From Cornus controversa (Eukaryota > Streptophyta > Magnoliopsida > Cornales > Cornaceae): DNA of 64,000 nt. The translations under genes were made by a program, and so were the position numbers. Positions within the stretch are counted from its first letter, which is position 1. Each line of letters opens with the position of its first letter. The stretch spans positions 107,148,533-107,212,532 of the forward strand of contig CM048845.1 of NCBI GenBank assembly GCA_026545225.1, read 5' to 3'. Positions 1-64,000 of the stretch are shown here, in pieces. The notes under the pieces are model-generated. The model had not been told where the DNA came from and ran no database searches. It was given only the letters and a program-made list of their open reading frames with translations.

Positions 1-1252
1 ACACATGTCCTATACCTCTTGGACATGTCCATAATTTAAAAATAGACACTTTGGACATGTCCAAGCATGTTACCAATGAACCTTGAACATTGGATAAGAC
101 TTTATTTTAGTATGAAAAAAATATAATTGGAAGAAAATTCAAATTAGAGGTTTATAAAGGGTCATTTCCCAGTATCGTCCCCGTTATTTGAGGGTACTGA
201 GAGGGACAGACTGGATCCTAACCTTCGGCACTATTTGTACAAATTGGTTGCTCTTAGGATTCAAACCCATTCCCTCACGCTTGACAACACGAGCATTTTT
301 CCACTGCACTAGACAATGGCTCCATATAAAGTTTGACCATATTTGAAAAGTAAGAAATAGGAATGCTTTATTGAAGGAATAAGCAAGCGAGTAGAAGACG
401 AGTCGTCAAATTTTGTATATACAAATACATGTACAACATCTACATGCATATGCCAACACACGTAACCAAATATATATCATGTCACTATTATATCTTTTTA
501 TATGTGACAAAGGTAATTATTATAGCATTTATAAGTTAAAAACTCCATGTTATAGCGATGGAATATTTACTTGTAGTATATAATATATTTTACATAAAAA
601 TATATCTTTGATTGTCGTTTCAACATGTCCGTATCCTACTAGATTCTCCGTGTCAATGCTCTGTATGTATCCCATGCCTTTTATACTGGTGATCTGCCAC
701 ACTAATCATCATGGTGATTCCACGTGACGAGATGGAGAATGCCACAAGTGTGCCATGGTGAGGACAATACAACTTGGAGTCTGCCATGCAGATTGCCACC
801 CAAGGACACAAGTGGTAAGGTCGAATTAGATTCTCACAACTTAAAGTTCTTACTTTCATTTCTTTATCTTAATCCACCAAAATTCTGCATAGACATCTTA
901 AATAGGATCTAATAACTCAATGCAAGTATAAATTACCATAGTGGGCAGTTATAAATTCTTCTATTCATCATGCATGAAGACTTAATAATCCATAACAGCC
1001 ATGAAATTTCCATCTCGCATCCTTTTTGGTCTTCTAAAGCATAACATTTAATTTGTTTTCATGAAGTGAAACTCACTAATTATTGAATCCACTGCAGGAA
1101 ATCTCAACATACTTTGTAAAAGAGAAATGTCTAGTGGAAGTCAGTTTATTAAGTAAAAAATAATATGGTATGATAAACAAATCTAGAGAGCATCGTAAAT
1201 CTCACAACCCTATAATACATATACCAGTAGTGAAAGTAGTAAAGCTTCTAAC
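1..1252. other. Intron sequence at the left edge
   Basis: This is downstream of the last placed exon of the minus-strand activase-like gene. I looked for the next expected exon (Walker B region, family sequence like MINDIDAG) in all frames and did not find it, so it should lie beyond the left edge. Apart from the SINE-like repeat and two ggacatgtcc motifs near 20-70, nothing recognisable is here. Confidence 0.5.
165..325 (-). repeat. tRNA-derived SINE-like repeat
   Basis: On the minus strand the sequence has an A-box-like stretch (tctagtgcagtgg) followed about 35 bases later by a B-box-like stretch (gggtttgaatcc), the internal RNA polymerase III promoter layout of plant SINEs. The body runs on for about 100 bases. 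The 3' end and target duplication could not be fixed. It lies beyond the last placed exon of the activase-like gene, in its next intron. Confidence 0.4.
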
Positions 1253-1314
1253 TTGGTTCTGAACCACTTGAGAAGCAGTCCTGTACCGTTCACGTATCAA
1301 TCTTCCTGGTTCAC
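1253..1314 (-). CDS. Activase-like gene, exon 6
   Basis: It encodes EPGRLIRERYRTASQVVQNQ, the stretch just before Walker B in this family. The acceptor is ttttaacag/GTGAACC and the donor is CAA/gttaga, a weaker site. It ends in phase 0. Confidence 0.92.
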
Positions 1315-4300
1315 CTGTTAAAACAAGGGTTTGTATAAATAAAATCTTACGAGTACAAGATAGAATTAAAAATGTGAATTAAATCTTGTCTTAATTTTTA
1401 GAAATAGTCTTATTTGGGAAGTAATGCTTTATAGGAGATTGAAAAGAGAAGCATGCATAAATGTAACACCATACAGTACTCAAGATAGTATCTTGGAGAA
1501 ACAGTTCCAATTTACAAACAAGTCAAGATTTATATGAAAGATCAACGGATGGTAATTTATTCATGGATAGTCTCTTTGTTCCTTTTATATTCAGCATCTA
1601 TTGTTTGTTTATTTGTTTTTTCTCTTCTTTTTTATTTTGGATAGGTAATAATATTTTCAGCATCTATTGATCAAAAAGAAAAATCAACTACTCGAAAAGA
1701 AAGAACTCTAGAAAATTGAACACAACCCCACCCACCATTCCTTTACTAGTATCACCATGTCCATTTACTAGTGAATAGTGATGGGTTTAAATTGTAATAT
1801 GATAAATGGAGTCAGTTTTGTTCTACTAAAGATGCATGCAGTGAGAAATTAGGCCTAAAAAAGCAATATCTTTCGAAGGAGGGGCGGACAACTCTTATGA
1901 AGCCTTTTGAATCTTCCAACCTACTATCTCTCCATTTTCAGGTTCCTATCTCCGTGGTGAGGAGAATTGAGAAGTTGCGGCGGAACTTCCTGTGGGGTGG
2001 TATGGGAGATGTGCCCAAATACCATCTTGTGAATTGGGAGCAAGTTTGTTCGTCCCTCAAATCAGGTGGGTTGGGCATTAGGAGAGTGGAGATGTTCGGC
2101 AAGGCCTTGCTTGGGAAATGGTTATGGAGGTTTGGTGCAGATAGATCCAAGTTATGGAGAAGGGTCACCGTCAGTAAGATTGGGGAATGCAGGGTTGGGT
2201 GGTGCTCTCCTGAGGTGAGACAGGCTGCTAGGGTGGGGGTTTGGAAGAATATCCGGAAGGTGTGGGATGAATTCTCCAAACACATTCGCTTCAGGGTGAG
2301 GTGTGGGAGGGGGATTGATTTCTTGAATGATGTGTGGTGTGGGGATAACCCACTAGCGTCCACCTATTCGCGTCTATATCGAATAGTTGTGGACAAGGAG
2401 GTGTTGGTGGCCGTCTGCTATCATCTTGATAGTGGGAGGATAGTGTGGGATATTCAGTTTGTGAGACCTTTTCAGGGTTGGGAGCTAGGAGATATTTGTG
2501 AGCTTTTGGTTGTGTTGTACAGACAAGAGGTGGGAGGGGACGGGCTTGATTCTTTCTTGGCACTGGATGGAGTCTAGCCATGGGATTTTTGAAATGCAAT
2601 CCTTCTATAGGAGATTGATGATTACTCGAGGGCCTTTTTTCCCTTGGAAAGCAATGTGGCGCACCAAGGCTCCTCTTAAAGTGGCTTTTTTCAGGTGGAC
2701 AGTGGTTCTAGGGAGGATTTTGACTATTGATAATCTAAGGAGGTGGCGTAAGATTATTGTCAATTGGTATTGCATGTGTAAAAGAGATGAGGAATCTGTT
2801 AGTCATCTTCTATTGCATTGCTCGGTTGCTTGTGATTGTTGGGCTATGGTTTTTGCCTTTTGGTGTCCTTTGGGCGGAGTCCCCGTAGAGCATGCTTGAG
2901 GCTTGGAGAGTGTGTGCAATGAGGGGCAAGTCCGAGATGCTTGGAGGGTGGCACCCCTTTGTTTATAGTGGGGGTTGTGGTGTGAGCGGAATCGCCAGTC
3001 TTTTGATGGAGTTGAGGCTCCGACAAGGATGCTTAAGTTCTCCATTCTTTATACTTTATTTTTTGGGTTCAAGGTTGGAATTGTAAATCAGTGGAGAATA
3101 TAGTGTCTTTTGTGGATTCTTTGAATATATAGCGGGCCATCTTGGTCTTGCTTCTCCTTGGGATGCGCTCCCCTTTGTGCTCTTTTTTTAATGAAATCTT
3201 ACTTATCGGAAAAAAAAATAGGGCTCTTCTTGATAATGGTTTTAAAGGTTAAATGTGGGATCCAATTGCTCTTAGAATCAATTAATTGTATCAAGGTATT
3301 AGGGGTGCACAAAAAATCCGCAAATCCGTGAATTCGATCCAGACGAATCCAATCCGATCCGTTAGCTAATGGATTGGTGGCGGATTAAAAAATTAAAATC
3401 AGTTAGCCACGGATCGGATTGCGGATTGGAGGGTCAGAAATCCGATCCGATCTGTGGCAATCTGTGGCAATATATTTATATATATAATTAGTAATTATAT
3501 GTATAATAATATAATATGCTACATACTTACATGGGTAAACCTAAAAACTCAATATATATTATATTTGTTTATTTAACAATTGTGTTCATTTAAAAAGTGT
3601 TGTGTTTGTTGATCAATTTTTTTTTTGGAATTTTTGAAGTAGAAAAAAAATTTTCAAATAGGAGTACTAGGCCAATCCGTCAATCCGATCCGATCCGATT
3701 CGTTCAATCACGGATCGGATCGGATCGGATTGGTGTGGATTGCCACGGATCTGATCGGATTGGATTTTCTCCGATCCGTAATCCGCGAATCGGATTAGGA
3801 TTATGCAAAATCCGATCCGTGGTCACCCCTACAAGGTATGGTAATGCTAACGCATGGGTTAGTAAGGTCGGCTTAGCCCATTGATGGGTGAGGTTATGGT
3901 AAAACAGGGTGGGGTGGTCTTATGATCCATTGGACCGAAAATTATGTCTTCCAATAAAGATTCAGGGTGATAACAGGTGAAGATCACATTTTGGAAAGAG
4001 CGATAATGTGGAGATGCCCCATTAGTTTTGTTATTTCTAGCTTTCTTTGCCATAGTAATTGGCAAGATGTGATATATAGTGGGAGATTCACAGATAAAGC
4101 GCACTTATTTTCATACCCAGCTCATTATCTTGATGACCAGATTAATGACAGGAGTGATGCTTGTCAAATATGAAAGGTACCTTTTCGGTTAGATCTTTCT
4201 ATTCTTATCTAGCCAGAGCCTCGTAACAATTTGCAATTTAAGAAATTTTGAAACCACCAAAAAGATTTTACCTGGCCTACAATTTTAAGATAGCGCTGAG

Positions 4301-5254
4301 TGATAATCAGCTCAATTGAAGAAATTTGAGTTTTGGTGAGCCAATTAGTCATAGGCTATGTCAAGGAATAATTAGTTAATTATCTTCTTATGACTTTGTC
4401 TCTTCTTGTCCATGCTTCCTAGGTTGATTGTCAGTGATTTTGGTTTCTTGGGTATTTGTGCAACACTGATAATTGTCTTTCCAGTTGGTAGACCCAAGGA
4501 GAAGACTGCATTCTAAATATTCTTTGTCAACCTTTGAGTTTATTAAAGGCTATTACCTAGTGCGGGTCCTGCCTAAGCAGGTTAGGGAGGGTTTACTACA
4601 AATAGACCTAGCCTCTTAGGTTCATTGGCAATATCAGTTCTTTGCATATTTGAAGTGAGGTCCTAGGAAATTCACTCTATAACTGAAAGATTTAAAGCTT
4701 TTCCAATTGGCTTATGATGCTTGTCAGATTACAGGAGTCAATATGAGGTTACTATTAGGGGTGCACACGGTTCGGTTCCTGGCGGAACCAGAACCAATCC
4801 CAATGGTTCCTTAATTTTGGAACCAGAATCGTTGAATTCAGTTCGGTTTCAGTTTTTTACGGTTCTTTGGCAACCCTAAGAAACATAGTCCTTTTAGATT
4901 TTTTTCTAGAAATAATTTTTTAAAGCAAAAAACTTGAAATGTTAATAAGGTTTACTACAAAATTTAACAGAAAAGAAGAAAAAATGTTCTATTTCAAATC
5001 TATAAGGCAAACAAGAGTTCTTATAATATAAAAAGAACAGCTCAATTTTATAAGGCAAACATGAGTTTCAAATCTATACGAGTATATACCATCTATTAAC
5101 CTAACATTCAAGGCCATAGTTCAATTTTAGAAATGAATTAAAACATGTTCCTGAATAACTTAAAATAGTAGAAGCTTAATATTAGTATTTATTTATGTAT
5201 TATATATTATATATAAAAAGAACAGTAAAACTTAGAAACTTAGTATTTATTCAT

Positions 5255-5294
<40 letters not shown>

Positions 5295-8200
5295 TTTCAA
5301 CGGTTCCTAAAATTTGGAACCGAAACTGGAACCGTAGTGAACGGTTTGGTTCAATTCAAATTCAGTTCTTTATGGTTCCACCGGTTCTTTGTGCACACCT
5401 AGTTACTATGTTATAATAAGGCTCCTGCCAAGTTTTCTTGATGATCACTACGAAATTGTTAATTTGGAACCGGAACCGATTCCAACGGTTCCTTAATTTT
5501 GGAACCAGAACCGTTGAATTCGGTTCGGTTTCGGTTTTTTACAGTTCTTTGGCAACCCTAAGAAACATAGTCCTTTTAGATTTTCTTCTGGAAATAATTT
5601 TTTAAAGCAAAATACTTGAAATGTTAATAAAGTTTACTATAAAACTTAACATAAAAGAAGAAAAAATGTTCTATTTCAAATCTATAAGGCAAACAAGAGT
5701 TCTTATAATATAAAAAGAACAGTTCAATTTTATATGTCAAACATGAGTTTTAAATCTATACGAGTATATACCATCTATTAACCCAACATTCAAGGCCATA
5801 GTTCAATTTTAGAAATGAACTAAAACATATTCCTGAATAACTTAAAATAGTAGAAGCTTAATATTAGTATTTATTTATGTATTATATATTATATATAAAA
5901 AGAACAGTAAAACTTAGAAACTTAGTATTTATTTATACATATATTATATATATATAACACAATAGAACTTAGAAGCTATTAGCATTTATTTATATATTAT
6001 ATATATATATATATATTTTCAACGGTTCTTTATGCACCCCTAGTTACTATGTTATAATAAGGCTCCAGTCAAGTTTTCTTGATGATCACTATGAAATTGT
6101 TACTGTTCTAGGCTGTAAGAATCCTTTTGCTGGGAACTTCTCCTACATGTTTAATGAAATTAATCAATTATGAGGGAAAAAGATGTCAATTTTCTTAATT
6201 TGAAAATTTGAAATTGAATAATAAAATTGCTAATATCTGAAATAAAGTATAAATTTGATTAATTGTCCCCTCAAACACAAAACATGTGACTGTCAGTAAA
6301 AGTAATTTAGTATTCTACTGAATAATTCCTGCAAGCATAACTCATTTGAACAGCTTAAATCATTAATCACTTCTCACAAAGAGGAGGAGGGAGGGGGTGG
6401 GGAGAGTCAATTTGCATAAGCAAGTGCATTTGCTACTTGCTAGGAACCACCTTACCAGCTCTATCTGATTCCAATTCCCCAGCAGACATGATAACAGGTT
6501 CAATTCCCATGGCCTGGAAAATAAGTTCAGTTTGAAATGACTTCCCTTGCCCTTTTCCTCCCCAAATGCCTGTTAAACAATATGGCACTGTTAAATTGCT
6601 TTGTTTTCAGGAAATTTGTTCAAAACATATGGAACCATACCAAAAAAAAAAAAAAAAACTATCCCGCTCATGGAAAAATACACATCCATATCTCAACTAA
6701 AATAGCACTACTGTTATCATATGTATGAGAAAAAAAGAGCCAAATATTTACTGATTTAATTATTACAAAAGTATTCAAGTCCATGACAGATAAGTAGAAA
6801 ATAAAACTAGATTTTTCAATGCGCAAGTATGAAAATGGCTCATCAGAAGAGCATGCTCTAGCTGACAATATGAAAATGAAAGAACAACAACTAACTCATC
6901 ATCATCATCCTTGCCTTAGTCCCATATGAATGGGGTAGGCCAAAAGAACAACAAACAACTAGGAAGTATTAAAGTATTTGAGATAAACATATACACATAT
7001 GTACACACACACACACACACATATAGAGAGAGAATATTATTATGCACATCTGTAGCCATCTTATTCTTTATACAACTCTTATAGTGACCTTTGGAAAATC
7101 ATTGTGAATATTTACCTAGAATCAGAGGAACTTTGGTATTGAGAAGATGAGCAATGTAGTTCTTCACAATATGGCATACTGCATCAATAGTAAACCATGT
7201 GGGAAAAAAAATGTCAGAGCAACTAAGCAACTTTGTTATTGAGAAGATGAGCAATTAAATCTCTCCAATGGCAGATAACAAAAAACAACCACCATGCATC
7301 AAATTATGCGAGCAGGATTGCTAGTCTGTAGGTATCATTTGATAAGTAAAACAAAGCATGGCAGAATCCAATAACAAAGGTAATTACTTATCCTACCATA
7401 TTAAGGAAAAAAAACATAAATATGAAAATTTCCACTACAAGCCTTTAATATTGAAGAATCCCACCACAACATTCTCGAGGACAGCAAGGACCTTGCTTGT
7501 CTAGGACTTTGTCATATTATATGTAACTTGAACATTATGAACAACCATAAAATTGATGAATATAAAGGTATAAATACTACAATCACAACTACATTTGATG
7601 ACATATCAGTACAGATTGGATACAAATAAGAACCCCCTGCTATGGTTCAGGTAGTGAGATTATTTGACTGCTGCACTTTTCTATGGATTCAAATTAGATC
7701 CATCCTTGTATATCGTATAATTTCAAACCATTATACATCCATATAGACTTATATATACACATATATAAATAAAGGTGCCTATCAATTCAATAATCACTAG
7801 AGTGAAACATATCATAGTGCATACCTCACTTAATGTTGATTCCAGGCTCCACTTCTCCCTTTTTAACTACAAAGATTTCCTCCACTAATAAATATTAATG
7901 ATTGTTGAATTATCAAATCAGTTTTCTGTGAGTGTTGACTTTGACATAATTGCAGTTAATTATGATTGAGGGCTGAAGAATTTTTGTCGTGCAATAAAAA
8001 TTAATAAAAACTATACCACAATTAATTATCCCCCAGCTATGCTATACCACAATTCAGATAATAATGCCAAAGTGAATCAGTTTCGGCACCAGCATCCAGG
8101 CAATATACCATGAATAAAGTCTGGCTAAAGCTGAAGACAAACTTTCCATAAGGGGCCCTCGCAAATAAAACATGCTTCCGATACCCAAATGAGAGAACAG

Positions 8201-11200
8201 ATGGAGATTCTTCCATATAGAAGCTAGAATGCTAAATTTTGGACTCTAAGCCATAACAAAATTCTAGAAAGAACATATTCCCGGCTCTTCATTGCTTATA
8301 GATATTTGTAAGTAAATAAAAGGTGCCTTATCACTATTACCATGCTTGTATCACTATCAATTTATGCCCTTTACAAAATGAAGGGAACAAAAATAAAATG
8401 GATAATTTCACCAACCTTCACCACCAATTCACCAAAGGTCTATCCTAGTGGTATCACCTCACCTTTCAAAGTGAAAGTTCTAGCCTAGTTGGGTGTGTGA
8501 GTTATTTGCGATAAAAAAATAAAAATAAAAAAGAACAAAATTACACCAACCTTGCTTGAGGTTTTCTATAATTACATGGGAATAGAACTTGCACATTTAT
8601 TACACTTGTATCCCCAACCAGAGTTTGTCAGGTACGCAGTGTTAAACAAGCTCATAGAAAATGACATTTATATCCTTGTCTTACTTCATTATTTCTTATA
8701 TTAAAAAATGGAACAAGTTGCTCGTAGAAAATGATGTTTATATCCTTGTCTTATTTCATTATTTCTTATATGAAAAAATTTAACAAGTCACAAAAATAAA
8801 CGAATTTGCCTCCCTGCCTTGTATTTTCTCTTCCATACCCTTCTCTTTCTCTCTAAAATTTCTCCTCCATTCTCTCTCTAAAATTCTTACTTTCTCCACC
8901 ACCACCACCACCACCACCACCACCCATGAATCGGCCATTTCCTTCCACTACAATCTTCATCACCCGACTCATTCCTCTCCAAAATTATTTGTCTTTTCCT
9001 TCTACCCCTGCAAATTAGAGGACCAATTGTTCTCAAGTTTCTTCACATCGGGCAAATTAAACCATCAACACTATTATAGGTTTCTATTGGACCATTCTAA
9101 AGTCAACAAACTACACAGTCCTCACTCTACTTTCTGTAAATATGTTTACATTTCTTTAAAAATCTCTACCTTAACTTTAATTCCAGAGAATTTGATTAAT
9201 CAATATTGTTAATTGCAGAGAACATAGGAGCAGTCACAACAAGAGTTGGATGATGTTACTCAGCAACCAAAGTAAAATTTGATTAATCAAATTCTACCCT
9301 CAGCTCAAGTTTAGGCGCAAAAATTTTGCAGGCACAGACTCTTGCCCAAACTCATAATTCATCGGCATCCACCACCAATTCAAACCAACAGCTTCTCCCC
9401 CCCATCAATGCTCCTGCACCGGACACTCCCTCGATCTAAATTATTGTCAGCATTAATCTCGACCATTGTTACATCGCCTTCTTTTTAGAAACTGTTGGTT
9501 GGTTTTGAGTGGAGGTGCTTATGGTGGTGAGATACGGTTGAGCAATGGCGAAGGTGGTGATTGGAATCCATTGAAGACGTTGAATAGATAAGAGAAAGAC
9601 GAGAGACAGAGTAGACATTTTGTTTTATGGAGATTATGTTGGTAATGGTATTGATAATAACTGTTGGCTAGATTTTGACAGAAATTGTAGGAAATTGCAA
9701 CATAACTTGCAAAATTTGAATTTGCAAAATAAGAATTCTAACACTATTAACTTTGCAAATTCTGTAAATTGATTTTGAAAATGTTAACTAAATTAATATG
9801 TAATTTTTTTAATTCTACATTTAATAGTATAAATAACAAGATATCAATAAACTTTGTGATTACAAATTTTACTTTAAATTAAAGTGAAATTAATTTCAAA
9901 CATAGGTTAAATGTAATTCAACCTAAATGTAATATACACGTATAAGTAAAAAAAAAAATGTGTCTATTAAAAATGTTGGGTATATTTATCCTCTGAAGAA
10001 TATTATTGAATGGACAAAGTAGTCATTTCACATGTTTAACTAATGCTTCGTTTGGTACAAATGATGGAAAAGTGGGATGAAAGGAGAGCAGGAATGATGG
10101 ATAAGGCATCCCTAGGAAAGGATATGAATCATTCTCCCTTTTGTTTGATTGAATGGAAGGGAGTGCACGGAGGTGACACATTCTATTGTTTGATAAGAGG
10201 GAAGTTAAGGAGAGTTTTTTATGTTTTACCATTATACCCTCATTATATAATTTGACAAAAACTGATGAAGGGTAATAATATCACTTTACATAATATACAA
10301 CACTTATCCTTCTCTTCCCTCCTTTCTTCCATCTAATTTTGGAGGGATGACCGGGCCTCCTTGTCTCTTGTTGGGTTATTTCATATTACATGTCAAGTTT
10401 ACAATCCCAACGTCAAGGGTTCAAGGCTTGGTAAAGGATGAAAAGGAAAATTTTGGTGGGATGAAAAATGATGGGCCAGGAGGAATGCCTCATCCACCCA
10501 TCCTTCCCTTCCCTCCAACTCTTCGCCATACCAAACAATGGATACTTGCTCCATTCTTCCTCTCTTCCATCCTTTCCCCTTACTTCCCTCCAACCAAACG
10601 CAGTGTAAGACATCAATCTTTTAGACGAAAAGGACATACCCAACATTCGGACAAATTTCTTGTAATGGTCCTAGTGGCCAACTAATAGTTTTCTTGAAAG
10701 TCTACAAAACCATGAGAAGTCTTCAATACAATGGTGATATCATATCATTTTGCTGATGTGGTATCACTAACCAATTATTTTATTATATGAGCACATGAAG
10801 CCCACTCAATACAAGTATTTGATTACATGGCAGTTAATTTAACATTTATGCATGTATTAGGTGGGTCCTATAACATACGTCAAGTTGTAATTAGTACGTG
10901 ATACCATGTCAGGATAATGTCATGGTATCACCACTGCATTGAAATTTTTCCTAAACCATGACGAATAGACTGCAAGAAATTGAAAATTCTTTGCATAATT
11001 ACAAAAAATGTTAGGGTTTATATATAAACTTATGGATGAATCTCAAATAGAATTATATATGACATATACAATTGCACAAGGAAAAATGAGATTAGCAAAC
11101 AACATCAATATTTATAGTATGATTGTTCTTGCCCTGTCCAAGAATTAGGAAGGGAAAAAGAGATTGAAGTGTAAACAATCAATCACCTTGGTTATCAATC

Positions 11201-14200
11201 GCTGACCAGGTTAGTGTAGAAGTTAGGTTACAGGAAACAAGGTCAAATAAATGACGCAAGACAACTTGACACTCAGACCAAGAGGGTATAGAAGTAGGAT
11301 GGAAAAAGGTGGTAAAGGAGGAGGAGAAGAGAGTGCCAGAAGATAGGAAAAAGGACTGCCAGAATTCTTTGCCTTGACATTCGGACCGTACAACTATTTA
11401 TAGAGGTCCTAACACACCTTTAGGTTGAGAATCAGATTTCCCTTAAGGGTCGCCGATCATTTTGCCCGACCTGTGTCAACCCGCCCTAACGAGCCCCTCC
11501 TTCGATCCTACATGCCTTGACAGACCCTCCTTCCCACTTAGGACCATGACACTTAGCAACTAGTTTCACACCATGGCCACCTAGGCTTGTGAAATTGCAC
11601 ACCTATGCTCACAGCCCAATTATTTGTATCTTGACTTCAAAGAATTTCCCAAAGTGCATTAAGAGGGTGTCAAGGCTCACCCTGTGCCTGATTCACTTGT
11701 GAGAAATTAATATATGCCTCAATATAAATCATGGCCGTGGAAGTCATCTTTATGGATCACAAGATCCAGCGTGGAATTGTACCTTGGCAGTGACCTCACG
11801 AGCCTACCCGATTGTCTTGGTAACGTCAAGGCGGGTTCTTGTCACACTTGAGCTGCACTTCCTGTTAGCTCATATATCTCCTGTTAGCTCTTCTATATGG
11901 TGTGTTCTCATGGTTACAGGGGTGTACCGAGAGTCTCTCACCTCGTACACCCCTCCCCTCCCTCCTTCGTGGAGTTGCAGGAATGGGCTTTCAGGCAAGA
12001 ATCTTCAAGACACACCCGCATATGGATTCATCCTAAATCTCAAACTGGAGAGGGCACCCCTTGCAGCCCTCCCTGTTCTAGTGCTTGCAGGTGGATTATG
12101 CTTCGTGAGAGAGAGATCTAGCAGGTGTCGGGTGTCCTCATGGACAAATCTGCTAGGTACCTCATGACTAGGCCCTTGTTGCTAGCCTTTGAGTCCCTTT
12201 GCTGATGGCTGTGAGTTTGGGCACTCTTTACAGTTAGCAATTACATGTTTAAAGAGGTCACAGATGAAGATGAAGATGAAGATGAAGGTGAGGGTAAAAG
12301 ATTATAAAAAGCACCTAAGAATTGGGAGCTAGGGAACATTGCTTGGTGCACTGGTAAAATGCGGGCTCTCAAGTTTGAGATTGCAAGTTTGAATCTTTAG
12401 ATTAGCCACTTTGTGTAATGCCAAAGCCTACGTATGTATCCAATCCATCCTCCCAGCCCCCTCAATTAACTGGACCACACTAGGTAACGACCCTTTTGAC
12501 CTAAGAATTCGATGCTGTGGAATGAAATAATTTATAAAATATATGTTGACAAATAAATTTTCTATGAAAGAAAGATGGATTGTGCAGAACATTAACTAGC
12601 AGATTTAGTTGTAACTGTCTATTGAGAAGGAGAAAAATGCATAGCAAGTGGCTATTGATATGACTTTTTCTGACAGTAACAAACATAAAGATAAACTTCA
12701 GATCGAGCAATGACTATTTCAGTCATTTTTTAACCCGATTTCTTGCCGCTTCAAATGATTCATCACAGTTTCTTTCCCATTGAATAGACACCGAACTTAC
12801 CAACTTTATCCTGTCAAATGAAAATTAAACACAGAAGAGGAACATTACGTGTCAAGATAGCCAATAATAGGTTAACAAGATTGGTAATCAAAACAGTGAT
12901 ATACATTCATGAACTAGAAAGTAAACTACATAAATAAATAAGGTACTTCATTCTTGCATAGCATCTAAAGCAAACGGAAGAGACAATCAGTAAATCTCAA
13001 TCAAAAATGAATTAATACATAAATGCAACAGTGTAAAAGAATAAGGTATACTGGCGATATCAGTTATTGTTGTACAGGCAGAAACTCTGATACCAATTGT
13101 TGCGTCGCAAAAGTGCATTCAAACCCAAAAGCCAATAACAAAAAGCAATAGAACATATGAGGAAAACAATATTTAACGTAGTTCGGGAAAACCTCTCTAC
13201 ATCCATAGATGAGAAAATATTAATCCACCATACATATATATATATATATATCTATATATAAATAGAGAGAGAGAGAGAGAAATAATAATAAATAAAGAAT
13301 GTCCTCCCCATTTTCATACTCCCCAATGTCTTTCCCCATTTCCATACTCTCCTTCTCCATACTCCTCTCTAAAACAATCTCTGCTTCTCTGCCCACAGGT
13401 GTTCTTTCCGTCTCTCCCTCACAACTCTAAAAATCATGTGAAATTTCATAAAATCTCTCTTATGAGATGATATCTTTTTCATAAATCTCAAGCAATAATC
13501 TAGATATCTAGTTATAAAGTGTAACCTAAGTTCCTTGTTGGACAAGGTATACAATTGACTCAAGGAAACATCCAACAAGAATCTTCTATTAAGAAATAAC
13601 ACTAAAATGGAAACTTAATTACAGTTGGACTTTAAGACCATCCGGCAATCTCCACTCAGCTCAATTTCCATCAAGCCAATAATCACTTTTCTTATTGCAA
13701 TCAATTTTTGACCATTGTGATCAAACACAAACTGATTGATTAACTTCATCTAACACTAATATTTTAGTAATTGTTTTTAACTCTTCTTGCTTTTTCCGGA
13801 TCTCACAATGACTTATTCAGATAGAATCATGAAACTAGAATTGATCATAGCCATTGATGCACCTCGACCAATCTAACCAAAACCTGATCACTCAAGGACC
13901 CACTGTAGTGAACATAAAAGTTCCACCTTGACTTTGGCCAGTCCGATGCATATTGGTCCACTCCTTACATGAAGCAGACAAGCTAGTCCGGATGGTTCGA
14001 TCCAACAACCCATATAGCCTTCAGAAAAGGACCCTTTGCAATATCTCTTACTAACAAACTTTACAGGAGGAACCTCCTAATAGATAACAGTGATTGTCAA
14101 GGCAGAAGCTCCATATAAGTTATTGTACCCTAGAAGCACATTGACATTGAGATCCATCCACTAACAAGAAAAATTAAACCTACAAGGGAAATAATATTTA

Positions 14201-17200
14201 ACATGGTTTGGTCAAACATGCTTACACCCGCAAAGGGAAAGAGAGATTAATCCGCTATATACTATTGAGAAATTACAATGGGCACAAAATACACAACACC
14301 AAAAATCTGACACCAATAATCAAGCTTTGAAACAATTTCATTCCCCTCTTCAGTGTACTTGAATCCTGAAACAATTTCCACTTCCCTACTCACACCCTCT
14401 GTGGCCTGAGTCTTGTTCACAAACCCATCTTTCTCACAAATTGATTCTCTAATCAGACTAAATTTCTCTCGCGAAACTACATCTTTCTCTTAAGTCTCCA
14501 ATAATAACTTATAGAATCTAAATCCACATTCATTCTTAGACAAGAAATATAATTTCTTATAACTCAAGTAAAACATCAACTAACAACTTCCCCCACAGAA
14601 AGAACTTTAAATGGTAACCTAATGATGCAGGACACAAAGGGCTAATAATACTTAGATACCAATGATAAAGAACCAGAGAGAAAGAAAGGGACGAGAATGA
14701 GAAAATGAGATAAGGCTAGAAGAAGGAGATGAGAAGACAGACAAAGAGGGTAAGAAATCAGACTGAAGGAGGTAGGCTAGAGGGACTAAGAGGATGAGAA
14801 AAGCAAGAACAATAAGGGAGAAGAGAAGATACAGAGACAAGTTCGCAAACTCACAATATTATTTCAATAATCAAAGCTGATTATTCGGAGCCTTTATATA
14901 GGCAAAACATAAACAAACCCTAAAATAATAAAATACTAAAATATCCCTAAAAATAAAACATTAACAAAAATATCAATGAGCATAAATATAAACCCTAAAA
15001 TATAGGCAAAACATAAACAAACCCTAAAATAATAAAATACTAAAATATCCCTAAAAATAAAACATTACCAAAAATATCAATGAGCATAAATATAAACCCT
15101 AAAATATAGGCAAAACATAAACAAACCCTAAAATAATAAAATACTAAAATATCCCTAAAAATAAAACATTACCAAAAATATCAATGAGCATAAATAAAAA
15201 CCCTAATTTACTAAAATTCCTAATTCTATCTTTCTTTTCCCCTTCTCCAATAGTACTTGCGAGTCATATACAATTCCAGATCTTGCGTCGTGCCTTGGTC
15301 TCCATCACCTAATCACGGTAGAATATTGAGAAATAATTCCTAAAATCTACAATCACATGCGATCAAATAAATATTGGTCAAGGAACTTGTGCAATGAAAA
15401 GGCAAACTTGATATACTTACCACCAAGGGTTGTAGCTTAGTGGTATCTCTTCTACCTTTCAAAGTGCAAGGTCGGGGGTTCAAGTCTCATTAGAGACAAA
15501 ATGGGCATGCGAGTAATTTGCTAAAAAAAAAAGTAAAAAACTAGGTACACTTGGTGCCCGTTTGTCGTTACTAACTAAAAGCGCTTTTAAACACATTTAG
15601 AAGTGTTTGGTAACAAAAATAAAATAAAAATCACTTCTTAATTGTAGAGATTTTGGCTCAGTTGAACTTTTAGCCAAAACTAAAAATTCGAGCCTTTTGC
15701 AAATAGAGGCAAAAAATAAATAGTTAGAGTCTATGTATAGAAAAAGAATATTTATAAAATGTGCTTTACATGCTGCGTTGCCAAACACTATTTGATTTTT
15801 TTTATAAAAAAAACTCTTTTTTAACAGCCCTACATCATCCTCATCCTTGCACAAATATGGATGGGGTCGGCCACACTTTTTCAACAGATCTACATGGGGG
15901 GGTGTTTGTAGGGGAAGTGCTTATTTTAAACAAAAGCAACGCCATGGTTAGCTTACACACCTTGGATGGGGTCAGCCATAGTTAGAACTGGCCCTTTTAT
16001 TTAAATTGCAAGTGTATAAGGCCAGTTCTAACTATGAAAGCGCATGCGACACCAAAAGGACTATTTAGGGTAACAAGTAAGATTTGTAGACCTGTTTTCA
16101 TTTGTTAATAGACCCTACAGCTTTATGAATAGACTTATCAAATGATTCTGACATAGCATCCAAATTTGAATTTCTCTATGAAAAGCAAGATGACTTTCAC
16201 TAAAAGAGTTGAAAGATTAAAATGATACATGCTATTCAAAATGAAACCACGTAGCTCCCAGCCTCCCGCACAGCAGTGTTAAGGAGAGAGAATGAATCCC
16301 AAAATTGAATGAAAATCAAAACACTGGAGTTAGCAGAAGTTATAAATGCAAGATATAGATGGACACTGCAGTAACTGCATGGATCTTAACAGTATCTTCA
16401 AAGTTCTCAACACTGTCAAAAAATTTCCAAGAACTAAAAAGATAGCTACGAAATGAATACTCAAAAGTAACACAATGCCTAGTAACCCAAGCCCGAAAAA
16501 ACCCAACAACCCCAAGTAGATATGATGTCCTTAGCTTCAACTATTAAATCCCAAACTTAAGAAGATAGCACAATTAAAGATAATTTAGTAGTAACAATGG
16601 ATAAGGAAATTATCAATGTGACGAATGTCATTTGCCAATAAATCTACAACTCGGGGTTGTAAAAGTAGAATGAGGATGATAATTAACTTGAAATGCATTA
16701 GACAAGGTGGAATTTAATGGTTATGCATATGTCAAACCACACAAAAGGTAACATTTCATAGTCATCGATGAAATGTTAAGGAAGATGATGCTCAAAAATA
16801 AAAGCTGGATGGACAAACTGGAGATAATGGTCTAAATATTTTAGCTAGTAAAATAGTATGAAATTATTAGGTTTCCAGTTATGTAGAAAATTGCTAGTGT
16901 ATTTTACATAACAGAAACTCTGCCAATAATTCAGTGACCAGCTCATAGTAAGTGCCATACGATAAAAAAATAAGAAAAATTTCCCCTGAAACTCCAATCA
17001 ATTTAGAAAATATATAACACTTAGAGAGGGAAAAAGGCAAGGATGATGATGATGATATAACACTTAGAGAAACTTCTAAATCTGACAACACTAATTGATC
17101 CCAATGAGGGCAAGAAATGGAATTTAGCTGAACAACAATGTAGCACCCTTGATTTTATAATCAATATATATCAAAATTTTCCTATATTCAAGAATATCTT

Positions 17201-18016
17201 GGTAATTTGAGACAAATTCTTTCAGATAATAGTTAGTAGTGAAAGATCAATGGATTCATTTTAACCATATCTGATCTTGGGAGTTCAGCTTGAGAACTCT
17301 CCCATTCATGCTATAGTTTGTATCTTGAGTTTCAAAACCATTAAATCCTTATTTTGAGAAGTAACTCTGTACTTGGAAGCATTTAGTTCCATCTCAAATT
17401 CTTGTTTGGTGTTACTTGTAATTATGAATTTTTTTTATTTATTTCTATGAAGGTGCCTGCAAAAGCACATCACCTAACAATTAGAAGGAATACATGTACT
17501 TTTATGCAGGCTTCGTCCTCTTATTGGTTGAAACGGAGATGAATGTTGTGTTTCAACACAAAACATGACCAATCCCTAAACTATAGACGCATGCAAAGAA
17601 CTGCACAGAGTGAAATGATTTTTTTATATATATACACAGGGAGGCAACTGATTACATAACATAACAGCTATACAAACAATTCCTTAAAAGGCCACTAGTT
17701 ACTTTTGAACTTCTGCACACTTTTTAAGTTAATAAAGGTGGACTCTATTGAAAGTGTCCAAACTAGTCTTCAACAAGGTATTGTGTCAACAGGTCTCCAA
17801 TATGCCAATCACCATCAGAGAGAAGGGAATAGTGGAAGACAATATCATAGTTTTTTTCACATATTAAATCAATAGTGGAAGACAATTTACAGATTTTCCC
17901 TTTGTTATAAAGTTACAACATAACATACATGGATAGTCTCAAAGCGCACTTTTATAGGTAGATTGAAGCAGTTAAACTTGAAAGCAAAGTAGATATAGTG
18001 AAGTACAATCAAATGA

Positions 18017-18050
<34 letters not shown>

Positions 18051-19144
18051 AAACTAAACGTAATCAAGTAACATACCATGAAAGCAGGAGCGATGTAATA
18101 ATCGCCCTGAAGATACTCAAATGACCTGGTTACCTTCTGACGGTAATCAAACACAATATCCGCTGCAATGCATAACAAAAAAAATCAAACCCTAAAAGGA
18201 TGTACAAGAAAATTGAAACCAGAAACCATTTTGGTAACCCTAGGATACAAAAGATGAAAAGATTCACCTCAATTAGGTCATACAATGACGATACATTAAG
18301 GAGCTATTTGATAAAACTGGGGAAAGAAATGTACTGAAAATTATAAGAGTTGAACGGAATTTTAAGTGCAATTGTAAATTAACAATTTTTTTAATACTTG
18401 TCTAAATTTGAAGTGTTCTGATAGGTAAAGTGTTAGAGTGACAAATGAAGTCTCCCTCATTTAAGATTTTATATCATTTTAAGTGAAATTTATACTTTTA
18501 AGTGGTATTTAAATTGCGTTATCAAACTTAACGCGCAGTTAATTTATTGAGAATTAAATACTAATTGCATTATTCTTTTTCTTTTTTCCTAGTTGAAACT
18601 CAATTCAACCTCGACCTTCTTCTTTTGGAAGGAGAGGAAGGATACAGCCCTTTGTTAATCGTGTTATTCAACGGCATCTAAAAATATAAAATTTTCAGTT
18701 GTTTATTTTCCTTCATTTTCTTGGCAACCAATGGAACACGGGACTCGAAGAAAATCACTCACAGTCTCGCCCAAGAAAATTGCCGGCGAAGAGGTCATCG
18801 ATGATGCCAGCCCTAGCACCGACGGCGATGTTCATGTTATCCGCCTCTTTGCCGAGCCTGTAGAGATAATCATTCCCCTCTGCGTCCTTCGTTTCCCACG
18901 ACGACTGGTCTGACAGTCTCTTCTTCGTGGATTTCTCTGATTCTTCACTGTTGTCTTCGTTTCCATTAGAATTCGTCAATGAACGGACAAATAAAGGAGA
19001 AGAATTGAAGATTTTCTTGAAGGGAAGGAGCGAGAATCTGCTGAACTTGGTAAATTTAGAGAGAGAAGAAGAAGAAGATCGGAAGGACAGAGAAGTGGAA
19101 ATGAGGTTGAGGTCTGTGCCTATGAAGCTGCAAGAAAGAGCCAT
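1253..19144 (-). CDS. Rubisco activase-like chloroplast AAA+ ATPase, 5' part (6 exons, runs off left edge)
   Basis: Six exons join in one frame to give the first 239 residues: 19144-18763, 18162-18077, 12810-12801, 7178-7116, 6569-6456 and 1314-1253. Every junction is GT-AG. Residues 1-60 are Ser/Phe/Lys-rich with few acidic residues, like a chloroplast transit peptide. Then come the family block ending AVGARAGIIDDLFAGNFLGR (about 105-125), YLQGDYYIAPAF, CHIVKNYIAHLLNTKVPLIL, the Walker A motif GGKGQGKS (184-191, Lys190), and EPVIMSAGELESDRAGEPGR. This matches the plant Rubisco activase-like family (from memory, Arabidopsis At1g73110), whose members are about 430 residues, so roughly half is visible. 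Rubisco activases use ATP to remove inhibitory sugar phosphates from Rubisco; whether this divergent paralogue does so is not known to me. Walker B and later parts are off the window. The start ATG follows no nearer in-frame alternative. No disabling change was seen. Confidence 0.93.
1840..3220 (+). mobile_element. 5'-truncated, dead L1-type LINE (3' end of ORF2)
   Basis: The translation matches the C-terminal part of plant L1 reverse-transcriptase ORF2: KKQYLSKEGRTTLMK, then RRIEKLRRNFLWGG, GGLGIRRVEMFGKALLGKWL and WKNIRKVW, followed by the zinc-binding (zf-RVT) region FPWKAMWRTKAPLKVAFFRW and CMCKRDEESVSHLLLHC. The reading frame shifts near 2540 and again near 2890, and a further frame covers the tail. 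It ends in a short A-rich tail at about 3210-3220. The endonuclease and most of the RT are missing, as is typical of 5' truncation. It sits in an intron of the minus-strand activase-like gene, in antisense. Confidence 0.9.
3300..3831. mobile_element. Non-autonomous hAT-type element, 532 bp
   Basis: The termini are taggggtgcac and, inverted at the far end, taggggtgacc. The element is flanked by a perfect 8-bp duplication, caaggtat, at 3292-3299 and 3832-3839, which fits hAT transposition. The interior is made of degenerate ggatcggat-type repeats at both ends around an AT-rich core. No transposase is encoded. Confidence 0.85.
3840..4747. other. Intron without recognised features
   Basis: This stretch lies between two hAT-type elements, within the intron between exons 6 and 5 of the activase-like gene. 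No homology was recognised on either strand. Confidence 0.4.
4756..5401. mobile_element. Non-autonomous hAT-type element, copy 1 of a tandem pair
   Basis: The element starts taggggtgcacacggttcgg and ends ccggttctttgtgcacaccta. A perfect 8-bp duplication, gttactat, lies at 4748-4755 and 5402-5409. Subterminal ggttcc/ggaacc repeats are on both sides. It includes a (CA)n-(TA)n tract at about 5257-5294. Confidence 0.85.
5461..6042. repeat. Partial tandem duplicate of the hAT-type element with its flank
   Basis: It is a second copy of the element's body and 3' terminus, lacking the first 25 or so bases of the 5' end. It is followed at 6043-6100 by a copy of the flanking sequence found at 5402-5460 (gttactatgttataataagg and on). 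The offset is about 641 bases, so the element plus flank was duplicated in tandem after insertion. Confidence 0.8.
6456..6569 (-). CDS. Activase-like gene, exon 5 (Walker A)
   Basis: It encodes IWGGKGQGKSFQTELIFQAM followed by GIEPVIMSAGELESDRA. The Walker A Lys190 and Ser191 are present. The acceptor is ttgtttaacag/GCATTTGG and the donor is GCTG/gtaagg. Confidence 0.95.
7116..7178 (-). CDS. Activase-like gene, exon 4
   Basis: It encodes CHIVKNYIAHLLNTKVPLIL, flanked by the second and third bases of a Val codon and the first base of a Gly codon. The acceptor is ttgatgcag/TATGCC and the donor is CTAG/gtaaatatt. Confidence 0.9.
8419..8543 (+). repeat. SINE, family A, copy 1
   Basis: It has an A-box-like ctatcctagtggtatcacc, the family block cctttcaaagtgaaag, a 3' end gtgagttatttgcgat and an A-rich tail. 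It is flanked by a 10-bp duplication, caccaacctt, at 8409-8418 and 8544-8553. Related copies lie at 15421-15540 and, inverted, at 45693-45800. Confidence 0.75.
8898..8923. repeat. (CCA)n microsatellite
   Basis: About nine perfect CCA units lie inside an intron of the activase-like gene. Confidence 0.9.
10044..10605. mobile_element. MITE-like element with cgtttgg termini
   Basis: The left end tgcttcgtttggtac and the inverted right end cactgcgtttggttgg are similar. A TAA triplet flanks each side (10041-10043 and 10606-10608), as in PIF/Harbinger insertions. The interior has purine-rich and pyrimidine-rich halves that can partly pair. No transposase was seen and the superfamily is inferred. Confidence 0.5.
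11050..12335. repeat. Probable LTR-retrotransposon-derived sequence, decayed
   Basis: This block is GC-richer than the surrounding intron. On the minus strand it has a promoter-like ctctataaatag at about 11394-11405 and long stretches typical of plant LTRs. No terminal repeat pair or coding domain could be placed, so this is a weak fossil call. Confidence 0.3.
12340..12490 (+). repeat. tRNA-derived SINE-like repeat, family B
   Basis: It has an A-box-like cttggtgcactggtaaaatg and a B-box-like caagtttgaatc, followed by gccaaagcctacgtatgtat and gacccttttgacc, a body I associate with widespread plant SINEs. The ends are not fixed. Confidence 0.55.
12801..12810 (-). CDS. Activase-like gene, exon 3: 10-base microexon
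   Basis: The ten bases GATAAAGTTG sit between a good acceptor (ttttcatttgacag) and a strong donor (gtaagttcgg). They supply Asp-Lys-Val plus the first base of a Val codon, the family's expected MDKVVCHIVKN junction, and they are the only way found to keep frame between exon 2 (phase 0) and exon 4 (which begins with two bases of a codon). Confidence 0.85.
13065..13625 (+). repeat. LTR/TRIM-like repeat fragment, copy 1
   Basis: It contains caatatttaacgtagttcgg and then a pyrimidine-rich stretch. A diverged second copy lies at 14090-14600 in the same orientation. Plant LTR elements commonly carry such an aatatttaacgtggttcgg block. This is an old fossil and the family was not assigned. Confidence 0.4.
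14090..14600 (+). repeat. LTR/TRIM-like repeat fragment, copy 2
   Basis: It contains ataatatttaacatggtttgg and the same order of blocks as the copy at 13065, down to the final aacatcaactaac near the end. It is strongly diverged from that copy. Confidence 0.4.
14901..15205. repeat. Three tandem copies of a 104-bp AT-rich unit
   Basis: Units start at about 14901, 15005 and 15109 with ggcaaaacataaacaaaccc. They differ by only a few bases (for example acattaacaaaa versus acattaccaaaa), so the expansion is recent. It lies in the intron between exons 2 and 3 of the activase-like gene. Confidence 0.95.
15421..15540 (+). repeat. SINE, family A, copy 2
   Basis: The A-box-like tgtagcttagtggtatctc, the block cctttcaaagtgcaaggtc, the B-box-like gggggttcaagtctc and the 3' end gcgagtaatttgct plus an A-rich tail match the copy at 8419-8543. 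No target duplication was found. Confidence 0.7.
15550..18076. other. Intron between exons 2 and 3, near part
   Basis: A MITE-like segment at about 15556-15790 has cccgtttgtcgttactaac at one end and the inverse-like gctgcgttgccaaacac at the other. The rest is AT-rich intron with no gene recognised on either strand. A (TA)n tract sits at about 18018-18041. Confidence 0.4.
18077..18162 (-). CDS. Activase-like gene, exon 2
   Basis: It encodes DIVFDYRQKVTRSFEYLQGD and on to APAFM. The acceptor is cattgcag/CGG, where T from exon 1 plus CG makes Ser128. The donor is TTCATG/gtatgtta, leaving phase 0. The 600-base intron before it is AT-rich and has a weak MITE-like pair of gtttgataa motifs. Confidence 0.93.
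18763..19144 (-). CDS. Activase-like gene, exon 1
   Basis: It encodes residues 1-127 plus the first base of codon 128. It holds the transit-peptide-like start and the block WETKDAEGNDYLYRLGKEAD. The donor is GAC T/gtgagtg. Upstream, a TATA-like gttatatacatatatg lies about 130 bases before the ATG. Confidence 0.93.
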
Positions 19145-19735
19145 GGATTAGGTTCTGAGATTGCTCTGTTCTCATCTTAGCTTTTCGGATTCACAAGCTT
19201 ATTTACGTTGTCGTACAAACAAACAAACAAAAAAGAAAAAAAGAAAGGACTGTTTGGCGCCACATATATGTATATAACGATAACGGAACTCTCATTTCCC
19301 CGGGAATTCAATTGGTATGGTAAATTAGCCCTTGTTAATAATGTCACTGGTAAAATCAAGTGAAGTTTTGTTCACTGTAAGGTGGAAAATCTTTGATGAA
19401 GTTCCATTGCATTTCAGTAGGCTAGCTCACATCCAATCAGACCATGACTGGCATTATTGTGAAATTGGATAAAACAGAATAATAGAAAGTTCAATGACAT
19501 GACTTGAGTCAGCCTGACCAGAAAAGGAGAAGATCATATTATTAATTGGAGCAACTTCATGTTTAATACAAGCAACCATTTCGCTTACACAAATTGATAA
19601 AGACATTTTTTTTTTTTTTGACAAGAGTGGATTAACAGAGCTAGCCAAAAGAGGGCCTAGACCTGACTACCAGACCCCAGGTAGATAGCAATGATTTACA
19701 AACCACCCTAATCACACATTTCTTGACACTGCCAA

Positions 19736-21325
19736 TCATGGTCTCTGGCAACCACCATGAGTTTGACTCCAAGCTGCTCCACACGCATAGCAAAACTGAG
19801 ACCCACACCTGCAACCACAAACAGCCATTCAATTAGATACATACATACATACATACATACATAGCTTGTTCAAAACTTTTAATTGGACAATCTAAATCTA
19901 AATCTAAGTATCTATTGTATGAATTTCTCAAATAGAAGATACAACATGCTGGGTTCAGGTTGCATTCTACACAAATACAAGTATGCTTCAAGTATTTGGA
20001 ATTAGGCTAGAAATAACCTAACTCTATAAATGGGGATCAACATAAAAACTATTGATACAATATGAAAGCTTCAAGCCAAACAAATCCAACCTGACCTTAA
20101 TCATGAGCCCAAATCTTCAACTCACATCTTAATTTGAACTTAGGTTTTACTCCAGTTAAAATCGGGCTAGAATTTGGATTGAGACTCAAGTATGATTCAG
20201 ATTTAAATTCAGATTCAACTCATACAGAAAGTCGAGTTGGATTCAGCTTCAACTCGAGTTATCAATTGGGGTTGAGTTTGAATTATCCAACACGCTCAAC
20301 CTAAATTAAATCAATGTTGATGATTCTTTTTTTTTTATCTAGGTTTCAAAAAATCTTCTCAAACATGTGAAAATTTGAGTTGTTTAGGATTGGCCTGCCC
20401 AAGCTCTACTGCTGCATAAATTCAACCTGTAAACATTGTGAAACAAAGCCCCCATACAGAAACAATAAAATTGAATTGTGAAATCTTAAAAGAATTGTAA
20501 ATAACCAGACCTGCAATTCATATGTAAACAACCCTCTGTTTTTTCAACAATATATTTGCAGTGTGGGCATTTCATCCACTTCTTCTCCTTAGCAAGCTCT
20601 CTCACCATGAGATCTTCTCTCCCTCTTTCATCCTCATTCAAGCTCTGAAACTCCTCGCACTCGATCCCCGGATGCCACGGGACATAACACTGCGCGCAGA
20701 ACAGTCTCCGGCACTCAGGACACTCAGACTCCCTGATCACTTCTCCAAAACTGTCATTAATCATCATGGCAGAGCAGTCCTTAAAAGGACAATAAAATAC
20801 TTCTGATTCCAACATCATGGACTCACACAACACTTCATCCCACCTTTCAACCACATCCCTTTGAATCATCGCCCTACAAGCATTGAGCTCTAGCACTCCT
20901 TCGCAGTCCAAACCCGGGCACATGACAACTCTCATGTTCTCTTGGATCTTGGTAAAAACATGTTTGCTTATGCAGTCAGAACAGAAGGAGTGCTGACAAG
21001 TTTGGTTGCTAAACATCTCATCAGTTTCTTTCTTTTCCACACAAATCTCGCAGAAGCTCTGCGATGATTCGCCAACTTCTTTTGAAATCGCCATTGCTAC
21101 TTCTGGGTTGGAAGCTGGAGTACTTTCTTGGATTGTCAATGGCACGGGATTGTTGCACATTTGGGCAGTGATCAAAGAGGCCATTACAGTCTCTTGGAAC
21201 TGCAGCTCTTCAGCATACTTCGAATCAGATATTGGGAGAATCTGATTTTCTTCAATTTCATCGAAGAGAGCTGAGAAGTAGAAGTCATCCACCAATTGAA
21301 CATCAGACATTGATTCTGTTGCCAT
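19736..21325 (-). CDS. RBR1: RING-IBR-RING E3 ubiquitin ligase, intact two-exon gene
   Basis: Exon 1 is 21325-20511 and exon 2 is 19808-19736. The 702-base intron is GT-AG (TGCAG/gtctgg ... ttgcag/GTGTGG) and the product is 295 residues. RING1: Cys92/95, Cys110, His112, Cys115/118, Cys136/141. IBR: Cys179/184, Cys202/205, Cys210/213, His218, Cys223. RING2: CPHCKYIVEKTEGCLHMNC, then exon 2 adds CGSQFCYACGAAW. By analogy with HHARI and parkin, Cys266 in GCLHMNC should accept ubiquitin from the E2. Residues 1-90 are an acidic plant-specific lead (LVDDFYFSALFDE, KYAEELQFQE). It ends just after RING2, with no membrane segment. The closest named relatives are plant RSL1/RNF144-like RBRs; the substrate is unknown. 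It lies about 600 bases upstream of the activase-like gene, same strand. Its intron holds an (ACAT)n tract near 19838-19862. Confidence 0.93.
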
Positions 21326-21560
21326 ATTGCACAGCTTATGCTTATGGTGGTGATCTTCCTTATCTATACAAATTATGCAGTCTGTCTGTAGATCATCATA
21401 TACAAATGAAGGGACTTGGAGTCATACAGTAGAGTCAGAGACTTGGCCTCGAAGATCTCTTCTTTCATTGGCAATCCTAAAGTGTCCTGGCTCCACCTTC
21501 TTGACTTCACTTCTGTACGGGTCATACTTTATCAATTGTAAAGGCAATTGTCTCAGAAAC
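21326..21560 (-). promoter_or_regulatory. Conserved 5' flank of RBR1
   Basis: A CCAAT box in the block ccaatgaaagaagag (CCAAT at 21471-21467) and a TATA-like tgtatatgatgat at about 21403-21391 keep the same order and spacing in front of RBR4, RBR5 and RBR6. Conservation between copies could be shared descent rather than function. Confidence 0.4.
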
Positions 21561-23303
21561 ATCTAGAGACCTAGTAGCAATTAAAGCCTCACACCTCCAT
21601 ATTTAAATATAAAAACAAATAGTCTCTTCCCTAAATTCAATGCATGACTTCACTTTCTCATCACAATATTAAATAAATCATTCCATCAACTAAAATATTA
21701 TTATTATAATAAGATCTAAATCATGCTACCAATTAAAATATTATTATTATAATAAGATCAAAATCATGCCACCAACTAAAATTTCATTCATTATAATAAG
21801 ATTCGCAGTGAACCAATATCAATTATTAAAATTTCATCTCCATTATCCTCATATTATATTATATGATCACTCATGTTAAAAATAAAAACTAAAATAACAA
21901 AAATAGCAAGATTATATGCCCCTAGATCATAACGTGACTTCTTTACTTGTCAATTCGATGATCTGTATCTGAAATAGTGGAAAAGAGAGGGGATGAGTTT
22001 GGAAAAATCTAAGTAATATTTTAATTAATCGACAATAAGCATCATATATCTAGCAGTAACATCATTAAGTTAATTATTATTAACACTCAACATGCTCCAA
22101 ATGTCATATATTGTAAATATTTAATTAAATCAAAAATATTAATTGACATCGCTTAGTCAATTTTAATGTCATAATTATGTGTGCTCAAACATCAATTTAA
22201 CTACACGTATACTACAACTCAACTTATGCCATAATATTCAAAACCTATGACTACCTATAAGCCACAAACAACCTAGATGTAATTTATTAACATTAGGTTA
22301 TCAAATCACACACTACAACCAAAGGCGTAAACAAACCCTGTTTGATTGGGATTCTATACAATTTCTCAGTGAACCACTTACCACACACTACCATTATGAG
22401 CTCATTTAATCAATAACAGGTATATTATAAATCATCTGAAACATCAATCACAAGTAACACATACACTTCAATACCACTATATCACAGTGTCTTAAAATCT
22501 ACCTTAACTACGATCTATAACAAATAAGCACAAACTAGAGAAAGTACCACACCTAAAAATAACTAAATCCTCCTAACTTAATTATCCACAAAATATCAAA
22601 GCCTAAGTAATTAAGACTAATTTATGCTCTCTGACTTTTGTACTAAAAAGTGTTCCTTTTCGAACTAATTAACCAACCTAAATCATATCTAAACTCAAGT
22701 TTCTAAGTGTAGTCTGACTTAATTAAATAAAAATTATTTAATTAAATGGAATCACGGTGATTTCCTTACCATGCATCAAATATTATATAGAGTTTAAAAA
22801 CGCAACACTTTGTGCCATAATTTGGACTAAATCAAGCATGAACTAAGATGCATTATAGAAAACTTCAAACAATTACACCTAAAATCCGAGACCCATATTG
22901 CTAATCTAAACCAATGCAATCATTTAAAATCAAATTCATAACATGTTTTTCATTTACCACAACAATCAAATTAATCCTTTACATCAAATTTAAAGATTTC
23001 AATGTATAATGAATCCTAGGGTTACAACTACAATATATATACCGATTATTTCCAAAATAAAATCATGTATATATTTTGTGTTTTAATTCGGATTTCTTAC
23101 AAGAATCATCATTCTCCACATGTATTTCCTGCATCTTCATAATGCATTTATTAATTAAATTTATTCAAAAGTTAGAATATGCCTACTATATATTGGTAAA
23201 AAATAGACTACTACTCACCTACTAATAATGCAAGTTCTCTTCATCTCCTCTAGTTATCTCTCTCAAAGACTGATTAGTATAACTTTAGGATTTTCTTAGA
23301 CAA

Positions 23304-23362
<59 letters not shown>

Positions 23363-23603
23363 AGTTAGAATTATATTTTTATTTCTATTATTTCTCAATT
23401 AATTAAATACTTATTTATTCTTTTACAATTTTACCCTTTAATTAACTACTAATTTGTCTCATAAATTTAGTGCATAAAGAATCTTATTAAGTACTATATG
23501 ATATGATGAACTTTCATTTCTTACAATATCAAGGAAAGAAAAAAAAATCATTTCGGATATATAAATCACAAGATCCCTCACACACATTTCTTGACAATGC
23601 TAA
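21561..23603. other. AT-rich spacer between RBR1 and RBR2
   Basis: No gene was recognised. A 50-base imperfect tandem pair (aaaatattattattataataagatc) lies at about 21692-21760. A (TA)n tract of about 52 bases lies at 23308-23359. The block 21900-23270 resembles no family I can name. Confidence 0.5.
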
Positions 23604-25401
23604 TCATGGTTGGCAACCACCATGATTTTTACTCCAAGTTGTTCCACATGCATAGCAAAACTCAAACCCACACCTGCAACCATAAACAGCCATTCACTTA
23701 GATACATACCTTGTTCAAAACTTTTATTCGGACAATGTAAGTATCTATTGTATGAATTTCTCAAAAAGAAGATACAACAAGCTGTGTCCAGGTCTCATTC
23801 TACACAATTATGGACAGAAACTGCCCAATTAAGGCATTGCCCTTTTATAAGTATCCTTGAAGTATTTATATATAGATATAATATATTATCTTCAAACCAA
23901 ACAAATCCAAGTTATCCAACTAGACCTTAAACTTGAGCCCAAGTCTTCAACTCATATCTTAATTTGAATTTAGGTTTTACTCAGGTTAAAAACAGGTTAG
24001 AATTTGGATTGTTCCGGGGTGAAACTCAAGTAGGGTTCGGGCTAAAGTTTGGTTTGGGAAAAAAAATTAACTTTCATCCACAAAATATAAGCATCAAAAC
24101 AGATATATGTGCACAATGTAATGTGTTATAATGTACTAATACACACACAAAATAAAGTCTGAGTTGGATTCAGCTTCAACTCGAGTTGTCAATTAGGGTG
24201 GAGTTCGGGTTATCCAACTCTTCAACCTGCTCTTCCTAAATTAAATTTAAGTTGATGAGTTTTCAATCTGAGTTTCAAAAACTCTTCTCAAACATGACAA
24301 AAATTGAGTTGGGTTACAAAGACCCATACAGCAACAATGATACTGAATTGAGAATTCTTAAAAGAATGGTAAATAACCAGACCTGCAAGTAATATGTAAA
24401 CAACCCTCTATTTTTTCAACATAATATTTGCAGAGTGGGCATCACTTCCAGTTCTCCTTAGCAAGCTCTCTCACCATGAGATCTTCTCTCCCTCTTTCAT
24501 CCTCATTCAATCTCTGAAACTCCTTGCACTCAATCCCGGGATGCCACGGGACATAACACTGGGCGCAGAACAGTCTCAAACTCACAGGACACTCAGACTC
24601 CCTGATCACTTTTCCCACACTGTCATTAACCATCATGGCAGAGCAGTCCCTGAAAGGACAATAAAATTTTTCTGATACCAAAATCATGGACTCACACAGC
24701 ACCTGCTCCCACCTGTCAAGCACATCCCTTTGAATCATCGGCCTACAAGCATTGAGCTCTAGCACTCCTTCTCAGTCCAAGCCCGGGCATGTGACAACTC
24801 CCATGTTGTCTTGGATCTTTGTAGCAACATGTTTGCTTATGCAGTCAGAACAGAAGGAGTGGTGACAAGTTTGGTTCCTAAACATGTCATCACTCTCTTT
24901 CTTTTCCACACAAATTTCGCAGACTTCTTTTGCAATCTCCATTGGACTTTCTTCACCCAACAACGCAAGGTAAATATTTATGTGGTTCGGTGTAAAGCTT
25001 ACGTTGGGGACGTCTGTGCTGAAGATCCTGCCAAAAATTTTAATTACAAGTTTCATCTTCAAAACCCCCTCTCTGGCACTCTCGACTTTCAGTGTTATCT
25101 CATACTAAGTTTCATCTCAAATCCTATCTCACTCAAAACCCTAGACGCTCTTGTATACCGTGCTAAAACCCTATACGCTCTTGTATATCCTCTGCTAAAA
25201 GAGAGTTCTAGAAATGGTCTATGTCACCAAAAAACGGCTCATACAAAAATATTTTCTGGGCTGCATTATGCGACTCCTGCCGAAACAAAATTTGTACCAC
25301 AACTTCCCATCTTGGAACTGCACCTCTTCGGCATACTTAGCATCTGATATTGGGAAAATCTGATTTTCTTCATTTTCATGAAAGAGAGCTGAGAAGTAGA
25401 A
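23604..25401 (-). pseudogene. RBR2: decayed RBR E3 ligase gene
   Basis: Exon 1 homology runs 25401-24383 and exon 2 is 23673-23604, with a GT-AG intron. Exon 2 reads CGFEFCYACGTTWSKNHGGC, and the RING1 block CEICVEKKESDDMFRNQTC is clear. Damage: the start codon and first 14 or so codons are deleted (5' flank joins directly to FYFSALF); a retrotransposon-like insert of about 363 bases lies at 24946-25308 with loss of host sequence; TGC became TGA at the last RING1 cysteine (CPGLD-stop-EGV); AGA became TGA before RING2 (NWK-stop-CPLC); and one codon is missing in AKENW. It cannot make an RBR protein. Confidence 0.92.
24946..25308 (-). mobile_element. LTR-retrotransposon fragment inside RBR2
   Basis: RBR homology stops at 25309 and resumes at about 24945. 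The segment between includes cgaaccacataaatatttac, a block common near the 3' end of plant copia-type LTRs, and reads like a solo or partial LTR. No coding parts remain. It is younger than the RBR duplication, since the sister copies lack it. Confidence 0.45.
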
Positions 25402-25656
25402 ATTATGTAGTCTGTATATCATCATAGAAGGGACTTGTGAAAATGGAAAATTGATGGGGTAAGTAAAAAAGTGACTATTTTTTGTTTTTCCATATAATAT
25501 AAGAAGCTCTATACTATTAGTAATATTCAATTTATCGGAGAACTTCCTTCTACCATTATTTTAAAGTTTTAATTTGAACACCCATGAACGGTGTTCCAAT
25601 TCCTAAATATTGGTTTCAAACTGCCAAATACAACACTGCTGCTTTTCAAAATATTC

Positions 25657-25658
<2 letters not shown>

Positions 25659-25706
<48 letters not shown>
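25659..25706. repeat. (TA)n microsatellite in RBR2 5' flank
   Basis: About 24 TA units. The same flank position in RBR5 and RBR6 holds shorter TA tracts or an insertion. Confidence 0.95.
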
Positions 25707-25711
<5 letters not shown>

Positions 25712-25964
25712 ATGCTACAATGAGAGCGACCTCGATCATGGACCTTTTCTTGAGCTCTCTATATTCTAGATCCAATCATGCACGTACAACAGCCTGACTT
25801 GAAGAGGAGAAGATCATACGTTTATATATGTATTCATGTTTAGTTCTTTTTTGACATGAGTGGAGTAGCAGAGTTAGCCAAAAGAGGCCTTAGACCCCAG
25901 ATGGATAGCACTGGTTTAATTAGTAACATTTCTATATATCACACACATTTCTTGACAATGCTAA

Positions 25965-26037
25965 TCATGGATTCTGGCAACCAACATGAGTTTGACTACA
26001 AGTTGCTCCACATGCATAGCAATACTGAAATCCACAC
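25965..26037 (-). pseudogene. Orphan RBR exon 2
   Basis: The segment reads CGFQYCYACGATCSQTHVGC and a stop after QNP, preceded by an intact acceptor (ggttgcag/GTGTGG) and 500 bases of RBR-type intron up to about 26560. No exon 1 follows. The usual Trp of CGATW is Cys here. The typical RBR 3' flank (gagctagccaaaagaggcc-like) lies at 25790-25960. It is a remnant left by deletion or unequal exchange. Confidence 0.9.
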
Positions 26038-26560
26038 CTGCAACCATAAACAGCCATGCACTTAGATACATACTTTTATTTGGACAATACATGTATCAAC
26101 TGTATGTATGGAATTTCTCAAATAGCTAGAAGAGACAAAGTACAAGATGGGTTCAGGTTGCATTCTACACAATTATGGGCACAAACTGCCCAATTAAAGC
26201 TTTACCCATTTAATTACAAGTATGCTTGAAGCATTTATAATTAGGCTAGAAAATCCTACATCTATAAATAGGGATCAAGTTATCAACACAAAAACTATAG
26301 ATGCAACAATATGAAACCTTCAAGCCTAACAAATCCATCCTGACCTCAAACATGAACCCGAGTCTTCAAATCCTATCTTAATTTGAATTTAGGTTTTACT
26401 CGGGTTAAAAGCAGCCTAGAATTTGGATTTTTTTTTTTGAAAGGTAAGGGTTTGTTGGGTTGAGTTTGGATTAACCAACTTCTCAAGGTCGCTCTACCTA
26501 AATTAAGTTTAAGTCGGTGATTTTTCAATCCCTCTTCTCAAACATGTCAAATTTTGAGTT

Positions 26561-27324
26561 GGGTGGGTTAGGATTAGGATGAACTATGATTTTTGAGGAT
26601 GAGACACGTGTTCCGTCTCTATTTTTGGAGGACAGTGACAAATAAAATTAGATATTTTATTTAATTAGAGTTAATTTGTATTAATTTTATAATTTTGGCA
26701 TTGTTTTAGTTCTAAGGTTATTTTCGTATTTTCTTAATTTTCATATATTTTTTTCTACCTCTTGTTCTTACTCTTCTCAATCCTTCAGTCCAACAAAACC
26801 ACCATTGACAAGTAAAAGATCAACTTCAAGCAAAAGATCCAAACATCCTATTATTAGAAATTTTTATTATATAATTGTGCTTATCTAGTTTTTTTTGTTT
26901 CCTGGATTTTTCTTTTTTTCATTTTCCGTGAAAGCTCCTTTATTTTTATCAAGGTAAAAAAAAATTAATAGAAAAAATACCCTCTTCTCTCTATTTTTCT
27001 TTTATTTTTTATAATCAAAGAAGGATAAAATAACCTTATAAAAAGAGTTTTTCCTTTTTTTTTTTTTTTTTTTTGCAGAATGAGTTTTTCTACAACTTTT
27101 GAAAGTATAAGGAAGTTTTTTTATGACAAAAATATACAGGTGGAATTTTGTCACCGGAAGTTTAGTGCAATTTGGGAAAAAAATATAGGACAAATATGAT
27201 ATTTTATAAGATTTTTTTTTTTCTAACACATTTAACCTGCCTAAATTGCCAAATGTCAATAAAGGAGGGGAGTCCTGTCCCAAAAAAAAGGTCCACATTT
27301 TGAGGGACAACAACACTCTCTTTA
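26561..27324. other. AT-rich spacer
   Basis: Long T- and A-runs, no gene recognised. Confidence 0.5.
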
Positions 27325-27790
27325 TAATATTTTAATATAATTAATTATAAATAAAATATTCTTGTTTTATTATTATTTCGTGACCAAGCAAAAAAAAATC
27401 TTCATTGTTTTTTTTGGAGAAATAAAAAAAATCTTCATTATTAAAAGAAAACATTTGACATTACTTAATTTCTTAATATTTTCAACAATAGAAATTTTAT
27501 TCTTTTTATATATATTTTTAAAATATTAATTTAATTATATATAAAATATTATTGTTTTATTATCATTTCGTGGCTAAGCAAAATATAATATTTTATATAT
27601 AATTAAATTAATATTTTTTAAAAAATATAAAAAAAGAATAAAATTTCTATTGTTGAAAATATTAAGAAATTAAGTAATGTCAAATGTTTTTTTTTAACAA
27701 TGAAGATTTTTTTTTTGCTCAACCACGAAATGATAATAAAACAACAATATTTTATTTATAATTAAATTAATATTTTTAAAAAAGTATATA
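27325..27790. repeat. Long AT-rich palindrome (foldback)
   Basis: Left-arm blocks (tttcgtgaccaagcaaaaaa, cttaatttcttaatattttc, caacaatagaaattttattc) recur inverted in the right arm (gaataaaatttctattgttg, gaaaatattaagaaattaag, tttttgctcaaccacgaaat). The centre is at about 27585, and an extra outer arm piece runs to 27790. It could form a hairpin of more than 150 base pairs. It resembles a foldback MITE, but the ends are not fixed. Confidence 0.8.
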
Positions 27791-27819
27791 AAAAAATAAA
27801 ATTGCTATTGTTGAAAATA

Positions 27820-29379
27820 GGGAAAATTACATTCACCTCCCTTGTAAATAGGCGAAATAACAGATACCTCCTGTAGTTTCAAAAATAATACTAACCTCTC
27901 CTGTCAGTGTTGTCGGTTGACTAATAATGTTAAAAGACAATTATACCCATGTACTTTTTACTATATTTTATTTAAAAATATCTAATAATGTAAAAAAACA
28001 TATCTACCCTTTCACTTTAACCTATTTTTTCTCTCCTATCTCTACATTTTCTCTCTCTAATTGAAGGTTAGCCAACTGGCAAACTGAGAGGATATTCTAG
28101 AGGAATCCAGCAATCGAAGGGTGGTACTAGCCCTGTATGATGCCTTAAGCGCTCGAGACGTCGATACAGTCCACAAACTTCTCGCCCTTGACCTCGAGTG
28201 GTGGTTCCATGGTCCGCCGTCCCACCAGTATATGATGCGCCTGCTCACCGGCACTGCCTCGCCGCATGACTCATTCGAATTCACGCCACTCTCCGTCACC
28301 GATATCGGATCCAATGTCCTCGTCGATGGTGCGGTCACAGCCGTTCGATCTCTTGGAACCTTTCCCTCTTTTCTTTCGGTGCCCAACACCTCGACATCTC
28401 AGTCCGTCCGGTGCCTTTTTTTTTTTTTTGGTTTTTCAATTTCAAATTTTCATGGCAATTGTAAAGAAATGAGAGAAATTAACTCTATATATATATGGGT
28501 ATATATATATATATCCCCAAACTATGTCTCTCTCTCTCTCTCTGTGTATATATATGTATGTATATATATGTGTGTATAAATATATAGTATTATATCCCCA
28601 AACTATGTCTCTCTCTCTGTGTATGCATATATATATGTATATATATATCTGCGTGTGTATAAATATATAGTACTATATCCCCAAATTATGTCTCTCTCTC
28701 TGTGTATGCATATATATATGTATGTATATACATAAGACGCTCTCACAAAATCAAAATCAATTTTTACTTTACTTTTAGAGACTTCGCGTTTGAGTAATCT
28801 CTCTATCTCTCTCCTTACACACATACACGCACAAGCATAGATTTCATGTTGATAGATTTTTTCAATAATTTTTATTGAATTCATTTTGATGATTTATTAA
28901 CATTTTCACGCTCTTTACGCTTTATGATCTTGAACAATTTTCTCATTGATTTTGATATTCATGTTTTTGCTTTGCATTTACGTTCATGTTGGCAATTGAT
29001 GAAATCGGTTGATTCGCAAATGCTATTAGATTCCAGTTATTTTGTTCATTTTCAGAGACATCGTAATATATATATGTATGTATATACAGTGCTATATTTT
29101 GTTGGGGAAAAATAATGATGATGAATAGTAGGGGCAAAGTTGTCCACAAATAATATATTAAATGAGGGTATTTTAGTCCTTTCATATATTTTAGGGATAT
29201 TTTGGAATTTTCAGTTCAAATATACAATGACATCATCAAATTTCGTACCTGCACCACTGACAGGGGAGGTCAGTGTTACAAAAGGTACACTGACAAGGAA
29301 GGTCAGTGTTATTTTTAAAACTATAGGGGAGGTATCTGTTATTTCACCTATTTACAGGGGAGGTCAGTGTAATTTTCCC
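27820..29379. mobile_element. Pack-MULE-like element, 1560 bp
   Basis: The terminal inverted repeats are about 88 bases long (27820-27907 and 29292-29379). Both begin gggaaaattaca and contain aaataacagatacctcc. The flanking 9-mers are ttgaaaata (27811-27819) and ttaaaaata (29380-29388), the size of Mutator target duplications. No transposase is present. The interior carries a fragment of a host gene similar to wound-induced protein 1, plus several near-repeats of tatatccccaaactatgtct at 28510-28690. Confidence 0.85.
28088..28355 (+). pseudogene. Captured fragment of a wound-induced protein 1-like gene
   Basis: One frame reads VVLALYDALSARDVDTVHKL, then LEWWFHGPPSHQYMMRLLTG and FEFTPLSVTDIGSNVLVDG. 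This is the N-terminal half of the plant WUN1-like (SnoaL/NTF2-like) fold, a small cytosolic protein family of unclear biochemical role induced by wounding or senescence. The family's following part (a SWVHAWTVTDGIITQ-type stretch) is absent; after about 28355 the frame runs into unrelated sequence and a T-run. There is no ATG at the expected start, and a TGA lies in frame at 28085. The GC content is far above its surroundings, as expected for captured exon sequence. Confidence 0.8.
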
Positions 29380-29388
29380 TTAAAAATA

Positions 29389-30220
29389 TTAAAAAATTAT
29401 GTAGAAGGGTAAAATTGAAACTTAAAATGTATTTTTAGCCCAAAAGGGTTGATTTGCACATTTTTGAAACTATAAGGGTGCAAAGTGAACATGAATGAGA
29501 TTTTTTGCACGTTTTTGAAATTAGAGGGGGATTTTATGCACTTTACCCCTTTAACAGATGGTTGAATCCAATATAATATTATTATGTACATTTTGGATAA
29601 ATAATATGCAAAGACCCAGATTGATCAAATTTCCTTCTCTCTAATATTTCTTCAACTATCATAACTCCTCTATCTCTCTCTTCCAATTTTGTATTTAGGC
29701 TAGTTATTTGAAAGAAATACCTTTAATAGTTTGAAATATTTTGTCATCTCTACGAGCCCCTTCTTTTTGAATTTAGGGCTGAAATCATCTCCATCTCTAG
29801 GGAAACATCTTGGTTTGTAATTGTATTATTATACAACATACATATACATACATACATCTATATTACATTTGAGCTTCGCATAATAATGCCAAAAAATAGA
29901 ATCCCATGGTTGCGATTGGTTAAAAAATCAATCATGCGGTTTAAAATGTCTTTTGCTATCTACGGTCTAAAATCACTCTTCCTATCTACGATCTAACGCT
30001 CACCATTCATTCCCACTAAAATTCAAATTTAAATCCTCACTAACTCACTCCCAACTAAATTCAAAATTTAAACATTATATTATATATAACTCTTCTTTTT
30101 AGGCACTTTATACTTCACCTATATCTTCCTCTCTTTTCTTTTTATTTTCTTTTCTTCTCTTCTCTTTCTTCTCTCCTCACTCATACTTTCTCCTCTTTTA
30201 TTTTTTTTCTTTGTTCATAC
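29389..30220. other. Spacer with MITE-like sequence
   Basis: The block 29400-29575 has repeated tttttgaaa/ttgcac motifs of the kind seen in small Mutator-like MITEs. The rest is pyrimidine-rich. No gene was recognised. Confidence 0.35.
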
Positions 30221-30224
30221 CATC

Positions 30225-30722
30225 ACCATATTGCCGTATATCACTCTCTTTCTATCTCTTTGTGTTAGTTAATTATTTTTGTTTTTTTATATATATTGTA
30301 GATCCTGTATCACTCTCTCTCTCTCTCTGTTAGTTCATTATTTTTTTGTTCTTTTTTATATATTGCTTCATATATTGCAGATCTTATATCATTCTCTCTC
30401 TCTCTCTTAGTTGATTATTTTTTATTTTTTTTATATATTGCAGATCCCAGTCAGCTTCACCATCACCGCCCCATTTTTTGCCAGATATATCACTCTCTTT
30501 CTATCTCTTTGTGTTAGTTAATTATTTTTGTTTTTTTATATATATTGTAGATCCTGTATCACTCTCTCTCTCTCTGTTAGTTCATTATTTTTTTGTTCTT
30601 TTTTATATATTGCTTCATATATTGCAGATCTTATATCATTCTCTCTCTCTCTCTTAGTTGATTATTTTTTATTTTTTTTATATATTGCAGATCCCAGTCA
30701 GCTTCACCATCACCGCCCCATT
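30225..30722 (+). repeat. Two tandem copies of a 249-bp unit with internal sub-repeats
   Basis: The unit starting near tatcactctctttctatctc (30239 and 30488) recurs nearly perfectly 249 bases later. Each unit holds three diverged 75-85-base sub-repeats of the form agatc..tatcactctctctct..ttagtt.attattttt..tatatattgcag. Every sub-repeat ends like a splice acceptor. Confidence 0.9.
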
Positions 30723-31344
30723 TTTTGCCAGAGCTCCGCCCAAGAAGACCCACTTTTCGTTGTATCTCTCTCTGACCATCATCTTGCTTGCTGATAAGTA
30801 CCTTATCTCTCACTTTTATGCTTATTAATAGAACCCATATCTTTTGGTGATATCAGTTACCAATATTATTTCTCTCCATCAGTCGAATCCAAATTGCTTT
30901 TACATCACCTACTATTGCACTTTCTTTTTCTCGCTCTCTACCAACTATATCTCATTGTTGACCCAAACTACTCATTTTTTTCTCTTCATGTGCTCTGACA
31001 TCCCTTTCTATTTGCACTCTCTCTAATCATCATTTTCTATTCTTTCATCTTTGAAGCTTGGTATAATGGAGTTGGCATTGTCGGTGTACAGTGCATGGTC
31101 TTCAATGTGGAGAACAGTTGCTGGGAAATCTCATGGTTGTTGGGAGTGATGCCTATGGTTGTGAGTATGAAGTTAGGCTTGACATGGAGACTCCAATAGA
31201 ATTTCAACGGTGGTAGTGGCTTTGTGGCTTCAATAGCTTTTAGATCAAATCAATACTATAATTTGAATCCTTATATAATATCTTTTAAATATTAATTTGA
31301 GATAGAATGAAACAGTTTTTATACATAATGTGCTGATCAATGGG

Positions 31345-31541
31345 ACAACAACTTAGACCCAATCCCCGAAAGGTCCAAGAAGAACAGAGGTAGTGGTGTG
31401 ACTGCCAAATATGGGAAGAAAGTTGGAAAAGGTTTTAGGAAGACCAAAATGGTGGCTTCAACCGGCATGAGAAAGGTAAAGGAATGGACTTCTTTGGGAT
31501 TTCAATGGGTCAAGTATCACAAGACCACTCAAAAACACTAA
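31345..31541 (+). pseudogene. Possible last exon of an unrecognised plant gene
   Basis: One frame, open to a stop at 31539-31541, reads NLDPIPERSKKNRGSG and then KTKMVASTGMRKVKEW followed by GFQWVKYHKTTQKH. It looks like the basic C-terminal tail of a small plant protein family whose members end in a KTTQKH-like stretch. I cannot name it. A possible acceptor (caacaacttag) lies at about 31345-31357. No upstream exon was recognised, so it may be a fragment. Confidence 0.35.
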
Positions 31542-31927
31542 TCATATATATAATAGATCAACACCATCATATATAGAGATCTCACTCTATCTTATATATT
31601 CTGTAACAATACATGTACAATTTCATTATGTCACTATTTGTTGATTATGTCTATTTATTCATTTGTTCATGTAAAATATAAACTTGCACAATTTCGATAT
31701 ATGATGATTTTCTTTGTTCTAAAACTTTTTTTAAGTTTGTAGTGGTTCGATTTAAGGTGACAGTTTGTAATTGCATGGGAGTGGAGTGGGGGAATTAATT
31801 ATATCAGACTACTCCAAGTGAGATATATTCATTTGTCACGCCCCGATTCCAGAATCCGAGGGTGATTAAGTAACAAACCACACTCCCAATCACACTTACT
31901 CTTTGATATCATACTTTGATACCATGT

Positions 31928-33334
31928 TGTCACACCTCGATTTTCAACTCCCGAAAATCGGCGGTGACGTCCGTCCATTAAACTCTAATCAACCGTTTTA
32001 CCCTTTAATTACTACAAAAGTTTAATCACATACATACACATGTATATAGATATATACAACTCAACATCAACTAATTCCGATGGGCCTCAACCATACAACC
32101 CTTCGAATGATTCTATCCCACAAGTACGGACACATATCTCCTTCCAAGTTTATTATCTATGTCTTAAAATAGAACCATTGGAAAGAGGGTTAAAAAATAC
32201 TACATTTCAAAAAAAGAATCATCTAAATTCGATTTCAAACGAAGAAGATATGTTTGTTCGAAGTTAGGCAAAAACACAGCTTAATCATGCATGCTGTAAA
32301 AGGGGGATCGATCGCCCAAGGTCGACCGAGGCTAGAATTCTGGCCTTTTACAAGGGGGATCAATCTCCGTACAAAGGGTATCCATTCTAGCATGTCATTC
32401 AATTATTCATAATGACACAAGTATACATGAAATTCCCAAAATCAACCGTTCAATAAATTCACTAAAATTTCACATATGCAATTTATACCTCAACTTGCAC
32501 ATATAAGCAATTCATGCATTCAATAATATCGATCAACCATTTCCAATTCAATAAGATATATATCATCAATTTAACTCAACAATGGATCTACAAAATCTCA
32601 TATCATTATATGTAACATAAATACATCAATTTTGTGCTAAAAATATGAAATGGAGCTTGAGATGTAAGACATAACACACACCCCCTACCTCAATAACTAT
32701 AGTTTCAACCTATTCCTTACTTCACTAAAAAAATTCAACTTTCTTGAAAATTAATTTTAGACCGATCAAACTTGAGCCATCGTCACGTAGATCATTTCTT
32801 CCTTATTCGACGAACTCAAATTCCCACCCGAAGTCCCTCTAAATTGATGAAGAAAGAAAGAAGAAGAAGTTGTTATATATGTATATATATATAATGTTGC
32901 TCACGGCTGAGAGAAGAAGAGAATAAGGCTGGGTGCTCTCCTTTTCTATTTATAGAAAAAATGACCTACACATAATTACAACAATGCCCTTACTTTTCTC
33001 TAAACCTTTATGCACTCGTTTTCGGAGTTCCATAACTCCGATTGACACGAAATCGATTCCGTAGTGTGTCAAATATTTTACTTAAGCTCCCCTCCAAATT
33101 TGGAGTCATTCTGACAATTTTGAATTTTCTGGACCCGCGGGGTCTGCATCCCTTAGTCAACCGAACCTGAAAAAGTCAACTTTGGTCAAACACTCTGAAT
33201 TTTTTTTCAGACCTTCAAATATTCTCTAAACATGTAATTCACATTTAAAATACATAAACAATCATTTAAAACACTAATATGATAATTAAATGAAAATAAC
33301 GAAAAATCGGGCAAAAGTGATCACGGTTCTTACA
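31928..33334. mobile_element. LTR-like repeat with TGTCAC...TTACA ends
   Basis: It starts tgtcacacctcgattttc and ends acggttcttaca, TGT...ACA as in an LTR. It includes cggtgacgtccgtccatta, a block I associate with a common plant LTR type. A related terminus (tgtcacgccccgattccag) lies just before it at 31834. No coding part and no matching target duplication was found. It is probably an old solo LTR or partial fossil. Confidence 0.4.
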
Positions 33335-35151
33335 CTATTAGTCTACAACTACTACTACTTCATATACATGCTAAATAATAGCATTACCTAGTAGTTATAC
33401 ACACATGCTATATAAGATCACTAATAAATACACACATGCATTACCTAGTAGTTTGAAACAGTACTGCACTGCCCAGTAGCGTAACCCATTTCTTGAAAGA
33501 GAGAAATCTCTCTCCCCATATATATACATACATATATTAATGTCAAACCTACTTCTTGGTTTTAGGCACGCGCTCGGCTTCAGCCTCTGCAAAAAGAGAA
33601 TAGAGGCAGTCCATGCTTGGTTTTGTCCATTTTGCGTCTAAGTTTTCTTACACATAAAAGAGTTTGTCTTATTCAATTAAATTTAATTAAAAGAATGAAT
33701 AATATAGTGGTAAGAGTTAGATGAATGTAAATTTTAGATACAAGCAAAATATATATTGTAAAATTTCTGCTTTCATGCAATATAATGTCAAATGTCTGCT
33801 TTAAGTTTCATCTCAATGTTTCTATAATTTTTTATTTTTTTTATTGGTTGTGGATAGTGATTCTACCTTTAATTAGTATTCACTGCACTCCACTCATGTT
33901 ATAATAAAGTGATGGTCAAAAGATTTTTGTTTAAAAAAAAAAATTGTCGATGAATCTTTTATATATAAAAATAATAAAAATCTATTGTCGATAGTTGCTA
34001 TTAGATTTTTAAAAATCATTTTATTTGATATATCTCCTCTAATAAGTTGTGCAATTTTATATAGAAGATTTTTATCATGTGTGCAGCAGATTAAGATTAA
34101 AATTGGTAGGTGCGAGTTTGAGAGTATATATGCTTTACAAAGGTCACCACATTGAACCACAAGGGCCTCAATGAGGGCTCCTAAAGCAAACAAATTAGAA
34201 TTAAATGGAAATATCCTTTTAGAGCTTAATCACAAGAGAAATTACACATTGTTAAACCAACTCATGTCGACAAAAATGAGTGTCTTTGGTAGCTTAAAAA
34301 GCCAATGTTTATTAATATTGTACGACTGGGATGCTGTTGTAAGAAAGCTCCGATATATCAACTCAACTTCACTACGCAATTGAGAAAATAATGAGGTAAT
34401 TCAATTTTGTGTTTACTCTAAATTATTTTACCTAATGTTAATAATAATATATTAAATGAGTCTTTTCTAAATTATTATACATATAATGTTATATATTTTG
34501 TAGATTGTTGTGTATAGTCCTTTTCTGAAGGCGAAGTACATTCATATTGATGCAAGAATATTCTTCTCAATAGTGAAGAAAATTTATGCTTCATCTTTGA
34601 AATAGTAGAGAAGAAGGAGACGTGTGGTCATGCAAATGGTATTTTGTAAATATTTGTTTATTGACACGTTGATTATATGAAATCATCTTCTATTTTAGTC
34701 TAATAATTTTTTATTTTATAGTGTTGTAGGCATGGGCAATATGCTAGTATATATATATACATACATATACATATATATTATCTTTTGAAAATATGCAAAA
34801 TGTGAATAAGAGATTGAGATTTGAGAGCGAACATTTAGTGACAGTGAATTTGTTAAGCAAGTGTCAGAGATTAAGAGAGAATAGTGATTGATATAGAGAG
34901 AGAAAAGGATGTGAGAGAGTGATCAATATAGAGAGAAAAATAGATATGAGAAATTGAGAAGAAATGGTGGTCGACGTAAAGAGAGATAAATTTAGGAGTT
35001 TGAGTCTGTGTTTGCCTGAAATTTTTAAAACTCATTTGTAATAAAATCATTATTTTATTTATTAAATGGCAAAAACATCCGTTAACATGGTTTGTTTAAA
35101 GAGTTGCAAACGGTGGCCTTTTTTTTTTTGCACAGGACTCCCCTCAAGGAG
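33335..35151. other. Spacer without recognised gene
   Basis: It is AT-rich. A possible Helitron-like 3' end (gggcaatatgctagt) lies at about 34734-34749. Purine-rich gagagag tracts run at 34840-35000. Short open stretches here show no recognisable homology. Confidence 0.4.
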
Positions 35152-35159
35152 ATCCTGAC

Positions 35160-35330
35160 TAGGGATGGCAATTTGTTCTGTTCCGTCAAATATTCGTTTC
35201 GTTTACAAAATCGTTTAAAGAAACAGGACGAGGATGAGATTTAAGAAAAATAACTCGCATAGGTGTGGGGCGAGGGCAGGGTAAGGCCCTACCCCGATGG
35301 GTACTCGTCCTGCCCCATTTAAGTGTATAT

Positions 35331-35378
<48 letters not shown>

Positions 35379-36489
35379 CATATCATATATAAAGGAAAGT
35401 AGAAAGCTAACTCTAAATCTAAATAAAAAATTCACAATCTCAAATTTTTTCAGCCGCTACTCGCTAGAGAATCTATCACAAACACTGTCGCTTGAGACCA
35501 GAGGTCCAGTTGTCCAGAATCCAATACCCACCACCGCCACCCTAAGCAGCGGCGATCACCACCACCAGCACCCTAAGCAGTGGCGTCCTCAAAATCGTCA
35601 GATCGCCACCACCAAGCAAGAGGTTGGACATTCCTTCGTCCGAACCAGAGATGGTACTCATCACCACCGCCACCACCAACACCCTAGGCAGCAACAACCT
35701 CAGAATCGTCAAATCACCACCACCAAGCAAGAGGCTAGACCTTCCTTCGCCCAAACCAGTGGTGGTACTCACCACCAGCACCAGCACCCTAACCTTTTAT
35801 TCCGGTTCAATCCTCGGTGGCAAAAATTCGTTTCCATCCGAATTCGCCGACAACACATGTCCTGAAGTGTTTAAGCTTCAAGATCTGACTCCGACCTCAT
35901 GATCGAAGGCACCAAAATAGAGATGCTCTAACAAAGCCTCGAAATTGCAGTTTTCGAATCTCGTTCTCAATTTGACGGCAGGTTTTTTGACCAAATTGTC
36001 AGCACAAGGCTTATGAGTGAATTACATGATGGAGAAGCAATGATCGGGGACTCCATCGATGAATTTAGAAGAATATGTGATGACGATGATGTGTTTGGAA
36101 AGTAGTTTTGGATATCAAGGTGGAGAAGAACCAAAACTTTTGAAAATTTTCAATTAGTTCCATTTTGGTGTAGTGATATTTTTGTTAATTACTTTTCTGG
36201 TGAGTTTTTGTAATTCACCAACACAAAATTTTCCTGTTTACCAAACAGGGGAAAATGAAAGTTAGCATTTGGATATTAAATATATATATATATATATATA
36301 TATATAGGGCAGGGTGGAGAAAATTAAACGGTTTCGGAGATGAGGTTTGGGGATGATTTTGTAAACGGTTGTGGGGCGAGGGCGAAACTGAGAAAGTTAA
36401 ATGGTTGTGGGGCGAGGGCGAAACTGAGAAAGTTAAATGGTTGCGGGGACGAGGAATACAAAACTCGTTCCACCCCATTGCCATCCCTA
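35160..36489. mobile_element. Non-autonomous hAT-type element with minisatellites, 1330 bp
   Basis: The termini are tagggatggcaat and inverted attgccatcccta. The flanking 8-mers are atcctgac (35152-35159) and atcctaat (36490-36497). Inside are a (TA)n tract, a tandem repeat of about 120 bases with CAC/CAG-rich sequence at 35540-35790, and a 36-bp tandem unit (ggttgtggggcgagggcgaa...) repeated about 2.5 times at 36366-36445. No transposase was seen. Confidence 0.8.
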
Positions 36490-37289
36490 ATCCTAATCTC
36501 AGTAGAGGAGGTTGTCGATAAAAGAGGTGATTTATGTCAATAAAGGGGGTCAACCCACCGAGTATAATTAGGACAAACTAAGGACCGTCAGAGTAATTTA
36601 TCCATGAATATATTGTAAGACACTAACCTAAATGCAAAAAATCAATAAGTCCTAGGGTAGTGTATCATACCATTGTGGTGACTCATTTCTCTGATGAGCA
36701 ACAACAAACCTCAAAATTAAAATCTTTACCTAAAAAAAATTAAAAAACTAAAATGAACATTATGAAGTCTGTGGGAACACCCGATTAAAAAAAAAAAAGT
36801 TCTATGTCGCCGCAATATGGGTTTCTTGAAAGGGATGAAGAAAGACCAGCCTAATTTCATAAATTATTGTGCACAAGTGGAAAGCCTCGAAACTCCGATT
36901 TGAAAAATCAAGATTTGATAATGTATCAACTGCTAAAAATCAAGTTGAAACAAAGGCAGTTTTGTTCATGGTAAGATGTAACATCTTTTGATGAAATTCC
37001 ATTTCATTTCAGTAGGCTAGCTCACATCAAACAAACCGGCCATGACAGACTTTATTTTGATATTGGATAAAACAGACTAATGGAAAGTTCAAATTTATAG
37101 ACTATTACACTATTCATGTTTAGTTACTTTTTTGACACAAGTGGACTAACAGAGCTAGCCAAAAGAGGGCTTAGACCCATGTAGATAGCCTTGATAATTA
37201 TGAACTTTGTTTCTGGAGTAAATTGAGAGAATTCTCTCACAAGATAGGATTTTGATCCCGCTGTATCACACATTTCTTGACATTGCCAA
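36490..37289. other. Spacer plus RBR-type 3' flank
   Basis: From about 36950 the sequence matches the 3' flanks of the RBR genes (agtaggctagctcacatc, gagctagccaaaagagggc). This marks the downstream side of the broken RBR3 copy. The rest is unrecognised. Confidence 0.7.
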
Positions 37290-37733
37290 TCATAGTTTTC
37301 GTTAGGAATGGCAACGGGGCTGGTATCCTCCCATGCCTGCCCCAAACCCATGGCAAGGCGGGGCAAAACCTTGATTCTCTAGCAAAATTCATGAGATTTT
37401 ATGTCTATGAATCAAGAGCTAATTTGAAAAATATATTAGCATAAAATGAAATATAGTTATCAAAATCACAAAAGAACATATCTTGTACTAAATCACAAAA
37501 CCCATTTGGAATTAAAGTAATGTGAAAAAAAGTAGTAAATAAAAAAAATCTAACACAAATGTAACTTCATATAAAAATTATAAACAAATATTTATCTATT
37601 ACCAGTTTGGAAATGGGAATCATATAAAATGGATTAATGAAGAGAAAAGGGTGTGAAGAATAGCCATGATGGCAGGAGAAATGGAGATTTTCTTGTGAGT
37701 TAGATTAGGTTAAGCTAGTATACTATATTATAT

Positions 37734-37778
<45 letters not shown>

Positions 37779-37937
37779 GGAAGGGGTATATATGTAATAG
37801 CAATATATAAACGGGGCGAATTTTTATCAAATCCCAAATCTATCTCGTACATGTGGTGGATTATGAATTTTTTTTTTTTTTTGCATACCACCATTGTAGA
37901 ATGAAAATTGTTTCTTTAGCCATCCCATTCGGAGGCG

Positions 37938-38187
37938 TATTGGAGATACAATTGAACCTGATCCTAACGACACAGCGGCAGCCACGGTAACAAGAGGAGA
38001 TTACAACTGATATTTCGGGCTAACAACTTTGTTAAGTTGTGATAGTGTTTTTGATTTTTGAATAGCTTATATATAGGAGGAAGTTATGGAGAGTTTGTAT
38101 ATAAATATGATACGATGTATACACTTTAAAGTCATCTTGATTGAAATTCCTTTATCCATCAAATTTCTCTTCCAGTGGAGTCTTACA
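37938..38187 (+). repeat. 5' LTR of the copia fossil
   Basis: It is 250 bases, starting tattggagatacaattg and ending ggagtcttaca. It carries an extra segment of about 41 bases (tataaatatgatacgatgta and on) not present in the 3' LTR. Confidence 0.93.
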
Positions 38188-41100
38188 TGGTATCAGACGA
38201 CAATACAACTCACATCTAACCGATCCTTTTCAAGATGTCTGCATCCCCAAATTCCTCAACTTCGCTTGTTGCTGAAACCAACCTTCTCACCTTCAACCCA
38301 TCTTCCTCCATCAACCTCACCAAACTCACACGACTAAATTACCCAACGTAGAAAGCCACCATGTTACCCTACCTCAAAGGCCAGAAAGTCTATGGATATA
38401 TTGATGGCACCATTCGGTAACCTGCTAAAACCATCACTACCTTTGATGGCTCTACAACCCCCAACCCATCCTATGATATTTGGGAAACCCAGGATAATCT
38501 TATCCTTAGCTGCATAAACTCTTCTCTTTATGATGAGGTACTCACCCAGATTGCTCATTGCATCACCTCCGCTGAAGTCTGGACAGCTCTAAGCTATGCT
38601 TTTGCATCACAATCACGTGCTAAAGCAGAACATGTTCGCTCTCAACTCTCTACTATGCAAAAAGGTAATCAATCTACAACTGATTACTTTATGACAATCA
38701 AACGTCTCACGGATGAATTGGCCATTGCTGGACAAACTCTGAAGTGTGACGATATTATCACATATTTACTTGTTGGGCTCGGTCCAAAATATGACTCTCT
38801 TGTTTCCATGGTATCTCACTGTGATAATTCTCTCACATTGGAAGAAATTTATTCCTTGCTTCTAACGTGTGAAGCTTGCATTCAGCATAATACTCAAATT
38901 CTATCATTGCCCATGGCTTCGGCCAATGTTGCCACCTGACAACAACCCTTTTCAGGAAAACGGGGTTGTGGCAACTTATTACCTCCTCGAGGCAAGAAGC
39001 GTAATCCATTCAATGACAACCGTGAAAGTGGCCGCGGCAACACCAGTGTATTGTGTCAACTATGTGAGAAGCCTAGCCACATGGCTTCCCATTGTTGGAA
39101 GCGCTTTGATCCACATTTCCAAACCCCACCACCTCACCCAAATCCTCAAGCAAACCTAGCCTCCAATCAATCTCAGCAGCACTCAACTAAACAATAATGA
39201 CATCCTGACACTAGTGCGACACATCATCTGACCAACAACATGAGTAATCTGAATATCCGAAGTGATGATTATTCTGGCAATGATCAAATTCAAATTGGTG
39301 ATGGTACAGGTTTGAAAATAACTCATATTAGAACTGCCTCTTTATCTAACTCATCTTCATCTTTAATTCTTGACAAAATTCTTGTCGTACCCCAAATTAC
39401 AAAAAATCTACTCTCATTTCAAAAATTTACTCAAGATAATAATGTTTATTTTGAGTTTCATAGTTCTTTTTTTTTGCTTAAGGATTACTCGGGGAACGTC
39501 CTACATAAAGGAGCTATGTCTGATGGCCTTTATTGCTTCTCTCCATCTCTTTAACGCTGTTTTCCATCTGCCTTTGTTGGTGCTCGGATCTCTGTTACAA
39601 ACTGGCATCGCTGTCTTGGTCATGCCTCTTATGGTACTATTCGACATGTGCTTGGTACTAATAATTTACCCGTTGGTTTCAATAAGAGACAAAATATTTG
39701 TCCCGAGTGTGAAATGGCTAAAAGTCACAATTTACATTTTTCTACTTCAATTCAATATGTTTTAAGACCTCTTGAATTAATTTATTCCAATGTCTAGGGG
39801 CCAACTCGGTTGTTTCTAGTTATGGATCTCGTTATTATGTTTGTTTTTTGGATGCCTTTACTAAATTCATTTGGGTATTTCCTTTTAAATTGAAATCTGA
39901 CATTGAAACTATTTTCATTCAATTTCAAAAATATATTGAAAATCATTTTGATCTAAAAACTAAGGCCATTCAAACCGATTGGGGGGGGGGGGAGTATAGA
40001 CGTTTGAATACTTATTTCAAAACCTGTGGAATTCAACATCGTTTACCTTGTCCTTACACGCATGAGCAAATGGGTTCTATTGAACGTCGGCATCGTCAAA
40101 TTATTGAAATGGGTTTAGCTTTTCTAGCTCACTCAAATTTGCCCAAATCTTATTGGGAAGACGTTTTTTTAACTGCAACTTATATTTTTAATCGTCTTCT
40201 TTCCAAAGTACCTGACAAAAAATCACCTTTTGAAATGGCTTATAATAAATAAATAAAAACCCAACTATTTGTTTATGCGTGTTTTTGGATGTGCCTATTG
40301 GCCAAACTTGCATGTTTATAACAAACATAAAATTGATTTTTGATTTAAAACTTGTATTTTTCTTGGTTATAGTCTATCACACCAAGACTACAAATGTCTC
40401 AATTTGGCCACAGGATAATTATATGTCTCACGCCGTGTCATTTTTGATGAGTCATTGTTTCCATACCAAAAAGAGTCCTCGGAATCTAATCCTCCCGAAT
40501 CAGAAATTTTTTCCTTACCACCCTCCTTCTGTCAATCAAGTACTCAAACTAACCATGCAGGTCCAACCATATGTTCCAATGATCATCTGCCAATTGACCA
40601 AGTCAATCCACAAAATCAAGTGCTTTCGGATATTCAGTCTACTTTATAATGCTCAGGTGTTGCACACGTACCAGCAAATGATCTCACTCAAAATTCAAAT
40701 GATGATGTTTGAACATCTCACCAACCAAATCCTCCACATTCACGTGATATTCAAATGCCACACCGCATGCTTACCCGATCACAAACACAATCCCTCAAGC
40801 CAAAAGCTCATTATGTTGGTATAGCCCGATACCCACTACCTCAATGTTTACTTACTAATCATGTCTCATCTTTTGCAGAACATACTTATTTTTCTAAGGC
40901 CTATAAACATCATCATTGGCGTGAAGCCATGGACATTGAGTTTAATGCTCTTGTCAAAAATAGTACTTGGGATCTTGTCCCACCCAAGCCAAGTAATAAT
41001 TTTGTTGGAAACAAGTGGGTGTTCCGAATTAAACGACATGTAGATGGCAGTGTTGAGCATTTTAAAGCGCGACTGGTGGCGAAAGGTTATCATCAGCAAC

Positions 41101-42422
41101 CCGGTGTGGACTTCACGGAGACCTTTAGTCTTGTGGTTAAGCCAGGGACTATACGACTGTTATTATCTTTAGTTATTACACGGTAATGGAGCATTCGACA
41201 GATTGACATCCAGAATGCATTTCTACATGGCCAACTGCAGGAAGAAGTTTATATGCAATAGCCTCAAGGATATGTTCACCCTGATTTTTCTAATCATGTG
41301 TGCCGCTTAAAGAAGAGCTAATATAGTCTTAAACAGGCTCCCCGAGCCTGGTTTTCTAGACTGACAAAAAAAATTGCAACAAATGGGATTTGTAGGTTCA
41401 AAGGCAGATACTTCTTTATTCACACTTCATAATAATGACTTCTATATTTTCATCCTTATATATGTTGATGATATAATCATCACCGGGACCTCTTCAGATG
41501 AAATTGACAAATTTATTCAGCAACTTGGAGATATTTTTCCCGTAAAAGATTTAGAAAATTTATCCTATTTTCTTAGTGTGGAGGCTTTGTTCAATGGCCA
41601 TGATCTTTTTTTAACACAGAGAAAATATGTGGCCGACTTGTTACAATGGGTTAACATGCATGAAGCAAAGCCATGTTCAACTCCTATGAGTATCACTTGC
41701 AATTTATCTAAGTTTGACGATCATGATTTTTCTGACCCTCAACTTTATAGAAGCACGGTTGGTGCATTACATTACTTGGGCTTCACTCGTCCAGATATTG
41801 CTTTCGCGGTCCACCGTGTTAGCAAATTCATGCATCAACCCAAAGACACTCATTGGCAAGCTATCAAACGAATCCTTCGGTATCTAAAATATACGGTGGG
41901 CTATGGACTTCGTTTACAAAGTACATCCGATCATTCTCTTCATGGGTATAGTGATGCCGACTGGGCTGCCGACAAAGATGACAGACGTAGTGTTGGGGCA
42001 TACTGCATTTTTCATAGATCCAATCTTATCAGTTGGAGCTGCAAACAACAACAAACTGTAGCTCGAAGCAGCACTGAATCAGAATATAAATCCCTCTCCA
42101 ACACAGCGGCAGAGTTACATTGGATCCAATCAATTTTACAAGATTTACGACTTCCCTTAGTGACAAGTCCAAAATTATGGTGCGATAATATTGGAGCTAC
42201 TTATTTGTCCTCTAATCCAGTCTTTCATGCCAGAACTAAACATATTGAAATAGATTTTCACTATGTTCGGGATCAAGTATTGGCTAAAAAACTTCAGGTC
42301 TCCTTTCTATCCACAAAGGAACAACTTGCCGATTTATTAACAAAACCACTGTCATCCATTCGTTTTCAGCTTCTGCAAGACAACCTTCATGTTCAAGATC
42401 TGCCCATTCAGTTGAGGGGGCG

Positions 42423-42631
42423 TATTGGAGATACAATTGAACCTAATCCTAAAGACACAGCGGTAACCACGATAACAAAAGGAGACTGCAACTGATATTT
42501 TGGGCCAACAACTTTGTTAAGTTGTGATAGTGTTTTTGATTTTTGAATAGCTTATATATAGAAGGAAGTTATGGAGAGTTTGTATTGAAATTTCTTTATC
42601 CATCAATTCTCTCTTTCAGTGGAGTCTTACA
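42423..42631 (+). repeat. 3' LTR of the copia fossil
   Basis: It is 209 bases, with the same ends as the 5' LTR, preceded by the purine tract ttgagggggcg. Confidence 0.93.
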
Positions 42632-43678
42632 AGGCGGGACGGGATGGGCAAAATTGCCCTCCCTAGTTTCGGGCAACCACGATGAGTTTTAGTCCAAGTT
42701 GCTCCACATGCATAGTAAAATTGAAAACCACACCTGCAACCATAAACAGCCATGCACATAGATACATCATACATACCTTGTTCAAAACTTTTAATCGGAC
42801 AATCTAAGAATAACTATAGCTACAATATGAAACCTTCAAGCCAAACAAATCCAACATGACCTTAAACATGAGGTCAAGTCTTCAACTCATATCTTAGTTT
42901 GAACTTAATTAGGTTTTACACAGGCTAGAATTTTGATTTTTCAAGTATGGTTCAGATTCAGTTTTAGTTGATTACCAAAGCTCCACAAAAAGGAAAAAGT
43001 TTAATTCATAAAATATAAAAAATAAAATGATCATAAGATTCATAACATGGACAATGTAATGTGTTATAGACTTATAGTGTACTATTAGTCTAATACACAC
43101 ACATAAAGTTGAGTTGGATTCAGCTTCAACTCGATTTATCAATTGGGGTTGAGTTTGTTTTATCTAACACATTTAAGCTAAACTAAATTCAAGTTGATGA
43201 TTTTTTGACCTAGATTTCAAAAACTTTTCTCAAACATGCGAAAATTTGAGTTGGGGTTAGGATTGGCCTGCCCAACAAGCACTGCTTCAACCTGTAAACA
43301 TTGTGAAATAAAGATCCATACAGAAACAATAACAACAATAATATTGAATTGAATTGTGAAATCTTAAAAGAATGGTAAATAACCAGACCTGCATTTCATA
43401 TGTAAACCACATTTAATAGAAAATCATAGATATCATATAAAACATACTAATAGTAAGTTCAATGACTTGAGGCAGCCTGACCTGAAGAGGAAAAGATCAT
43501 ATGATAATTGGAGCATCTTCATGATTAATACAAGTACATTTCGCTTACTCAAATTGATAAGACTTTGATACTATTCATGTTTATTTACTCAAAAGAGGCC
43601 TTGGACTCCAGATGGATAGCAGTATAGCACTGATTTAAAACATTTCTACATATCACACACATTTCTTGACAATGCTAA

Positions 43679-44973
43679 TCATGGATTCTGGCAACCAACA
43701 TGAGTTTCACTCCAAGTTGCTCCACATGCATAGCAAAACTGAAATCCACACCTGCAAACATAAACAGCCATGCAATTAGATACATACCTTGCTCAATACT
43801 TTTACTTGGACAATATATATAAGTATATATATAGTGTATGAATTTCTCAAATAGAAGAGACAACAAGATGGGTTCAGGTTGCATTCTACACAATTATGGA
43901 CACAAACTGCCCAATTATAAGTATGCTTGAAGTGGGATTTATAAATAGGTTAGGCTTGAAAAACCTACCTCTATAAATAGGGATCAAGTTACATACATAA
44001 AAACTATAGATACAATAATACGAAAGCTTCAAGCCAAACAAATCCAACCTACCTCAAAGAATGGTAAATAATATATATACCTGCAGGTCATATGTAAACA
44101 ACCCTCTGTTTTTTCAACAAAATATTTGCAGTGTGGGCATCTCATCCAGTTCTTCTCCCTAGCAAGCTCTCTCACCATCAGTTCTTCTCTTCCTCTTTCA
44201 TCCTCATTCAATCCCTGAAACTCCTCGCAATCAACCCCCGGATGCCACGGGACATAACACTGCGCGCAGAACAGTCTCCTGCACTCAGGGCACTCAGACT
44301 CCCTGATCACTTCTCCGACACTGTCATTAACCATCATGGCAGAGCAGTCCCTAAAAGGACAATAAAATTTCTCTGATAACAAAATCATGGCCTCACACAA
44401 CATTTTCTCCCACCTATCAAGCACATCCCTTGGAATCATCGCCCCACAAGCATCGACCTCTAGCACTCCTTCGCAGTCCAAACCCGGGCACCTGACAACA
44501 CTCATGTTCTCTTGAATCTTGGTAGCAACATGTTTGCTTATGCAGTCAGAGCAGAAGGAGTGGTGACAAGTTTGGTTGCTAAACATGTCATCAGTTTCTT
44601 TCTTTTCCACACAAATTTCGCAGAAGGTGTGCGATGATTCGCCAACTTCGTTTGCAATCACTTCTTGGTTGGAAGCTGGAGTACTTTCTTGGGTTGTCGA
44701 TGGCTCGGCATTGTGGCACATTTGGGCAGTGATTGAAGAGGACATTAGAGTCTCTTGGAACTGCAGCTCTTCAGCATAATTGGCATCTGATATTGTGAAA
44801 ATCTGATTTTCTTCATTTTCACCAAAGATAGCTGGGATGCAGATTTCATCCACAAGTTGAACATCAGAAGCATCCGATATTAGGGAAATCTGATTTTCTT
44901 CATTTTCATCAAAGAGAGCTGAGATGCAGAAGTCATCCACAAGTTGAAGATCAGAGGTTGATTCTTTTGCCAT
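43679..44973 (-). CDS. RBR4: RING-IBR-RING E3 ubiquitin ligase, intact, N-terminal repeat
   Basis: Exon 1 is 44973-44081 and exon 2 is 43751-43679, with a 329-base GT-AG intron (TGCAG/gtatat ... tttgcag/GTGTGG). The product is 321 residues. RING1 starts at Cys118/Cys121, the IBR is complete, and RING2 has Cys292 in GCLHMTC as the likely catalytic cysteine, followed from exon 2 by CGFQFCYACGATW. Residues 7-35 and 36-64 are a tandem duplication of the acidic N-terminal block (SDLQLVDDFCISALFDENEE and SDVQLVDEICIPAIFGENEE), giving 26 more residues than RBR1. The intron is the shortest of the family here. Its 5' side carries several insertions (MITE, SINE, hAT-type element). Role as for RBR1: E3 ligase using a RING/HECT-like hybrid mechanism; partners unknown. 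Confidence 0.93.
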
Positions 44974-45130
44974 ATTGCACAGCTTACTTTCCTTCCCTAT
45001 ACAAATTTTGCCGTCTGTATATCATCATATAAAATGAACTAATGACTTTACACTTTTCAAGATACTTGGCTTCGAAGATCTCTTCTTTCATTGGATGTCC
45101 TAAAGAATCCTATATTCTTCACCTTTTTGA
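44974..45130 (-). promoter_or_regulatory. Conserved 5' flank of RBR4
   Basis: CCAAT at 45094-45090 and a TATA-like tttatatgatgat at about 45033-45021 keep the same order as in front of the other intact copies. Confidence 0.4.
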
Positions 45131-45265
45131 CTTCACTTGAATACCTTTCAATCACCATGTCACACAAGGATCTAGAGACTTGGTAACAAGTTACAACCAA
45201 GGAGTTTCGTAGTGATTGTCTAAGAAGCTTCATAACTCCTTCATTTTCCCTTTCTAAAACATTTT

Positions 45266-45270
<5 letters not shown>

Positions 45271-45316
<46 letters not shown>
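45271..45316. repeat. (TA)n microsatellite
   Basis: About 23 TA units in the RBR4 5' flank. Confidence 0.95.
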
Positions 45317-45322
<6 letters not shown>

Positions 45323-45364
45323 GTAAAGGGAAAAAAATGGAAAAAGGGAGGGGTAGGTAAAAAA

Positions 45365-45577
45365 GAGCAATGCTACACATCATAAAATTATTTCATGAAT
45401 TTATGTCATGAATGATGTGGCAGGTAACGTGGAGAGTTAGTATTGGTGGGATTCCCCCCATACACATAGTCCCATGATATTATCACTTAATCCCACCAAT
45501 ATTAACTCTCCACATTACCTGCCACATCATTCATGATACAAATTCATGAAATAATTTCATGACGTTTAGCATTTCTC
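45365..45577. mobile_element. Mutator-type foldback MITE, 213 bp
   Basis: The left terminus gagcaatgctacacatcat and the inverted right terminus gagaaatgctaaacgtcat begin arms of about 90 bases that pair almost end to end. It is flanked by a perfect 9-bp duplication, ggtaaaaaa (45356-45364 and 45578-45586). The flanks of RBR2 (about 25460) and RBR5 (about 50453) show the uninterrupted site. Confidence 0.9.
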
Positions 45578-45692
45578 GGTAAAAAAACGACTATTTTTTT
45601 TTTCCATATAATATAATTAGCTCTTTTCTCTTAGTAATATTCCATCATCGGAGAACTTCCTCGAGTTTAGACAACTTTGGACATCATCTATT

Positions 45693-45800
45693 TTTATTTT
45701 TTTTTGTCTACATAGGAAACTCCAACGTATTCTTAGGAACTTGAATGTCCTGACCTTCACTTTAAAAAGGACAAGATACCACTAGACTACGTATGATTTT
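45693..45800 (-). repeat. SINE, family A, copy 3
   Basis: On the minus strand it has gtctagtggtatcttgtcc, aaagtgaaggtc, and a tail of about ten A residues. It is flanked by a near-perfect 14-bp duplication, ggacatcatctatt (45679-45692) and ggacattatctatt (45801-45814). It belongs to the family of 8419-8543 and 15421-15540. Confidence 0.8.
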
Positions 45801-45856
45801 GGACATTATCTATTCACTAATATTATTTTGAGCAAGGATTGAGAGTTAGAATCTAA

Positions 45857-46586
45857 GTTCCTAAGAACCATGGACACGGACACGGAACACGGGTACGACA
45901 CGACACGGACACGGCGATACGGCAAATTTCAAAAAAATAGGACACGCGGGGATACGGTTATGAAATAATATATTAATATATATTCAACAAGTTAACCAAT
46001 ATCCACAATACCATAAATTTAATAATAAAAAAATAATAAATCACACAAATACTTCAATTTATTATCAAGTAATTAATGTATTTTCAAAAAGGATGTTCAT
46101 TATATTGGCTTTTTTATTTTTTTTGTTTCTAATTTTATTATTTAGGAATTTTATCTAACTATTTTTTATTTTTAAAATTTTTTATTTTAGAAAATACTAT
46201 ATTTATATAGAAAAGGGCATAATAGTCATATTAAATGATATATGTCATTATAGTTATTTCAAGGGGTCAATATGTCAATTTTTAGAAGATGAGGGGCTGA
46301 AATGCTAAAAAAAAATAGTTCAAAGGGGTCTTTTTGTAACTTTGCAAAAGTTCAGGGGTTTTTTTGCACTTTTAAAAATTACAAAATGTACCCCGCCGTG
46401 TCCCCCGTGTGTCCTTGCCGTGTCCCTCGCGTGTCCTTGCCGTGTCCCAGCCTTGTCCTAAAAAAAAAAATTCCAGGACACTTCTACGGAGTGTCCGACA
46501 CGTGTCCGAGGAGTGTTCGAGTGTCCGAGGAGTGTCCGAGTGTCCGACACGGACACGGCACCCCTATACAAAGTGTCCGTGCTTTC
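45857..46586. mobile_element. Repeat element with GGACACG-rich ends, about 730 bp
   Basis: The left part is full of ggacacgg units and the right part of their inverse (ccgtgtcc), ending gtccgtgctttc. A 10-bp sequence, tagaatctaa, flanks both sides (45847-45856 and 46587-46596), pointing to a Mutator-like insertion. Related elements lie at about 47322-47765 and 56370-56880. Confidence 0.65.
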
Positions 46587-46843
46587 TAGAATCTAACTAA
46601 GTCAAGAATAATTTTATGTGAATATAGTAGTGGGTGTCATCACATGATATTACTCTAATATCATGGGATGGAACTCACCACCCTCCCTCATGTAAAAATA
46701 AAATCAAATTAATTCAATCAACTTTCAAATAACTATTCTATTATTTTATATTATTTTAAGTTTTAATTTCATAATTTGAACATTCTTTTCTTTATAAACA
46801 CCCATTATTCCAATTCCAAAATATTAGGTTTCACAATGCCAAA

Positions 46844-47780
46844 TAGGGGTGTTCATTACCGTGAATCATAGGAGTGTGGTATAGTGGCGGATTCATAAAT
46901 TAGGAATGCCAAATAGGAGTGTTCATTATCGTGAATCATAGGGATGTGGTATGATGGCGGATTCATAAATTAAGAATACGTAAGGATCTAATTGGATTAC
47001 GAATTAGTGTCTCAAAAATTCAATCCAATCTGTTAATAATATATCATATACAAATATCATTTAAATCAAATTTTTATAATGATTCTTTTTCATTATTATT
47101 TTTAAATATATGAACTAATGGTAAATTTTTAATAATTTATCTATTGGACCATGGTTTCAAAAAAATATTGGACTATTTAGAAAAGTCCAATCAGTGAAAC
47201 CGATCTGATCTAATCTGATATTTCGGATTTGATTCAATTTTACCAATCTATTAGGACCGAATTGGATTAGGTTTGATGTCTAATCCGATATTTACCAATT
47301 TATTAGGACCAGATTGGATTAGTGAGGACGGATACTTCTACAAGAGTAACGTACCCATATCGGCTTACTTCTTAGATACTTTGGCATGTATCCGATACTT
47401 CTCAAATGCTTCACAACACATTTCTAACAAGTTTTGAACATTAAAATGTATAATAATATCATAGTATAATTGTTAAGAAAAGTTTAAATTTATTTTAAAA
47501 AGAATTGTTGAGATATATATCATAATGTAATATAAAATCTATCTATGCAAATTATGCAATATGATTCTCTCTTATTTTGTTTGTTAATCAATATATTTTA
47601 TAAAGAAATGTTAATAACTCTATTTTTTGTATATATAAAAATATAATTTGTTATTTTTATATTGCCGTATCCTGCCGTACCCGTATCCTATTTTTTAAAG
47701 ATTTGTCGTATCGCCATACTCGTATCGTATCGTACCCGTGTCCCGTATCCATGCTTCCTAGAAATGTCTAATCCACCCTA
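46844..47780. mobile_element. Non-autonomous hAT-type element, itself interrupted
   Basis: The start is taggggtgttcatt and the inverted end is tagggtggattagac. The flanking 8-mers are atgccaaa (46836-46843) and cagccaaa (47781-47788). The equivalent site in the RBR2 flank (gccaaatacaacac at about 25622) is empty. The interior repeats ggattag/ctaatcc motifs. A 66-base tandem duplication of its left end lies at 46842-46975. A GGATACG-type element occupies about 47322-47765. Confidence 0.75.
47322..47765. mobile_element. GGATACG-type repeat element nested in the hAT-type element
   Basis: The left end is gaggacggatacttc; the right end has cgtatcgtatcgtacccgtg and finishes gtatccatgcttcctag. It matches the style of the elements at 45857 and 56370 but with GATACG in place of GACACG. 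Target duplication not fixed. Confidence 0.5.
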
Positions 47781-48449
47781 CAGCCAAATACAACAGGACC
47801 ACATTTCAAAATAGTCAATATATATATATATGAAAATGGTACAAGGAGGTTGAGCTCATGTCATGAGCTCTCTATATTTATACTAACATTATTATGATGT
47901 AGAATCTTCATGATTAATACTAGTACATTTTGCTTACCTAAATTGATAGACTTTGACAGTAATTCATGTTCAGTTCCTTTCTTGACATAAGTGGGACTTA
48001 ACAGAGCTTGCCCAAAGGGGTTCAGACGGCTTTAAAACGCATTGTTTACCTTCATCTTTTTCAGGTGATGTGAGATTATGACACTCGTAGCATATCAGTG
48101 GAGTAATTCGCCCAATGCCTTTCACCCGTCCACAGAAATCATCACAATTTAATAGAGGAACACATATCAGATAAAACAGACAAACAATCAGTTCAATGAC
48201 TTGAGGAAGCCTAACCTGAGGAGGAGAAGAACATATGTTAATTGGAGCATCTTCACGATTTCATGATTAATAATACAAGTGCATTTCGCTTACTCAAATT
48301 GATAGACTTTGATACTACTCATGTTTAGTTCCTTTTTTTTTTACATAAATGGAGTAGAAGAGCTAGCCAAAAGAGGCCTTAGACCCCAGATGGATAGCGC
48401 TGGTTTAATTACTAACATTTCTATCACACACATTTCTTGGCTCTGCTAA

Positions 48450-50058
48450 TCATGGATTCTGGCAACCATCATGAGTTTGACTCCAAGTTGCTCCACATGC
48501 ATAGCAAAACTGAAATCCACACCTGCAACCACAAACAGCCATTCACTTAGATACATACTTTTATTTGGACAATATAAGTATCTACTGTATATATGAATTT
48601 CTCAAAAGCAAGAAGAGACAACAAGCTGGGTTCAGGTTGCATTCTACACAATTATGGACCCAAACTGCCCAATTAAAGCCTTATCCAATTATAAGAATGC
48701 TTGAAGTATTTATAATGAGGCTAGAAAAGCCTACCTCTATAAATATGGATCAAGTTATCAACATAAAAACTTCAAGCCAAACAAATCCAACGTCACCTCA
48801 AACATGAGCCCAAGTCTTCAACTCATATCTTGATTTGAATTTAAGTTTTACTCGGGTTAAAATCAGGCTAGAATTTGGATTGTTCCCAGGTGAGACTCAA
48901 GTAGGGGGGGTTCAGGTTCAGTTTGGTTAATTACCAAATCTCCACAAAAAGAAAGAAGAGAGAAAAAAAGGTTTCATGCATAAAATAAAAACAATAAAAT
49001 GATAAAAAAAATATGTGCACAATGTAATGTGTTATAGATTTATTAGTGTACTAACACACACACACACACACGTAAAGTCGAGTTGGATTCAGCTTCAACT
49101 CGAATTGTCAATTAGGGTTGAGTTCGGATTATCCAATCGTTTAATTCAACTCAAACAAACATATCAAAAATTGAGTTGGGTTAGGATTGGCCAGCCCACA
49201 CTGCACTACTACATAAATTCAACCTGTAGAGATTGTGAAACAAAGTCCCATACAGACAACGATACTATTGAATTGTTAATTCTTCAAAGAATGGTAAATA
49301 ATTATATATACCTGCAAGTCATATTGAAACAACCCGCAGTCTTTTCAACATAATAGTTGCAGTTTGGGCATCTCTTCCAGTTCTTCTCCTTAGCAAGCTC
49401 TCTCACCATCAATTCTTCTCTCCCTCTTTCATGCTCATTCAATTTCTGAAACTCCTCGCACTCGATCCCCGGATGCCACGGGGCTTTACACTGGGCGCAG
49501 AACAGTCTCCGGCACTCAGGACATTCAGACTCCCTGATGACTTCCCCAACACTGTCATTCATCAACATGGCAGAGCAGTCCTTAAAAGGACAATAAAATA
49601 TCTGTGACGCCAAAATCGTGGACTCACAACATATCCTCCCACCTATCAAGCACATCCCTTTGAATTATCGCCCTACAAGCATCGACCTCTATCACTCCTT
49701 GGCAATCCAATCCCGGGCACTTGATAACTCTCTTGTTCTCTTGGATCTTCGTAGCAACATATTTGCTTATGCAGTCAGAACAGAAGGAGTGATGACAAGT
49801 TTGGTTCCTAAACATTTCATCACTTTCTTTATTTTCCACACAAATTTCGCAGACTTCTTTTGCAATCTCCATTGGCTCGTCATTGTTGGACATTCGAGCA
49901 ATGATTGAAGAGGCCATTAGAGTCTCTTGCAACTGCATCTCTTCAGCATAGTTGGCATCTGATATTGTGAAAATCTGATTTTCTTCATCTTCATCAAAGA
50001 GAGCCGAGATGCAGAAATCATCCACAAATTGAAGATCAGAGATTGATTCTCTTGCCAT
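48450..50058 (-). pseudogene. RBR5: RBR E3 ligase gene with a frameshift
   Basis: Exon 1 is 50058-49312 and exon 2 is 48522-48450, with a 789-base GT-AG intron. The N-terminal block, RING1 (CEICVENKESDEMFRNQTC), IBR (CPECRRLFCAQC) and RING2 (CPNCNYYVEKTAGCFNMTC, then CGFQFCYACGATW) are all present. A 2-base deletion near 49628 (tgtgag in the sister genes, tgag here, after WEDML) shifts the frame between RING1 and the IBR and ends translation at once. The translated piece of 144 residues would hold RING1 only. The linker between the N-terminal block and RING1 is about 22 residues shorter than in RBR1. It is otherwise well preserved, so the break is recent or a sequencing error. Confidence 0.9.
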
Positions 50059-50240
50059 ATTGCACAGCTTACCTTCCTTCTCTATACAAATTATGCAGTC
50101 TGTAATCTGTATATCATCATCATCATCATCATCATATAAAATGAACTAATGACTTTACACTTTTCAAGAGACTTGGCTTCGAAGGTCTCTTCTTTCATTG
50201 GATTTCCAATAGAATCCTACAGACTTCACCTTTTTTACTT
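50059..50240 (-). promoter_or_regulatory. Conserved 5' flank of RBR5
   Basis: CCAAT at 50201-50197 sits in the shared block ccaatgaaagaagag. A TATA-like tttatatgatgat follows at about 50139. A run of ATG/CAT triplets (50113-50135) has expanded between the TATA-like site and the gene. Confidence 0.35.
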
Positions 50241-50616
50241 CAAATCTGTACGGGGCAATACTTTTCAATTAACAATTAAGGAATCTTATTAAGTAGATCA
50301 ATGGCTAAGCCAAGCATCAACTTCATATGATGAACTTTCATGGTCATAATCTAAGAGGCTTCATTATTCCTTCCTTTTGCCTTTCTTAAACATTTCTTAT
50401 AATTTAAGTTTTGTTTGTAAAGGAAAAAATTTGAAAAAGGAAGGAGGTAGGTAAAAAAGAAAAGTGACTTTTTCCCCCCATATAATATAAGAAATTCTAT
50501 TCGCTTAGTAAATTTCAATCATTGGAGAACCTCCTCAACTTTGAACATTCTTTTCTTTGCTAACACCGATATGACTGCCAAATATAACACCACGGCATTT
50601 CAAAATATTCATTATA

Positions 50617-50833
50617 TACATTTAAGCTTTGTCTCTCTCCTCTCTCCTCATGATCTAACCGTCAAAAACGCTTAAAATTTCAATCTTACGATTCTAAATA
50701 TATATGCCTAAATTCAATCTTACGATTCTAAATATATATGCCTATCTAGGATCTAAAATAACTATCTATCTACAATCTAATAATCAATATGTGTGTATAA
50801 TAATGCCGTAGGCGTATACTATATGCTAGTGTA
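50617..50833. repeat. Small insertion in the RBR6 3'-side spacer, ends in ctag
   Basis: In the sister flanks tcattata runs straight into a TA tract. Here about 217 bases starting tacatttaagctttg and ending tatactatatgctag intervene. They contain a 33-base direct repeat (aattcaatcttacgattcta and on). The ctag end and the small hairpin before it recall a Helitron 3' end, but the 5' end does not fit. Confidence 0.35.
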
Positions 50834-51377
50834 TACATATATATATGAAAACGCTGTTGGAAATAAATTAAGAATTAAAAACACAAACAAGAGAGAAATA
50901 ATCACAGATGAAATTCCAGATGTCTATATATATACGATACTAAATTTTTTGAAATTGGACCTAAAAATTCACATAATAATATTTAGGGCACAACAACTCC
51001 GGCTTGTAATTCAAGCTCCACAACCTCAACCAATGCTACAACAAGAGTGACCTCATGGAGCTATTCATGAGCTCTCTATGTTGTAATACATGCATCGACC
51101 ATTTAACAGAGGGTATACTTACAACATTATGATATTGGATAAAACAGAACAATGGAAAGTTCAATGACCAGAGAAGATCATATTTTAATTGGAGAATCTT
51201 CATGATTTCATGATTAATACAAGTACATCTCGCTTACTCAAATTGATAGACTTCGACAGTAATCATGTTCAGTTCCTTTCTTGACATAAGTGGACTTGCA
51301 GAGCTAGCCAAAAGAGGCATTAATTTGACCCCAGAATGACGACACTGATTTACAACATCCCCATCACACAGATGTCT

Positions 51378-53124
51378 CTACACTGGATTCTGGCAACCAC
51401 CATGAGTTTGAGTCCAAGTTGCTCCACATGCATAGCAAAACTGAAACCCACACCTGCAATCACAAACAGCCATACACTTGGATACATTCCTTGTTCAAAA
51501 CTTTTGTTAGAGGTATAAATATTCAAGTGTCACCCCTCTCTAACAATTTAAGCTTTTAGAGTAGATAGTATTTAATATGATATCTGAGTCTGCTCAGAAG
51601 TAGTTCCTGAGTTCAAATTTCGTCATCCGATAATTAAAAATTAGGCATATACAAACTAGGAAAAAATGTAAAGAACTAGAGTTGTGTCTCACCCCTCTAA
51701 AACATTACATTTATAGTTACGCATGTAAACGATAAAATGATCAAAACATATGTGCACAATGTAATATGAGTTGAGCTGAGTTCTTTAATCTGAGCTCAAC
51801 TAGATTTGATGAGCCCAAGTCTCCAACTCATATCTTAATTGGAAATTAGGTTGTGCTCAATTTAAAATGGGGCTAGAATTTGGATTGTTCTTGTGTGAAA
51901 CTCATACGGTTCAAGTTCATTTCGATTAATTATCTAACCAACAAACAGAAAAGAAAAATGGTTCATAAAATATAAACAATAAAATGATCAAAACATATTT
52001 GCACAACGTAATTTTTTTTTTTTTTCCAAAAAATACACACACACAACATGTCCCTCGTGGAAATAAAACTCTCAACATCGAAGAGAGTTTTATTCAACAC
52101 TCAACCTAAATTAAATCCTAGTTTATGATTTTTTTGATCGAGTTCCAAAAACTCTTCTCAAACATGTGAAAATTTGAGTTGGGTTAGGATTGGCAGCCTG
52201 TATATATTGTGAAACAAAGTCCCATAGAGAAACAATAACAACAATAATATTGAATTGAATTGTGAATTCTTAAAAGAATGGTAAACAATTATACCTGCAA
52301 GTCATATGTAAACAACCATCTATTTTCTCAACATAATATATGCAGTGAGGGCATCTCATCCAGTTCTTCTCCCTAGCAAGCTCTCTCACCATGAGATCTT
52401 CTCTCCCTCTTTCATCCTCGTTCAATTTCTGAAACTCGTCGCACTCGATCCCCTGATGCCACGGGACATAACACTGCGCGCAGAACAGTCTCCGGCACAC
52501 GGGACACTCAGACTCCCTGATGACTTCTCCAACAGTACTGTCATTAACCATCAAGGCAGAGCAGTCCTTAAAAGGACAATAAAATCTCTCCAATGGCAAA
52601 ATCATTGACTCACACAGCACCTCATCCCACCTTTCGAGCACTTCCCTCCGAATCATCGGCCTACAAGCATCCACCTCTAGCACTCCTTGGCAGTCCAAAC
52701 CCGGGCACATAACAACTCTCATCATGTTCTCTTGGATCTTCGTAGCAACATGTCTGCTTATGCAGTCAGAACAGAAGGAGTGGTGACAAGTTTGGTTCCT
52801 AAACATTTCATCAGTTCCTCTCTTTTCCACACAAATTTCGCACAAGGTGGTGTGCGATGATTCGCCAACTTCTTTTGTAATCTCCATTGGTACTTCTGGG
52901 TTGGAAGCTGGAGTAGTAATTTCTTGGAACGTTGTCGATGGCAAGACACTGTTGGACATTTGAGCAGTGATCAAAGAGGCCATTAGAGTCTCTTGGAACT
53001 GCAGCGCTTCAGCATACTTGTTATCTGATATTGGGAAAACATAGTTTTCTTCATTTTCATCAAAGAGAAGTGAGAAGTAGAAGTCATCCACAAGCTGAAC
53101 ATCAAAGGTTGATTCTTTTGCCAT
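51378..53124 (-). CDS. RBR6: RING-IBR-RING E3 ubiquitin ligase, intact two-exon gene
   Basis: Exon 1 is 53124-52295 and exon 2 is 51453-51378, with an 841-base GT-AG intron. The product is 301 residues. The start is the ATG of MAKEST, which aligns with MATES and MAKES of the sister genes. RING1 begins Cys95/Cys98, the IBR is complete (CPVCRRLFCAQC), and RING2 has Cys271 in GCLHMTC as the likely catalytic residue, with exon 2 giving CGFQFCYACGATW. Exon 2 reads one residue further than in RBR1 (ends QNPV) because a TAG follows at a shifted site. Small in-frame additions relative to the others include an extra Met in ENMMRVV and an extra residue in DSTVGEV. Role as for RBR1; substrate unknown. 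Confidence 0.93.
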
Positions 53125-53300
53125 ATTGCACAACTTATTGTGGTGATCTTCCTTCTCTATACAAATTATGCATGCAGTGTGTTGTATCTGATCATCATAT
53201 AAAATTAATAAAGGGACTTAATTAAATTGTGACTTTACACTGTACAAGAGACTTAGCTTTGAAGTCTCTTCTTTCATTGGAAATCCCAAAGAGTCCTATG
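53125..53300 (-). promoter_or_regulatory. Conserved 5' flank of RBR6
   Basis: CCAAT at 53280-53276 in ccaatgaaagaagag and a TATA-like tttatatgatgat at about 53203-53191. Confidence 0.4.
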
Positions 53301-54298
53301 CAGTCTTCAACTTTTTGACTTCATGGTCACCGAAAGAAGCAAGAACTAGCTGGTTGCAATTAAGGAATCTTATTAGGTAGATCAATGGCTAGCCAATCAT
53401 CAACTTTATATGATGAACTTTCATAGTCATAGTCTATGATGCTTCATAACTCCTTCCTTTCCTCTTCTAAAACATTTCTTAGAATATATATAAAAAGTGA
53501 CTTCTTTTCATATAATATAAAAAGCTCAAATAATTCTATTCAGCTTAGTAATATTTGGAGAACTTCCTTATAACTTTGGACATTACTTAATTAATGTTAC
53601 GGGAAGGTGTTACGCACCTTTACAGCATCCATGGAACTTACCATCTATTTGAATAAAAATCATGATTTTTCCTAATCTTTTCTAATTTTTTTAAATAAAA
53701 CTTGATGTTAGAAAATGAGCTTAAGGGTTTTAAAAGAAATCGCATGTGATAGCTTAGGGCAACTAATTAAATGTCTACCATGTTCAACTTGGAATTAAAC
53801 ATTTTTTTGTCCAACTCCTTTTCTTTAGTATTTTGTCTTTAGAAAGACGTACGAAAATGTTTTGGAGATTATCTCTAGAAAAAATGAATTTTCACAAAAA
53901 TAGGGATTTAGGATAATTTGAAAAAATATGATTTAAGCAAAAATATTGAGAGTGAAAATATGTTTTAAAATTGTGGGAATTTTTAGAAAAAAATTACTTG
54001 AGTGAAGGCTTGAAAATGAAATATATGATCAATTTGAGGTTTCTCGAGAAAAATGTTAAAGTGGGAATTGAGATGATTTATTTAAGAAAACCTAGGTGTT
54101 TTAGATAAAATGACAACATTAAGGAGCAAAATGATATTTTTTTGCAAATCTTGGGTACTTCGGAAAAAAAAAAGACAAAGTGAAGGCCAAAATGGTAGTT
54201 TTTTGGGATTTTATGTAAAAATGAGAAAATAGAGGTTAAAACTAGAATTTTGAGTGTTCATGGATGCCTTCGAATAAAATTGGATTAAAGTCGGCGCC

Positions 54299-54321
54299 GG
54301 GGGGGGGGGGGGGGGGGGGGG
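54299..54321. repeat. Homopolymer of 23 G
   Basis: An uninterrupted run of G flanked by gcgcc and ccgcgg, in an otherwise AT-rich area. Confidence 0.9.
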
Positions 54322-56369
54322 CCGCGGTGGGGGAAACAGTATTTAAGGAGAAATTTTGTTGAAAATGACAAAATGGGAGGTTGAATAGCGCTCCACATTT
54401 GACCTCAGCACTCAAACTTTTAATTTTAATATTTAAAATGTCAAGTTTACCTTTCATCTCCTAAATGAAGCTACAGGATCCCTTTCGTTAGATCAAAATT
54501 AATAGCAAAAAGTGAAAGTGAAGGAAAATAGAAGTAAATTTTCTAGCATGCATTTGATTAAAATGAAAAAAATTCAAGAAAGTGGTGGGAACTACAAATT
54601 TACCTGTATAAAAATTACGTGGACAAATTAGTAAAATAACAAATTTATCTCGTAAGAAAATTTGACTTCCTAAAAGGAGGTTCAAAAAGTATCAATTTTT
54701 ACTTCTTTGAAATAGGCTTTCTGACCACCAGCTTTTTCAAAAAGACTTTTATATATGTGTAACCAAATGTGACATTTTTTTTTCAAATGACTTTTGATGC
54801 CTAGAAGGACTTTTTGAGGTCTCGGGAAGAATCTTGACACCAAATTGCAACTTCTCTCACGTTCCTTCTCATCTCTCTCTCTCTCTAATTGAGAAAAAAT
54901 GAAAGATTACTCAAACTTAGAAATGAAAATTATGTGTGACTCAACTTTAGAGAAAGTTATTGAAATTGTTAAGACAAGTAATATTGAAGAATCTTTAGAA
55001 ATCTATGAATCGCTTAACCATTCTAATACCCATGCTAATATGATTTTTTTTCTTGTTTCTTTTTTTGTTCTACTTTTCTTCATAATATATCCTGAGTTTT
55101 CTTTGAAAATATTATTTATTCTTATTAAATCAATCTATAATTTTTATTTTAGAATTGATTTTTATCTATTCGAATGCTATGTTGAGAAAAATAGACGCAA
55201 ACTATGTCTAGATCAATGAGGAGGAAGAGGTTACTATTAAATAAAAGTGAAAAAGTATAGGATTTAATATAATGACTTAGAGAGTATTTATCAAATGTAT
55301 GTGATTAAGATAATAAAAGTTATTTGAATTGAAAGTAAAATTTATATCAATGAATAAAAATATTTAATTAAATTAAAAATCAAAGAAAAATTTAGTTTTA
55401 CTTAAATAAAAATTATGATGTATGGTTCTTTAAGGAAGCTATGGAAAGCTTTTTGATTTTAGAAGGAAACTTTTAAAAATTAATAAATGAAAAGAGAAAT
55501 ATATGACTCACTAGAATCCTTTTTTAATTGTAAATTATAATTTAGCTAAGGAATCTTTTCAGCAAAATTCCAACAAAAAAAATAAAATTAATAGGATGTT
55601 ATTCTTCTTCTTCTTTTTTTCATTCCTTCGTGTTTTGTTTGATTAATTGCATGTATCTAATATTTAATTTGTCTTATTTTATAGATACAACACATGTAAA
55701 ATAAATTACAATTTTGGTGAGTAAAAGATAATATGCCAAATATAAGAATGCGAGATAAAGCGTAGAATTTTAAGAAAGGTAAAAAACCAATTGGATTAGA
55801 GTCATCACTTAAAAGGGCAATTATGGTATTAACAATATAAGAATCAAACATGATCTATCATAAAGACTTTTTTGTAATTTTATATTAAGAAAATATTGGT
55901 GGAACGCCAATTGCAACTCCCCATATTCTACGGTGATATTTGTGGTGATGAAAATTATATAAGACAAGTTTATGAATCTACTTTCCCAAAACAGACCATA
56001 CAAATAGGTCTATTACCTTGGACAATTAATTTAGCTAAATTAGCCAGGTTTTGTAATTTTGTTAAGGAAAGTGTTAGTTATAATATATATTACATAATAA
56101 ATGCATACAATTAATTTTGGAAATCATAAAAAATGCATACAATTAATTTTTGAAATAAGGCAGGTACGTTTTTGCCTTTTTTTTGGTAGTAGAAGCATTC
56201 AACAGGTCCCATTTTTTCACAATGAGGTTACACATTTATGAATAATGTCTAACCTTTTAAAACCACACTAAGGTCTCATTTTTCTCTATTTTTTGTTTTT
56301 TGGAGCTGATCCGAGTAAAATTGGTGTCATTTGATTTAATAAGTATAGTCCTTCACTACAAAGCACAGA

Positions 56370-56885
56370 TACTCCAAAAAGAGCCCCGTGGCCGTATCGA
56401 ACACGTATTCGATACGAATATGGCCAAGATACGGCATGATACGTGTCTGATACAGTTAAGAAGTATCCAATTTTTTTAAATTATTTTTTGAATATCGGAT
56501 ACGGTTAGGATACGCCGGGGATACAACTAGGATACGCAAGGATACGTTTAGAATACGTCTGAGATACAGCTGGGATACTTTTCGGGATAAATTTGTAATT
56601 TTTTGTTCTATAAAATGGGGTTGAGATTGTAATATTAAAAACTTTATAGATTAGAAAATAAGGATCATTGTATAATAAAACAAAAATATTTTTAAAACCC
56701 TCAAGTATGTGAGTCATTATAAAGAATATTAGAAAAGATAGTGAATTTTTAGATTTTAACTTCTTATATTTTGTATAATTACTTTAACTATATTTATTGT
56801 ATGGTTGAAGTATCCTATTTTTTTGAGATTTCTCATATTTTCGTATCCGTATTGTGTCGTACCTGTATCCCGTATTCATGTTCGT
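56370..56885. mobile_element. GGATACG-type repeat element, copy 3
   Basis: The left part has cgtattcgatacgaatatgg and several aggatacg units; the right part ends cccgtattcatgttcgtgct. Its style and termini match the elements at 45857 and 47322. Exact ends not fixed. Confidence 0.5.
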
Positions 56886-57603
56886 GCTTCCTTGGTCCTT
56901 CGGGAATAGACTTCAATTCTAAGTAATTTAGCTTTAAAATTGAATTTAAAGTTCAAATATCTAATCATATGATTTAGATAGATCTGTTGAAATTAAGAAT
57001 GGAATGTTGAATTTGAATTTGAAAATTATTTGTCGTCCAAAAGTGGAAGGTGAGTGCATCGTAAGAACAGTCTAATGCACGAGATAGGTGGTTCTGACAT
57101 TGCATAATTTGGAAAATATCAAATGTATATAGTCGTATCTCCACATACGAAAAGACTTAAATGTTAAAATATAAATTTTTGAAATATAATTTCATAGTAT
57201 AATTGTTGAGAAACATAGAATTTCTTCACACAAAAAAAAAATATAGTATTAAGATATATATAATGATTGATTTAATTCAAATTTTATCCATGTAATATAA
57301 CTTTCAATTTCTTTGTCATAATTTTTTAATAAAGAAATGTTAATAATAATATGAGTAATGATACGCACAATTAAAGTTATCACCGAATTGAAAAACATTT
57401 ATGATACTTTAATCCAATGGATAGACAGTCTATAGTGCTATTGTTAGAGGGTCTTGTCCTATATTAGATCCGGATGGAAAAGTGATTGTGTATAAATTGG
57501 CGAATATGCAACACTACCCAGTAGCTTAGACTTTTGGGTCATTGGTACGCATTCGACCTGTTACAGTTAGTATCAGAGCCAAACACAGTTCTTAATTCGT
57601 TGT

Positions 57604-58060
57604 CACGCCAATCACCCACCCAGGTGGAGTCCGGGTCCAAGGGGAGAATATTAGTGGGTCTTAGGGAAGACGAGAGTAGACAAGATGAATTCGGATAGAA
57701 AAGTGATAAAGTATAAATGGGCCACGCCAAGCACCCACCGGGTGGAGTCCTGGTCCGAGGGGAGAATATTAAAGGATCTTAGGGAAGACGGGGGTAGACA
57801 AGGTGAGTTCAGACATAAAGTGATAAAGTATGAATGGGCGAGTAAACAATACTATCCAATAGCATATTTTTTAAAGTTTTTTAACAATTAATTAGGGGTA
57901 GACAGCCCAAGCACCCACCCTGGTGGAATCCAGGTCCGGGGGGAGAATATTAGAGGGTCTTAGGGAAGACGGGGGTAGACAAGGTGAGTTCAGACAGAAA
58001 AGTGATAAAGTATAAATGAACGAGTAGACAATACTATCCAATAGCATATTATTTAAAGCT
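57604..58060 (+). repeat. Three tandem copies of a retroelement-like unit
   Basis: The unit cacgccaagcacccaccggg and on starts at 57604, 57723 and 57903. The first two are 119 bases apart; the third is 180 bases on because it includes an extra block of about 61 bases that also follows the third copy. Just upstream, gttagtatcagagccaaac (about 57565) resembles a tRNA-Met primer-binding site, so the array may derive from an LTR-element leader. Fossil, family not assigned. Confidence 0.75.
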
Positions 58061-58666
58061 TTTTAACAATTAATTTTTTTCTTCAATTTTAAATTCTCTT
58101 TTGATATCCAATTTTGATTTTTGAAAACCAAACCAGTTGAAGTGCATAATACCTCCCTGTTATACATGAAATGTGCAAATATCCCCCTGTTGTGTGATAA
58201 ACCCCCTACATTTTTCAATTTGTGCAACTGAGGACAAATGTCAAAATTGGGAGAATTTGGACACTAAAATGACCGAAGTATCATTATTTTATTTAAAAAT
58301 AAAAAAAAAGAAATAAAACATTAAATTACTAAATTACCCATCTGTAATGATCTGTAATTTTTAAAATTTACATGTTGTTCTAAAAAGAAAATTCACAAAC
58401 AAATGTCAAGGTAGTATTCTCCACGTGAAGGCAAGTCAAATAAGTATAATGTTGCCTATGTTTTGACTTAGTGGAATTTATATTTTTATTATTATTAAAA
58501 TATTTTTTTTACAAATTTATTTTATAAGATAATTATATAAAGGTATAGCTATGTATAAAATTATACATATTGCCATGTGTATAGAAACTCAATGATTACA
58601 CTTAATGAGAAAAATTAAACTCACGACTCTTGGGGGTTCTCCAACAGATACCACTAATGTTCTTTA

Positions 58667-58870
58667 GGTTACAACCCTTTCCTCTTACTAGAGTAATGAT
58701 AAGGTCATAGGTTACAACCTTTCATCTTACTTGAGTAATGATTAAAGCTTAGGTTACAACCTTTCATCTTACTTGAGTAATGATTAGAGCTTATGATACA
58801 ATCTTTCATCTTACTTTAGTAATGATTAGAGCTTAGGTTATAGTCTCTTCATTTACTAAATTAATGAATA
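58667..58870. repeat. Minisatellite of about 42 bp, five copies
   Basis: The unit is roughly aggttacaacctttcatctt acttgagtaatgattagagctt. The inner copies are the most alike and the outer ones more diverged. Confidence 0.9.
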
Positions 58871-59292
58871 GTTGATTTGTATTATTCTAACAAATTTAAT
58901 ATTCTATATAAATGGGTGCTTGAGAAGACCCACATGATAGTTTGTGATGACTTGTAATTTATTTTTATTATTACGAAATTGTTTTTATTATTATTATTAT
59001 TATTTAAAAAAAAAACATTGTTACAAATTTGTTATGAGACACAGATATAAAAGTGTGTGTATATATATATATATGTATGTGTGTGTATGTGAAAAATAGT
59101 AATTTGGGGATGTGAAGGGGTTAGTAATGATGAGTTATTTATTACAATGGGTGTTACTTATTGTGTTATTAATGGGAAGTAAAGCACCAATTAATAGGAG
59201 ACTTTACAGCTTCTCAACTGACGCAAAACTTATATTTAATTATTACCTAAATTAAATGTCGGACTTTTCATTTCTCGTCAGTTACAAAAGGA

Positions 59293-59296
<4 letters not shown>

Positions 59297-59352
<56 letters not shown>
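59297..59352. repeat. (TA)n microsatellite
   Basis: About 27 TA units. Confidence 0.95.
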
Positions 59353-60884
59353 CAACAGATCTCTCTTACTTTCGACATAACATTCGCTCATTTAGAAATT
59401 AGAGAAAGAAGATGAAATGAAAGAAAAGGCTGATCGACAGAGGAAAAGAGGTACAACAGGTAGGGGATTTAAGGGGTACTCTATTTTTATATATGCTAGT
59501 AGATGAAAGTTACAGAAGAAATATTTTTTTTATTTTATATTCTGTTTTGTTATATACGTTCTTATATATTTTCATATTTATTGAATTCATTTGCTAATGA
59601 GTCTATTTAATTAATGATGTGGGTCTTGGAATAACTTGTTAGTATGGCAGTGGGTAATATACATATTGTAAACGGTTTGTAAGTCGTTGACTTTTTAGTT
59701 TATATATGTATTTTATTTGGTTCTTAGTATATAATTATAATGATATATATATTACATTGGTATTACTAGTAGTTTATATATATACACGTATGTATTGTTT
59801 GCATGGAATCAATGGACCCAAATTGTGGGCAAAGGTAACTTAATATATATATATATATTTTTTAGTTTCTTTAAGATTGTAAACTCACTTTTGTTATGTT
59901 TTAGTTTTATAATTTGAAATTACTTGTTTCGAATTAAGTTTAGCTAAATTTATAAGAAATAAGACCATTGCTGTTTTTGGGTGTTTTATTTGTTGTTTAA
60001 TTAATTATGGATCAAGTGAAATTTGGTAAATGAATAGTATTTTGAAGAGAGAAATTATATCTTCTGAATTTGATGGTATATAAGTATTTGGTTTGAGAAA
60101 TGGTACACGAATTATGTTCTGTTTATGACTGTGAATGAAATTAGATTGTGTGTGCTCGTACATGTATAACCGGATGAAAATAGGCAAGGTTGTAATCCCT
60201 TTGGTTGAAATACCGAGAATTGTTCGGAACTATAGTTCGGTTCAGTGGTCTACCGTGAGAATGACCGAAAATTCGCGGTGTGTGTGTGCGGTGTACATGT
60301 CGAGGGGTTATATTATGGTTAATTTATCAATACTTGATTTATACTTGCACTAGTTTTTTTATTGAATGATTATTTGTACGGTATATATGATGAGGTTATA
60401 ATAGTTTATTGAATATGATCGGACTTGACTTTATGCTAAAATCTTGAATGATGGTTGCATTTTGCAGTAGTTGTTTTATTATTATTTTTTTTATTTATGC
60501 ATAATTTATGTATATTTAAATTATATATTCTTTGTATGCTGTTTCGTGTATATATAGAAGTAGAGTTGTTGTTTTCCTATTGGGCGATTGTTGTGCTCAC
60601 CCCAAAAATATTTTAAGTCTGATTGAAGTTTGAAGTAGCGAAGAAATTATCAGAGGTTACTTGAGAGTGTGTTTTGTCATACAGAGTTTAAATGGAGGTT
60701 ATTTTATTATAATATCTTTTGTAATCGAAAAGAAATATTTTGGTTGTGGGTGTAAGATATTTTTTATTGAGATGAAATATTAAGTGAGAAAGTTTATAGT
60801 TGAAATATTAAGTCTATAAGGTTTTAATTAATTAATATATCTATTTTATTTTATCACGTCTCGAAAATTCGGGGCGTGACACCA
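59353..60884 (-). mobile_element. Possible LTR-like repeat ending at 60884
   Basis: On the minus strand a terminus tgtcacgccccgaattttcg starts at 60884, matching the type of terminus seen at 31834 and 31928. The other end could not be fixed, so the left limit given is only the edge of the region considered. No coding part was recognised. Confidence 0.3.
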
Positions 60885-62004
60885 TCAAGCTAATAAAGCA
60901 TCATATCATCCAAAGATATACCCAAAACCAAACAAACCTAATCTAACCCATACTCTCTGCAAACCACCACGATCGTATCAACAATGGAGGTTTTTTGGCT
61001 GCAAACATGGACGTTCATTGGAGAAGACCCAGATGGTGGTTGGTGGTTGTGTTGAACTCAGCTAAAGGTTTGTGCATGGTTATAATGGGTCTTTCATGGC
61101 TTCATGGTGTAGCTTTGGTGGTGGGTGTTCAATGGTGAAGGAGATCGGGTGGAAGAAACCCAGATGGTGGAGAAAATAATCATGATGGTTTAAGGTAGTG
61201 ATGGTGTGCGTGGGAAACAGTCGCTTCTCAGTTTCAATGGAGCTCGTCGGCAGCTTCAATGGTGGTTGTTGTCAGTTGTGCATAGCTTGGGCAGTGTTTG
61301 GAATGGCCATGAATTCCAATAGTGGTGCTCTCGACAATAGTGTGCATGACATGCTTGGTTACTCGACAGTAATGGTGGGGCTTCAATGGTGGCTTCTGGT
61401 TGTGACGTTGTTGGGTCTATTTTGGAAATGGAAGCCATGGGTGGTCTGTGTACATGGAAAGTTAACAAAGGTGCTCGGTTGGAAGATGAACCATGACCAT
61501 GGTGATGGTAGTGTTGCCGGATGGTGGGTCTTCCTTGGTCGGAGAAAATGACCGGAGATGATGGTGTTAGAGAGAGAAATAATGATAGGGGTATTTTTGT
61601 CTCACAAAAAGGGTATTTTCAAAATTTCAGAAAAGCCTGAAATAAGCAACGACTATATTCTACCAAATACATGAAATAAGGGGCAATTTACTCCACATTT
61701 TGAAATTATAGGGAGTTATACGCACATACCAAATAGCATGAGTGTTTATTACACGTTTTCTATATGGGGGGAGGGGTTTTATTCACTTAACCATTATTAT
61801 TATGTAATAATGTTTAACAATCCATGGATAATGCCAAAATCTGTTGTAACCATACCATGTAGCCTTTATTACTGTCATCTTCCACAATGTTTCAAAAACT
61901 CGTCTTTTCAATTGTTGATTAGAAAGCACCTGGAGCCAAGTTTGGTAAGGTTAAAATGTCACGGCCTATAAACCAAAGAAGCACAAATACAAAAATAAAA
62001 CACC
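60885..62004. other. Spacer with GGTGG-rich sequence
   Basis: 61000-61560 is rich in ggtgg/atggtgg and open in one frame at 61198-61551, but the translation has low complexity and matches nothing I know. It may be transposon-derived. Confidence 0.4.
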
Positions 62005-62012
62005 GATACGAC

Positions 62013-62626
62013 TAGGGGTGCAACTTGGGTTGGGTAACTCAAACCTAACCCGAGTTCAGCCCGATTTTTTACGGATTTGGACAACTAGTTTTACAATTAG
62101 GGTTGAGACTGGATTGAAAAACTCCAATCCGAACTTAATTAGGGTTGAGGTGCCAACAACCCGAACCCAAATTGTAATATTATTTTTATACATATTTTTT
62201 ATTTTAAATATATTATATATAATATTCAAATTATGATAACATTTTTTTCTTTTCAACTTCCTTTATTTAAATCTTAATTTATTGTATGTCAATACTTTGG
62301 ATAATTAATTTCCTAAAAATTTGTTTGTAATTTTTTAGAAATTTGCATTAAGTTCTTTCTTTTTCTTTTTTTAAGAGTAATCTAATGTGAAACTTATTAA
62401 AGATTACTTTAAATTTTTAATGGAGAAATTTGTGATATAGATAACTCGAATTAACCCAACTTTTTAACCTGAAATCTCAACCAAGTTTAAAATTTTAAAG
62501 ATGGATTGGGTTAGGGTTGAGTAGTTACAGTTGAAAGTCGGGTTAGAGTTAAACATTTGATACGTAGGATTAAATCTGAGTTATATCTTTAACTTGTCCA
62601 ATCTATCCGCCTGAATTGCAGTCCTA
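62013..62626. mobile_element. Non-autonomous hAT-type element, 614 bp
   Basis: It starts taggggtgcaacttgggt and its inverted end is taggactgcaattcagg. The flanking 8-mers are gatacgac (62005-62012) and gataagac (62627-62634). Subterminal gggttgggt/aacccaac repeats are present. No transposase. Confidence 0.8.
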
Positions 62627-62869
62627 GATAAGACACCATAGAATTAGTAAATTCAGTGGAGCAATGATTATTTTGGTGGACAAAACCCTGTTATGTTGAG
62701 AAGTAAACCAAAACACAGATATGAATTACATCCGGTTGGTACTTTTTCCCTTAGCAGGCGCTAGAGGGTCCCTTCCTTCGCTGGTGCGAGAGGAAACTGG
62801 AACATCATTTTTTCTTCTGGAAAAACGTTGGTTTCTTTGTTTGGTGATTGTTGAGCAACTTTTTCTAAA

Positions 62870-64000
62870 ATGGAGGAAGAGCTCGCTGATTGCTTACAGT
62901 CTTTCACTCTTTCGAGAGCAGAGGAAGTAGAGGTGATAATCGATGAGACAAAAGCTAAGGAAGGTGCAAAGTTTTGCGAAAACAGTCTGGTTGGAAAACT
63001 ATTTGTGAATGAGCCAAAGAATCTTATGGGTGTTCGAAAGGCTCTTAGTGAGGCCTGGGAATGTGATGCGCTACAATTTTATCTTATCAAGCCTAATATT
63101 TTTCACTTTATTATTCCTTCAAAGGAAGATAGAGAGATAGAATAGTTTGATTTAGTCCATGGTGTTTTGACGATCGTTTACTGGCTATACAAAATGATGA
63201 TTTGTTTACAACTGTAATGTTCTGGGTCCGCGTTATCAAAGTGCCATTGGAGCTATCTTCAGAAATTATAGCCCAAAGAGTTGCAGAGACTTTTAGTTCT
63301 CATCAGAAAGTTGAAATTCGGGATCTGGGTATTACTGGAGGTCGATATTTCTGATTACGGGTGGGAGTGGACGTTTCTCAGCCATTTCGAAGAGGGATTT
63401 GTCTCTCCCATATGGGCCGGAGCATATGGGTGGAATTCAGATATGAAAGACTTCCAAATATGTGTTTCTCTTATGGTAAGGTGGATCATGAGGTTAGAAA
63501 CTGTTTATGGAGGGAGAAGGCAAACCAGCCACTCATCACGGGGGACGCTCAGTACGGTAAATGGCTGAAAGCTGTCGGAAGTACAGGGAAAGTTCGAAAG
63601 GAAGCCCACAAATCGTCTTCATCATCTGGGAAATCTACATCAGATCTTCAGAGGAGCCAACCATCAGAAGACTCGGTTAACCCAACTACCAAAGGTCGTC
63701 GTCGGCAGAGTGAAGAGACATCGAGGCAAGGTGTCAGAACGGGGCTCCTTGAACAAGGGGATAGGGGACATGATGATGACTCTTGCCAATCTAGAATCCA
63801 AGAAACAGATTCGCCACGTGATCGCTTAGACGAAGGAGCATCAGATCCGGACAAAGCATTCAATAAGCCTCGCACTGATAAGGGAAATAAGCTCAAAGTG
63901 GGCCTAGGCCCAATGCAGTCACGAGGGAAAGGAATGGATGATTCATTGAACCCAAAAATTCACTTCCCCAATCTCTTTGAGCCCAATACGGTAAGTGTAG
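62870..64000 (+). mobile_element. L1-type LINE ORF1 (DUF4283 and zinc knuckle), broken, runs off right edge
   Basis: From the ATG at 62870 the first frame reads MEEELADCLQSFTLSRAEEV and SLVGKLFVNEPKNLMGVRKA, the start of the plant L1 ORF1 DUF4283 domain, an RNA-binding fold. It stops at 63143. The domain then continues in another frame: MFWVRVIKVPLELSSEIIAQ and RVAETFSSHQKVEIRDLGIT, with an in-frame TGA after GGRYF at about 63352, then RLPNMCFSYGKVDHEVRNC, a zinc knuckle with the second Cys replaced by Tyr. A hydrophilic tail runs to the edge. In a LINE, ORF2 should follow to the right of 64000. Confidence 0.88.

Follow-up and report, generated by a model that had tools for sequence, protein, structure and literature searches.

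Coding microexons of 1–15 nt have been described across plants, and Yu et al. 2022 report 2398 of them in ten plants, about half of which are not a multiple of three in length, along with 45 conserved clusters, each defined by a size, a phase and a 36-aa tag shared by three or more land plants (PMC8831610). According to the same survey, introns upstream of plant microexons are prone to detention, and removal tends to start with the downstream intron: among 69 microexons of Arabidopsis, sole-downstream reads in the absence of sole-upstream ones were seen for 16 and the opposite for 4, and downstream reads were more numerous in 32 of the remaining 49 (PMC8831610). Two-step intron removal, downstream first, has been reported for the 9-nt exon of potato invertase (PMC4674806), and GRP20 is reported to promote the inclusion of plant micro-exons, many of which carry GA-rich motifs (PMC10808074).

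The minus strand of the 64-kb stretch of DNA analysed here (the window) carries six apparent coding exons, seemingly the first ones of a Rubisco activase-like plant gene, and the third of them is a predicted exon of only 10 nt:

Exon 1, 18763..19144, minus strand: 382 nt, starts at ATG, donor gtgagt; from conceptual translation.
Exon 2, 18077..18162, minus strand: 86 nt, APAFM at its end (phase 0), donor gtatgt; 3′ end aligned to solved Rubisco activase (Rca).
Intron 2, 12811..18076, minus strand: 5266 nt, gtatgt...tttgacag.
Exon 3 (predicted microexon), 12801..12810, minus strand: 10 nt, GATAAAGTTG, D-K-V and the first base of V.
Intron 3, 7179..12800, minus strand: 5622 nt, gtaagt...atgcag.
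Exon 4, 7116..7178, minus strand: 63 nt, its first two bases being the rest of the split Val codon.
Exon 5, 6456..6569, minus strand: 114 nt, carries GGKGQGKS.
Exon 6, 1253..1314, minus strand: 62 nt, 3′ border uncertain, weak donor (CAA followed by gttaga).

Joined in conceptual translation, the six exons give 239 residues with no stop. The serine-rich N-terminus encoded by exon 1 looks like a putative plastid targeting peptide, and GGKGQGKS in exon 5 is what we take to be the Walker A stretch. The weak donor of exon 6 (-1.0 kcal/mol) makes its end less certain than the other borders. The gene is cut at the low end of the window, and later exons should lie beyond it. Introns of more than 5 kb are long for plants, and we counted the length of introns 2 and 3 against the microexon reading.

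The 10-nt exon resembles the coding microexons of 1–15 nt collected from plants (PMC8831610; MEPDB, PMC12409088) in being internal and coding, in adjoining a conserved domain and in having canonical splice sites, and, like about half of them, it is not a multiple of 3 (PMC8831610); it differs from these published cases in being a prediction from genomic sequence. The 9-nt microexons of plant acid invertases (GH32) and AP2 genes are likewise tiny, encode residues of a conserved motif and are often unannotated (PMC8831610). However, skipping of the invertase and AP2 exons keeps the frame, whereas skipping of the 10-nt exon shifts it.

To compare the junction with proteins of known structure, we searched the PDB sequences (E ≤1e-5) with the end of exon 2 joined straight to CHIVKN, omitting the four junction residues. 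Three distinct sequences were matched, all named Rubisco activase (3t15, E = 1.7e-32; 4w5w, 4.1e-31; 6z1d, 2.9e-22), which places the peptide in the Rubisco activase family, and all three inserted exactly four residues at the junction: DKLV, DKLV and DKLA. We take 3t15 to be from tobacco, 4w5w from Arabidopsis and 6z1d from a cyanobacterium. In the alignment of the window peptide with the three solved chains, D and K are invariant at the junction (4/4). The window peptide shares with the solved activases (PDB 3t15/3zw6, 4w5w, 6z1d) the pattern APAFM-DKxV-xHI-KN and the Walker A region, being 69, 67 and 56% identical to them across 90 aligned columns, but has one extra residue after the helix (YIAHLLN vs FLxLPN). 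This one-residue difference presumably fits an At1g73110-like paralogue of Rubisco activase, and we know of no demonstration that such a paralogue activates Rubisco. On the basis of this single residue, the gene would tentatively be placed in the At1g73110-like branch. At1g73110 has been named AtRCA1 in a tomato paper, and its poplar homologue is termed an AAA-type ATPase in a heat-response study (PMC4036403). The gene peptide narrowly passed the Pfam AAA model PF00004 (21.6 bits against a cut-off of 21.2), because the domain is cut off, and stayed under the cut-offs for Torsin (19.9 vs 27) and DUF220 (13.4 vs 29.4).

The phases of the flanking exons are consistent with a missing piece of this size. 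Exon 2 closes with the codons GCT TTC ATG directly before gtatgt, and exon 4 opens, after atgcag, with TA-TGC-CAT; sequence and translation thus agree with a preliminary description of this DNA, in which exon 2 ended in phase 0 at APAFM and exon 4 began with two bases of a Val codon. That description had also stated that direct joining would break the frame, as it does: exon 2 joined to exon 4 reads APAFM-YAIL-stop in a shifted frame, with the stop in the fifth codon, followed in the part of the gene inside the window by 224 nt of exons 4–6 and two further junctions. The loss without the microexon, given there as Asp-Lys-Val, does include these three residues, but the piece conserved in the family has four, and the frameshift and stop come in addition. 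On the minus strand, 12810 to 12801 and its flanks read tttgacag, GATAAAGTTG, gtaagt, i.e. an internal 10 nt between AG and GT (cag before, gtaagt after). With it, exons 2, 3 and 4 stay in frame as APAFM-DKV-V-CHIVKNYIAHLLNTKVPLILG, and the spliced reading that includes GATAAAGTTG is APAFM-DKV-V-CHIVKNYIAHLLNTKVPLILGIWGGKGQGKS, with a second V whose codon is divided into G and TA by the junction of exons 3 and 4. Inclusion is required both for the frame and for the conserved residues, and the proposal of a 10-mer that restores the two is borne out by the sequence, the translation and the solved Rca chains.

Two other sources of the junction residues were rejected. Exon 2 extended to its first stop (VCYLITFSFPFF...) yields a read-through peptide without them, and they are absent as well when exon 4 is extended backward to the first stop (...PTWFTIDAV).

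The 10,898-nt gap between exons 2 and 4 was then searched for open stretches of at most 60 nt that lie between AG and GT or GC and have a length of 1 mod 3. Of 671 such frame-repairing candidates, the 10-mer is the only one that ends in D[KR][LVIM]V, so that the earlier claim of a sole fitting sequence in the gap holds for single exons up to this length. A loosely similar triplet occurs in 29 open candidates, and just one of these ends in D[KR][LVIM]V; other small exons in the gap were rejected on this ground. On a wider scale, the pattern AG-DK[LVIM]V-G-GT had no second occurrence on either strand of the whole window, and the 19-mer CAGGATAAAGTTGGTAAGT had no further site in the window with up to three mismatches.

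Such a match could in principle be fortuitous if the gene were a dying copy that had lost its true DKxV sequence, a scenario to which the decayed tandem duplicate of exon 4 that lies close upstream of it and the transposon-derived sequence in intron 5 would lend themselves. However, the six exons found are open and the comparable ones keep their conserved residues. Dinucleotide shuffles of the gap produced a DK[LVIM]V 10-mer in 15 of 2000 cases (mean 0.0075 per shuffle), and none of the 2000 shuffles combined one with a preceding CAG and a following GTA[AT]G. With a chance match expected 0.0075 times per gap, and in 0/2000 shuffles with such splice signals, we regard a dying copy as very improbable.

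Independently of the coded residues, the splice signals of the 10-nt exon were ranked against other sites in the gap and the gene. Pairing of its donor with U1 is predicted at -8.6 kcal/mol; four of the 644 GTs in the gap pair more strongly, and one other GT ties with it. It also tops the five other scored donors of the gene, the nearest being that of exon 5 (-8.5 kcal/mol). When acceptors were ranked by T content before CAG, only 2 of the 74 CAGs in the gap were as good, itself included; by pyrimidine content, its own site is one of 66 YAGs, out of 628 AGs in the gap, that reach or exceed the same level. The acceptor is therefore good, not outstanding. A donor at least as strong together with a comparable acceptor was found for 3 of 442 open in-frame GT candidates, one of which is the microexon; the other two code AQV and ARTFTLKV, and the junction residues are coded by the microexon alone.

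Exons 2 and 4 could alternatively be connected by another route, namely a 19-nt form of the microexon, a 7-nt exon or two still smaller exons. The 19-nt form, with its donor nine bases further on, would encode DKVGKFV, and the 7-nt exon GATAAGT (10308-10302) would give DKL; both are open and bounded by AG and GT. Yet none of the three solved Rca sequences has the three residues added by the longer form, the shorter form is one residue too short relative to these sequences, and routes through two exons are less parsimonious. We give any of these routes hardly any chance of being the true one.

Relatives in prokaryotes provide a further view of the junction, since they read through it uninterrupted and the spliced plant message should match them. 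With the four-sequence alignment as query, bacterial and archaeal genomes yielded 388 relatives, the best 80 of which were fetched; by title these appear to be cyanobacterial, except one (Tatlockia). After removal of one wrong-frame match, the 79 rows from the best 80 of 388 relatives carried DKLA (39), DKVA (16), DKLS (11), DRVA, DKIA and DRLA (3 each), and DRVS, EKLA, DKLV and NKLA (one each). Within this set of best-scoring relatives, the first residue is D in 77/79 and the second K in 72/79 or R in 7/79, while the third is L, V or I in all 79, with V, as in the window, in 20. The fourth is A in 66/79, S in 12/79 and V in 1/79 of these best relatives, and the V of the window matches the two plant-type chains. 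This mismatch to most bacterial relatives was counted against the microexon reading, even though the residue equals that of the plant-type chains. With the window peptide alone as query, no relatives were confirmed in bacterial or archaeal genomes, and two scans of viral contigs likewise confirmed none.

Based on the sequence, the phases, the splice consensus, the uniqueness within the gap and the fit to the four residues of solved activases and bacterial relatives, we propose with high confidence that a nuclear plant gene for a Rubisco activase-like AAA+ protein, putatively At1g73110-like, carries in these 10 bases a genuine coding microexon that is mainly constitutive. To include the 10-nt exon, the spliceosome would most likely take out the two flanking introns in succession, as an exon of this size is thought too small for both of its splice sites to be engaged simultaneously. 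Intron 3, downstream and with the strong gtaagt donor, would leave first, turning exons 3 and 4 into one 73-nt exon, and intron 2, upstream, would then be removed as the acceptor of this 73-nt unit is joined to exon 2. We favour this order because the good donor of the microexon fits it, as do the reports on plant microexons and potato invertase. Seven of the ten microexon bases are purines, which is at most a hint of a link to the GA-rich motifs associated with GRP20.

Transcripts that skip the exon would meet a stop in the fifth codon and would thus be candidate targets of decay. Inclusion of a real microexon could also be regulated, such that conditional skipping, for example with heat or in particular tissues, leads to the premature stop and to less protein. 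This possibility draws on the position of that stop, on GRP20 as a reported promoter of plant micro-exon inclusion (PMC10808074) and on a poplar gene, paired with At1g73110, for which a heat-response table gives a value of 0.38 (PMC4036403). A change of expression in heated poplar need not involve splicing, however, the strong donor argues for constitutive inclusion, and most coding plant microexons are reported with PSI >0.5 (PMC8831610), so that regulated inclusion appears unlikely. More speculatively, an undescribed and deeply conserved microexon could act as a fragile, possibly temperature-sensitive splicing gate, in which failed inclusion of the 10 nt across two introns of more than 5 kb causes frameshift and decay and the protein level is tied to inclusion; we consider such a gate distinctly unlikely.

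The 10-nt exon is not new in kind. The expectation that exons this small are easily missed and unusually spliced agrees with what has been published for plant microexons (PMC8831610), and the exon is very probably a new instance of the plant kind described there, judging from its sequence features. In the literature searched we found no account of a 10-nt Rubisco activase-like exon. The main text of PMC8831610, the cluster table of which is in the supplement, makes no mention of rubisco, activase, AAA, P-loop or At1g73110; the main text of the MEPDB paper (PMC12409088) does not mention rubisco, activase or AAA, nor does that of a rice micro-exon paper (PMC6600660) mention activase, AAA or ATPase. 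The exon may already be among the clusters listed in the supplement of PMC8831610. If the reading is true, annotations that leave out the 10-nt exon would misrepresent the beginning of the AAA+ domain and could make the gene appear truncated or like a pseudogene. The locus would also be well suited for testing how so small an exon is recognised between two introns that each exceed 5 kb. Beyond its value for annotation and as a test case, it would add one more instance to a known class.

Several other features were observed in and around the gene. Within intron 3, about 100 nt upstream of exon 4, lies a decayed tandem copy of this exon (7201-7300, minus strand), the core of which (7255-7226) shares 28 of 30 bases (93%) with 7155-7126 and has a three-base gap; AG acceptor and GT donor are absent at the matching places, and from its sequence the copy is a dead exon duplication beside the live exon. 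Intron 5 contains, antisense to the gene, a remnant of a non-LTR retrotransposon (2489-2899, plus strand; Pfam zf-RVT, E 4.1e-19), and an adjoining ORF (1798-2577, plus strand) had no Pfam match. Intron 2 includes three near-perfect copies of a 104-nt unit (14896-15207), 97-99% identical to the first.

Scans of the window for Rfam families (gathering threshold) and for tRNAs gave no match. Nine of 25 listed ORFs were scanned, and RING and/or IBR domains were detected on the minus strand at 20486-21421, 24772-25104 (RING part only), 44029-45021, 49302-50145 (two overlapping ORFs) and 52270-53217. By their domain content, these five stretches seemingly are tandemly arrayed genes that resemble RBR-type ubiquitin ligases. 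The plus strand carries pieces of a Copia-type LTR retrotransposon (38421-42495), with gag at 38421-38939 and reverse transcriptase at 41365-42495, and a stretch at 28088-28579 that resembles wound-induced protein WI12 / SnoaL-like domains at scores under Pfam's cut-offs.
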